Assembly (NCBI GenBank): GCA_037176725.1
Contig: JAZBRS010000026.1
Coordinates: forward strand, 62,102,501 to 62,166,500
DNA length: 64,000 bases
DNA from: Posidonia oceanica
Lineage: Eukaryota > Streptophyta > Magnoliopsida > Alismatales > Posidoniaceae
Reading direction: 5' to 3'
This document shows, piece by piece, positions 1 to 64,000 of this stretch. The first letter of the stretch is position 1. Every line of letters begins with the position of its first letter. Position numbers and translations under genes: made by a program. A model generated the notes under the pieces. The model did no database searches, had not been told where the DNA came from, and was given only the letters and a program-made list of their open reading frames with translations.

Positions 1-436
1 ATTGGTTATATAAGGTTGAACACAAAATCTCCAATCCCTATTAGGAGAAGCTTAGTAGTTCTCACTATGTTAATGTTGTTGCTGTGAAATCATACTGAAA
101 GACTTCTAGAAAAATGACTCTTCAATGGAATCATTATCAAAATCTAAAGATATACTTATTAAAAATCATTATCAAAATCTAAGGATATACTTAATAAATG
201 TCTATGCGTACTGTAAATTGTTCATGGGTTTCGTTTGTTTATGCTGTAAGAATCTACTGGTCTCTCAATGTTGGGCTCATCTAGCAATTGAAGAGGATAA
301 AGAATTCCTAAAATCAAATAGGATAAATTGCCCTTTACATTGGGGTTTTTTAACATTCTTCTTTACTTAGAACAGATTGTCTGATTTTTTTATAAATAAA
401 TCCTATCATTCTTCAAAAATTAGTGTGGAAACCAAA

Positions 437-467
437 TGGTCTATGGTCTATGGTCTATGGTCTATGG
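437..467. repeat. 7-bp microsatellite, about four copies
   Basis: Four uninterrupted copies of TGGTCTA followed by TGG. It is a short simple repeat with no coding meaning. Confidence 0.85.
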
Positions 468-1270
468 ACAAGTGTAATTAGATTTTGTTTTCTTTTCCTA
501 TTTATAAGTTCCTTCCCTCTCTTCTTCTTCTTTCCTATGTTACTTTGAGGGCAGTGATTGTCTGTATGGTGTTTGTTCTTTGTATTCTGATGTTCCATCA
601 ATAAAATCTTGAAAGATACCATGCTAAAAGTAGGTGTTATCCACAATGGCAAGCATACAGTGTTGTTCGAGAGTCCAAAGAGGTCTAGACGTCTTCCATA
701 CATAACGAATTATTGGTGAAAATGAAATGAGTGAATGTATGCACTCATGTATGTAAATCATAAAATAGTAGTTTGTTTATTGCCATATGGGATAAATAAT
801 TACCAGTAACATAATAGATAGATAAAAGCCAAAACATGGGATAGTACCACTAGACCAGCCTTAATGGAATTTAACCATTCTACTTCAAATGCCAACATGG
901 ACGCCCAATGGACTACTACTGTTTGATGATACTGCATTTAGAAACAGGAGAGAGAAGAAATATAAGTTGGGCATTGAAATAAAAAATAATTTTGAAGACA
1001 GAGGAATTTAAAAACACCTAAGAATATAAATATCATAACCAACAATCTCTATAATCTCCTTCAGTTTAGGTACAAAATAAGAAAGAAAGGGGAAACATAT
1101 GTACTGCATTAAGCAAGACAAGTATACAAATGTCCATGCAAGCACACTATCTTCTTAGAAGAAAAGGGGACATCAAAGGCGTTGCATTGTTTAGGTAGTT
1201 GTATCAAATGTAGCAAGATAGTTATGATACAAGAAATAGGAGATCGTGTATGCTGTTAAGTAAACAAACA

Positions 1271-2076
1271 TACTGTCATACTGAGTACCTTCTCCAGTGA
1301 GGCAAGTCGATCTACTGTCAATGCATCGGCTTGCACAACACCATAGTCCAGCACATCCTACGTATTTCACTCAAAAAAGTTTGTTATGATCAATTTACCA
1401 CCATTAACCATCAAGAACTAGCAAACTACAGATTATCACTAATAAAGTACTAGGGATCTTGCACCAAAGTCCCATTGGCCACTAGGTGGGCACATATGTA
1501 TTTAAGTTTGTGCCGAGGCGGCGAAGGTGGAGTGAACATGTGCCAAGGCAGCAAAGGTAGCAGTCGGAGTGAGGAGATACATCAGCACGAAATTGAGGAT
1601 CAAGCCAACCACTAGCGTCGAGAAGACAAAATCGAGCTCGTACAGCCTCTAGTTGGGGCGGGACACCTTGTCACCAAGCACGCAGGGCTGACGCCAACAA
1701 GCTCCTCCATCAAAACCTTGAACAGGAACTCTGGATTGATAGTAACCCTAGATCTCCTCCCTTGAATAAGGTGGCGGCCGAGGGTGGCACAGTCAGCGAC
1801 AACGGACAGGGAGAGGTAGTAGGGGTGGAGGAGGAAGAAGGAGGAGGCGACGAGCGCACCGATGAGGACGGGAGATGGTGGATCTGGGGTTGAAGGAGGA
1901 ACGGGAGGATGTCTGCTTCGGGAGGAGCGGGAGGATGGCTGCTTCGCAGAGGAAGGGGTGGAAGAAGAAGAAGAGTGGAAGGATTTGGTTTGGGGAGGAG
2001 GTTGTGGGGATTTGGGGAGGAGTGGAAAAGGAATAGAGGAAAAGAGGAAAAAGGCCCGCGTACGTGAAAATTTCAA
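1271..2076 (-). other. Unidentified exon-like sequence inside the CACTA element
   Basis: The minus strand of 1612-2076 has an open frame of 154 codons starting MKFSRTRAFF. It has a Ser/Pro-rich N-terminal part and a hydrophobic stretch around residues 90-108 (VLIGALVASSFFLL). Further downstream on the same strand, about 1356-1271, an exon-like piece containing DYGVVQADALTVDRL is flanked by an AG acceptor and a GT donor. Because the neighbouring CACTA of the same family carries captured host exons, this may be a captured fragment too. I do not recognise the parent gene, and the frame could be chance in GA-rich DNA. Confidence 0.3.
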
Positions 2077-2084
2077 AGATGTTT

Positions 2085-2260
2085 AGCGAGGACATTGCGA
2101 GGAAATGTCCTCGCGAATTGTCCTCGCAAAACCCAGAAACTGTAGTAGTACTATTTAACAAGGACATTGCGAGAAAATGTCCTCGCTAAATCCTCACTAT
2201 CACTTTACGAGGACATGTCCTCGCAATGTCCTCGTGAGTTATCCTTACTAAATCCAAAAA
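2085..2260. repeat. CACTA subterminal repeat array (GAGGACATTGCGAGG units)
   Basis: Repeated GAGGACATTGCGAGGA and its complement TCCTCGCAATGTCCTCG occur several times within 180 bp of the 2271 terminus. The same units occur at 13739-13885 and 20215-20460. In CACTA elements such arrays are the usual transposase-binding zones; that role is inferred here. Confidence 0.7.
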
Positions 2261-2271
2261 TTCTAGTAGTG

Positions 2272-3098
2272 TGATATCATTTCCTGAGAAAGTCCTTTCG
2301 TCAAAGAATCAGCTTGATTCTTAATTGATTCCACATAATCAATTGCAATTACCCTACTCTTAAGCAATTGTCTCACATATTGATGCATGAAGCTTATATG
2401 TCCATTATCAAATTTCTCAACCATTCTGCTTCTTTATTTGAGTCAACCAATGCTATCAATTCAGCAAGCATTATAGATTCAGATATGCATGTTTGCTTTT
2501 TGGATGCCCAAGATATTGTAGCACCATCCAAAGTAAAGATCCAACCAGTAATGGACTTTGATTTGGACTCAATATTATTCCAATTGGCATCATTATATCC
2601 TTCTATAACTGAAGGATATCCATGATAATGTAGTCTATAGTCCATTGTCCCCTTTAAGTACCTCAACAGCCTAGAAATAGCTTCCCAATGCTCTGTAGTT
2701 GGATTACTTGTAAATTGACATAGTATACCTACAACAAAGGCTATGTCCGGTCTTGTGCAATGTGTAGCATACATAAGACTCCCAATCACGCTAGCATACT
2801 CCAATTGAGCTTTAGCACAACTAGTATTTTTTATTAATTTGATACTAGGATCCATAGGAGTAGGGGCTGATTTGACGTCATAGTGACCATATCTCTTCAA
2901 CAATTGCTTAATATAATGAGATTGAGTCAATATTATGGCACTGTCCTTTCTTAGAATTTTGACTTCTAAGATCACATCAGCCTCTCCTAAATTTTTCGTA
3001 TCAAATTTAGATGACATGAACCTTTTGGTTTCTTTCACACAATCAAGATTAGTGCCAAATATAACATATCATCTACATAAAGACAAATAATGACATCG
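2272..3098 (-). mobile_element. Copia element A, 3' portion (reverse transcriptase C-terminus and RNase H)
   Basis: An open frame on the minus strand (3038-2394, 214 codons) reads as Copia pol. It has the post-RT segment with SHYIKQLLKRYG, then the GSLMYATHCTRPDIAF block, a tribe of RNase H motifs around EGYNDANW and the SITGWIF and ESIMLAELIAL segments. The last RNase H residues continue, with damage, to 2272, where a CACTA element cuts the frame. On the right, the YVDDML catalytic motif lies at about 3085-3065, and the frame is cut at 3098 by the Gypsy LTR. The missing upstream half is at 21295-24330. The element is fragmented and inactive. Confidence 0.85.
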
Positions 3099-4318
3099 TG
3101 TAACGACCCAAGTTGCTACCAACACATTCCAGAAAGTCTAACAAATTAAAACTTAATTAAATACAACAATTACAATAAACTATGGGCTAAACAACAAGAA
3201 TATGTACTAGGAATCTACAGTGGACAGCTACGTAACTCCGACTATATGCACTATGACTCCAAACCAGCTAACCATCTGCACCTGCAACTAAAAACACGAT
3301 AAAGCACACGTGAGTGATTAGAAAAATGTCATCCAGCACACATCCCGCAAAACTACGAGAAAACTGGCTTAAAACCCCAAATCTGGGCCCATGTAAGCAT
3401 TTTATAATAATAAAGTACCCTTTCCAAAGCCGAATAAGCTAAACCGAGAAAGCAAATGCAAAATAAAGCTCTTTAATTCAAAGCACGGCCTACAGGCCCA
3501 AAACTACTCAAAGTGGGGTCCACTGGCCCAAAACTATTCAAAGTGGGGCCCACTGGCCCAAGACTATTCAAAACACAATGCCACAAAACAGGCAAGCTCG
3601 AGACCCTCTACGACCCAAACAAAACAAGCATGGCCCAACACGGGCACAAAAGAAAACCAACTAGTCGTGTTGCCTGGCGCCCCAGCAACCGACCTAGCCT
3701 CAAGCAGTAGCCAGGGACTCATCCCTGCAACTCACTGCACTGCCACGGGAACCCGCCCTGTGGGGGAGCGTCCCAGTCACGGCATCTCACACCAAAGACA
3801 CCTCAAAAGCAATCCCCAACTGGGAAAGCGGTCCCCACTCGGGAGAAACCACAGGGCACGCAACAGATCGGCGTTTACAAGCTCAGTGTTCCGAACCACT
3901 AGAGGCTCCTCTCCCCTAGGCTCAGCCAGCACGAAGGCGAGTCCTAGTGTCCCTAGCGGCTAGGGTATCACGTCCAGCTATGCAGGAGTATCATACCTCC
4001 CGAGTCCGCTGCCACGATACCACTAGGTACAGACGGTACTCTGACTCCCAAACCTCAGCCCAGGCGAAGTGTGCAACACACCAGGAATGCCGTCACGCCC
4101 TCAGATCCAAACCACACGACTCCCAAGCTTCGCCCACGGAAAAACCTCGACAAATCATTTGCAAAACACCTATGATTTTACTCAAAAATCTCTTTGAAAA
4201 CATTTTCCTAAATTACCAACAATCACAATTAAAAATCATAAATAAGCCATCAAAACATTAATAGGCATAGCATCATTAAAAGCCATTTGAAAACAGGGCT
4301 GGGAAACATTCCAGACCA

Positions 4319-4460
4319 AAATCGGTAGACCGAATTCCAATCGGTCGACCGAAAATCCCTGATTTGGAAGACCAAAAAGGTCCGGTTAACCGAAAACAGG
4401 TACAGGAGCACAAACAGGAAACAAGTTCGGCATACCGAATGAATTCGGCATGCCGAAACA
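4319..4460. repeat. Array of CGG...CCG palindromes in the Gypsy LTR
   Basis: Within 140 bp the sequence contains CGGTAGACCG, CGGTCGACCG, CGGTTAACCG, CGGCATACCG and CGGCATGCCG. These are near-perfect 10-bp palindromes sharing the CGG/CCG arms but with different centres. The same array is in the second LTR at about 13008-13140, with one or two units mutated. Confidence 0.75.
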
Positions 4461-5179
4461 GAGCATGACTGAAAAACCCATTTTTCAAACTTTAGTCCCA
4501 AAACACTCATGTTTTTCTTCAAAAATCTCTTTCAAAATATTTTCATAAATTACCAAAAATCACATCTAAAAATCTCTAACAAGTCACTAAACATGTACAG
4601 ACATTGTCATAATTAAACATAATAAAAACCTAAAGCAAACCCCCCAAAAAATGGGGCTGAGAAAAATTCAGGCCATGATTCGGAATATCGGTCAAAAACG
4701 GTATTCCGAAACAGGAACTGACAAAAAAATGCCCTGTTTGTATTTAAACCTAAACTCCTTGCACAAGCCATCAAAAATAGCATATAATATACCGAAACGA
4801 CCGGAATTGAGTAACGAATACAACCACATCATAATCGAACCATTCCAAGATCCATAGCTCATAGAAAATATGAAAAACCATAGCATATGTATATAAACCA
4901 CATAGGCTAAAATAATTTGCTTAAAGAAATACCAATAAATCTCTAAAAATTATTAAATCTCTACCATAACATATAAACATGGCAAGAAACATAATTGTAT
5001 AATTTTCAAGTATTTTTAACAACTAAGGGCGAGACGTGTACCTTGGGACAGAGGGAACTACCACTGTCCTCTAGCGAACCACCACCGCCTTGGCCCCCCG
5101 GCGACCCACGATGCTTCCTCGGAGTTCACTCGACCACGGGAAGAGACCAGAGCTCGCCACCACGCGTTCGCCACCGACA

Positions 5180-5660
5180 ACCACCGTCGAGCCCAACAAC
5201 AAGGGGAAAGAGGGGGAAAGGGAGGAGGAGAGATGGGTGAGGAGGCGGAGAGGTGGAGGAGGAGCAAGCCTCGCCGCCACCATCGCTGGAACTAGGGCAC
5301 AGGAACGGGGACGGGAGGAGGAGGAAGAGGAGGAGGGGGAGATGGGAAAGGAGGGGGAGAGGTGGAGGAGGGGGAGAGGAAATGGGGAGGAGGTGGAGAT
5401 GGGAAAGGAGGGGGATAGGTGGAGGAGGGAGAGTGGAGAGTGGGGGACGAGAGAGGGAAGAGGTCTGCAGGAGGGATGGGGAAGAATGGGGAGGAGGAGA
5501 AGAAATTTTTGGTTGAAGGGAGGAGGGAAAAATAATTGAATAGTGAAATGTGGGGGAGAAAACGTGTGGAGGGGAGGGGGAAGAGAGAATGAGTGGGAAT
5601 GAGAGAGAGAGGAGGAGAGAGGGAGAGAAAAGAGAGAGAAAGAGAATGAGGAAAATGGCA
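5180..5660. repeat. Purine-rich (GGA/GAG) tract in Gypsy LTR
   Basis: Roughly 480 bp in which the plus strand is overwhelmingly purine, dominated by GGAGGAG, GGGAGAG and AGAGAG runs. It is present in the second LTR at about 20630-21090, so it belongs to the family. It gives spurious long open frames on both strands. Confidence 0.8.
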
Positions 5661-5929
5661 TGAGTATCGAGGATAGGGATCAAACTACCACTTGGTCCTA
5701 CAATCACCACAAGTGGGGTCTACGATAACACAAGTGGAATCCACAACAAACCATAAGTGAGACCCACGAATAATCACAAGTGGGGTCCACGAGACCAATA
5801 ACATCCGTCCACAAATACAGGAATTCATTAAATTGTGCAATTACAATGGAATGAATTCCCAAGTGTTACAGCATAAACACGTAAAAAGTATTTCGCCTCC
5901 AAAATCAACGGTAGGCGAAAAGATGCGGG

Positions 5930-8082
5930 TATCGAGGAAGGATGTCATCCTTGCGTTCTCAAGTGACCTCCTCATGCTAGGGCACGTACAAGCGCTGATC
6001 AAATCTCAACTACCCGTATACGCTGAAAGAGAAATCAGCTGCATCCTCAGCTTCCATCTTCTCCACAGTCGCCTGAATGAAAGGGTCCGTCTACTGACAG
6101 GCAATGATGAACTGCAACAGCTTGGGGTGAATAGATAAGCTTGCCATGTAAGCACCACCAACTCCCCGATGCAGTCTCTTGAGTCCACAGTCAGCTAGAT
6201 CCTCTAGCATGGTCCATTCCTTAACCATCAGGCTCGCCATGACGTGCGTACGCCGACTCAGAGCATCAACGACCACGTTGCCCTTCCCAGGGTGGTAGGA
6301 CAAGCTGAAATCATAGTCCTTGAAGTATTCCACCTATCTCCTCTGCCGCATGTTGAGGTCCTTCTGAGTAAATATATACTTCAGACTCTTGTGATCAGTG
6401 TAGACCTCAAACTGTTCCCCATACAGATAGTGTCGCCACAGCTTGAGCGCGAACACCACGCCAGCCATCTCTACATCATGGGTAGGTTAGTTCTTCTCGT
6501 GGTCCTTCAGCTGACGAGAAGCATAAGCCACAACATTGCCATGCTGCATCAGAACACTGCCCAACCCGATGCCATTAACATCACTATACACAGTGAAGTC
6601 TCCACTACCAGAAGGTAAAGTCAGAACAGGGGAAGAAGTCAGACGAGTCTTCAACTCGTTGAAACTTGCCTCACAGTCATGGTCCCAGATGAACGGAACT
6701 CCCTGTCTGGTTAGAGCTGTCAGGGATGATGCGATGGAAGAGAAATCCCTGATGAACCTCCGGTAGTAACCTGCCAATCCCAGGAAACTTCTGATCTCTG
6801 TCACATTCCTGGGTCTCTCCCAGTTGCTAACTACTTCAACCTTAGCAGGGTCCACTCTGACGCCTTCTCCAGAGATAAGGTGGCTGAGGAACATAACTTC
6901 ACTCAACCAAAACTCGCACTTGAAGAACTTGGTATACAGCTGGTGCTGCCTCAGAATATCCAGCACCGCCCGCAGATGCAGAGCATGGGAATCCTCATCA
7001 AGAAAGTAGATCAAGATGTCATCTACAAAGGCCACCACAAACTAGTCCAGATATGGCCTGAAGATCCAGTTCATCAACTCCATGAATGCGGCAGGGGCGT
7101 TGGTTAAGCCGAAGGGCATAACCGTAAACTCATAGTGGTCGTACCGTGTCCGGAAGGCAGTCTTTTGGATGTCTGAATCATGGATCCTCAACTGGTGGTA
7201 TCCTGATCTCAGATCAATCTTAGAGAAAATAGATGCAGACTGCAACTGATCAAACAGATCTTCAATACAGGGCAAGAGATACTTGTTCTTCACTGTAATC
7301 TGGTTCAGCATCCGGTAGTCAATGCACAAACGGAGTGAACCATCCTTCTTTCGGACGAACAAGGTAGGCGCTCTCCATGGAGATACACTTGGCCTGATAA
7401 AACCCTTGTCCAGCAACTCTTGCAACTGGGCCTTGAGTTCCCGCAACTCAGCTGGTGCCATACGATAAGAATTCTTCACAACAACACCACTTCCCAGGGC
7501 CAACTCAATGGTGAATTTTAGCTCTCTGTGAGGTGACATGCTAGGCAAATCTTCAGGGAAAACGTTGGGATATTCACACACCACTGAGATGTTGTGAACA
7601 CTCAACTCTGGAGAAACAGAGGTAACTACACTAGCAAGGTACCCCACACATCCCTTAGACAAAGTCTTGTAAGCTTTCGTAGTAGAGATAACAAATTTAG
7701 ACTCACCTTGGCGTACACCTTGCACAAAGAAAGACTCAACCTCAGCAGTTCCAAAGAAAATCCTCCTGCGAGCACAGTCGATCATAGCATATTGCTGGCC
7801 TAGCCAGTCCATGCCCAGAATAACATCATATTTGTTCATGCCCATAAAAATAAGAGAGGCATCGAATTCCCGGCCGTTCAGCTCCAGATCGAAAGACGGC
7901 AGGTATCTCCACGCCAAACTGTGCTCACCTAACGGCGTTACAACGTCCAGGTGGAAAGCCAACCTTGCTGGCACATCATCCAGTTCCACAGCAAACAACT
8001 CGGAGACAAAGGAGAAAGTACTCCCCGAGTCAAAGAGAACCTTGGCCATTCGGCCAGCCAGAAGATAAGAACCTAAGGCCAA
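5930..8082 (-). pseudogene. Gypsy B pol: protease, reverse transcriptase, RNase H (broken)
   Basis: Read on the minus strand, 8082-7042 carries an aspartic protease with [14 protein letters not shown] and the DVILGMDWL block, then RT fingers and palm with [14 protein letters not shown] and [10 protein letters not shown]. 7038-6487 continues with [10 protein letters not shown], the catalytic aspartates, then thumb and the RNase H start with [15 protein letters not shown]. 6333-6091 holds the RNase H end with YHPGKGNVVVDALSRR. In-frame stops lie at about 7039, about 6484 and just upstream of 6333. Each is one substitution away from the conserved codon of the family. Sequence after the RNase H decays before any integrase motif. 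The product would be a polyprotein making cDNA in virus-like particles; this copy cannot encode it intact. Confidence 0.9.
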
Positions 8083-8171
8083 AGCACAAGCAACAACATC
8101 CCCAATTAAACAACAAGATTCATATTACAGGGGAAAGAAAACAACAACATACAATGGGTTACACCACCTAA

Positions 8172-8764
8172 GGAAACTACGGAAACTTACCCTCTATAAC
8201 ATCACCAGAGGGCCCACTGTCGGGAGCAGAAATGGTGAACACTCGCCCCTGAGTCAACTGATGTGGTGCACTCCCCGCTCTCTTGGGAGGATTAGGACAG
8301 AACTTCTGGATATGTCCCGGTCTCCCACAGTTGTAGCAACCTGTTCCTCTCTGACTTGTAGTCCGCTACGCTCGAGGGCAGTCCGCTGCAAAGTGACCCG
8401 TCTGGCCACACTGGAAACACTGGGCACTCCCCTGTCCACTCGACGCAGCCTAACTAGGAACGGTGCTATCAACTCCAGCAAAACTGTACCGCGCACCAGA
8501 GACAGAACCGGTCCTGCTACCTCCTGTCAAGCTGTGTCGGGCACCAGAAGCACCTCTAGATCTGTCCTTCTTCCTCTTTCCCAGACTACTCGTGTCATTG
8601 GAACTTCGTGGACTAGAGAATGAGAACCGAGAAGCAAAGGACGACTTGGTCTTCCCCTTGGAGCAACCTTCCATGAACTGCTGATATTCCTCCTCAAAAC
8701 GGGAAGCCATCTGGACCATATCAGCTACCGTCGTGCATCGGCAGCCCATCACCTTCACCCTCAA
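8172..8764 (-). pseudogene. Gypsy B gag, C-terminal half with two zinc knuckles
   Basis: The minus-strand frame contains RVKVMGCRCTTVADMVQMA, then a Ser/Arg-rich linker and two CCHC knuckles, CFQCGQTGHFAADC (about 8420-8379) and CYNCGRPGHIQKFC (about 8340-8299). In-frame stops lie before and after the first knuckle. The N-terminal half of gag lies at 11021-11607, separated by the inserted solo LTR. Gag forms the particle and binds the element RNA. Confidence 0.85.
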
Positions 8765-8777
8765 GCTGGGTTGAAGG

Positions 8778-11015
8778 TGTAATATCCTGATTTTCCATAA
8801 TATAATTTGAGTTAATTATTTTAGAAAATCATTCCCTGTTGTTTGTGGTGTGTTGGTGTTTGTGTGTCTCTGGTGGTTTTGTTTCTGGCTCCTTGGAGTT
8901 GTTTGATGTGGCCGTGAAAGTGAGGGCTTGATTGAATGAAAGTTAAGGGCTTGTTTAATGATTGTGGAGAGAGAGGGAGGAAAATGCAATTTTTTTTCCA
9001 CTTTCTTTCCCCTCCCCCACCGCACGTGTCCTTTTCCTTTCTTCTTTCTTCCCTTCTTTCCTTTCCTTTCTCATTTTTATCCACCACCATCGACAACCAC
9101 TGCCCTAGGGGATCGCTGGCGGTCGAAGGAGGTAGAGGAGGTGCGACCGGTGCTGGAGGAGGAGCGGAGGTGTGCCAGAGAGGTGTTTTTGTGCCCGGTT
9201 GCCGAAGGAGGCGGAGTTGCTCGCCGGAGGCCGAAGTTGGAGGTTGAGGGTTCGCCGATGTGGTGCGTGTCCTCCCCTTCGTTTCTCTTCTTGGAATCAT
9301 GCCTAAATGCTTTGAATGCATGTGATCTAGCTATGCCATGATAATTGTAGGATTTTATTTGGTTTTGATTGAAATGTGGATTGAATGGAATGGGTTTCGT
9401 TTTGACATCTTGAGCTTTGCGATTTAATATCTTGATGCATGATGCATGGATTGGTTTGATTTTTGTGCCCAAGTGTAGAGCACTCGTGAGACTTTGATTC
9501 TGGTATTTACTCGTGATTTATGGATTTTTGTGGTGGAATCGATTGAGGTTTTAAGCTCGGGCGATTTGTTTTGGATTCTGTTTTGGTTTTCAGAAATCGC
9601 CCAGATCGGTACGCCCTTTTTGAACGGTATACCGATTTCTGTAGAAATCGGTACAATCGATCAATATCGGTGTCCCGTTTTGCCGTCAGATTTAGACCAG
9701 GACCGGATTTCAGTCGGTCGAAATCGATCGGTTTGCCGATTACTGTGCAGATTGGTTCGACCGGTGGATTTAGTTCCACCGAACTAGGGATTTTCGGTGC
9801 GACCGGTGTGAATTTCGGTATGCCGTTTTAGGTCTGAAACCTGGACTCGGTACCCAGAACGGTTAATCAGTTGATTTGGTTCTCTCGAATCAAGGATTTT
9901 CGGTCGACCGGTGACTTTTTCTGTGTACTGTTTCAGGGGAAAAATGGTTTCTAAAGAAGAAAGATTTGGGTTTTCGATGCATTTGGCTTTATTATGATTT
10001 AATATGGTTTTATGAATGTTTTGATAAAACGTGAGATTTGTGGATTATGAGGAGTAATTTTTAAAGGATTTCCAAATGATTTTGGAAAAGAAATGCATGT
10101 TTGTGAAAAGAGTTGGAAATGATTCCGTGGTTTTGGAAGGACCAATAAACCGAAGCTTCTCACTGGTAGCCAGGGGTGTTTGAATACACTTGTTAGTTCA
10201 AGAGCTAGATAGCCTAGGGTGAGGTTAGCGGTACAGTAGGACCCATTAAAACAGACGGTCTACCCTCTGTGCCGGTGCTGGCTGGGGCTGGGGTTAGAGT
10301 CCCCAGACGCTCGGGCACCAAGGAACGCCAGAGTGCGTAATCCTGTGTTGATAATTATGTTAATCATGGAAATGATCATGATAAAAATTGAGGGTTGAGT
10401 TCTTGGGGCAGATTGTTCTCCCACACGGGATAGTCTTCCACGGCATTGCAGCCAAGAGATGCGTGTGTCATCTGCAACTGCTTGTGGCTGGTGTCGTTCA
10501 CCTGTGACCAGGGTATTCAATTAGATTTAGAATCGATGTGTGTGTGAGTGTGGATTTGAGATGGATTTGTGATGTATTGAGAATGCATGTTTTTAGAAAA
10601 TGTGGATAGCTTTATAAAAAGCATGTGGTTTTATAAAATGAATGTTATGCTTTTAAATAACATGGATTACTATGATTTACGATGTGTTGGATATTTATTG
10701 CCCTAATTGATAGTTTTGCTTTAGTTAATGTTTCCGCTGCTGTTTGCCGTGGTTTGGAGTGGCACGTACTGAGTGACTTAGATGTCACTCACGCGTGTTT
10801 TGTGTTTTGGTTTTCAGGCGCAGGGTCGAGGTACAGTCCAGCCTTGTGCTTGTTAAGAGCTACGTAGCCGCACACTGGGGATCTTAGGAGTATTTTATTA
10901 GTTTTGTAAAAGTTTTAAATTTATTCTCAATTGTAATTGAATCTTTATTTGTTTAATGATTGTTTAAATATCATTTAAGTAGTTGATGCTATTTTGGTCG
11001 CGTCGGGGCGTGACA
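8778..11015 (+). mobile_element. Solo LTR of a second Gypsy family inserted in gag, 2238 bp
   Basis: Begins TGTAATATCCTG and ends GGGGCGTGACA, with TG...CA termini. The interrupted gag frame continues across it. The flanking 5-bp target copies are GAAGG (8773-8777) and GAAAA (11016-11020). The two differ only by G-to-A changes, and the gag frame reads sensibly if the original was GAAGG. No internal region and no second LTR are present, so it is a solo LTR left by LTR-LTR recombination. Strand is given by the TGTAA...TGACA orientation. Confidence 0.8.
9600..9920. repeat. Second array of CGGT...ACCG palindromes, in the solo LTR
   Basis: Over about 320 bp there are many CGGT/ACCG and CGAC-CGGT units, for example ACGGTATACCG, CGGTCGACCG, CGACCGGT and CGGTATGCCG. 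The surrounding sequence is not otherwise alignable by eye to the Gypsy B LTR, yet the same motif type is present. Confidence 0.65.
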
Positions 11016-11020
11016 GAAAA

Positions 11021-11607
11021 CCTTCCAGGAATCTATTCGCCCGCCTCTCTTCAGAATCGAAGGCTTGGGCAAACCTCTCCAACCGGGCAAACATAGCCTC
11101 ATATTCCGCCACAGTCATGTTATCCTGTTGGAGATTCTGGAACTCTCGGTCGAGCCGATTCTGCACATGGCTCGGGAAATACTTCTCATGGAAAGCAGTC
11201 TCAAAGTCTTTCCACTTGATGTCGACCATTATAGAATCCGGAAACTTCAGCCGCCTTGTGGCTGTCCACTAATCATCAGCATCTCCTTCTAGCTGAAACG
11301 TGGCCAATCGCACCCAGTGCTCAACCGGGCACGCCATGCTATCCAATAACTTCTCGATCCGCCGCAGCCATGCCTCGCATTCCTCAGGAGCACCTTTTCC
11401 CTTGAACGTCGACGGGTGAAGCTTGCTCAACTGGCGTAGCCACGGATCTCCCTCAGACGATCCACTAGAGCCGCCCTTGCCAAAAGCATGAGAGATTCCG
11501 TGCATCCAGCTCCGCAACTCAGTTCGCACACCCTGCCATCCGCTCTCCTCCGGAGAGCTAGGCTCCGCAGCAGGTGTCTTGTCCTTCTTACGACCACGGG
11601 GAGGCAT
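11021..11607 (-). pseudogene. Gypsy B gag, N-terminal half
   Basis: The minus-strand frame starts at ATG 11607 (MPPRGRKKDKTP). It continues through LSKLHPSTFKGKGAPEEC, a stop near 11269 at a position where the family has Trp, and then KWKDFETAFHEKYFPSHVQN and DNMTVAEYEAMFARLERF, the retrotransposon gag domain. It is cut at 11020 by the solo LTR. The start is the first ATG after the 5' LTR and primer-binding site. Confidence 0.87.
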
Positions 11608-11765
11608 TCTGCAACAAAAGAGAAACAACAACCTGCACCACAGTAAAAAAGACAAACAACAATATATGATAAAAAATCGACAGGTGCAGACTCAACCATG
11701 ATATGCAAATCCTATGGAGTCACTAGACTGAACACCTCTTGGCTAGTGCAACCTAGTGAATCTGG

Positions 11766-11777
11766 ACTCTGATACCA
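11766..11777 (-). promoter_or_regulatory. Primer-binding site of Gypsy B (initiator tRNA-Met type)
   Basis: The plus strand reads ACTCTGATACCA five bases before the right LTR. The minus strand therefore reads TGGTATCAGAGT, complementary to the 3' end of plant initiator tRNA-Met. It fixes the right LTR as the 5' LTR. Confidence 0.85.
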
Positions 11778-11781
11778 ATTC

Positions 11782-13718
11782 TGTAACGACCCGAGTCACT
11801 ACCAACACATTCTAGAAGGCCCAACAAATTAAAACTTAATTAAATACAACAATTACAATAAACTATAGGCTAAACAACAAGAATATGTGCCAGGAACCTA
11901 CAGTGGACAGCTACGTGACTCCAACTATATGCACTATGACTCCAAACCAACTAACCATCTGCACCTGCAACTAAAAACACGATAAAGTACACGTGAGTGA
12001 CTAGAAAAATGTCACCCAGCACACACCCCTCAAAACCACGAGAAAACAGACTTAAAACCCTAAATCCGGGCCCATGTAAGCATTTTATAATAATAAAGTA
12101 CCCTTCCCAAAGACAAATAAGCTAAACCAAGAAAGCAAATGCAAAACAAAGCTCTTTAATTCAAAGCGCGGCCCACCGGCCCAAAACTACTCAAAGCGGG
12201 GCCTACTGGCCCAAAACTATTCAAAGTGGGGCCCACTGGCCCAAGACTATTCAAAACACAATGCCACAAAACAGGCAAGCTCGAGGCACTCTATGGCCCA
12301 AACAAAGCAAGCATGGTCCAACATGGGCACAAAAGAAAACCAACTAGTCGTGTTGCCTAGCGCCCCAGCAACTGACCTGGCCTCAAGCAGTAGTCAGGGA
12401 CTCATTTCTGCAACTCACTGCACTGCCACGAGCACCTGCCCTGTGGGGGAGCGTGCCGATCACAGTATTTCACACTAGAGACGTCTCAAAAGCAATCCCC
12501 AACTAGGAAAGCGGTCCCCACTCGGCAGAAACCACAGGACACGGAACAGATTGGCGTTCACAAGCTCAGTGCTCCGAACCACTAGAGGCTCCTCACCCCT
12601 ACACTCAGCCAGCACGAAGGCGAGTCCTGGTGCCCGTAACGGCTAGGGTATCACGCCCAGCTACGCAGGAGTATCATACCTCCCGAGTCCGCTGCCACGA
12701 TACCACTAGGTACAGACGGTACTCTGACTCCCAAACCTCAGCCCAGGCGAAGTGTGCAACACACCAGGAATGCCGTCACGCCCTCAAATCCAAACCACAC
12801 GACTCCCAAGCTTCGCCCACGGAAAAACCTCGACAAATCATTTGCAAAACACCTATAATTTTTCTTAAAAATCTCTTTGAAAACATTTTCCTAAATTACC
12901 AACAATCACAATTAAAAATCATAAATAAGCCATCAAAACATTAATAGGCATAGCATCATTAAAAGCCATTTGAAAACAGGCCTGGGAAACATTCCAGACC
13001 AAAATCGGTAGACCGAATTCCAATTGGTCGACCGAAAATCCCTGATTTGGAAGACCAAAAAGGTCCGGTTAACCGAAAACAGGTACAGGAGCACAAACAG
13101 GAAACAAGTTCGGCATACCGAATGAATTCAGCATGTCGAAACAGAGCATGACTGAAAAACCCATTTTTCAAACTTTAGTCCCAAAACACTCATGTTTTTC
13201 CTCAAAAATCTCTTTCAAAATATTTCCATAAATTACCAAAAATCACATCTAAAAATCTCTAACAAGTTACTAAACATGTACAGACATTGGCATAATTAAA
13301 CATAATAAAAACCTAAAGCAAACCCCCCAAAAAATGGGGCTGAGAAAAATTTAGGCCATGATTCGGAATATCGGTCAAAAACAGTATTCTGAAACAGGAA
13401 CTGACAAAAAAATGCCCTGTTTGTATTTAAACCTAAACTTCCTGCACAAGCCACCAAAAATAGCATATAATATACCAAAACGACCGGAATTGAGTAACGA
13501 CATAGGCTAAAATAATTCACAGAAAATATGAAAAACCATAGCATATGTATATAAACCACATAGGCTAAAATAATTCGCCTAAAGAAATACCAATAAATCT
13601 CTAAAAATTACCAAATCTCTACCATAGCATATAATCATGGCAATGAACGAATTGTATAATTTTCAAGCATTTTTAACAACTAAGGGCGAGGCGTGTACCT
13701 TGGGACAGAGGGAACTAC
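11782..13718 (-). repeat. Gypsy B right LTR (5' LTR), first segment
   Basis: Begins TGTAACGACCCGAGTC and is nearly identical to 3099-5060 until the CACTA insertion. A short local duplication around CATAGGCTAAAATAATTC (13500-13575) distinguishes it from the left copy. The remainder of this LTR is at 20475-21294. Confidence 0.9.
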
Positions 13719-13738
13719 TACTACTACTAGAAATTCTA

Positions 13739-13885
13739 CATTTTGCGAGGACATCTAGCGAGAAAATTGCGAGGAAAAGTCCTCGCAATATTTTAACGAG
13801 GACAAATAACGAGGAAACAACGAGGATATTTCCTCGCAAGATTATAACGAGGACTTAACGAGGACATATCCTCGCTAAGTCCTCG
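13739..13885. repeat. Left subterminal repeats of the Pack-CACTA
   Basis: Units such as GCGAGGACAT, AACGAGGACA and their complements (TCCTCGCAA, TCCTCGCTAAGTCCTCG) recur about ten times directly inside the left terminus. Confidence 0.75.
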
Positions 13886-14277
13886 CTAAACTGAGAAAAT
13901 TGTTCTAGCACGAGGCCTTTGTCTTTTTTTTCTTTTGTTACTTTCCCCGTCCTCCCCGAATCCCTCGACATATTCCCAAACTGACGAAACCAAACCCTCC
14001 TCCCTTCTTCTTCCTTCCCTTCCTCCAAAAACACCACCTAAACCCTACCCCCCTTCGTCTTCCTCCCCTTCCTTCAAGTCCACCACCGAAACCATTTCAC
14101 CCTTCTTCTTCTTCTTCTTCCCCTCCTTCTTCTTCTTATTCTTCTTCTTCAGATCCCAATCCTCTTTGCCCTAGACGACTCCTCTGCTCCTTCGATGGTG
14201 TTCCATGTGAGCGTCTCCTCCTCCCTCTCCCCCGCCACGCTTCCACCAGCCCAACCCCACCGACCACCTCGTCTCTG

Positions 14278-14426
14278 GACCAGGTCAAGTGGGACTACCG
14301 TGGCTAGAGGAGGATCATCCCCCTCGGACAGTGACTCCCAAAGATCGCCATCGACGCCTACGTCGCCCTGAACGTCGTGCTCGCTGGCCAGGTGACGATC
14401 TGGGACGGGTCGTCCGTGTTCATTGG
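14278..14426 (+). pseudogene. Captured fragment of a gamma-carbonic-anhydrase-like gene
   Basis: The plus-strand frame reads DQVKWDYRG, stop, RRIIPLGQ, stop, LPKIAIDAYVALNVVLAG and QVTIWDGSSVF. This is the beginning of the left-handed beta-helix of plant mitochondrial gamma-carbonic-anhydrase-like proteins, which are subunits of complex I. Two in-frame stops, at 14305 (TAG) and 14332 (TGA), break it, and it ends shortly after SVF with no further helix repeats. The GC content is well above that of its surroundings. Upstream CT-rich sequence from about 13900 may include the parent gene's 5' region. It is a dead fragment. The identification rests on about 45 residues that match the family closely. 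Confidence 0.75.
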
Positions 14427-14440
14427 AGGATTTCACAGGT

Positions 14441-16115
14441 CCAGCTCATGAAGATCAAGCGCACCAAGAGAGGTCCTGCTGCTTCTGGTGCTAGTGAGTG
14501 ATGGATTTTAATCGATTATTTATAACTCAGTATGTAGATGATTTCACTTACTTATGGGAACAATGCTTACAGTAATTCCAAATTTGATATTAATTGAGTT
14601 CATTGGAGGATTTCAACATCTGGAAAGATGGACGGTATATAAGTGACATGGTGATCTTCTATGCTACTTCGAGCTTACTTTACTTTTTGGCTTTGTTTGA
14701 GCTGTTTGTGTAATCTTAGTTTCTAGGTGAAAGTAGAATAGGAGTTTTAGGTTTTCTCATGATTATTTAGGTTGTGTCATGGAAACAATAAACTTTCTAG
14801 TCACATGGCAGTATGTTTTATTTGCCTTTTACTTGTGAGAATTGGCCAATTAGGTAATACCTGGTGGTATTAATGCATTCAAATTGTATTAAAAAAATTC
14901 AAATACACTGATGGTCTCTGCTTTTGGTTTAAATGTTTATGCCCTTTGCATGTCCCTGGTTATAGAACATAGGTGAACATATTTATCTAGGTGCTTATAT
15001 GGTGGCTTACACTAAATGTTTTCCACGTCTATATGCATGTCAAGAGTAAAATTGGATTGAGTTTCTACTTCTTTTTTTGGTTAGTTTGTGGGCAGTGCTT
15101 TAGAGCATCCAATCATCATAGTACATATCCATCTTTAGGGGATTTACCTCCTTTGAGATTTTTGTATTTGTTAATCCTCGAGGGCACATATCTTAGAAAT
15201 ATACAGTTGCCATATTGATCAGCAACCGCAACATAAACTCTGGTAAGTACTATAATTGATTTTCTGTTTCTATGGCAGGCCAATCTTCCTTATTCATAGC
15301 CATAGGTCTGCAGATATGAGAGAAGAAATTTATGAGAGCTTATAGTTAACTAAGTATTGCTTATGTACTCGAAGTATGCAACCTTATTTATACAATCTCT
15401 TTCTTTTTGTGGCTTGGCCTCCTCGATGTGCATTTTTGTTTGGTTCCTTGTTTTTTTTAAGTATTTGTTCATTTTTTGTTTAAGATATGATATCATATGA
15501 AACAAATTCAAATGAATGAGAAACATATTTTACAACTTGTCAGACGATCTTTTCCCACGATAGTAACACCTGACTTACTGTACAATAGCAATCTGCTATT
15601 TCCTTCATAGTTTTGATGCAGCAACATATGTTTGTTTTTAAATTCTAATTGAATGGGAGTATGTTGCCATACTATCACTAATAACTACTGAAACTTAGGC
15701 AACCTTCAACTTATGTACGGGTGTCCATGGTACGTGTTTTTAGTGAATATTGTCAAGGTAGGGTAGCACTCTAGTAGTATCTTAACCAAACAGTTCTATT
15801 TACTTAATAAATAAAGACTAAATGGCTCCAATCCAAAATTTGAAAATATGATATGATCTGATAGAAGCAGATCATATGGTAGAGATGAGTGTTCAGAGTA
15901 TGCATGCTTTGATCTAGGATGTTTGCCATTTAGCACATGTGTGTAGGTATATATGTTTTTCTACTGATTATTGTCAAGGTAGCAGCAGTGTCCTAGTTGA
16001 CCAGGGTTCTAATTACTTTACATAATGACCAATTGGCTACAATCCAGAACTTCCAAAGGTGAAACTTTCTGATAGGAAAAGATCATGTGGTAGAAAGGTT
16101 AGTTTTGTGTTCAAA
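14441..16115 (+). other. Pack-CACTA interior, no identified gene
   Basis: AT-rich sequence between the gamma-CAL and DCL4 fragments. A short frame after a CACAG acceptor-like site (VQLMKIKRTKRGPAASG, about 14440-14500) could be a further captured exon, but I do not recognise it. Otherwise it looks like intron or non-coding sequence. Confidence 0.5.
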
Positions 16116-17563
16116 ATGGGCACGACACTAGGTGTTTCATCAACTACAGATTGTGAGGATCAAATCAATGAACTTGAGAGAACTTTAGACTCTAAGGTGG
16201 GGACAAGTCACTATTCTATTGGTAGTTTCTTATACATATTCTACGTCTTATGTGTCTGTTCTCTTGATATGGAGTACCTCCTAAATTGGATATTGTTATT
16301 CTCTTTATTTTCTTACAGGTCTACACAGTGGCCGACAGAGCTGAACTTGAAACATTTGTTCCTTCTGCAAAAGAAATTAATAGATATTATGACCCACCAT
16401 TGTCACTTCATGAGGATTTAAGAGCAGGCCTAGAATCACTTTGGATGGAGGTTATTTATTCCCTTTATTTCTATCATTTTGCAAAGATTGTTCATTATCT
16501 TCATCTCTTTGTTTAAAAGTCTTGCATTTTTTTATTAATAGCATGATACCTCTATCGACCATTTGCAAGACTCAACATGTCAGTTATATGATAGTTGTGA
16601 TGCACTGAAGGCAACAAAAAAGCGATTATCCAGCTTTCATGTCAAGATCTCTGATTCTCTAGAAAAACTTGGTCTTTTTTGTGCCAGAAAGGTATAAGAT
16701 ATTTCTTTCTATTATAGGCCATTGGAAAATACCATTTCTCTCATAAATTTCTTTCCTTTTTTTTTTGACAGATTTCCTATTTCTGATTTATGTTGTCTTG
16801 GTTATATCAGGCCACTAAAATCTGTATGGAAAGTATTTTCGACCCACAATCTTTGGAGAGATGTGATATTTCTATTAGTGGTTTGCAGCATTGTAGCAAT
16901 TTTCTGAAGGAAGTGCTGCGAGTAATTGAAGAAACTCTGCCACATGGTAGGACATGAAATTCTAATAGCTCCTTGAATCTAGAGCAGGCAAAATTATGTT
17001 AGATCTTAGTAAGACACAAGCAGTTCAACTTTATTCCTTGAATGCAGTTGTTGATTTTAATATTGGATGTACCATTTTATCATTAACATCTTATCGACAC
17101 TCTACATCTGTTTCACTAATTAAAAATTTTAGTTCTCTGTGTTAGTATTTATTCCTTATTTTTGAAAGAGTCTTTGTCAGACATTCGTAATTCTAAAGTC
17201 CAACTTTTCTTGTTTTTCCCTGCCATATTGTTTTTCTGATATAAATTTCGTATCTGTATTTTGTAAGAGTCTTTATCAGTTGTTTGTCATTCTAAAGTCC
17301 ACCTTTTCTCCTTTTTCCCTGCCATATTAATTTTCTGATGTTTATTTCGTATCTGAATATTTGGCAGAGAAAATGATCAACAAAGAGATCTTTTATTTGA
17401 CATTGTCCGTAGCGAACATTCAATGATGCATACTGCATTGAATAGTGATCCTAACACTAGTATTTTAGAACCATGCTACAAAGATTTGTATGTATATTCT
17501 GTTCACTCAACTAGAGCCTCGATTACAGTAGATTCATCTGTCAGTCTTCTCTATAGATACTGT
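16116..17563 (+). pseudogene. DCL4: Captured fragment of DICER-LIKE 4 (helicase part and start of the DUF283 region)
   Basis: Exon-like blocks retain splice sites. 16116-16196 includes GVSSTTDCEDQINELERT. 16319-16450 includes VYTVADRAELETFVPSAK. 16542-16691 includes HLQDSTCQLYDSCDALKA. 16811-16946 includes SLERCDISISGLQHCSNF. 17368-about 17563 includes ASITVDSSVSLLYRYCE. The first four match the stretch after the DExD helicase core of plant DCL4, and the last matches the segment opening the dsRNA-binding DUF283 region. The exons between them in a real DCL4 (second helicase domain) are absent, and the codon phase does not match across 16946/17368. The PAZ and RNase III domains are missing too. 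Dicer-like proteins cut dsRNA into small RNAs; this piece cannot do so. DCL4 rather than another DCL is judged from the residue pattern. Confidence 0.75.
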
Positions 17564-17917
17564 GAGTATTTTCTGTGAGATCCTTATTTTATGTACTCAA
17601 TGATGCGGGACTGTCATAGATTAATATGGAATCATTGAGATCGGTTCTTTTTTTTTGAAAGATTGGGGGATGTACATGTTTCATAATCATCTAATGTTGA
17701 TGTGAGAAGACCCACTCTATTTTGCATTTATCAAGCTCATCTTAAGTCTTAGCTCTTAAATGATATATAATTATATATTAACTTTATTGAGAACAAAAAG
17801 TATATTTCTAGTGTCTATGAAAACTAGACAAAAATCAGGAGAATAATTAGATTTTGAGATTATGTTTATAGTATTATTTTTTAAACTCAGCACTCAGATA
17901 TTAAAGAACTTCTGCAG
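17564..17917 (+). other. Pack-CACTA interior, intron-like, nothing identified
   Basis: AT-rich sequence between the DCL4 and site-1 protease fragments. It ends in an intron 3' end (CTTCTGCAG at 17909-17917). The junction between the two captures lies somewhere here. Confidence 0.5.
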
Positions 17918-18122
17918 GTGGACTCTCTGATTCTTGGACTTGTACAGGTCGGTGCTGGTCGTATTGCTGTTTATGGAAATTCCAACTGCCTTGACAATAG
18001 CCACATGGTGACCAACTACTACTGGCTTCTGAAGAAGATCTTAGATTTCACTAACCTAGATATTAGAGATCCAGTTCTTTTTTCTGACTCATTCAAGCAA
18101 GAGCATGGACTTCCTTCAAGAG
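17918..18122 (+). pseudogene. S1P: Captured exon of site-1 protease (subtilase S1P / SBT6.1)
   Basis: One exon bounded by TCTGCAG and GTAAGAG reads VDSLILGLVQVGAGRIAVYG, then NSNCLDNSHMVTNYYWLLKK and ILDFTNLDIRDPVLFSDSF. The GRIAVYGNSNCLDNSHM block and the following WLLKK are a conserved segment C-terminal to the catalytic domain of plant and animal site-1 proteases, Golgi enzymes that cleave membrane-bound transcription factors. No catalytic residues are included. The frame is open and the splice sites are intact, so it could be spliced into a chimeric transcript. About 400 bp after it are unrecognised. Confidence 0.75.
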
Positions 18123-18534
18123 GTAAGAGCTGTGAATACCTTTGCCTTCATGTTTCTCCAGGCCATTAGCTTTTCTTTTTGCTACCAAAATAAGGACAAA
18201 AGAGTGATACAACAATTCGTCATGTTTTCTGGGTCCTCCAGAATGAAGTCCTGCACAAAATAGTGAAATTCAAGCCCATTGGGTAACAGAAGCTAAGGAC
18301 CACAGGTTTATCTATCCATTCTTCCAGAATCAGTGGACTTCTGAATTCTTTACCTAAGTCAGACTTCATTTATTTACTGTAACATGATTTTATGACTTAG
18401 ACATCTCTCTGAGTTCTTATATTCTGTTGTATGTGTGGTGCATCATGCTACATGAGTCCCATTCTCTTATTCTAGAACATAGAATACATCCCAGGACAGA
18501 AATCTCTTGACCTATTGGGAACATTGGTGGGCTA

Positions 18535-19827
18535 AGTTGGCTCTATCTTTCTCGGCTTGCTGCACTTAAGGAGTTTGCTTTTATGAAGGTTTTTTGATTG
18601 CCTTCTTGGGTTTATGTTTTTCATACTTTAGTTTGCAAATACGTGATTGAAAAAATGTACAGGCTTTAGGAGAGCATGGATTTCCTGTTCCAAATGCTGT
18701 GGACTGTAACCGGCATTGCGTGGTGATGTCCCTTGTGCAAGGTTATCCACTGTAAGTGCATTCACTTTGTTTTTTTTAGCAATCAAGTAGAATATCGTAT
18801 ACATTCTTTCACATTCTGAATCTCGTATTAGTTATAGAAACCACTGTCAAGATCTATACATCTCAGTTCTAGAGCATGATTAGGTACTTGTGTTGCTTAT
18901 TTAGAGAATGTATACTTTTTTTAACAATTGAAGATGAAAAGTAAAATGCAGGGTGCAAGTAAGGGAACTGCAAAATCCATATGTGGTATTTGAAACGATT
19001 CACGAACTTGTTAGGACTTGTAGTTTATTACATCTTTTGGATTTGGTTTATTAGGGAGATATTGTTGGCAAAAGGTATTTCATGTCCTGTGACCTCATGT
19101 GATTTTGCATATTGTCATTTTTTTAACAGAGTTAATTTAACTCACGTTATCTTGTTTGCTTTTGACATTTCAGTCATAGTGTTTTCCATATTTTTATTCA
19201 ACATAAAGTGCTTGCTCGCTAGCATGAACTTGTTTCTTGAGCTTAACTTAACCTTTTGTTGTTTTAGATTGATGACAATGAGAAGATTACATTGATTGAT
19301 TTCCCTCAAATGGTGTCTGTTTCCCATCGCAACGCTCAGATGTATGTGGTACCTTGTTCTTTTGTTAATGTATTTCAGCATTTTGTTTCAGTTAACGTTT
19401 TTTTTATGAACTTACCTATATAGAAGTTTCAAACTTGTTGCATTTGTCTTTTGTTTCATCGTTAATCTCTTTTTTGCAAGTGTTTGAACTGTATTTTGAG
19501 AAGACAGTTACTTTTCTTCCCAGGTACTTTGATCGAGATGTTGAATGCATTTATAAGTTCTTTAGTAAGAGGTTTGTTGTTGAGAATCTGCTTTGTTTTG
19601 TTTGCCATTTTTATTTTGGCACCTGTATCTTTAGCTACTTACTATTTGCTTTTTTCAAGTTGAACCTTTCTTTTCAAGATAGTGCTGGTGACTGTGACGA
19701 GTCAGATTCAGAGAATGATGGAAGTTGCAGACTTTCCTTTTCTTCAATAGAAAAGTCTACAGGCTTCCTTGATAAGGAGCTTGCTGCTAGTGGGTTTACA
19801 CGAAAAGATCAAGTTGAAATTGAGAAG
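18535..19827 (+). pseudogene. RIO2: Captured fragment of RIO2 atypical kinase gene
   Basis: Exon-like blocks in order: up to 18588 with SWLYLSRLAALKEFAFMK; 18663-18751 with ALGEHGFPVPNAVDCNRHC and VMSLVQGYPL; about 18953-19020 with VQVRELQNPYVVFETIHELV; 19267-19341 with IDDNEKITLIDFPQMVSVSH; 19525-19571 with YFDRDVECIYKFFSKR; 19660-19827 with LNLSFQD and an acidic Ser/Asp stretch. This is the C-terminal part of the RIO2 kinase domain and the beginning of the acidic tail. IDFPQMVS is the metal-binding loop. The exon that should carry the HCDFNEFN catalytic loop is missing between about 19020 and 19264. RIO2 acts in 40S ribosome maturation. The N-terminal winged helix and the ATP loop are absent. 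Confidence 0.8.
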
Positions 19828-20214
19828 GTAAAAGATACAAGATACTTCATGATCTTGTAGAGTACAAGTGTTGATTTTATTTCAGTTTGTGTAGCTATGC
19901 TGTGTTAGGAGGCTAGAGCTTGAGATGCAACACATAGCATTTTTGAATAAAAAAAGATTAATGAGTGTTTTATGTGTATACATTTATTACAAAGAAAGCG
20001 AAAAGGAAAATTAGGTATCTAAAATCAGCTACTTTTTCACTTTTGATACCATTTTGTGCAATTTGATGCATGTAAACATGAATATATGCAAGTTAATTTT
20101 TTAAATTTTTTAAATTTTTTTTAAATTTTTTAAATTTTTTATTTTTTTTATTTTGGACATTTCCTCGGTAAGTCCTTGCAATTTTTATTTTTTAAATTTT
20201 TTAAATTTCTTTTT
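19828..20214. other. Pack-CACTA interior, T/A-rich spacer
   Basis: AT-rich non-coding sequence with repeated TTTTTTAAA units at about 20098-20150 just before the right subterminal repeats. No gene seen. Confidence 0.6.
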
Positions 20215-20474
20215 GCGAGAACATAACGTGTACTTTGCGAGGATATTGCGAGGACATTACGAGGACATTGCAAGGACTTTATTTCCTCGTTAAGTCCTCG
20301 CAAAATTTTAGCAAGAACTTAGCTAGGAAATTTGCTTGCAAATGGCTTTTAACGACGTAGCATTTGGCGAAGACTTTTTGTCCTTGCAATTTCCTCGTGA
20401 ATTCCATTAGTGAGGACATTGCGAGGACTTCGTGAGGACATCTGTCCTCGCGATTTGCTGTTTTTCTAGTAGTG
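20215..20474. repeat. Right subterminal repeats and terminus of the Pack-CACTA
   Basis: At least ten GAGGACATTGCGAGGACTT-like units in both orientations, ending with the terminal TTTCTAGTAGTG. The unit consensus matches those at 13739-13885 and 2085-2260. Confidence 0.8.
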
Positions 20475-21294
20475 TACCACTATCTTCCGGTGAACCACCA
20501 CTGCCTCGGCCCCCCAGCGACCCACGACGCTTCCTCGAAGTCCACTCGACCATGGGAAGAGACCGGAGCTCGCCGCCACGCACTCGCCGCCGACAGCCAC
20601 CGCCGAACAGCCACGGTCGTGCCCAACAGCAAGGGGGAAAGAGGGGGAAAGGGAGGAGGAGAGATGGGTGAGGAGGGGGAGAGGTGGAGGAGGAGCAAGC
20701 CTCGTCGCCGGAGCTAGGGCACAGGAACGGGGACGGGAGGAGGAAGAAGAGGAGGAGGGGAGATGGAGAGGGTGAGGGGGTGATGGAGGGGGAGAGGAGA
20801 TGGGGAGGAGGTGGAGATGGGAAAGGAGGGGGAGAGGTGGAGGAGGGAGAGTGGAGAGTGGGGGACGATAGTGGGAAGAGGTCTACGGGAGGGATGGGGG
20901 AAGAAGGGGGAGGAGGAGAAGAAATTTTTGGTTGAAGGGAGGGAGGAGGGAAAAATAATTGAATAGTGAAATGTGGGGGAGAAAACGTGTGGAGGGGAAG
21001 GAGAAGAGAGAATGAGTGGGAAGGAGAGGAGGGGAGAATGAGAGAAAAGAGAAAAGAGAGAGAAAGAGAAGGAGAAAAATGGTACGAGTATCGAGGATAG
21101 GGATCAAACCACCATTTGATCCCACAAATCACCACAAGTGGGGTCCACGACAACACAAGTAGGACCTACAACAAACCACAAGTGGAATCCACGAACAATC
21201 ATAAGTAGGGTCCACGAGGCCAATAACACCCGTCTACAAATACAGAAATTTATTAAATTGTGTAATTACAAGGGAATGAATTCCCAAGTGTTAC
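20475..21294 (-). repeat. Gypsy B right LTR (5' LTR), second segment
   Basis: It resumes with TACCACTATCTTCCGGTGAA, homologous to 5056 onward of the left LTR, and ends CCCAAGTGTTACA at 21294. It includes the second copy of the purine-rich tract. Confidence 0.88.
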
Positions 21295-24200
21295 ACACTA
21301 GCATTATTCTCAAACTTAGAATATATGCATTTATCATCAACATTAACTTTAAAGCCCTCATCCATGACTATTTTATTGAATTTCTCATACCACTAAATAG
21401 GAGCTTACTTCAAGCCATAAAGAGATTTCACAAGTTTACAAACTTTCTTTTTTTGACCTGGTTGAACAAAACCTTCCGGTTGTTCCATATAAATCTCCTC
21501 TTCTAAATCACTATTTAAAAATGTTATTTTCACATCTATTTGATGAACTATCAACTTATGGATGGAAGCAAGAGAAATTAGTACTCAAATGGAAGATATT
21601 TGAGCTACAAAGGCATTTGTATCAAAATAGTCGATCCCATGTTTCTGTTTATATCCCTTGGCAACTAATCTAGTTCTAAAATTATTTATTGATCCATCTA
21701 CATTCAACTTCCTTTTGAAAATCCATTTACACCCAATGTGTTTTATACCTAGGGATAAGTCTGTTAACACCCATGTTTGATTTGACATTATGAAGTTCAT
21801 TTCATCATTAATAGCTTCTTTCCAAAAGAAAGAATCTCTGGAGTTCACTACTTCTTAAAATGTGGTTGGATCATTACTTTCCACATTTAAAATGAACTTT
21901 GTAATATTCTTGATTTCCGTCATGTCTCCTTCAACACAATAAATAAGGAAATCCAATCCATGTGCGTTTGATTCTTGCTCTTTTAGTTCTCTTAAGTTCA
22001 ACATTATCTTGTTGTTCCTCATGATGTAGGACCTTAGGAGGAGGCTCATCTTGAGGAAGTTCCTCTTGTCGAGGCTCATCATAATGTTGAATTTCAAGAG
22101 GTGATTGATCTATTTGTGGTAGATCAAAACCATCACCATTGATACTCATATCATCTTGATCAGATTCTAAATTTTGATCAGTAGTAGAATTTTCATTTGG
22201 TGGATCTTGAGAACTTGATTTAGATAGATTCCCAAAAAATTCTACATCTTGAGATTCCATAATCTCAATAGTATCAAGAACAAGAAATCTGTAAGTAACA
22301 CTATCTTGTGAGTATCCAATGAACACACATTTCAAAGTTCTAACACCCAATTTTGTCATCCTAGGTTGAGGTTTTCTTACATATGTAAGACACCCCTACA
22401 CTTTTAGGCAATTCAAATTAGGTTTTCCTTTGAACCAAAGTTCATAAGGAGACACTTTCATTTTTCTAGTAGGAACTCTATTTAAAATGAAACAAGCAGA
22501 TAATAAAGCTTCACCCCATAATGAATATGATAAACCAAAACTCACAATCATTGCAACCACGATTCTATTCTTTCTTTCAGTAATTCCATTTTGCTGTGTT
22601 GAATAGGGAGCTGTTGTTTGATGGATAATTCCATGAGTTTCACAAAATTTTCTAAATTCAATGTGAGGAAAGTATTCGCCCCCTCTATCTAATCTTACAA
22701 TCTTAATTTTGTGATTAAGTTTATTCTCACTTTCTACCTTGAATATTTGAAACTTGTCAAATACTTCACTTTTACTTTTCATCAAGTAAATATATGCATA
22801 TCTACTATATTCATCAATGAAAGTAACAAAATATTCATTACTCCTGCAAGTAATTTGTTGTTTTAGATCACATACATTACTATTAATAAGTTCAACAATG
22901 GTAGAAATTCTTTCAATAGACTTAAAGGATTTTCTAATCATTTTGGTTTGAACACATGTTTGATATTTAGAAATATCATTAAAATTACATATAGGAATTA
23001 ATTTTAAATTAGTCATATTTCTAATGGAACCATAATTCACATGTCCAAGTCTATGATGCCATAAGGATGCATAAACACAATCAGCATAATAAACAAAGCC
23101 ATTTTTTATTATTTAGGTTCAAAAGAACCATTCCATTACAAGAATATCCATGGCCCACAAAAACCCCTTTCTTGGTTAAAGCGAGCATAAAACCAAAAAC
23201 AAGATTTTTGCTCAAATTTGGTACATGCAAGACATTGACTAAATCAATCATCTTTCTAGAAGTGAACACAAGTCGAACTCTTCCTTTGCCAACAAAAGGA
23301 GCACTTACACCGTTTGCCGTTTGCACGGATCCGCTATCATGTCCAAGTTCCTCATAAACATGGAAGAAACTTCTATCATAGCAAAAGTGATCCGTTGCAT
23401 CGGTGTCAAGGTAGAAGCCAACATCCTTGAGAATAATAGTGTTACTTGTGATAGCAGCAACCATCTTTTCTCCGCTTTTCATGGTTGAGACATTGAGACA
23501 CTCAACCACATTTGCATTAACGTTGGAGTCATTCCCTTGGACTTGTATTGTTTCTTTCAGAAATGACACTTATGTGCATAGTGACCGAGTTTGTTATATA
23601 TGTAACAATTCCCTTTCATCTTTTTCTTCTCAGATTTCTCCTTGAAGACATTGGCTTTCCCTTTTTGTTTGTTGTTGAATTTCTTGGGCTCCAAACCCCG
23701 GTTCATCTTCTCATGATTGCATGATTCCTCTTCAATTCGAAGATGACGTTATAGAGATTCCAAAGAATATTTCTTTTCCTCATGTTTCGTCTTCTTTTTA
23801 TAGTTCTTCTAGGAAGTAGCCAATTTGGCAATAATTGCCCCCAGTTGAAAATCTTTTGGAAGATCTATACTGGCAGACTTTAAGTCTCCCACAATCAAGT
23901 GAAGTTCATGCACTTGTGTAAGAACACTCTTATCACAAGTCATTTTGTAATCAAAACAATTTGAAATAAGAAACTTTTGATTACTTGCCTCTTCAAGTTT
24001 GTACTTGTTCTCCACTGACTTCCATAGTTCCTCTGCCGTTGCCATAGTCCGATAATTATCATAGATGGAATTGGATAGCGCATTGAGGATGTGATTCTTG
24101 CAAAGAAAATCGTCAATCTTTATCTTCTTGCGCTTCTCCTTGATTTCGTCGGTGTCTTCATATGTTGATTCTGGAATGACTTTCAAATCATCATCCAACA

Positions 24201-24330
24201 CATATGCTATGTTCCTTGGACATATGCACGGATGTCCGTTTTCGCCCCATCTCAAGATGTAAATAAGCAGATGTTTGTGTGGACGTCCGCGTGGACATTC
24301 ATTTTTGCATTGTCTTAAGACGTCCATTAA
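21295..24330 (-). mobile_element. Copia element A, 5' portion (gag, integrase, first part of RT)
   Basis: On the minus strand, 24327-23809 carries a gag-like domain with ALSNSIYDNYRTMATAEELW. A CCHC knuckle remnant with NKLGHYAHKC lies at about 23620-23570. 23569-23081 has protease and gag-pre-integrase sequence (GSVQTANGVSAPFVGKG). 23040-22396 is the integrase core, with FIDEYSRYAY, RLDRGGEYF and NGITERKNR supplying the D, D and E. 21848-21585 begins the RT (GCKWIFKRKLNVDG). The frame stops at 21295 within an acidic segment ending KFENNAS. Its continuation is at 3098-2272 across the Gypsy insertion. Stops separate most blocks. No 5' LTR or primer-binding site is recognisable to the right. 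Confidence 0.85.
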
Positions 24331-25317
24331 TGGACATTCGCTAAGGTTCTTGAAACCATCAAAATTAATTCTTGGTCATTTAAAGATTGTTATACCTTAA
24401 CTAAAACTTCAATAAACATCAACTTACTTTCTCTTAAGCAAAGTAGAATCAACATTGATTATCAACGTTAAGAGAGAAACAAAAAGAAACGATAATTAAG
24501 TCAAATAAACAAAACTCCCAAAAGTTTTCTCTTTTGAAAATCTCCATCATCACTCTCCACTCCATCATCAGACACTCTTTCACCCACCTCATTTCACTAA
24601 ATAGCCACGTTGTGAACGAAAGAGAGAAAAAAAAGGAAGAAATGAAAATTCTTTGTAATTTCATGGAAAAGATACTACTTTTATCCTGAAAATTTTTGTA
24701 AATGTATTATTGTAGACGAAATGTACAACCTGTTGGACGCTTAAATTATGTCACCTAATTGTAGAGTTATGAAGCTCAGGATACTAATGTGTGTGTTTTT
24801 TTTTTTTAATAGACCCAATGTGAGGGAGGTTTTAAAGCAAGTTGTTACTTGCGAGAGATCTTAGTCTGAAGCAAGTTCGAAGTGGTAATGTCCCATGTTG
24901 CACTTGCTCATCTTTAACATAAAAACACGTAGGATGGCCATCAATGACTAGTGTACAACATTTTCACGGATAAAGAATGTTGGTCCTTTATCATTCTAGA
25001 TTCTTTTCATCACTTTTAACTTTCATATGAAAATGACAATTAAAATCTTCATTAACTTTTTACCATAATATCATTGTGTACATATTATTAAAAAAAAATT
25101 ATTTTGATTGGTTACCATCCTTTATCATGCCAAATGTCAGCAGAAATTGCATGAGAAACAACTCCTGTAATAGGAAGTGGAGGACTCGTTTTTTTTTACT
25201 TGAAAATTTATAAATTACCATTGCCATGGTTACCCAAGCCAATCATCTCCTTCGATGCAAGGTACTGTAATATACAGGAATCAAGAAAGAAAGTAACCGA
25301 GTGATGACATTGTCTTG
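24331..25317. other. Intergenic, nothing identified
   Basis: AT-rich sequence with poly(T) and poly(A) runs. It may include the remains of the 5' untranslated region of Copia A near 24340-24500. No gene or repeat boundary supported. Confidence 0.5.
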
Positions 25318-26910
25318 TTAATTTTTGCTCACAGACAGTAAATTGACACAAAAGGATGGTATATAAAAAACATTGGTCAAATGAAGAGAAGTTAAGGACA
25401 AAGAACCTATGGCTTCTACATTAGTGACATTACTATTGGGCAGTTTGATTGGTAAGGAATTATTGGGCTTATCATAGGATTTGGGTATATTTAAGGAAGA
25501 AATTAACCATATGATGAGAAGCACTAATATCAATGATCCATGCATGTATCACTATCAACAAAAGTAGCATTATAACAAAAAATACATTTTGTGTCTGCCA
25601 TTATGTTCTCTTGACTTGAAGGATCCTTTAACATAGCTAATAACTTTGCATTGCTCATGAGTAAACATATTTGAATGAGACTGAACCTCTGTAACATTTA
25701 AAGCACTGGCAGATTCAAAACCTTTAGGCTTCAGTTGAACATTGTGTACTTATCCTGTAACTTTCCTTGAATCACCTTGTGCAATTTATGGTCTGGTGGA
25801 AAATCAATTAGCCAATAACATTTTTCAGCTGATTGTCCTGGTTTCTTACTATTTGAACAAACTTGTTTCCTTTCATGATTTGTCCTAGCTTATTATTCTT
25901 ATGGTTGAATCCTTTGTTTGCAAACAAAGTTGCTGCCTCTAGTAAACTAGAATGACTAACTAGTCTCTGTTTTTACTTCTTGTAAGACTAAGGCAAAAGC
26001 TTTGGCCACATTTGGAAGAGGATTCATAAGAAGAATCTGATCCCTTGTGATAGAGAATGAATCATTTAAACCAACAAGAAACTAAATCATCTTTTCCTCT
26101 TGTTCTTTTTCAATAATAATACTCTTTATAGCTCCACAAGTACAAACAACATTGTTCTTTGAAACAAAAGCTAATTCATCCCACAACAATTTTAGCTTTG
26201 TGTAATACATTGAGACCGTAGAATTCTCTTGATTTAAGCTTGAAATTGACCTTTTCATCTAAAAAAATACATGATGCATTACTTTGTGCAAATCGATCTT
26301 CTAAATCCTTCCAAACATCAGTGGTTAATTTAGCATACATAACACTTTCATCTACTTCTGTGTCTAATGAATTCACTAACCAAAGTAAAAGCTATATATC
26401 ATTGCATCTTTTCCAAAGACCATGATTTCTAGGTTCTTCCGTGATTGATGTTTGTGGCAAAGATCCATCCAACTTATTTTTAGCAGCACTAAGCGCCATT
26501 CTTATTGATCTAGACTAGGTGGAGTAATTATCTCCAATCAAAACCTTGGAAGCAAGGGTTGTACCTAGGCTATCAAAGGAATTGAGATATTAAGGGCTGT
26601 AGACATCCACCAGAGCTTGCAGAGGCGACGAGATCATCGGATTCCTCCTCGATTTGCTTCTCTCCTCCTCCATTTGCTCTATGATACGAATTCCTAGAAC
26701 TTTATGAAAAAAGACGGAAGAAAGAACAAAATTGCCGGCTATGATACCATGAGAAGATTGCAAAAGAAGTAAAAGAAATGATTATGTTGTATTCCTTCAA
26801 TGGGTGCATTGGTCTTTATATAGACCATAATATGTAACAGACTTGTAACTAAATATTACAACAGATTTGTAACTAACTAAGTAATTAATGTTAAGTCTAT
26901 TACTATCCCC
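25318..26910 (-). mobile_element. Decayed Copia element E with short LTR
   Basis: On the minus strand, 26376-26176 resembles Copia gag (SVMYAKLTTDVWKDLEDRF). 25545-25318 resembles the protease/gag-pre-integrase border (TNVFYIPSFCVNLLSVSKN). Between them the frame is destroyed. At about 26740-26752 the minus strand reads CATGGTATCATAGCC, an initiator tRNA-Met primer site. To its right lies a short LTR starting near 26752, with a TATATAAAG promoter box on the minus strand. Pol and the 3' LTR are missing. The short LTR and gag type suggest an Ale/Retrofit-like lineage, which is uncertain. Confidence 0.7.
26752..26910 (-). repeat. Probable 5' LTR of Copia E (short)
   Basis: Plus strand runs TGAGAAGATTGC to about CTATTACTATCCCCA. 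On the minus strand it starts TG, contains TATATAAAG, and ends CA next to the primer-binding site. The outer boundary is a guess because no partner LTR is present. Confidence 0.5.
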
Positions 26911-27356
26911 ATCTATGTACTCTTGGTCTACCCAATCCCAAGACAAAGATGTCATCGATCACTTGCATATTTGATTCCTTCTTTCTTTTCTTCTGGCGAC
27001 AAAATACCCTAAAAAAGCTCTTGTCTACTTCGATCTCCATTTTTCACCGTTGAAGACAAAATCTATTGGAAAGAGGCATCGGAGATTTAGTGGATCTATT
27101 GTTCATTCTTGAGCTTGTCAACAAAGTATGCCACCCCTTAGGATTTGTAATTATGTTGAAGTTTAGGATTTTAAGCTTGCAATAAAGGTGTTTGCGTTTA
27201 GGTTTAGGTTTAGATTTAGATTCATGGTTATATCATGTGTGGTAGAAGTTACGGTGTTAGAAGGGTATGTGATGTGAGCCATACTTACTAAATAAATTAT
27301 TAAATTACGAGTAATTAGATTTACTCAACAAGTGAGAAGCAAGATCATCCATCCCA

Positions 27357-27365
27357 CTATAAAAA
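27357..27365 (+). promoter_or_regulatory. TATA box of the oxygenase gene
   Basis: CTATAAAAA lies about 230 bp upstream of the start codon, giving a 5' leader of roughly 200 bp. The leader contains a GA-rich stretch at 27478-27525. Confidence 0.6.
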
Positions 27366-27593
27366 CATCCCTAGCGTCCAAGCAAAATACTCTCCACTTC
27401 GTTTAACGTGCAAGTTGCAACCTGTCTCTCCTCCAGTGCACGCATCATTTCTCCCGCCATTAAAGTAGGACGAGGAGCAGAGAAGACGAAAAGAAGAAAA
27501 AAAAAAGAAGAAGAAAAAAAGGAATCCCCACGAAACAAAACAAGACGACACTCCTCCCCCTTTCTTCCAATTCCAGTGGCGGAAACCCTCAGC

Positions 27594-30500
27594 ATGAAGC
27601 TGCCGGTGGTGGATCTGGGCCTCTACTTGGAGAAGAAGAACGGCATCGCCGCCGCCGACGACGATGCGCAGATCGGGGCGATGTGCTCGGTGGTGAGCCG
27701 GACTCTGAGGGAGACGGGGGCGTTGCTGGTGAAGGATCCGAGGTGCACCATCGAGGACAACGACCGCTTCCTCGATATGATGGAGAAGTACTTCGAGAAA
27801 TCCGACGCCTTCAAGCGCCAGCAGGAGCGGCCCCACCTCCACTACCAGGTCTCTGCTCCTTCTTCTTCCTCTTTTTGGCTCTCTGGTATTGTGGATTTTG
27901 TGTGTGGGGTTTTTTTTTTTGTGGGGGGGTGGTGTTCTTGGTAATGTGTTGTGGATTCCAGTGTATGCAGGAATTTATAATGTGGATGGTCATTTTGGAA
28001 TTGTTTCTTAGGTGGTGGAAATGTGGTAGTGTTTGATAAGATGGATATATTAAAAAGGATGGGAGATTCCATGTGTATTGTTGACAATGCAAAGTGGAGT
28101 CAAGTGGGTGAAGGAAGATTAGTTAGGGAGGGTGAGAGTAGGGATTTTTTATTTTTAATGTACCCTTATAAATTAAGAGCCTTCATTTTGTAACTTGAAA
28201 ATTGCACTAGGTCCAACTGCACTAGGGTGTATGAACTTGACTTTGATGTAAACTTTGTATTCTAATAGATCTTGCGGAGTCGTTTTGATATTAGGCATGG
28301 GCGTGGCCTAAATCCAATTTCAATATAATATGGGAGTAGTTAGAGAAGACTTGGGTCGTTGTGATCTAATAGGATTTAGAGCAATTTATGTTGCATTTGA
28401 AGCTTTGGATTATGAGGCGAAAGCTCCCAGGTGAAGAACCTATGTTCCCCGGATACTTCAAGATAAATGCCTTATCGTAGTAGATACTTCTGCTTTCAAT
28501 GTAAATTTTGTATTAGACACCTCAAAGTATCGTACCCAGGTAGCATAGGGAAGAAGCTTGATTTTTATGGTTAATAAATGCTTCAGCATGGAGCTTAACT
28601 TTAAATTCTGTTGGAAGATCCAAGAATTTTTCAGACATCGGTCAATGACAACTAAATGAATGGTAGTTGCTGAATAGATTTATGGCTTTAGTTTGTACTT
28701 CAACAAAATAACATAATTTTTCGTTTGATCTATGAAATTGACAATGCTATCATTACATCACCAATCACTCTGGGTGAACTCGCAGGTGGGAGTAACACCA
28801 GAAGGTGTAGAGGTACCAAAAAGTCTAGTTGATGAGGATCTGCAGGAGAAAATCAAAACAATGCCTGAGGAGTTTCGGCCTTCCATACCTTCAGGACCCG
28901 ATCCTAAATGGCGATACATGTGGAGGGTGGGGCCACGCCCACCAAATACTCATTTTCAGGTTTCCTTATTGTCTCTATATTTTCGCTTTGAATTCATTTT
29001 AATATAATTTAGCAACTTTTAATACTTGTTTTTGTTCTTTTGCAGGAGTTGAATGCTGAGCCTGTAATACCAGACGGTTTTCCAGAATGGAGTGAAACCA
29101 TGGACTCGTGGGGCTACAAAATGATTTCGGCAGTTGAGGTGAACTGTGAAGTCTTTTCATCTGTTTCTCGGGGCAGCATTGGATTATAACATCTTCTCAT
29201 TTGTATCTCTCTCACGTAAGTTATGAAACAGGTTGTTGCTGAAATGGCTGCAATAGGTTTTGGCTTACCAAAGGATGCATTCACTTCTCTTATGAAAAAG
29301 GTACACTATGCAACTTTCTCCGTCACATGGAGTATTTACTTGCATTGTCTGCCCATCCCATATGTACTTGGATTATCTACAGGCTTCAAGCCATATGGTT
29401 TTTTTTTCCAAGCTTTAGATATGTTTAAAATCCCCTTCTTACATACGATTAGAGATATTTGTCCTTGTCTATGATGGCAATTATTTATGCCATTTGTATA
29501 GCCATGAACTCTAGGAGGTAGAATTTGTCTAAATGAGTATTTTATATATTTTAGTTCTTAGCTTGTAAAAATTGGTTCTTTCATTTAATCCTTAAGTCGC
29601 TCTATTTTCTTAGTAATATTTTATGCATATTAGCTTAGTGCTGACCTTTTTTATATATAATTCTGCATCTATTGGGATTTGAACGCACAACTCCCAACTG
29701 AAGTAATAGTCATGTGCCAAATAAATTATGCTTTGCTCAGTAGCGTTGACCAGAATACTCCTTTCCTGTTTCATTGCCTCTGTTATAATGTTACTTTAAT
29801 CATGTTCTTCATGCTTACCCCAGTTTATGGAGAAGATACTTAAGTTCACGCATCACTGTATTTTATGGTCCTTACGTCGTTTTCTGGAATAATGTTTCTC
29901 TTTTTTTTAAAGATTAGTACACTCTGTTAAAATTACTTACGCGTTGAACATTGTGCTTCAAATTTCAAAATGACTTTCTATGTCTGACAATTGTCAAATT
30001 CATGATTTAGAGGTTCCTGTATGCCTATCAATTGTCTTAAAAAAATATTTTTCTATGGAGTAATCTCATACCAGAAGTTTTAAAAATGTATTGATTATTT
30101 GTATTCAGAATTTTGACTTTATCAAATGCATCTTCCTTTTGTTTGACAAGGACTTTTCTGAAAATAACAGGGACCTCATCTCCTCGCCCCTACAGGTAGT
30201 AATCTTCAGCATCATGGCAGAAGAGGCATTGTGTTTGCTGGATACCACTATGACCTAAATTTCCTAACAATTCATGGAAGGAGCAGATTCCCCGGCTTAA
30301 GTATATGGCTGAGAAGTGGACAGAAGGTAGAAGTGAAAGTCCCTGTCGGATGCCTACTTATTCAGACAGGAAAAGAGGTACTATTGCAAACTTGCTAATG
30401 GAAGTTATGAGTCATGTGTGTTTTTAAAACTATACTTGGCTGATAGATAATGACATTGTTGGGTATACCAATTTGGTGTGGTCAGACAGCCTCCTTTGCC

Positions 30501-31003
30501 AGTTTTCTGATGTAACTTTTGCTGTACGTGGTGTTTTCTCTGTGAAACTTATTGATGATTAGTGATCAGTTTCGTCAATGACTGAAATAAGTACTTCTGG
30601 TGCTACCTATCCTTACATTCATTTAAAATTCTCTACATGCAGGTGGAGTGGTTAACTGGAGGCGAGTGTTCAGCTGGCATGCATGAGGTTGTTGTGTCTG
30701 ACAGGACCATCAGCGCTATTGAATTAGCACAGCAGCAAAATCACAGTTTGTGGAGGGTGTCTTCAACGGCAAGTGCATATAAATTTCCAGATGTATTTTG
30801 TTGATATATTTTGTTTTAATGTGATATTCACACATATTTTCAATCAGCTTTTCGCACATATTGCTTCTGATGCTATATTAAAGCCTTTGGGACACTTTGC
30901 GGATGCGCCACTTGCAAAAAACTATCCACCTGTTCCTGCGGGGGAATTTGTTGAGAAAGAACTTGCAGCAATTAACCTGAAAGGCCAGAAGGCAAAGTCA
31001 TAG
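27594..31003 (+). CDS. 2-oxoglutarate/Fe(II)-dependent oxygenase family protein, 7 exons, 359 aa
   Basis: Exons: 27594-27848, 28786-28959, 29046-29138, 29232-29300, 30171-30377, 30643-30768, 30848-31003. All introns are phase 0 by my reading. The protein starts MKLPVVDLGLYL, the usual opening of the DIOX N-terminal domain. The jelly-roll core carries YHYD (His223-x-Asp225), a distal His280 in AGMHEVVVSD, and an R-x-S motif at Arg304 (LWRVSST), the iron and 2-oxoglutarate ligands. Length and layout fit plant soluble 2OG oxygenases; the substrate cannot be told. The start is the first ATG after the TATA box and aligns with the duplicate gene's start. Intron 6 uses a GC donor (ACG/GCAAGT) where the dead duplicate keeps GT. 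Introns 1 (937 bp) and 4 (870 bp) are the longest. A tandem pseudogene copy follows at 32307. Confidence 0.88.
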
Positions 31004-32306
31004 TGTGCTTCTATTCTTGACATTCATGCTCTCAATAACATTGAAGATGTTGTTCTAGTATTTCAGCATGTCTCTGATCAATAAGAGAAACTCATTGTTA
31101 ACTAATTCTCTTTCTTGTGAATTGCCAGTTTAACATGCCTGTAAAGCTGTCCAATTCGTGATATCAGACATATCAAATATTGTGAAGGCTATTTATGCAT
31201 AATAATAATAAAAGTGCATTCTTTTCCGTTTTTTTTTAGTTCATTCTGATCAAAGTGTCCTTAAAATATTGTAAGAACGGCTGTGTATTTTGGAAAGCAT
31301 ATGGAAATAGTTGGCTCTTCATCTCTTTCATCATGAAAAGTTGGTATCTCTTTGTTGTACAGTTGCAATTCAATCTCTCAAGTAGAGAGCTCAGTGATGT
31401 AAAAGTTGACTCGATCATAATGGATTACTCTCATTTTCAAATAACTGTTGTGCTAAATCTACAGAACTTAACAGAATCTCATCCGCATGACTTTGTATGA
31501 AATTTTATCTTACACAAACAAAGTCAGTTTGCATTTTATAAACAACTTTGCGGGACAGCAATTACTTTTACAGTAAAGCAAGACTGTAACAATCACACGT
31601 CTGCTTTCATTATTGTCCTGCATGATTTCAGCTGCAGCTTGAACCAACCAGTTACCTGTTTCATTGAGACTGGGGTATGACTGACCATCTATTTCTTTTG
31701 TTGCTCATGCATAAAACCAATGTTGAAATGTTACCTTATTTTTAATCTAGCTGCAGCAAGCAATATGACAAACCTTAAATTTCTAGGCTATAGTCTGCAC
31801 CTTCTTGTATATCTGAATGAGACCAAGAGACGCACAAAATTGTGTGTTCCCTACAATCGACAGAATGTTCAGGCTGCATTTGGAAATCTGGTAGCAGGTT
31901 CTCCTCCAATCTGCGAAGCGACACTTCTGGAAGGACTTTCAATTAGCTTACAAAGGAGAAACCAGAAAGGGGGTAAGAGATGCTAACTAATACAATGCAT
32001 GGCTTTGACTTTATTATACTAAGCTGTCATGGGCAATGGAATAATCAATAATCTTTCAACTGCAGTTGGGATTTGGTGTCAACCATCAGCTGATGCGTTT
32101 TCCTTCCTAGTTTGTTGCATCTGTATTATTTTTATAGAGTGTAGATATAAATCAATAAAAATATGTGATTGCAGTCTGTTTGTGACATGAAATGATGAAC
32201 CGGAGGGAAATTTCCTTAACTGTCCACTTTATATCAGGAAAGAAAGAGCTTGCACACCAAGCTTCACTTCTTCTCCCTACCCAGAACCAACAATCCCACC
32301 TGTAGC
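31004..32306. other. Intergenic between the tandem oxygenase copies
   Basis: Contains the 3' untranslated region of the first gene and AT-rich spacer. A frame at 31720-31986 with RQNVQAAFGNLVAGSPPICE is not recognised and has no supporting splice or start context. Confidence 0.5.
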
Positions 32307-32923
32307 ATGGAGCTCCCTGTTGTAGATTTGGAGCCATATTTGAAAAATCCACTGCCTGCGATCCTCAAGTCCGGGTCATGTGCTCAGAAGTGAGCAGGAC
32401 CTTGAGGGAGACCCGGGCGAGATACTAGTGAGGGATCCAAGATGCTCTGTCCAAGACAATGGTCGGTTTCTGGATATGATGGAGAGGTATTTTTAGATGT
32501 CTGATGAGTTCTAGTGGCAGCAGCAACGGGCCCATCTACACCATCAGGTCGATACGTCCTTCGCTTTTGTCTTCTCTCGTCTTTTTCTTTATTAGGTGAA
32601 GTATATAGAGTTCTCTGAAGAGTCACTCTTTCTCATGTGTTTGCTGGTCTTTGATGGCACTTTTTTGTTTTGCTTCTTAGATTAAGGATTACCTTGTTTA
32701 GGAGTGTAGGAGATCATTCAGCGGATGAGATGATTCAAAATTGCAGTAGCTCTCAAAAATCACTCAATATTATATCAATGTAATGAAATTTAGAATTGTG
32801 GCTTAAGGTCTACATAACGTGAAATTACTTTGTATCTTTAGAGCGATGTCTGTTGGACATGAACTTATGGGTTATGACGAAAGGCAGAAACCCCAATATA
32901 TGTGAAGAAGTTTGATGTTACCA
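32307..32923 (+). pseudogene. Oxygenase duplicate, exon 1 and start of intron 1
   Basis: ATG at 32307 opens MELPVVDLEPYL, aligning with exon 1 of the intact copy. The sequence then shifts frame and carries stops in the exon's last third, yet ends at a retained donor (CATCAG/GTCGAT, 32547/32548). Intron 1 continues until the hAT insertion, whose target duplication begins at 32924. Confidence 0.85.
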
Positions 32924-32931
32924 TCAACGAT

Positions 32932-35900
32932 CAGTGGTGGATCCACGTTGAGGCTAGGTAAGGCACAGGTTTTATCCTAATTTTAAAAAAAATTAAAGGA
33001 TAATATATAATTTATCCAACCTAAAATACAATTTACCATATAAATGCCTCACCTATCAGCACTCAACACTCAACATAACTACAAAGTCCTAAATCCTAAT
33101 TCCTAATCCTATAATCCCAACAGGCCAACACGTACCGACGCACAGTAGAGGAGGAGGAGGAGCGGCGACGACGCCGACGAGTTCGGAGTCTCCTACTGGT
33201 TAGTGACTGCTCTCCTCTCTGGCTCTCTCCAAGTCGCTGGCCAGCCGTGTGGATTCCAGAGGACTAGAACCAAGGTGGGTATACTCACTAGTCTCTCCTC
33301 TCCATTTCTCTCCAAGACGAAGAGGATCATCTCGCTAAAAAAAAAAAAGGGTGACAGGGTGGGAGTGGGACAGTGGGCGGGTGAGTTCTTCTGATTCTGG
33401 ACTTCTGGTAAATATGAGTGAGACTTGGGAGTGGGACGATGGACGATGGGTGGGTTCTTCTGGCCTTCTGGGTTCTTCTATTGCTCTATCTAAGATTGGA
33501 CAAAAAGAAGAGGATGTCGATTTAAAAAAAATAGGGGTGGTTGATGGTGGCCAAGTGGTCTGTGGGCAAAAAGGCAAGATTTTTTTGCAAACAGGGCAAG
33601 TGGGTAACTAATGGATTTAGTATTTTATCAAACTGTCGTTTGGTTTTTCTTGCCATGTTGTATTGTTTATAAAAATGAACTATATATTAATATATAATAT
33701 TTTGATGATATAGTAAGTGAGTAAATAGAACTAAACAAAAATAATCTTGATACCATTAAGGCATTAATATATTCACGTCTACTCGATTTCCTTCTTTGTT
33801 ACTTATTTTCTTCCTGTAACTTTTTTTATGCCTTTCAATTTTCATCTAATCATATTTTCAATGGCAGTTATGTAGTATGATTTCATAGTGTTGTAGTGTC
33901 TTTAATCTTCTTCTTTTTTTTCTAGCAATTGTGCTGTTGTAGTGTTGTAGCAATTGATTCATCTTCATCAAACAACAAAAGGCAATGAGGTATGTATCCG
34001 TATACATCTGGTGGTATATGCAATGTGTTTTATTTAAAGTATTTTTTGTTTATTTAGTTTTCTCTTTTTTATTTATGTGTAGTTATATTTTACAAACAGT
34101 GATGGACAAGTATTTGATTAAAGGATCGAAAAAAAGAACTTCTGAGCAAGCAACAGTTAGAGACAAACTCATTAGTAATGAGACACATTCTTCGAGTACG
34201 AAGAAAATATTTCTAGAATTTAATTGAGAAGAATTGATTTCTGATCCTGGTTTGAGACCACCAATAGCCAATTATGATGTGAATGAGCGTGACAAAATTA
34301 GACGTGCATATCTGAGCAAACCTCTATGTCAAGCAAAAGGTCATGCATTTCCATACACGGACTTTGGTGGGAAGCGTCGTCGTTTTAACAATGTTTGGTT
34401 TAGTGAGTACGAGGAATGGTTAGAGTATAGTGTAGAGAAGGATGTTGCATTTTGTTTGTATTGCTATCTCTTCTCTGAAATTGGTGTTGATCCAACTTTC
34501 ATAACATGAGAATTTATATACTGGAAAGATCCAAAAAGATTGCATAACCATCAATATTTACATGATAGCCACCATAATGTTGCTAAACAAAAGTGTATTG
34601 CATTGAAAACCGAAAGGCAACAAATTGCAGTATCATTTTCTAGACAATCAGATGAATTTCAAAAAGAATATCGTGTTCGCTTGCAGGCATCTGTAGATTG
34701 TGTAAAGTTTCTTTTACACCAAGGTTTATCTTTTCGAGGTCATGATAAATCTGATGAATTTGCCAACCAAGGAAACTTTCTTGAACTTTTAAAATTCCTA
34801 GCAGATCATAATGAAGTCATTGGAAAAGTTGTGTTGAAAAATGCTTTAGAAAATTTGAAACTTACAGCATCTTCAATTCAGAAAGATATTGTTAGTGCTA
34901 TTGCAAGTGAAACTATTGAGGAGATTGTAAAAGATATTGCAGATGGTGGTTTGTTTACTATTCTAGTGAACGAGTCTCGTGATATATCTGTAAAGTAACA
35001 GATGGTTGTAATATTACGATACATAAACTGAAAAGGAGAGATCATTGAGTCTTTCCTTTGTTTACTGCTTGTTAGCAACACATCAGCTTTATCTCTTAAG
35101 TTGGCAATTGATAGCTTATTTTCTAGGTTTGATTTGAGCATTCACAATTTACGTGGTCGATGATATGATGGTGCTAGCAATATGAAGCGAGAGTTTAATG
35201 GATTAAAAACATTGATTATAAAAGAAAATCCTTGTACTTTCTATATTCATTGTTTTGCTCATCAATTACAATTGACACTTGTAGCATTTGCAGAGAATCA
35301 TGTAGAGGTGGCTTCATTTTTTGATTCAGTCTCCATTGTAATGAATTGTGTTGGAGGATCATGAAAGCGTCGCGATACTCTCCGTGCAAAAGAAGTTGAA
35401 AAAGTTGCTAAGGAACTTGAATCAGGAGAAATTAAAAGTGGTAGTGGAAGAAATCAAGAATTTGGCATGAAAAGGGTTGGTGAAACACGATGGGGATCTC
35501 ATTATGGTGCATTAGTTAATTTATCTCTCATGTTCTCTTCTATGGTGGAAGTTCTTAAAATCCTTAGAGTTGATGGTGAACTAACAAAGACTAGAGCACA
35601 AGCTAATACCTTTGTTAATCTTATTCAGACATTTGATTTTGTGTTTCTCCTACTTTTGATGAAAAATCTCCTAGGAGTAACATGTGAGTTGTCTGAGGCA
35701 CTACAGAGAAAAGACCATGATATTGTGAATGCAATGAAATTAGTTAAACTATCCAAGTTGCAACTTAACTTTACGAAAAGTGATGATAGTGCTTGAGAAT
35801 CTTTTCTTGATGAAGTTATGTTATTTTGTAAGAAACATGACATTGAAGTCAAATGTATGAATGACATTTATCAAGAACCAATGAGAGCACATCAAAGTCA

Positions 35901-36603
35901 AGAAGAGAAGACAAATTTGCATAGATTTCAAGTTGAAATTTTTAATACAGTGATTACTTTGTTGATAAATGAACTCAATGATCGTTTCAATGAGAGGAAT
36001 ACAGAGTTGTTATTATGTGTTGCTTGTCTCGATCTAAGTGATGGATTTGCCTCCTTTAATAAAAAAAAAGTTAGTACAACTTGCTCAGCTTTATCCTTCT
36101 GATTTCTCTCGTACAAATATTGAAAGGCTTGGAAACCAGCTTAATACTTATATTTTGAATGTTCGTGAGGTACCAGAATTGAAGTTTGTCAAATGTATTA
36201 GTGGCCTTGCTCAGAAACTTGTGGAGTTGAAGCGAGATCGTGTATATTTTTTAGTATATCGACTATTGAAGTTAGCATTGTTATTGTCTGTGGCAACAGT
36301 TTCTGTGAAGAGAGTATTTTCTGCAATGAATATTATCAAAAGTCGTTTGAGGAACAGAATAGGAGATGATTTTATGAATGATTGTTTGGTTGTTTACATT
36401 GAGCGTGATATACTCAATCAAATTGACAATAAGACGATAATGAAATGCTTTCAGTATATGCATCCATATCGAGGAACTCTATGATTCAGGTAATGATATT
36501 TCAATAATATTTAAATTTTAATATTTTATTATATTTATTTTGAAAATTTATTATTTGTATAATTGTATCCCATCTTTAAAAAAAAATCCTAGATCCGCCA
36601 CTA
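32932..36603 (+). mobile_element. hAT transposon with TTF-type transposase, 3672 bp
   Basis: Flanked by a perfect 8-bp target duplication TCAACGAT at 32924-32931 and 36604-36611. Imperfect terminal inverted repeats are CAGTGGTGGATC (left) and TAGTGGCGGATC (right, inverted), with 10 of 12 positions shared. Both features are diagnostic of hAT. It lies in intron 1 of the oxygenase pseudogene. The ends are well preserved but the transposase is broken, so movement would need a transposase supplied elsewhere. Sequence 32980-33985 before the transposase includes GA-rich stretches with no recognised gene. Confidence 0.92.
34102..36484 (+). pseudogene. hAT transposase (TTF zinc finger, DUF4371, hAT dimerisation), broken
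   Basis: The frame starts at 34102 (MDKYLIKGSKKR). It includes a TTF-type zinc-finger region (SKPLCQAKGHAFPYTDFGG, then DVAFCLYCYLFS), a DUF4371-like region (LHQGLSFRGHDKSD, YDGASNMK, HCFAHQLQLTL), and a C-terminal hAT dimerisation domain (LSVATVSVKRVFSAMNIIKS). In-frame stops lie at 34225, 34507, 34996, 35029, 35161, 35362 and 35794; six of the seven are TGA. A +1 shift occurs at an A-run near 36059-36069. Such zinc finger MYM-type-1-like transposases are usually 700-800 aa, about the length here. The copy is inactive. Confidence 0.9.
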
Positions 36604-36611
36604 TCAACGAT

Positions 36612-37319
36612 TGCCTTAATATTGAGTCTGTAATTTAGTTGACACGTTTAAGATTTCTCTCGCACAGGTATCTTCAGCCCATGACAGTCATATGAACAAG
36701 TGAATTGAACACATTTGTATTTCTAGTTGATAAGATGAACGAATAAGTGGGATTTTTATCAATGCATGAATTTGATGAGGTTATGATAATATCACCTTTC
36801 ACGTTTAGAGTTTGAGCTGGGTGATCCAACAGGTGGGTGTGACACCAGAAGGAGCAGAGAGGCCAAAAATTCTGGTGAACAAGGACATGCAGGAGAAGGT
36901 AAAAGCAATGCCCGAGGAGTTTCAAAATTCCATTCCCACAGGACCAGACCCTAAATGGCTATATGCGTGGAGGGTTGGGCAATGCCTTTCAACTACCGAT
37001 TTTTAGGTTTCCTTTTTAATCTTTTGTTTATGGCTCTACTTCTCCGAAATAACAATGTAGGATTCTAATTATTTTCATCTGCAGAAATTGCATGCTGAGC
37101 ATGTAATACCGGACGGTTTCCCAGAATGGAGAGAAACCATGGACTCATGTGGCAGCAAAATGATTTCTGCAGTTGAGGTGAGTGTGATGTCTTTCATTTG
37201 TCTCTTGCTTGCCCTGTTGTACAATTTCTTTCTCATGCCTCTGTTACATAAATTATTGGACAGACCGTTGCTGAAATGGCTGCAATAGGATTTGGCTTAC
37301 CAAAGATACATTTACTTCT
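36612..37319 (+). pseudogene. Oxygenase duplicate, end of intron 1 to exon 4 (interrupted)
   Basis: Exon 2 is 36833-37006 and has the same 174-nt length as the intact gene. It ends in TTTTTAG where the intact gene has TTTTCAG, giving a stop in place of the last Gln. Exon 3 is 37085-37177 (93 nt, intact splice sites). Exon 4 starts at 37264 after GGACAG and matches the intact copy (VAEMAAIGFGLP), then is cut at about 37319 by the LTR of Copia C. Confidence 0.88.
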
Positions 37320-38277
37320 TGTTGTATCGAATACTCTAGAAAGAGGTGAATAGAGTATTATATTGTTATATAAAAATAATCGATCTATAGCATAAATTAA
37401 AAAATCTCGATAATAAATTATATGCAATCATTTACCATAAGAGTACACAGAAAATTTTATACTAGTTCAGATACCGTCCTACTCCAGTCTTCATACACCA
37501 CCGTTTCATAAAGTTTCACTACGCTTCTTCCTTAAATGGGCGGAGAAGAATCCGTTTACAATTTTCACAAAATCCTTCACACGTTAAAGGATTCAAGCAC
37601 ACCCTTACTTACAAAATTAAGATGGAAAGTTGAAAATAAGAGAGTTCAAAAAAGAAGAATTGAGTTTAAAACTCTTGGAGGTTGGAAGAAAAAGTTAGGA
37701 GAGTCATAGTATATGCCTCAACTCTTGCCCTAGATCCCTTTAAATATATCTACAAGAAAACAAGTCATTATGTTTTAAATAAAGGAATCTATGCCCTCTA
37801 ACGGATGTCCACGCGGACGTCCATCCAATCGTTGTTGAGTTGAATAGCGTTATCTAGCGGACGTCTGTACAGACATCTGTTCCAATGGGAAGATGATTAA
37901 ATTCAAATTTTGACTGTATACCTGTAATAAACTTCCACAAAAACAATAACTACACACAAGAATCTCTCAACAACCAAATCCAAAAGATACAAACCTCATA
38001 AATATCTCCATGTTTCATTTAAAACATAAATCCAATTTTAAATTATCATAACAACTAAATTTGCATCATCAAAATCATATATAATGAACCAATAATTTCC
38101 TCATTTTCTATGATGGTAAATACATAGAAAATAACTCCCCCTACTTAAAAGAATTAACCACAAATAAGCACAAACACAAACATCATAGTCATAAACCAAT
38201 CTCGTCGAAAAAAAACAAATGTTATTACAAATACATACCATATCCACAAATACATACCATATCCAAACCATATCCCA
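37320..38277 (-). repeat. Copia C 3' LTR (left), about 958 bp
   Basis: Plus strand begins TGTTGTATCGAATACTCTAG and ends CATATCCCA, followed by the rc purine tract TTTCTCCCCCTTTG. Positions 37775-38270 match 44322-44875; 37320-37774 has no counterpart in the right LTR. Confidence 0.7.
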
Positions 38278-38326
38278 ATTTCTCCCCCTTTGCCAAATAA
38301 AAAAAACACTAAAAAAAATCAAATGT

Positions 38327-39144
38327 CTACTTATGAGAAGGAAATCTATGCTCAAGATCATTAAGTCGCTCTTGAATACTCTGGAATCCTTCACTCATCA
38401 TTGTCCTCATATCACATATATTGTTGTTGAGTCCCTGCACCACCTTGAGGTCAGCCATGCTAGAGGTAGGCTCAAGTGAAGACAACGAAGGAGATGGCCT
38501 TAAAGAGGATGGAAGCGCATTAGAGTTGACACTTGTGATGCAAATCGGTCCAGAAATAAGACTCACTTGAAGAAACAATTCCCTTGTTCTCAAATAAGTG
38601 ACTCAACATAAGACCAAAAGGAGAAAAAGACAGACGCGGATGAGACTTAAGAACAATGAAAACTTAAAGATTCCATTTGATTAGATAATTCTTCATGACA
38701 CAAAATACAATTATCATAAGAAGAGTGGATAATTCACTTTGGTGACTAGAGCGCATAATGAGATTTCTAGATAAGACCTTTGAAACCATGCAAACTCAAT
38801 GTTTTAAATGATTTAAAAACATCTTATACCCTACTTGGCCAAACCTAGAAGGCATAGAACGAGGATTATGACCAGAAATCAATATATAGTTCCCTATAAA
38901 GATCATTACTTGACCAATTTTCATTATCCATAATGGCATTGTGAATATCTATGTCACCATCCGGTAGATAACAATTTCTAGCCAAATAATTAGAAGTAAT
39001 TGTAAAAGAATGGTGATTGACAATAGAAACTAGTTCATGACCATTGTCTTGTAAAGATGAATAAAATTGGACCACTAACCTAGGATAAGCCTTGTTTTGG
39101 TACGAAAATGAAAGATATTTATAAATTTTGACATCCTTAAACAA
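38327..39144 (-). pseudogene. Env-like / third ORF region of the SIRE-like Copia
   Basis: Between RNase H and the 3' LTR there is about 1.6 kb of extra sequence. 39144-38866 encodes a block with AYPRLVVQFYSSLQDNGHEL and a downstream YLARNCYLPDGDI, resembling the putative plant transposon protein domain found in the post-pol ORF of SIRE elements. 38593-38327 encodes a stretch with DMRTMMSEGFQSIQERLNDL that looks helical. Function in these elements is unknown; envelope is only a historical name. The region is fragmented. Confidence 0.55.
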
Positions 39145-39856
39145 GGGTTTAACATCAAAGTTAATGAAATCAATATCAGAAATTAATTTCTCAATCTTCT
39201 GGAGAGATAACGTTCACAAGATGATGTATTCACAATAGAAGGAGAAGAGGGATTTTGAGAACCTTGGCAATCATCTTTATCTGATTCCTTCCTCTTGGAG
39301 GCCATCTTCTTCCATAGTCAACTTATGGAAGCCATTGAGCAGACGATGATGATGATCTGAGGAGATTCCGATGCCAAACGAAGATCCGCAAGCCTCACAA
39401 TTGACGACGACTATCCTACTAAAAAAGAACGAGCTTTGGCAAGAAAAGGTGTAGATCCGTCAAGAAACCAACGAGATGAAGGAGATTCGACTAGAAAATA
39501 AGAAGAAATTCGTCGGGAAAACAATGAGATGAAGGACATCTATCGAGAAAATAAGAAGAAACTCGTCGAAAAAATCAGAGAGGAATATGTGGGTGAGGGT
39601 GTGGAAGAGGAAAAGTGAAGAAAAAGAAAGAAAAACTTAAATAGGACACGATTTAGGACTAACTGTGCCGCAACGGACGTCTACACGTATGTCTGTTGAA
39701 GCCCCATCTAGAGCAATAACTTTTCGAACGTCCGTTAAGCATAGACAAATCAAAATGAAGAAAAAAAATGTCAGAAAAATATTTAAAAATAGTAGAAATA
39801 ATTTGAAATTGATTTCAAGTCAAAAACACATTTATTTCTAAAGAAACACACAAAAT

Positions 39857-42800
39857 CTAACAATCAGATGACTTACAAATGCCTAAACTTCTCTTAATGT
39901 TCATGAATGCATCCTCAGCTAATAGTTTTGTAAATATATTAGCTAATTGTTCTTGTGTGGGCACAAAAATCAATTCAAAATCTTTCTTAATAATATAATC
40001 TCTTAAGAAATGATTTATAATCTCTATATGCTTTGTTTTATAATGCAAAACAGGATTTTTAGAAAGATGAATGATGCTTGTATTGTCACAAAATATGGGA
40101 ATGGATGAGAAATCAAAACCATAATCTTTAATTGTTTGTTTTAACCATAAAACTTGTGTACCACATGATCTTGCTGCTGCGTATTCAGCTTCAGTAGTAG
40201 ATAAAGCAACAGTGTTTTGTTTCTTACTAAACCTTGAGATTAATGAATGCCCTAAGAACTAAGATGAACCACTAGTACTCTTTTTATCAGTTTTAGAACC
40301 TTCAAATGCTGCATAAGTATAAGCTTTTAAAAAAAATCACTTTGCTTTGAATAAAATAAACCACAATTAGAAGAATCCTTGAGATAAGTAAAAATTCGTT
40401 TTAAAACACTCATATGAGACTCTTTAAGATTAAATTTAAAACGAGCACACAAACAAACAACAAACAATATGTCTGGCCTACTAGCAGTAAGATATAGCAA
40501 ACTGCCTATCATACCTCGATAGCGCTTGATATCTACTGACTTACCATTATCATCCCTGTCTAGTTTTGTAACAGTGCTTATTAGAGTATATTTATCTTTC
40601 ACATTCTCGAACCCAATTTTTTTCAACAACTCCTTTGTATATTTGGTTTGATGAATGAACGTTCCATTTGGAGTATGTTGAATTTGTAGTCCAAGGAAAA
40701 ATGAAAGCTCCCCCATCATGCTCATTTTAAATTGATTCCGAATTTGCTTAGAAAATTCTTAACACAGAGATTCATTAGTAGCATCCAAAAATGATATCAT
40801 CAACATATATTTGTACTACCAAAAAATCATTGTTAATTTTCTTCAAAAACAAAGTTGAATTAACACCACCAATGGTAAAACCAATACCAAGAAGAAAATT
40901 CTTTAATCGATCATACCAAGCTCTAGGAGCTTGTTTTAATCCATAAAAAGTTTTCTTCAATCTAAAAACAAGATCAGGAAAAAGCTCATTTCCAAAACCT
41001 AGAGGTTACTTAACATAAACTTTCTCAACAATAAAATCATTCAAAAAGTACTTTTGACATCCATTTTCAAAACCTGGAGGTTACTTAACATAAACTTTTT
41101 CAATAATAAAACCATTCAGAGAAGCACTTTTGACATCCATTTAGAAAAGTTTGAAATTCATAAAACATGCAAATACAAGCAATATTCTAATGGATTCAAG
41201 TCTTACAACAGGAGCATATGTTTCATCATAATCTATCCCTTCTTCTTGTTTATAACCTTATGCAACTAACCTAGCTTTATTTCTAATAATGTTACTCATA
41301 TCATCTAATTTATTTTTAAACACCTATTTTGTACCAATAATAGGATAATATGTAGGAAGGGAAACTAATTTCCACACATCATTCCTAACAAATTGGTTTA
41401 CCTCCTATTGCATAGATATTAATCAATACTCATCACTACATGCTTCTTCAATATCTTTAGGTTCAACTAAAGAAATAAATGCAATATCAGTTGCTAAATC
41501 TCTAGTTGCATACAAAGTTATCATTTGATATGAAGATCCTATTATTTGTGATGAGATAATGCATGTTTAAACCGTTTAGGACCAAATTGAACTCCCTTGG
41601 GTTGATAAGCACTTTGTTTTTGGAGACTCAAAATATCTTCAATCTCTGATTGTACAACTTGATCACTCCTAACATTAGTATTTTCATTCATTGAAAGATC
41701 ATGCAAAAGAGGTAAATCATCACAATCATTACTGACAATATCAGGAATAAAAACTTCATCAAATTTTACATGTAAAGATTCTACTACAACCTTAGTTCTC
41801 TTATTAAAATCTCTTTATGCCTTGCTGTGAAGAGAGTAGCCTAAGAATATGCTCTCATCAGATTTGGCATCAAACTTGTCTAAATTATCTTTAGTGTTGA
41901 GAATAAAACACTTAGACATAAAAACTTTGAAATATGCAATTATAGGTGTTTTATCATAAAACAATTCAAATGGAATCTTTTTTAATATGGGTCGAATAAT
42001 AGCTCTATTACAAATGTAGTAAGTAGTATTAACTGTCTCAACTCAAAACATCTTAGATAATGCTTTGTCACACAACATGGTTCTAACCATATCTTGAAGT
42101 GTGTGGTTCTTTCGTTCCATAACACCATTTTGAGTTGGAGCCGTAGGAAATGAAAATTCATGCACAATTCCATGTTCGTCGTAAAATTGTGAAAACTGTT
42201 CATTTTCATATTCTTTTCCATGATCACTATGAATCTTAATTATTTCAAAATCAGTTTGTTTTTTAATTTTCTTACAAAACTTAACAAAGTCATCAAAAGT
42301 TTCATGTTTATTTGCAAGAAAAATATCCAAATAAATATCAAAAAATCATCTACTATGACAACTGCATATCTTTTTCCACCTAAACTCCTAGTTCTAGATG
42401 ATCCAACCAAATCCATATGCAAAAGCTCTAGGGGAGTTTTAGTAGAAACATCATTTATTAACTTAAATGAGCTCTTTATTAAGTTCCCCTTTTGACATGC
42501 ATCACACGAATGATCAATTTTAAAGTTAAGTCTAGGTGATCCACTAACATGTCCAAGTCTCTTATACCATAATATGATTTCCTCATTCGTAGCTGAAAGA
42601 CACTTCTCTTCAATAAGCATCTATTCAGAAACAGAAATTTTGTAAATATTATTATATCATAAACCTTTATAAAGCATCAAGAGAAACATTATCAAAGGCA
42701 TCATCATTAAGAAGACAACAATTTTCTTTACAGAATAAAACAGCAAAACCTTTATCACAAAATTAACAAATACTTAATAAATTATGCTTAAGTCCTTCTA

Positions 42801-43788
42801 CCAAAAACAACCTTTCAATAAGAGGATTGGAGGAATTACCAATACTGCCAACTCCAATAATTTTACCTTTCTTATTATCAATAAAAATAGCAGATCCACC
42901 ATGACTATTCTTCAAGGAGTTTAAGTTCTTGTAGTTTCCAATCATATGCATTGAACAATCACTATCCATAACCCATTCCGATTTACGTACTTTTACCTGC
43001 AATAATCATGTTCAATATCTCTTTTAGTGCCCATGCTTTCTTGGGTCCATACTTTTTAGCTATTGGATAGACGACATTATAGTTTGAAGTACTAACTTTA
43101 GGAATCCAAAGTTTCTTAATCTTAAGTACATTGCTTCTTCTGACGATAATAAATGTTTGACTAGATGAAATAGTGTATGGATTGTATCCTAATCCAAATT
43201 TATGATAAGAAATGTTAGGATTACAAGGCAATATATTTAAGTTATCTCTACCACTTGTGAATTTGCAAATAATGACATCTTGATCAATAATTTTCTCATT
43301 CAATGCAGAAATATCATCAATATGACAAGCATTCTGATGTAACAATTCATCACATCTAGCATTTAAAAGTTCATTTTCATGCATGAGAAATTCAATGTTA
43401 GATACAAAAGTATTTTTGCATTCAATATGGGCAATGATCTCATTTTCCAAGCAAATTATTTGTTTCTTGTATGACTAATTCAATTGGCAAATATTTGAGT
43501 ATCTCTCGTATAAATCATTGAAAGCATCATCAAGTTCATCAAAAGAGAAATCACTAATTAATTCAAATACCTCTGATTCTGTAGCCATAAAACATATATT
43601 TACAGCTTCCTAAGCATCACTTGAGTCATTACTCGAATTCTCACTCTCACTCTCATCCCATTCAACATGATAGGCTCGCTTTTCTTGTTATCTCTTTTCT
43701 TTGAAATTTTCATAAGGTGACAATCCTTAATCATGTGTCCAGACTTCTTACAATTAAAACATGTTCTAACATCTTGATTGTCCTTCAT
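39857..43788 (-). pseudogene. Copia C gag-pol remnants
   Basis: On the minus strand, 43788-43600 has the knuckle CFNCKKSGHMIKDC. 43002-42763 has the protease region, WVMDSDCSMHM, with the catalytic DSG changed to DSD. 42620-42043 has the zinc region (LGHVSG, CDACQKGN) and integrase core (KIHSDHGKEYEN, NGVMERKNH). 40960-40775 has RT with KQAPRAWYDRLKNF and YVDDIIFG. 40725-40327 continues RT into RNase H with YRGMIGSLLYLTASRPDI. 40048-39857 has the RNase H end (KTKHIEIINHFLRDYI, EQLANIFTKLL). Many stops. A local tandem duplication of about 74 bp lies at 40993-41142. Confidence 0.88.
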
Positions 43789-44108
43789 TTGATTACTTAA
43801 TTTATGATTAGTTCAGCAATGCATGTGTCAAAGACTTTCCCTTAATCTTGTTGGACTCTTAATCGTCTCGCTCATTCTTTTGTACTTTGTAAGCAATTAA
43901 GCTTCCCATGAGTTGCTCTAGAGTCAATTGTGATAGATCTTTAGCTTCTTCGATTGTCGTAGTCTAATGCTCCTTCGTTGATGAACCAAAGCTATCTTGA
44001 TATTAAAACACTTCCATAGGCGTTGATCTTCAACATCATCGACATCGTCTTGCACTTCATTATTGTGCTTGCCTGTCCCATCAAACCGTCAACTCTGGTA
44101 CAAATTAT

Positions 44109-44879
44109 TGGGATCGGATTCACAGATCATTTGCGAAAGCATAAAAGAACAAGTATACACATGAAAGATTGACACAAAGATATACGTAGAAACCGATACG
44201 GAAAAAACCACAGGGCAAAAACGAGAAAAAAAAATCTACTATAGAATAAAATTTACACAAAGATTTTGGCCTAAATCCCATGAACTTTACTTTAACTCCA
44301 CATTTCTCTTAGCTTGTCCTCTAAAAAATAAAGGAATCTGCACCCTCCAGCGGACATTCGTCCAATCGTTGTTGAGTTGAAGGCCTCCAGCGAATGTCCG
44401 ATCTGGACATTCGAAAAACCACTGTTTCTCTGGCTGCCTTTTAGCGGACGTCCAATCCTTGTGTTGATAGCGTCATCTAGTGAACGTCCGCACGGACGTC
44501 TATTCCAACGGGAAGTTGATCAAATTCAAAATTTGACTTTATTCAAAATTTGACAACTACACACAAGAATCTCTCAACAACCAAATCCAAAAGATACAAG
44601 CCTCATAAATATCTCCACGTTTTATTCAAAACATAAATCCAATTTTAAATCACCATAACAATTAAATTTGCATGATCAAAATCATATATAATGAATTAAT
44701 AAATCTCTCCCTTTTTTATGATGGGAAATACATAGAAAATAACTCCCCTTACTTAAAAGAATTAACCACAAATAAGTACAAACACAAACATCATAATCAT
44801 AAACCAATCTCATCGGAAAAAAACAAATGTCATTACAAATACATACCATATCCATAAATACATACCATATCCAAATTTT
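44109..44879 (-). repeat. Copia C 5' LTR (right), chimeric
   Basis: 44109-44331 (begins TGGGATCGGATTCAC) matches 44880-45110, not the left LTR. 44322-44875 matches the left LTR. So the part bearing the LTR start on the minus strand is shared with the left LTR and the end part is shared with the neighbouring block. Boundaries are from homology. Confidence 0.65.
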
Positions 44880-45351
44880 TGTCAGGATCGGATTCACCGT
44901 TCATTTGCGAAAACATAAAAGAACAAGCATACATATGGAAGATTGACACAAAGATATACGTGGAAATCCATATGGAAAAAAGTAAAAAACCACAAGGCCA
45001 AAACGAGAGAGAGAATCTACTATAGAACAGGATTTACATAGAGATTTTGGCCTTAATCCCATGAGCCTCGCTCTAACTCCACCTCTCTCTCAGTTTTTCC
45101 TCTCAACATTAACACACAAGTCATTTCTCAAAGGAAGTATTATATAAGTATAATATAAATCATAAAAACCTAGGATCTATTATCCTAATTACATATAATC
45201 TATATACCCATCTAATAAGAGTCCACATCATTAGACGAATCCAACGTAGAACCACACAAGATCGAGACATACACCAAATACTTCTCTTATGAAACTGGTT
45301 TGTTGTGCAACTGTTGGTGAAGGAATACATATTGGGATTGTCTCCTTGACA
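44880..45351 (-). repeat. Additional LTR-like block with TGTCA...TGACA ends
   Basis: The plus strand begins TGTCAGGATCGGATTCACC and ends GTCTCCTTGACA, giving inverted TGTCA/TGACA termini. Its first 230 bp repeat 44109-44331, and its remainder is unique here. No 5-bp target duplication is seen (ATTTT on the left, GTGCA on the right). It is probably a solo or leftover LTR of a related Copia. Oxygenase-intron homology resumes just to its right. Confidence 0.6.
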
Positions 45352-45762
45352 GTGCACATGTGGATTTAACCTATTTTAGTTCTTATCTTGTAAAACTTAA
45401 GTTTCTCATTTGATTCTCGAGCCACTGTATGTTTCATTTGCGTTAGATCTCTTTCATTGTGAATGAAATTCCAAGTGCAAAAGTGCGGCGTAAGAAATAA
45501 TGCAGTATGAATCATTTCTGCTGACAACTCTATTAACCGAGGCGTCCATTGACATAAATAGACAGTAGAATTCTTTGCGTTACATTTCAGTTGGGACAGC
45601 CTCATAGATTGGTAAGTACTTACTGTTTCACTACGTCAGAGCGGTGAATATCTTCACTTTGGCTTTTCCAAGTTCTAAATATTACAGAAAATTGCGAGTT
45701 TTAAGCGTATTAGTGAAGTTTTGGAATTTTTATAAGCTTTGACCATTTCATGGCAAGATTCT

Positions 45763-46080
45763 CAGTGGCGTTGCCAGGAAATCAAGGCAGAGGAGTCGGA
45801 AATTATTTAACCAAAGGTCAAAAGCTTTGAACAGTTCGTAGAATTTCAAAAAATATGCCTTTAAAAAATGAAGTACATAATAAGGTCAGAAACTAATGCA
45901 TCGGGGTCAACTATTTAATACACTGGGATCGAAAATTGATTCACCAGGTTTAAAATTAATACACCAAGGTCGAAAATATGCATACAATTTTTTTGATAAA
46001 CTTTTAATACTTTACATTCATTTAATTAAATTCCAGCGGGATTGCCTGACCCCACTGGTGAGTATCTAGCACTGCCCCTG
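45763..46080. mobile_element. hAT-type MITE, 318 bp
   Basis: Perfect 8-bp target duplication AAGATTCT at 45755-45762 and 46081-46088. Termini are CAGTGGCGTTGCCAGG (left) and CAGGGGCAGTGCTAGA (right, inverted), with 11 of 16 positions shared. No coding capacity. It lies in intron 4 of the oxygenase pseudogene. Confidence 0.88.
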
Positions 46081-46106
46081 AAGATTCTGAAGCAAGAGTT
46101 CTTCTA

Positions 46107-46355
46107 TTGCTTCCAGAAAGGTGCAGTGTCTTCTGCTTCAGTATACAACTACACATTGATGGGCCAACGGTGATTCCCAGTAAAAAAAAAATTCTTGCTG
46201 TTCAGATCCCGCTAGCACTTGAGAAGTTGATCTCTGGAAAACACTATAGATTTTCTTTATCGTTGACTACAACAAGCAGTAGCTTTCCATATGACTTTGG
46301 GACAAGCCAATGTGCGCCCAGGACATTATGTTTCTTGCTGTTCACTTGTTCATAA
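46107..46355 (+). other. Unidentified coding-like stretch in intron 4 of the pseudogene
   Basis: An open frame of 82 codons containing PTVIPSKKKILAVQIPLALE and KLISGKHYRFSLSLTT. It has no match that I recognise in the intact copy's intron 4. It could be a gene fragment brought in by another insertion, or chance. Confidence 0.25.
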
Positions 46356-46752
46356 CACAACAACATTATGACTGTAAAAGATAACAAAATCGGACCTACG
46401 AAAGTGAGGTTCCCGATGTGCTTCATTTGTCCTAGTGCAGATGATTCTCCGTGGAGCAACCACATGAAAAAAATATTTCAAAATGTACTGGGTTTTTTTT
46501 ATGGAGTTTCACTGATTGAACTCGGAGGCTGAAATGCCCTGTTGTAAATACGAAATTTAGACTTCGTTTCTTATTGGATGCATCTTGTTATCTATCATTT
46601 GACTAGGAATCTTTCTCAAAGTAATAGGGACCTCATCTCCTCGCACCATCAGCTATTGACCTTCAAGGCCATGGCAGAAAAAGGAGCTGTTCTTGCTGGA
46701 TACCATTATGCCATAACTTCTAACTATCCATGGAAGGAGCAAAGTCCTTGGT

Positions 46753-46962
46753 TTATATATTTGGATGAGAAGTACACAAGTAGAAATGAAAGTCCCTGTC
46801 AGATGCGAAACAGGTACAAACGTTATATATTTGGACGAGAAGTACACAATCAGAAATGAAAGTCCCTGTCAGATGCGAAACAGGTACAAACGTTATATAT
46901 TTGGATGAGAAGTACACAAGTAGAAATGAAAGTCCCTGTCAGATGCGAAACAGGTACAAACG
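46753..46962 (+). repeat. 70-bp tandem repeat, three copies, in pseudogene exon 5
   Basis: Units start at 46753, 46823 and 46893, each beginning TTATATATTTGGA and ending with GATGCGAAACAGGTACAAACG. They differ at only a few positions. The intact gene has one equivalent stretch (SIWLRSGQKVEVKVPVGC region). Confidence 0.9.
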
Positions 46963-47443
46963 TTAGTGTGGCCATGCAGCCATTTTCTTTGCCCAGTTCT
47001 CAAAATTTACATTTTGTTGAACTCTTTCCCTGTGAATCCTGTCATGGATTGGTGATTGCTTTCATTCATTTAAATTTGTGTATATGTAGATGAAGTGGTT
47101 AACTGGAGGCGGGTGTGCAGCTGGCTTTTATGAGGTGGTTGTGTCTGACAGGAACTTGAGTACCATTGAATCAGCAAAGCAGCAAAACCGCAGTTTGTGG
47201 AGAGTTTCTTCAACGGTAAGTGCATATAGGCTGTCAAAGTAACTTCTTTTTTTAACTAAATTTGTTGCAATGTGATTCTCACAGATTGTTTGTATTCAGT
47301 TCTACACACATATCGCCTCTGATGCTATCTTACAACCTTTGGGACACTTTGCCAATTCACCACTTGCAAACAAGTATCCTCCCATTTATGCAGGGGATTA
47401 TCTTGAGAAAGAGCTTGAACCACTGAACCTGAAACGCCAGTGA

Positions 47444-48091
47444 AGAACAAAGCCAATAAGATGTAATCCTGGATTGTGCTGAATAAGAAAACAAAGTTTT
47501 TTTCTGTAACGCAAATGATGTACTTTTGTTCTCAAAATTTTCATGCTCTCAAATGGTGTCGCAAATGTGGATCTGGTGTTTTCGGATCATTTGTTCAAAA
47601 CAGCATCCTTGTGATGATAAGAAATGACTATTTGTTACCAAATGGTCATTCTTCTGAATTGTCAGCTCAGAAACCTTTAGAGCTGGCAAATTCGTGATAG
47701 CAGACAATTGAGTAATGGTTATGATCTAACTTGTTTCCTCATCTTGACTTTGCTTCCGCACAATATCACATAAATCCATTGATTTGGTGAAGCTTGATAA
47801 CACTACTGCCGTCGTAGAGATGATTTATTTGCTTGGCATGGTCTGGTGAACTACATTTACAGTAATCGTCAGTGCATTCCATGCAGATTCTCAAATAGCC
47901 ACTCAACTGCAATATTTCAGCACCTGTACGTGCTTTATGAACACTGACGTCTCGTAGTATCAGGAAATATGTGTGCTGCAACCGCTCTCATTGCATCCCG
48001 TGCAGATTCTCCAATAGCCATTCAACTCAACCAGTAGAACTTGCACAGGAACTGCATGATCTCTACATCGCCGTTAAACATGACTATCCCT
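47444..48091. other. Intergenic, upstream region of the lipid-transfer-type gene
   Basis: Non-coding. It contains two imperfect copies of a roughly 37-bp sequence (TGCAGATTCTCAAATAGCCA and TGCAGATTCTCCAATAGCCA cores) at about 47872-47908 and 47992-48028. Confidence 0.6.
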
Positions 48092-48100
48092 CTATTTAAG
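48092..48100 (+). promoter_or_regulatory. TATA-like box of the lipid-transfer-type gene
   Basis: CTATTTAAG lies about 60 bp upstream of the ATG at 48160, leaving a short leader of about 30 bp. Confidence 0.5.
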
Positions 48101-48159
48101 CAGCATTCTGCCATAAACTTAATTCAGGCAATTACCAAATTTCTCACAGATTCTCACAC

Positions 48160-48525
48160 ATGACTGAGACCACAGCAGCAAAGACAGTCTTCTCATGGTT
48201 GCTGGTGTCATTGGTGCTTGCCATGTCTCTGTTCGAACCCGCGGCGGGGCAGGACCAGGCATGCCCCAACACCTTCTTCGCATCTCTGGTGCAGCTCATG
48301 CCATGCAGGTCGGCAGTAGTGCCCTTCGTCCCCAGTCCACCAAGCGACACGTGCTGCGGCGCGCTCAAGTTGCTGGGGCAGCCATGCCTCTGTGCCATTG
48401 CCAACGGGCCTCCGATCGCTGGGGTGGACCGCAGCATGGCCCTGCAGCTCCCGGGCAAATGCTCTGTCAACTTTGAGCCATGTAGTGATGATATATCCAT
48501 AGTATATGCAATTAGTGCAGTTTAG
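48160..48525 (+). CDS. Secreted 8-cysteine lipid-transfer-type protein, 121 aa
   Basis: ATG at 48160 gives a 121-residue protein. Residues about 8-30 are a signal peptide (FSWLLVSLVLAMSLFEPAAG, cleavage probably near Gln31). The mature part has Cys35, Cys49, Cys65-Cys66, Cys76-x-Cys78, Cys101 and Cys108. This is the C-C-CC-CxC-C-C pattern of the plant bifunctional inhibitor / lipid-transfer / 2S albumin superfamily. Such proteins have four disulphides and a hydrophobic cavity and act outside the cell, often in cuticle or anther wall. The last residues (SIVYAISAV) may be read-through into an intron: a TTTGCAG acceptor at about 48598 could start a second exon encoding a different tail. It is GC-rich relative to its surroundings and uninterrupted, so probably functional. 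Confidence 0.85.
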   Translation: MTETTAAKTVFSWLLVSLVLAMSLFEPAAGQDQACPNTFFASLVQLMPCRSAVVPFVPSPPSDTCCGALKLLGQPCLCAIANGPPIAGVDRSMALQLPGKCSVNFEPCSDDISIVYAISAV

Positions 48526-50009
48526 TAACTTCTGTTCTTTATGTTTGTTTCGTTTTTTGTGTTGATTCTTGCATGGATTCTCGATCGTATGTTTGCAGGT
48601 TACAGGGGTACCTGAGGAAAGCCAGGAGGAGGGTAATCCAAGTTTCTTGAACAACGAAGTGGTGTTATTTAGTGTAACGATCGCAATAGTGAGAGCTTTC
48701 TACATATAGTTTGCTTTAATAGTAGTAGTGCTGTAGAGGAGTCGAGAGTAACAATAACCAGTACTTCTCAGGGTTGTATTCTATTTGTATGCCCAGAGCT
48801 TATCAAATGGAACATCTTGAGAATAGTGTAGCTGTTGTGTTTGACTTGTATGCTTAAATCTTATCGAATGAAGAACATTAAGATTACATTATACTGTTCT
48901 TGTGCATATGATTTACTATACGCTTACTTGCGTGACTCATATGAGGATGATAAATGGGAACCGACCCTCGTCGGGTATGTTAAAATTGAAATCTAAACTT
49001 TAGAGAAAGACTAGAATCAATTCAAATTAATTTAGAACGATCTGTTTGGCAGGAAACTCGACTATATGCTAGTACGGGTGGAGGTGAAGGGAGTGCTGTC
49101 AATAGGTTGTGAATGTTTTTTTATCTGGCACAAGGTAAATTTATTGGTTGAGAAGGAGTTTCAACGAAACTTCACCAGGAATCATCAATCCTAGTGTGGT
49201 TCGCTACAGTAAACCAAGACACAACTTGGCATTTGAGGTGTACAATTGTCGGACCTTTGAGAGAGGTGGATTTTCGAGTGTGCTCTCTTGTGAAGCCACA
49301 GTTAAATCTAGATCCGTACACGGCTAAAACGGACCCAAATGTCACATAATCAGTCTTATTGAGCTCACTTCATTGGCATTGTTGGTTGAGTTATTTCACG
49401 GATTCAGCAACGAGTGACAAATCCAATGCAACTAGAAATGTACTAGGAAGTGAACCAGAAGAGCCAACGTTAGAAGTGTTTCTTTTGATTTCCAGTATTG
49501 TTATTTGAATTGAGTAGTAGTTGAAGAATTGAGGGTGTTGAGAAGTTGAGATGGCAGGAGTGGAGTTGTCTATTGGGTTTCTAGGTTAACGTAGGTAAAT
49601 AGAGTAGTGATAGATGGACTTTTGTTGAAAACTTTATATAGAGGATTTATCCTCTTTCGTTGGATTGTACACAATGAGAGAGAAGAAGTACCGCTGGAAT
49701 GAGAGAGAAAGTATTGCAGGATTGAGAGAGAAAGTGAGGAAGGAGGGGAGAGCTTGCTAGAGATCTGAGGAATGGTTAAGGGAGCGACCACATGAGAACA
49801 GGGAGTATTCGTCGGTAAAAGGTATGTGATATAGTTTGGGTTGGTGTGTATTAAGGTTTCGTTAATAAGGAAACAATGCTGTATTAAAGTTTTGTCAATA
49901 AGGAAACAATATAAATAATGGTTATGTATGTATAGTTTTCGATCATCATTAGAGCAGTTATTGTGATTGTATGGGTTCATTGTATGTATTGTACCAAACG
50001 AGCGGAAAA
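48526..50009. other. Intergenic, nothing identified
   Basis: 3' flank of the lipid-transfer-type gene followed by AT-rich sequence. Frames in it are short and unremarkable. Confidence 0.5.
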
Positions 50010-50017
50010 CCAACGAT

Positions 50018-50800
50018 TAAGGCTGTAAGTGGGTCGGGTTTCACTTGTTAATCTGACCTGACCCAATCCGTTAAGAATGGATTAGAGTAGAGGCTTTGTC
50101 CACCCGTTCACCCACTAACCCGTTATCCGCTTAATCATCCTCTTAGTGGGTAAGGATAAGGGTAGACTGCTTTAGGTCACCTACTAACTTATTAACCCGT
50201 TGAATCATGGAGTTGTGTTTTATTATATTCTTGATAATATTCTATACTTTTGAATTATGGATGGTGATTAAGGTATTTTGTGTTTTGTTGTATTCTTGAG
50301 AGTACTTTAAACCTTTGAATCATCAATCATGAAATGTGTGGTTAAATGATATTATATTATGTTGTTTTTAATTTTATTATTATTCTTGGATGAACATAAT
50401 GAATCAACGATGAATGATGTTGTTGTGTTGTGATAAATGATAATGTTGGAATTATTCTTGTTATATACTGTTAAATTTATTATTAATCTTAAATGAACAT
50501 AATTTGATTTTTTTATAGGTTGTTGTCTTATTAACAGTTTTTTTGTAGTCATGGTTCAATTTTGAGCTCAATTAAGGCCATGAAATAGTATAAATTATGG
50601 TCTTAAAAAAAAAAAAAAAAAACTCATATGTTTGACCCGCCAACCCGCATCGCTATCCGTTAACCAAAAGGATAGTGGATAGAGTAGTGGCCATTTTTTT
50701 TTGTACGAATATTGATCCGACCCGACACCCACCAAGGAAAGATGGGTAAGGGTAAAGGTAGACTCCAAATCCAACCCGACCCGACCCACTTACAGGTCTA
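50018..50800. mobile_element. Non-autonomous hAT-type element, 783 bp
   Basis: Perfect 8-bp target duplication CCAACGAT at 50010-50017 and 50801-50808. Inverted termini are TAAGGCTGTAAGTGGGTCGG (left) and TAGACCTGTAAGTGGGTCGG (right, inverted), with 17 of 20 positions shared. The interior is AT-rich with additional GGGTCGG/CCGACCC copies and no transposase. Confidence 0.92.
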
Positions 50801-50811
50801 CCAACGATCTG

Positions 50812-51110
50812 TTGAATGAACAAAGACTATCACACATTTGAAAGATTGAAAGTCTGACAGTCGAATGAACAAAGACTATCGCTCGTTTGAAAGATTGAAA
50901 GTCTGATGATTGGTCGAACGAATGAAGACTATTGCTCGTTTGAACAATCGGAAAACTGATGAACAATTAATAAGTGGGAGACTATCGCTTGATCAGATGT
51001 TCAGAAGATTATCGTTCGGTTGGATGTTCAAAAGATTGTCGCTTAGTCGAACGAACGGAGATTGTCGCTCAGTCGAATAGACGAAGAATGTTGCTCTTTC
51101 GAATGAATGG
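50812..51110. repeat. Imperfect tandem repeats, about 50-bp unit
   Basis: The motif GAACAAAGACTATCGCTCGTTTG with following GAAAGATTGAAAGTCTGA recurs from 50815, 50865 and about 50920. It then decays into shorter units (GACTATCGCT, AGATTGTCGCT, GAATGTTGCT) to about 51100. Confidence 0.7.
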
Positions 51111-52411
51111 TTGACTAGACTAATCGTTTAAGTTCCGATCACAAATAGGAATTATATCATATTTTATTTTAGTTAGATTGCTGCATGGATTCTATATGTG
51201 ATACTCATGGGATTCTAATTTTGTAGAGACCTTCCTGTTTAGTTCATAAATTGTGTACTATATAAACTGATTTGCAACTAAATCCATATAAATTATTCTA
51301 TTCATTATGTTATGCGGGGCCATGCTTAGTTAAATATGTTAGTACAGAACATTTCAAAGTCAATAATATCAAACTCTAGATTGATGATGTTGAGAGCATT
51401 GAAAGTTATGTGAAAATTACACAAAGAATCCTGTAAATATAAAACTATTAATAATATAGATGGGATTTTACTGTTAGGTCCCTAGAGTTTCGAAAAGAAA
51501 TCAGAGTTTAACCTATACAAGGTAAAATGAAAATTTTAAGTGTTTTTAAGATGAAATAATAGTGAAAATATAAAATGAAAGATAGAATAATATAAGGTCT
51601 TGGTATTTTGATTCTTAGGAGTATTGACCCCAAGAGGGGTACATTGACCTGACAAAGTTTAGTATTAGGTCCTTATGAGGATTTAGTGGCAATGATAAAT
51701 CCACAAGTTGCAGATTTGGTGTCTACTGTTATTGACACAGATTGGTATATAAGGTCTTCATATGAAAGTAAATGTAAAATTAAATATAAAACAACGGGAA
51801 TGGGGATGGGTTATATACCAACTGAAAGATCGCGTATGCCAGTGGTAAGTGGTTCAAGGGATTCACTAAAACTGGAAAAGAATAGAAATGAAAACGATGA
51901 ATCTTTTCATAAGTTTTACTAGATTTTATTGTAAATTAGCATCCGTTTTGCATACTAGGCTTTCGAAAACTCAACTGTGGTGCTGTCAACTGCAGGTACT
52001 CATGAGTTATAGGATTGTTTTGCTTGAACTTGCATGATGGTATAAGTATGACTCTTCAATACACATGGGACACAAAAGAATCAAATTCTAGTTTTTGGTT
52101 TGAACACTAAGAATTATAATAGATCTATAATGGACAGATTTAAGTAATGTAATAAATAAGTTTCAGTAGTTCTCTTTTATTTATTTTGTAATATTCTTAC
52201 ACACACAAAGTCTCTATTATTGCTTCCGTTAATCTGTGTGTGTCTGGATCGTTACGGCCAACCTTTTAATTACTTGTTAATAAACAACCAGTTACATAGC
52301 AATAATAGCCAATCATCATAGCTAGTAATAATAATAAGTACAAGTCATCACCTAATCAATGTCGAAGCCCAACAGCGGCTGGCCCAATCCAAATCTGAAA
52401 GTAAGCAAACG
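51111..52411. other. Intergenic, nothing identified
   Basis: AT-rich sequence. Near its end a 43-bp stretch starting ATGTCGAAGCCCAACAGCGG (about 52360) is repeated at about 52434, overlapping the LINE 5' end. Confidence 0.5.
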
Positions 52412-52425
52412 AAAACTAACAGCGG

Positions 52426-52845
52426 TTGGCCCAATGTCGAAGCCCAACAGCGGCCGGCCCAATCCAAATCCTGAAAAAATTCAAATTCCAGATCCACCTT
52501 GCCTTATCTTCCAACTATCTTTTTAGACTTTCATCACCTACTGGCTCTGACTTCCCTTCTTGCTCCTCCATTCCTATTACAAAGATTGATTGTGAGCCTA
52601 CTATGCCTATTTTAGTAGCCAAACATAGAACCCGTAAATCCAAAATCAAATTTAGCTCTTCTGATGGAGCTGAGAAGTTAGAACCTATCACCAGCAAGGA
52701 AGAAGAACATCCTGGTGAGAAGAAAAGGAGGAACTCAGAGATGTGCTCTGAGGAGGAATCATTGTGCAAGCCGACCAGGTTAGCCATTGACACGTACAAC
52801 ACCTTCAGTACGACGACTAATATTCAGTCGTCGGAACAGTTATGA
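52426..52845 (+). pseudogene. LINE ORF1-like frame
   Basis: An open frame ending TTATGA, so its stop overlaps the ATG (52842) of the endonuclease frame. Contains a basic/acidic stretch (KEEEHPGEKKRRNSE). No RRM or zinc knuckle typical of L1 ORF1 is visible and it is short, so it may be a truncated ORF1. Confidence 0.45.
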
Positions 52846-55800
52846 AAATACTCGCCTGGAATTATAAGGAATGGAGGAGCTCCCTTACAATTCATCACCT
52901 TAACTCTCTCCTCACATCGTGTTCTCCCTCAATTTGCTTTATTTCTGAAACTCATTGCTCCCTCTCTCTCTTCTTCTCTTCTTCCTCGAATCTCCCTCTC
53001 TAATTCTTTTGTTGTTCCTGCTGAAGGTCACTTGGGCAATCTCTGGCTTTGGTAGAAGGATGGCATCAATTTAAGCATTATTTTCTCAAATTCTAATATC
53101 ATTGTCACAAAATTTTCTAATATTTTCGGGTGTTGGTAGTTGGTTTCTAGTGTGCATCTATGCTGCTCCTTGTAAGACCAATCGGTCTGGTATTTGGAAT
53201 ACCATCATTTGTCTCTCTAGAAATTTCCAACTCCCATGGATTTATTTAGGTGATTTTAACACTATTCTTTCAGCCTCCAAAAAGTTAGGACGCCTTCGTG
53301 TTACTGATGACATGTTGCTTGATTTCAGGAATTTTGTATCAAGATCAGGGTGAATGGATATAGGCTATACGGGACCAGCATACACATGGACGAATAAAAT
53401 GTTGCAACCTTTTAACATCAAAGAAAGACTTGATAGAGTACTAGTGGATTCAAGTTGGAGATCGGCATTCCCCAACTCGGCAGTCTCACATTTACCAGCG
53501 ATCGGTTCAGATCATTGTCCAATCCTCTTCAACTTGGAGAGTAAGAAATTTAAGAGAAAATTCATATTCCGTTTTGAACAAATCTGGACCAAAAATGACT
53601 AATACTTCTCTTTCATGGACTCCACATGGACAAATATGAATGGTAATATTATCTCTAAACTCTTGGGGTTTCAAAAAAAGATTCTGGTATGGAAGAAGAA
53701 AATGATTCCCAATTGGAAGTTAGAAATTCCAAAAATTACTAATAAAATAGAAGCCATTCAAAATCGGAATTCGAGTTCTAATGACTCTATTTTACAGGAA
53801 AAAAGCCTTCAAAGTAGATTGCACTATTTTCAATCCCTAGAAGAAGACTTTTGGGCACAAAGAGTAAAATCCAACTGGATTAACTTGGGAGATAAGAAAA
53901 CTTGGTTTTTTCACATAACAGCAACTAATAGGAGGCAGAAAAACTACATTCACAGCCTTTCTTGCAGGGATTCTATCTCCAACAATCTAGAAGATATCTC
54001 AAAGGAATTTATAGATTACTTTGTCGATATTTTCAAGTGCTCTAATCGTCCCCTATCCCAAATAATATTTTTTATCTCGTCAAGACCATTAATATTAATG
54101 ATAATGATTTTCTATGCAGCAAACCAATACTAGAGGAACTCAAGTATATTGTCTTTACTATGAAGCCAACTAAAGCCCCGAGGCTAGACGATTTTCCAGC
54201 ATTATTTTATCAAAAAGGATGGAATACTCTGAATCAAGATATTTTGCGCTTTACCAACTCTTTTTTTGATAATCCAGACATCATAGAGCAATGCAATACT
54301 ACTTTCCTCTATGTTATTCTTAAGAAAAAGAATTGTGAATATCCTGCTGATTATAGGCTAATTAGTTTAATGAATGCTATCTACAAAATCATCTCTAAGC
54401 TTCTTTTCTCTAAATTAAAATGTATTATTCAAAGTATCATTTGTGATATCCAAGGTGCATTTATTAAGGGTAGACAAAATTTTGATAATATCATAGTGGC
54501 AAGAGAAGCTATTCACTATATGATGACTATCAAAAGTACTAAAAGTTATTTTACGCTAAAACTTGACATGTCAAAAGCATTTGACAGAATAGAATGGTCT
54601 TTTTTTATGCAGGCAATGAAAGGCTTCAGTTTGGATATGAGATTTACTAATATGGTTATGAAATGCATCTCAACAACTAATTTTTCTATATTAATTTAGG
54701 AGTCGAAGAGGCTTTCGACAATGTTGTCCTCTCTCCCCTTTTTTATTTATCTTATGCATAAAAATTCTCCCCACTATGATTAATGAAGTCATTAATATAG
54801 AAAGTATTCATGTCCTAAAACTGTTGAATAACGACCCGATTATTTCTTATCTCCTATTTGCCGATGATATTTTGCTCTTTTGTGAATCTTCAGTCTCTGA
54901 TGCTATAAACTTGAAGAATGTTTGGGAAAAATTTTCTAATATGTCTGGCCAAATTATAAATTACCAAAAGTCTTCTATTATTTTTAGTAATGCATGTCGG
55001 ATACCCTAAAAGCTCAAATCAATAATATTTTCATGGTTCCTTGTATGGATAAAAAAGATAGCTATTTAGGAAGTTGTTTATTCAGGGATAATCCTCAAAA
55101 GTATTCCAAAATATTATTAAAAGCAAAATAAACTCTAGACTCAAGGGTTGGAAGGTTAAAATCCTTTCTTATGCTGGTAGAACCACCTTGATTAATTATA
55201 CTCTCTCTTCAATGCTGATCTATTCTATGTCTATAGCTATGTTTTCCAAAAAAAATCATAAATCTCTCAATGCCTCTTTTAGATATTTTTTTGTGGGGTT
55301 TTGATAAAGAAAAGCACCATTGCTATCTTACTGCTTGAAAGAATTTTCTTGTTCCTATCTCTAGAGAAGGCCTTGGCATGAGATATATGGAATTGGTTAA
55401 CATAGCCATGCTTCTCAAGCTTGTTTGGAGATTCATTACTGATTTTGGAGCTCTCTGGGTTAGAGTTCTTTATTCTAAATATCCCAGGTATGATGATTTT
55501 TGGTCTGTTAATGCTAAGAATTCAAACTCCGATCTCTGAAAAAGCCTACTTTCTATTAGACACATCATGTATCAATATAGTTGTTGGAGTATTGGTAGAG
55601 GAGATAAAATCAATATTTGACACGATGTTTGGATTCCAAACTTCCATTTTCCTATCACTCCCATCAGATTCTATAATCCTAAGCCTAACGTAGTTTCTGA
55701 TCTTATAATCTCGGGTACTAGATTTTGAAATATTATATTAATTAAGAAATCTTTTGATCCTGTGATTGTCAATCTTATATCAAATATTCATTTTTCTCAG

Positions 55801-56876
55801 GACAAAAATTGGGAGGATAAACTAATGTAGACTCAGACGAGGAATGAAACTTTTAACTGTAAGTCTGCCTATCACACTCTAATGCAAGAAAGACAAAATG
55901 TTCTAGGATCCTCATCACACAACCACAAGCATCATTTACATAACAAAGGGAAGATACAATCTAGGATCCTTATTTTTTTATGAAGAATATATAACAATGT
56001 AATCCCCAACAGGAAAAACTTATTCAAAAGAAAGATTCTAGAAAACCCTATTTGTGCTATTTGCAAGAAACATGAAGTGGATAATTATCACTTATTTTTT
56101 TCATGTGCTTCTGTAGTGGAAATTTGGGAAAAATCAAAGTGGTGCTTTAGAGAGTTACTTGGAAGAGATCGGTCAATACAGACTTGGATGCAATGGTGGC
56201 TCGAACCTCCTTTCAAAATAGGAAAAGTGGATTACTCCTTTTTCGCAAAAGTAGCCATTACGCTCTGGTACATCTGAAAACGACGATATACAACAATCTT
56301 TGAAAGGAAGAAACCGAGTGATTCCAGCATCATCAACCTCATCAACACAAATTACAAAAGTTACAATCGAGACGGAGAAAATAATCAAAGGCAACATGAA
56401 AAAGAGAAATCCAAATGGTATAAGCCTCTGAGAAATTATTTAAAAATCAACATAGATGCCTGCTTCACTATCCAAAGATCTTCGTCAGCCGTGGTAATGA
56501 GAAATTCCGACGACGATCATGTCTTCTCCGTAGGCCACAAAATACAGGCCGGATCAGCTTTCGAGGCGTAGAACATCACAATGAAGGAAGCCATTGAAAT
56601 CACCATAGACAAAGGATAGAGAAAGGTAATATTCGAAGGAGATTGCAAGAACTTGATTAAAGCCCTAAATGACGTACTTGAGAAGGTGGAGTGGAAAACT
56701 TGAGGTTGGATTTCGGACTGTAAGCATCAGGCGAATGACCGAGATTTTGTTTTCCAACTTATAAATCGTAATGCTAATTTTGTAGCTCATAGTCTGGCCC
56801 ATGACGCACTTGTTAGCTTTAATATCTTAAGATCATCTAGATCAATTGGCTCTTCTTGTATTTCCTCACTTATATA
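52842..56876 (+). pseudogene. LINE ORF2: endonuclease, reverse transcriptase, zf-RVT, RNase H (broken)
   Basis: Starts MKILAWNYKEW, the typical opening of the L1 apurinic-like endonuclease. The endonuclease continues in other frames with LPWIYLGDFNTIL, GPAYTWTNKM, ERLDRVLVDSSWR and AIGSDHCPILF. RT motifs follow: MKPTKAPRLDDFPALFYQ, LISLMNAIYKIISKLL, GAFIKGRQNFDNIIVAREA, FTLKLDMSKAFDRIEW and YLLFADDILLFCESS (ADD active site). 56077-56277 resembles zf-RVT (HLFFSCASVVEIWEKSKW). 56440-56876 resembles an RVT_3 RNase H with INIDACFTIQRSSSA, FEGDCKNLI and NANFVAHSLAHDAL. Numerous frameshifts and stops make it inactive. Confidence 0.88.
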
Positions 56877-57004
56877 AGAGGAAAAACTCCAAATTTAATA
56901 AATTTTATTAGACTTCAAAAAAAAAAAAAAAACTAACAAAAGCTAACAAAAAGGGGCGGCGCTTGAACAGTGGGAGAAAAACACATCCGCCCTCTGAGAT
57001 TTTG

Positions 57005-59964
57005 ATGGCCCCGGGACTGGAGAAGTACCTTGTCCCGGCGGCGCCACCTCCGGAAAACCCCAAACCTCGCCGTCGCAGGTACAACTTTTCCACTCACCTC
57101 AATTCTCGATTTCCCTTGCTCTCAACTGAATCATACACTTTGTCCTGTAATTCACCAAGGCCTCAGTGGGATCGGAGTGTCATAGAGTTGGATGGGAGGT
57201 GTTCCTACAAATACCGCCACAGGGTCTCGCAGTTGTCCATCGACTCCTATGCCGAGGTATAAGTTCTTCATTTTGCCTAGATTTCTATATTTTTTTGTGT
57301 TTTTTTTTGTTTACTGTTTTTTTCATGATGAAAACAGATGGGGATATTCAAGCACAAATATTACACGGGAGTTGAGCCTTGTCCGACAAATGTATGTGTG
57401 TACTCGTAAGCTATTGTGTTCTTTCTTTTATTAATTGTTTGACTATGGATTGCTAGTGTGGAAAGGAGGTCTGTTTGTTGTTGTTTGTTTTTTACCTGAA
57501 TGTTGGAATGTGTGTTCTACAGATGGTTTGGTCTTTCGTCATGGCAAGCGACGACACCGAGCTTCCACTTAGAAGGTTAGTGTTTGGTATTTACACGTGC
57601 TTTTGTAATTATTTTACTTGCTATGCTTCGAGGACACATTAATCGTATTGAGATTGAAGGAGATGCTTCAAATCGTGTAATTAGCTACATGCCTCTATTG
57701 CGAGTGGCATATTGAAAAAAGTTCAAGAAGAAATAAAAAGATATTTGATTGTATAGTTAGGTATGTCCCTCTTTTACGAGTGGCATGGCGAGATTCACCA
57801 CATTTTCTTTCTCTTTTGCCATGTAGAATTTTCCTTTTTCTGCCTTCTATTCACCTTTTTCACTAGATCTTTCTGCATTCTCTCATCTTCCTTGTAACAT
57901 CTCCATATCTTCCACCAATTCTCACTGCCTTGTAATTGTGGAAGCATATGATATTATTGGTATTACCATGAAAAATACCACTAGTAGAGGGCATGTAGAT
58001 AGGGTGTGAGTTTGCTTAGTTACGTGCAGTCTATATTGACGAGTTGAGAGCAAGTAGGTGTCCCTTCATATGCAATAGATACAAAACTTAAACAAGATTA
58101 TTGTTAAAATAAATCCAAACGTGGAAGAAAAGCTAGGCATTAATATTCATTTGTTAAGCATTCCTTGTGATTTTGGTTGAAGCTTCTCCTTAATGCCTAT
58201 TTTTATTGACATTTAGTTAATGTACTTTAGGTCATGTTTTTAAAACCCGATCTGGTCCTACCATTGTAACGTCTCCTTAATACCTATGGTTATTGAAATT
58301 TAGTTAACGTAATTTAGGCAGTATATAAAACCTGATTCTGATGCTACCACTGAAATGAAAAATCATGAAGCTAACCAGGCCGATATACTCATTGAGATAT
58401 GTTCAAGTTGTCGGACTAGTTGAACTAGTTACCTGAAACTGGTGGGTTTACAGGTGGCTCGGTTTTAAGTTTTGTTTAGTGAGTTTTTTTGCTCAGTTTT
58501 TCTTTTTCACATTATTACACATTCAAGAAGCATATGTATATATCTCCATGTCCAAGTTGTTTTTCTATTATGATTTTAAAGTAATTAAGTTATGACATCA
58601 TCACGGACTAGGTCACAAACTTATAGAAAGGTTGATCTATCGACCCAGTGACCGAAACAATTTAATGGCCAGTTGGAGTCTTAAAACCTTGAATTTGTGA
58701 ACTAATAGCTTTATGCAGCGAATCCAATAACTATGTAATTCTGGGAATTGATAGGTTTGTATGCTTTCGTTTGAGTGATCAGAAATTCCCTACCAAAGAA
58801 AGCAGTTGTAGTTCTTACATAGTATGATATGTTTATATGCCTTCTGGTTTTTTTGTGTGGTGTAACCTCATAACTTGCTACTTTTCTTGTCATCTTTTCT
58901 TTTGAATAAAAAGTAACTTCATCACTTTACAAAACTGAGTTGCGTCTCAACATTTTTAGGGGTGGAGTCTCAGGCATGGAATTTGACTCTAAGGTTAGTG
59001 CTACTTTTATATCATTTTTGAGAATATTGAATACCGGGTATCTTTTTCTATATAGAATGTCTGCTTTGCATCTTCTTCTTGTAAGAAGTATACATACAAT
59101 TAGGATTATGTGGTTCAAATTTGTAATCTAATTATACCTCTTGATCAAAGGGCCCTAAATTTAGTGTAAATCTGACCAACTTTTAGCTGTTAATATTATT
59201 TACTTTGATAACAGACTCACAGACTATATGATAGGCCACGAAGTGGATGGGAACATGGCAAATTTTAAGATGAAGTGAGCCTTGTAAGTTGCAACACCTC
59301 TAGGAATATTACTTATGGTCTATTTAAGGTGGCAGATATTATAGCACAGTCAATAATTTGGTCTATTGCACCCTGTCTCTTAATTATTCAACATATTCTA
59401 CATCACAATTAAGTACATATTCTTCTTCATTATAATTTGGACGCAAGGAGTCTTGATGATTCTATGCCCATTATGGTTGACTATAGCATGACGTAAAAAG
59501 TCAAATATGGATCGTCTTTTTGAATGAGGTTGGTATTGCATTATTACCCATTGAAGTTTTGGTTAGTGGTTTTAGAAACAGTTTATATTACAAATCCACA
59601 ATCTCATGCCAACTTGGAGATTCATGCAAATATGCATATATTTTGCCTCCTAGACCTAGTGCTGCTAATGCTTTTCTGCAAGTTTTTATTTACATATAAG
59701 TTAACATAAACTTGATGTCTATACTCTTAGGCAAACTAAATTTTATTTGGTAAATATCTGTAGCTACTCACAATTCACTTGAAACATAGTTTTTGTTCCT
59801 TCTTTGATCACTGTTTGCAGCATTCTTTCTTTTTAAATATTTTATGAAGTTTAATGAATTCACAAATCAATAGGGAATTTATCTTGCATCTGTGACAAAG
59901 GCTGGTTGTCTGACAGTTCACGACTTTGAGACATTATATTGCTCAATCTATGGCCCATCTTCAA
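57005..59964 (+). CDS. WD40-repeat-like protein gene, 5' five exons (3' part beyond window)
   Basis: Exons: 57005-57256, 57338-57391, 57523-57575, 58960-58993, 59874-59964. All have GT-AG borders and the frame is continuous. Exon 1 begins MAPGLEKYLVPAAPPPENP with an Arg-rich patch. Exon 2 encodes MGIFKHKYYTGVEPCP, exon 3 MASDDTELPLRR. Exons 4 and 5 join as GVSGMEFDSK with GIYLASVTKAGCLTVHDFET, the shape of the first blade of a transducin/WD40 propeller. The remaining blades are not seen; the intron after exon 5 contains a Copia from about 60826 to the window end. The start is the first ATG after the LINE poly(A) and fits the GC-rich 5' region. Exact ortholog not named. A downstream exon set outside the window would be needed for function. 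Confidence 0.68.
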
Positions 59965-60825
59965 GTAAGTTTCTCATTATTGTTAGCTGTCGTCTTTGCT
60001 CGTCTATTGTTTGGCTCAGTTTTAGAGCAAGTTATCTACTAATGCAAGTTGTTTGTGGTGCTCTTGTTTTTCTTTTTCATTTTTAAAAATAAAGTCAGTG
60101 TTTGATTAAATTACTCAAGTAAAAAGTTGCATTAACACAAGTACTGTTTCCTTTGATTTTTTTGTAAATTTTCTTCTAATGTCTACTTGGTACTTGCCTA
60201 GATAGTGTCCTATAATACAAGGGTCACAACTTCACAACCATTTTCCAAAATATGGATGAATTATTGCACAACTCTTAAGTAGAACATGTTGTTTCCTATA
60301 AAATGTTTTCAATAGTTAGATTGAAGCCTACATGCATTTTGGATCTGTGGGAAAAAAAATACTCATCCTTTATGACCGAATAATTATAAACCATAAGATT
60401 CACCATGTCTATCAGTTGACATTCATTGAAAAACGAGTGTACTTTATATTTAAAAAATTTGGATAGTGTAAAACAGGTTAGTAAATGAAACTTCTAGGTT
60501 ATCCCTTTAAGCACTTTTATGTGAAAGAAGGGCTAACCAATGTTAATACCACTAAATGAGTATAAAATATAATAGAGAGATTCCTGCATACCGTTATGGT
60601 CGTCTGATGGATAAAAAAGGGAGACGATAGAGAGATTCCTGCCTCTCAAGATAATGATTAAGGAGAAAAGTTCATAAATATAATAGATACATAGAGCAGT
60701 TTGTGTGTGTGTGTCTACGGGATAAATGCACCAATGCCATGACAGATTTTAACCATTTGTTTCATGACCTCACATGAACTACCTATGATGATATACTCGT
60801 TTGCTAATTGTTAATTGCCCATTAT
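59965..60825 (+). other. Intron 5 sequence of the WD40-like gene, nothing else identified
   Basis: AT-rich sequence after the donor GTAAGT at 59965. A short (GT)n run is at about 60705-60718. No exon recognised. Confidence 0.5.
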
Positions 60826-61045
60826 TGTCAAAATGATTGAATGACCTCTCATTGATAACATGATCTCCTTAAATAGGAGAATTATACAGCAATATGGAGT
60901 ATGTACATAGAAAGTATTTATGTTGAGTAAAAGAGAACTATGAATATATGTCTTAAGCAAGGAATACAATCTCCTATATATAGGAGAACTCATACTTAAC
61001 CTAGAAGTAACCTAATAAACGGATAAGGATCCAACTATGTTAACA
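60826..61045 (-). repeat. Copia F 3' LTR, about 220 bp
   Basis: On the minus strand it starts TGTTAACATAGTTGGATCC directly after the purine tract and contains a TATATAGGAG-type promoter area. The outer end (TGTCAAAATG at 60826 on the plus strand) is tentative. Confidence 0.55.
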
Positions 61046-64000
61046 CTCCCTCTTAAGTTGGAGTATACAAATCAGTCATGCTTAGCTTGTTACATATAGA
61101 TTGGTAGTGATTGGAGTGCATTGCTTTAGTAAACACATCTGCAAGTTCAGTAGAGGAAGATGTATAAAGAGTCGTGATCGGTCCATTGAGAACTGCATTT
61201 CTTATAAAGTGACAATCCATCTCGATATGTTTTGTTCTCTCATGAAATACTGGATTGCTGGCCATATAAATGGCAGCTTGATTGTCACAGTGCATAGGCA
61301 TGGATTCATTTGAAGGAAATCAAATCTCTATCATGGATTAACCACATCATCTTACAAGCTTTATGAGCCATGGCTCTGTACTCAGCTTCTGTACTAGACC
61401 GGGACACCACGTTTTGTTTCTTGTTTCTCTATGTGACTAAATTTCCTCCTATGAAAGTATAATAACCTGAGTTGACTTTCTATCTCCTCTATCCCCAGTA
61501 TAACCTAAGTATCCAACAACTTTAATATGTCCATTACACCTGTAGAGCAAACCTCTATCTAGAGCACTTTTAAGTAAGCCAATATGTGCAAGGAAACTTT
61601 CTAATGAACCAATCTGGGTTTATGCATAGACTGGTTGATTAACCCAACTGCAAAGGTGCTATCTGGTCGTGTCACAGTAAGATATATCAAGTTTCCAACC
61701 CATCGTCTGTACCTCCCGGTGTCTTCAAATAGTTCAAATGACTCATCCTAGAGGATTCATAGGAGCACTTTCAGGTTTGTAGCCCAACAATCCTTTCTCT
61801 TGCAGCAGATCAAGTACATATTTCTCCTGAGATAATATTATTCTGTTTTTTGCATGAACAATCTCAATTCCTAAGAAATACTAGGGATACCCTAAGTTTT
61901 TAGTAACAAAATGTTTCTTTAGGAATGTTCTGCTTTCTTCAATTTCTGCATTGTCACTTTCAGTCAGAAGGATATCATCCACATAAACAGCTAGAATCAT
62001 ACAACCTTTGGATGTCTGTCTCACAAATACTGAATGATCTGCACATTTTGAACCCAACTTGCTCAATAACTTTGCTAAATTTTGTGAACTATGCATGTGG
62101 GCTTTGCTTGAGATAATATATAGTCTTCTTCAATTTGCGAACTTAGTCTCTCCCTAAGCAATATACCCTGTAGGTTGCTCCCTATACACCTGTTCATGTA
62201 AGTCCCCATAAAGAAATGTATTTTTCACATCCAGTTGATGTAGAGGCCAGCTTTGATTTACTGCCCGAGACAATACAATTCTGATGGAGTTAAGACAAAC
62301 AATCGGAGAGAAAGTCTCAAAACAATCAATCCCATAAACTTGTGTAAACCAACGAGCAACAAGGCAAGTCTTGTATCTGTCAATAGTACCATTAGTTTTA
62401 TCCTTGATAGTAAACATCCACCTACAATTCACTATCTCTGCATCATAAGGTGCAACAACAATATCTCATGTCCCACGAGACTGTAAGGTTGACATCTCCT
62501 CATCCATTGTCTGTCTTGGTTTAGGTACACGAATCGCCTCCTGATGATTCCAAAAGACAACGACAAAGCAAATGTCCGGTACATAGGATGAAGTGAGACA
62601 TAATGGGATAAATAATGAGTAGTAGAATGAGTACCCTTCCTTTAAGTAATAGGAATATCAAGATTAGAAACAACAATAGAAGAAGGTGTAGTATTTGAAC
62701 CTGCGTCTGAGGATGGATGATTGGTACCTTCATGGGTAGCTTGCATAGATCGCCTTCGTCTCGTGTAAACGTGTAGTGGCTTGTCGGGAGGAACATTGAG
62801 GAAGACGTACGAACCTGTTCATCAAAAGAAGTAACTAGGGGCAAAGGAATTGATAGATGGTGGAGACATAATATTTCTGACTCACTAGATCAAAGCAACG
62901 ATATCCTTTTTGGGTGCGGAAATACCCAACGAACATACTCCGAATGGAGCGTGGTGAAAGTTTGTCGAGATTAGGACGAGTGTCCTGGACAAACCACAAA
63001 CAACCAAAAATTCTAAGAGGAAGAGGAAACAACGGTTTCTGAGGGAATAAAAGATAATAAGGAACCTGACTATGAACAGAGGAAGACATTCTATTGACAA
63101 GATGACAAGCAGTGAGTACTACATCAGCCCATAAAGATTTTGGTACCTTTATCTACATCATGAGAGTATGGGTGACATCCATCAGATGGCAAAGTTTACG
63201 TTTTGCAACACCATTCTGTCGAGATGTTCGATGACAAGAAGTCTGGCCGATAACCTCTTGAGATTCACAAAGAAGAGAGACATGACGCTGTATATATTCA
63301 AGAGCATTATCAGTACGAAAAATGCGTAATTGCTCAAAAAATCGAGTTTTTATTTCATTGAATTTTTTTTTATAACATCAAAAACTTGAGTTCTATCTTT
63401 GATGAGATAGACCTCAAGTCATCCTAGAGAAGTCATCCAAAAAAACAACAAAATTAAGAAATCTAGACACAGACGTAACACGACACGGTCCCATACATAT
63501 GGATGAACAAGCTCCAGAGGAACACTACTTTGTTTTTGTTGCCGAGATGGATAAGAGGAACGTGTGTGTTTCCCAAATTGACACGACTCACAGTGAAAGG
63601 ACTACAAGATGACGAAACCAATAAGACACTCTTCAACCGATCCATAGATGGATGTCTCAACCGTTAATGTCATAAGTAAAGCTGTTTAGTAGATATAGAC
63701 ATAAAAGTAGAGCTAGTAGTATGGGTTTTGCTCTGAAGACGATACAGACCACTCCTTTCAAAGACCCGAATTAATCCGCCTCCCAGTCTGTAAGAACATA
63801 AGAAGGAAAGAAGGTTATGGCACATTGAAGCTTTTTTGTAATCTCACTAATAGAGAGAAGGTTAACAAGGAAATTTGGGACATAAAGAACATCACAAAGG
63901 GTTAAATTATCTAGAAGAGATATCACCCCTTGACTAAGACAGTGGAGTGGGCTCCATTAGCAACGGTCACAAATGGTATAGAAACTGAGGGTGACAAGGA
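60826..64000 (-). mobile_element. Decayed Copia element F, 3' LTR and pol (runs off the window)
   Basis: The 3' LTR (about 60826-61045) is followed by CTCCCTCTTAAG (61046-61057), a purine tract on the minus strand. On the minus strand, 61301-61053 is the RNase H end ([30 protein letters not shown]). 62096-61881 has RT with ILAVYVDDILLTES. 62432-62154 has RT start (INSCRWMFTIKD-like NCRWMFTIKDKTNG, RYKTCLVARWFTQ). 63089-62835 has the post-integrase segment (PLPLRIFGCLWFVQDTRPN). 63660-63463 lies in integrase/gag-pre-integrase. Stops separate all blocks. The 5' LTR is outside the window. Confidence 0.85.

Follow-up and report, generated by a model that had tools for sequence, protein, structure and literature searches.

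A Pack-CACTA transposon carrying fragments of four host genes within a gypsy-type LTR of Posidonia oceanica

We analyzed a 64,000-nucleotide stretch of Posidonia oceanica DNA (the window) and conclude with high confidence that it contains a flowering-plant non-autonomous Pack-CACTA transposon with four captured gene fragments, which jumped into an LTR of a gypsy-type retrotransposon less than about 3 million years ago. An earlier note on this DNA had proposed a Pack-CACTA element at 13722-20474 with CACTACTAGAAA-type termini and GCGAGGACAT subterminal repeats, and this proposal was confirmed by the TIRs, the repeat counts, the target-site duplication and an empty site within the same window. 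The element, its borders and the host LTRs are as follows (coordinates, strand, feature, basis).

13722..20474, plus strand: CACTA-type element, non-autonomous, of the Pack-CACTA type (TIRs, subterminal repeats, target-site duplication, empty site)
13722..13890, plus strand: left terminal and subterminal repeat region (repeat finding, motif matches)
20213..20474, minus strand: right terminal and subterminal repeat region (repeat finding, motif matches)
13719..13721, no strand: left copy of the TAC target-site duplication (empty-site alignment)
20475..20477, no strand: right copy of the TAC target-site duplication (empty-site alignment)
3099..5870, minus strand: LTR A of the gypsy-type retrotransposon, uninterrupted and thus the empty site (self-BLAST, alignment)
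11782..21295, minus strand: LTR B, interrupted by the CACTA element, with LTR sequence at 11782-13721 and 20475-21295 (self-BLAST, alignment)

The right end of the 6.75-kb element (20463-20474, minus strand) is an exact match to CACTACTAGAAA and provides a TIR with the CACTA start, and the left end (13722-13733, TACTACTAGAAA) has a single mismatch to it, C to T at the first base. Counted from the first base inward, the two TIRs pair at 24 of 32 bases. When the first base is left out, 24 of 31 bases pair, a value reached by none of 20,000 random window pairs, although this control flatters the TIR because the stretch had been preselected by the repeat finder. Subterminal repeats of the GCGAGGACAT type, characteristic of CACTA elements, are present in both orientations at both ends. 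With at most one mismatch allowed, GCGAGGACAT occurs 27 times in the window versus 1.73 expected; 15 of these units lie in the two ends of the element, eight at 2086-2235 in the end of a second CACTA element (see below) and four elsewhere, and none was found between 13891 and 20210. At 16869-16880, within a DCL3 exon, a 12-mer that resembles the TIR apart from one mismatch was taken as a chance occurrence.

Six-frame Pfam scans detected no transposase family in the element at E 0.1 or better. The sensitivity of these scans is low, as they missed the DCL3 and gamma-CAL fragments even on the sense strand, and a decayed transposase remnant could therefore also escape them. A TnpA/TnpD-type transposase of its own is required only of autonomous CACTA members, and the element was accordingly filed as non-autonomous. 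The presence of host coding DNA between CACTA-type TIRs, with no transposase family found by Pfam, places it among the Pack-CACTAs.

Both LTR copies start with TGTAACG and finish with TGTTACA. An ORF between them (7045-8124, minus strand) encodes a retroviral-type protease and reverse transcriptase, and the repeats are therefore read as the LTRs of what we infer to be a gypsy-type element. The joined flanks of the CACTA element align with LTR A, in which TAC, present on both sides of the element, occurs once, identifying it as the duplicated target. CACTA-type elements produce 3-bp target duplications. An extra TAC unit at 13716-13718, seen on the left side only in the empty-site alignment, probably reflects slippage. 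TIRs and the TAC duplication enclose the 6.75 kb, none of which is present in the sister LTR, so the element moved as one unit. The empty site also demonstrates that the element ends bound the fragments, as had been claimed. Of 2733 aligned sites, the two LTRs share 2529 (92.5%), and they differ by 170 transitions and 34 transversions (K2P 0.080). Assuming 1.3e-8 substitutions per site and year, this divergence corresponds to about 3.1 million years, so that the CACTA insertion is at most roughly this old.

The gypsy-type retrotransposon (3099-21295, minus strand) itself seems to be nested in copia-type sequence, with a region resembling RVT_2 on one side (2397-3068; 27.7 bits, just under the Pfam cut-off of 31.6) and an integrase core with a GAG-pre-integrase domain on the other (22399-23112; Pfam). 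Its outer flanks read CATCG and CACTA, with no clean 5-bp duplication.

The captured fragments within the element are the following.

14275..14421, plus strand: gamma carbonic anhydrase-like 2 (gamma-CAL2) fragment (PDB sequence match, E 9.5e-23)
16131..16946, plus strand: DCL3 fragment with four exons, 16131-16196, 16319-16450, 16542-16691 and 16811-16946 (sequence searches, splice flanks)
17366..17561, plus strand: second DCL3 piece, the fifth exon piece, about amino acids 493-557 (tblastn, splice flanks)
17918..18122, plus strand: site-1 protease (SBT6.1; S1P) fragment, one exon with AG/GT flanks (PDB, Pfam, splice flanks)
18535..19827, plus strand: RIO2 kinase fragment, six exon pieces (sequence match with E 1.2e-38, protein search, tblastn, splice flanks)

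The four unrelated host-gene fragments reported earlier are thus real, and the coordinates given for them were essentially correct. The gamma-CAL2 fragment covers residues 50-97 of its best solved relative and contains two in-frame stops; its identity is based on the PDB sequence match, no Pfam family having reached E 10. The Dicer fragment, by contrast with its earlier assignment to DCL4, belongs to DCL3. Against solved relatives it scored 58.6 bits with DCL3 (E 7.2e-15), versus 30.7 with DCL1 and 28.3 with DCL4, and a search of 5.8 billion proteins retrieved DCL3 of Anthurium, Magnolia, pineapple and others with E values down to 3.8e-60. The best 120 of 182 matches listed included 42 Dicer rows, some of them nameless or named without a class, and the class names visible among these were 3, 3a or 3b, and none was 4. 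Anthurium, Magnolia, pineapple and Colocasia provided the closest relatives among the matches listed (52-58%). The bit scores and the class names of the listed homologues together rule out DCL4 as the parent. The location described for a single Dicer piece, 16116-17563, essentially holds, but the fragment is not unbroken: the four-exon piece corresponds to about amino acids 180-339 of Anthurium DCL3, and the intervening parent stretch (amino acids ~340-492) was not found between the two pieces by tblastn with DCL3 homologues.

The site-1 protease exon covers the terminal part of the fourth GATase-like domain (Pfam MBTPS1_4th, E 1.9e-21) and matches a solved membrane-bound transcription factor site-1 protease with an E value of 2.4e-9. 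Relative to Typha RIO2, the RIO2 fragment spans residues 147-214 and 234-331 (about amino acids 147-331 overall); it lacks residues 215-233, which carry HCDFNEFN, a stretch that we take to be the catalytic loop. In the protein search, the best 120 of 2368 matches were all RIO2 proteins. All four gene fragments are therefore partial. Two further features were observed in the element. The first, at 14437-14491, is exon-like when read by eye, with AG before and GTGAGT after it; it codes for VQLMKIKRTKRGPAASGA and is perhaps a fifth captured piece. The second is a diverged direct duplication (15731-15883 and 15952-16094, 72%) in a part of the element without gene assignment.

The statement that the fragments share one (sense) orientation was borne out, as all four lie on the plus strand, and for the minus strand the low-sensitivity Pfam scan of the element returned no families. 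Four of four in the same orientation has a 1-in-8 chance and hence needs no explanation. The shared sense orientation, together with the introns or splice flanks retained by three of the fragments, would also suit a normal or pseudogenised gene cluster with CACTA ends inserted on either side by chance. This is extremely improbable, since the whole 6.75 kb, bounded by TIRs and TAC, is missing from the sister LTR and so moved as a unit, and since every one of the fragments is partial. The empty site rules out such a cluster, barring an exact loss from the sister LTR.

Of the 12 exon pieces assigned to DCL3, site-1 protease and RIO2, 11 are preceded by AG and 11 are followed by GT; the limits of the pieces were set by the analyst, and two of the AGs, those of the fifth piece of DCL3 and of the first of RIO2, are uncertain. 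The preserved exon/intron structure indicates capture from DNA and not from cDNA. When joined, the DCL3 pieces give 225 open codons, given one of two possible AGs. When all 12 pieces are joined, the frame shifts at the junction of DCL3 and site-1 protease and again within RIO2, and stops follow. Consequently, the single chimeric transcript suggested by the earlier note is possible, but a single protein read through all exons is not.

We compared the fragments with homologues at conserved positions, using as homologues the top listed matches, which are biased towards the query and of which the distinct rows were kept (39 of 42 for DCL3, 47 of 78 for site-1 protease, and 84 of 120 for RIO2). At positions at least 95% conserved, DCL3 departs at 6 of 31 (19.4%) and site-1 protease at 3 of 38 (7.9%); both values lie close to those of the highest homologues (17.1% among 39 and 7.7% among 47, respectively), and the site-1 protease excess is marginal. 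RIO2 departs at 1 of 73 positions, which is ordinary, as 40 of its 84 homologues are equal or higher. With a 90% threshold, DCL3 departs at 7 of 49 (14.3% versus a homologue maximum of 14.0%), site-1 protease at 3 of 43, tied by one homologue, and RIO2 at 1 of 82, again ordinary. The DCL3 departures would fit the decay of unselected DNA, those of site-1 protease would fit it weakly, and RIO2 was perhaps captured later. Given that RIO2 has no excess, that the site-1 protease excess is marginal and that DCL3 is open for 225 codons, recent capture or partial constraint is possible.

These observations bear on an alternative in which the element would be a chimeric gene, either domesticated or nascent, with a spliced chimeric mRNA that yields a selected protein product. 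Such a gene could account for the preserved splice sites, the open DCL3 exons and the RIO2 change at conserved positions, which is no greater than in ordinary homologues, and it has a precedent in soybean Tgm-Express1, whose exons are spliced into chimeric transcripts when driven by a host gene promoter (PMC1947982). We nevertheless consider it highly unlikely: gamma-CAL contains stops, the frame is broken both at the junction of DCL3 and site-1 protease and within RIO2, and DCL3 and site-1 protease each exceed their highest homologue in departures at positions at least 95% conserved. Moreover, the location inside a retrotransposon LTR is one where silencing would be expected.

DCL3 makes 24-nt RNAs that silence transposons. 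The presence of a DCL3 fragment in the element therefore raises the question of whether small RNAs from it are fed against the parent genes, chiefly DCL3, thereby weakening the silencing of transposons by the host. Rice CACTA elements offer an analogy: the miR820 that they carry is directed against OsDRM2, a methyltransferase gene (PMC3459959). We scanned 132 windows for hairpins, with 40 shuffles each. The z-score fell below -4 in seven of the 132 windows (-5.5 to -9.1), all in the subterminal repeats, and the lowest window in the DCL3 region reached -2.99, which indicates no hairpin there. Six inverted repeats of at least 20 nt were detected between 14200 and 20100, with lengths of 20-25 nt and a complementarity of no more than 76%. 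A hairpin small-RNA precursor inside the element is thus unsupported by either the z-scores or these short inverted repeats, and we regard the feeding of small RNAs against the parent genes as very improbable. No Rfam family matched the window at gathering scores, and ARAGORN found no tRNA in it. As the DCL3 part lacks a hairpin, there is likewise very little probability that transcripts of the captured DCL3 fragment serve the transposon as a decoy or as a source of small RNAs and so reduce DCL3 activity. If it did, this would be a counter-defence paralleling that of miR820 against OsDRM2, achieved through gene-fragment capture. Among titles and abstract openings, a literature search returned no report of DCL3 capture by a CACTA element.

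Under the favored Pack-CACTA reading, the CACTA ends would serve as the substrate of a transposase made elsewhere, and the element would be mobilized in trans by an autonomous relative. At some point it took up genomic pieces, introns included, of DCL3, RIO2 and site-1 protease, plus a part of gamma-CAL2, and it then inserted into one gypsy-type LTR no more than about 3 million years ago, creating the TAC duplication. The fragments would be passengers that have no role as proteins; at most, they would be spliced into chimeric RNAs that are non-coding or carry short ORFs. Capture may have occurred via the fusion of neighboring elements after faulty excision or via gap repair. The former, in which adjoining insertions fuse after faulty excision, has been proposed for Pack-CACTAs (PMC13317346, PMC8903248). 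We sought inner subterminal repeats and found no repeat remnants at the joins between the fragments, so the element does not indicate its capture mechanism.

The window contains one further element of the same end family.

1..2271, minus strand: second CACTA element, extending from its terminus at 2271 in the direction of the window start or past it (self-comparison, subterminal repeats)

This terminus shares the GCGAGGACAT-type subterminal repeats of the first element; no opposite terminus was recognized inside the window. Near 1487-1749 the second element contains a RETICULATA-like fragment (Pfam PF11891, E 1.3e-9 over 1487-1684), and a weak match in another frame lies just upstream (Pfam E 0.022, below the curated cut-off); with matches in two frames, a frameshift is possible. 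As this second CACTA element holds another gene fragment, gene capture seems to have taken place repeatedly in the family, and the presence of the second end in the same window suits the published idea that the fusion of neighbors captures DNA.

Other repeats were observed in the remainder of the window. The region 27375-33000 holds two diverged copies (72%) of a non-haem dioxygenase-like exon, one near 27.5 kb and the other near 32.4 kb; homologues of the exon show 67% in the best rows and up to 77% over shorter stretches, and no homologue of the LTP-like part of the query was identified among the rows examined. Stretches near 28.8 kb are repeated near 36.8 kb, and those near 30.1-31.0 kb are repeated near 46.6-47.4 kb (46600-47440); the repeats of this area reflect either local duplication or shared repeats. 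A DUF4371 domain at 34510-34995 (E 5.6e-41) is presumably a hAT-like transposase remnant, and a reverse transcriptase domain, RVT_1, at 54046-54696 (E 2.8e-14) probably belongs to a LINE.

Among the closest known systems is Tgm-Express1 of the soybean wp allele, a 5.7-kb CACTA element with pieces of five genes that is transcribed and spliced into chimeric transcripts (PMC1947982). Like the Posidonia element, it is a CACTA of similar size that combines parts of several unrelated host genes, introns as well as exons; its site, by contrast, is an intron of a flavanone 3-hydroxylase gene and not a retrotransposon LTR, the captured genes differ, and its transcription and alternative splicing have been described. 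Arabidopsis and maize Pack-CACTAs likewise combine CACTA-type TIRs with captured coding DNA, and those of maize often draw on several loci; for those of Arabidopsis, mobilization and family copies have been observed, whereas the Posidonia window holds a single full element plus one related end (PMC8903248). A 3-bp target duplication is a further trait that Pack-CACTAs share with the Posidonia element. In light of the five genes in Tgm-Express1 and the several loci of maize Pack-CACTAs, the earlier view that four parents in one element are notable carries little weight (PMC1947982, PMC8903248). The rice CACTA elements, in which miR820 lowers OsDRM2, share with the Posidonia element the possession of sequence related to a component of a host silencing pathway; miR820 is a microRNA with a demonstrated target, whereas the Posidonia element has a plain DCL3 exon-intron fragment without a hairpin (PMC3459959). 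Multi-gene Pack-CACTAs are thus a kind that is already known, and the Posidonia element adds another such case. It is a well-bounded multi-gene capture, with an empty site within the same 64 kb and a host retrotransposon that limits its age.
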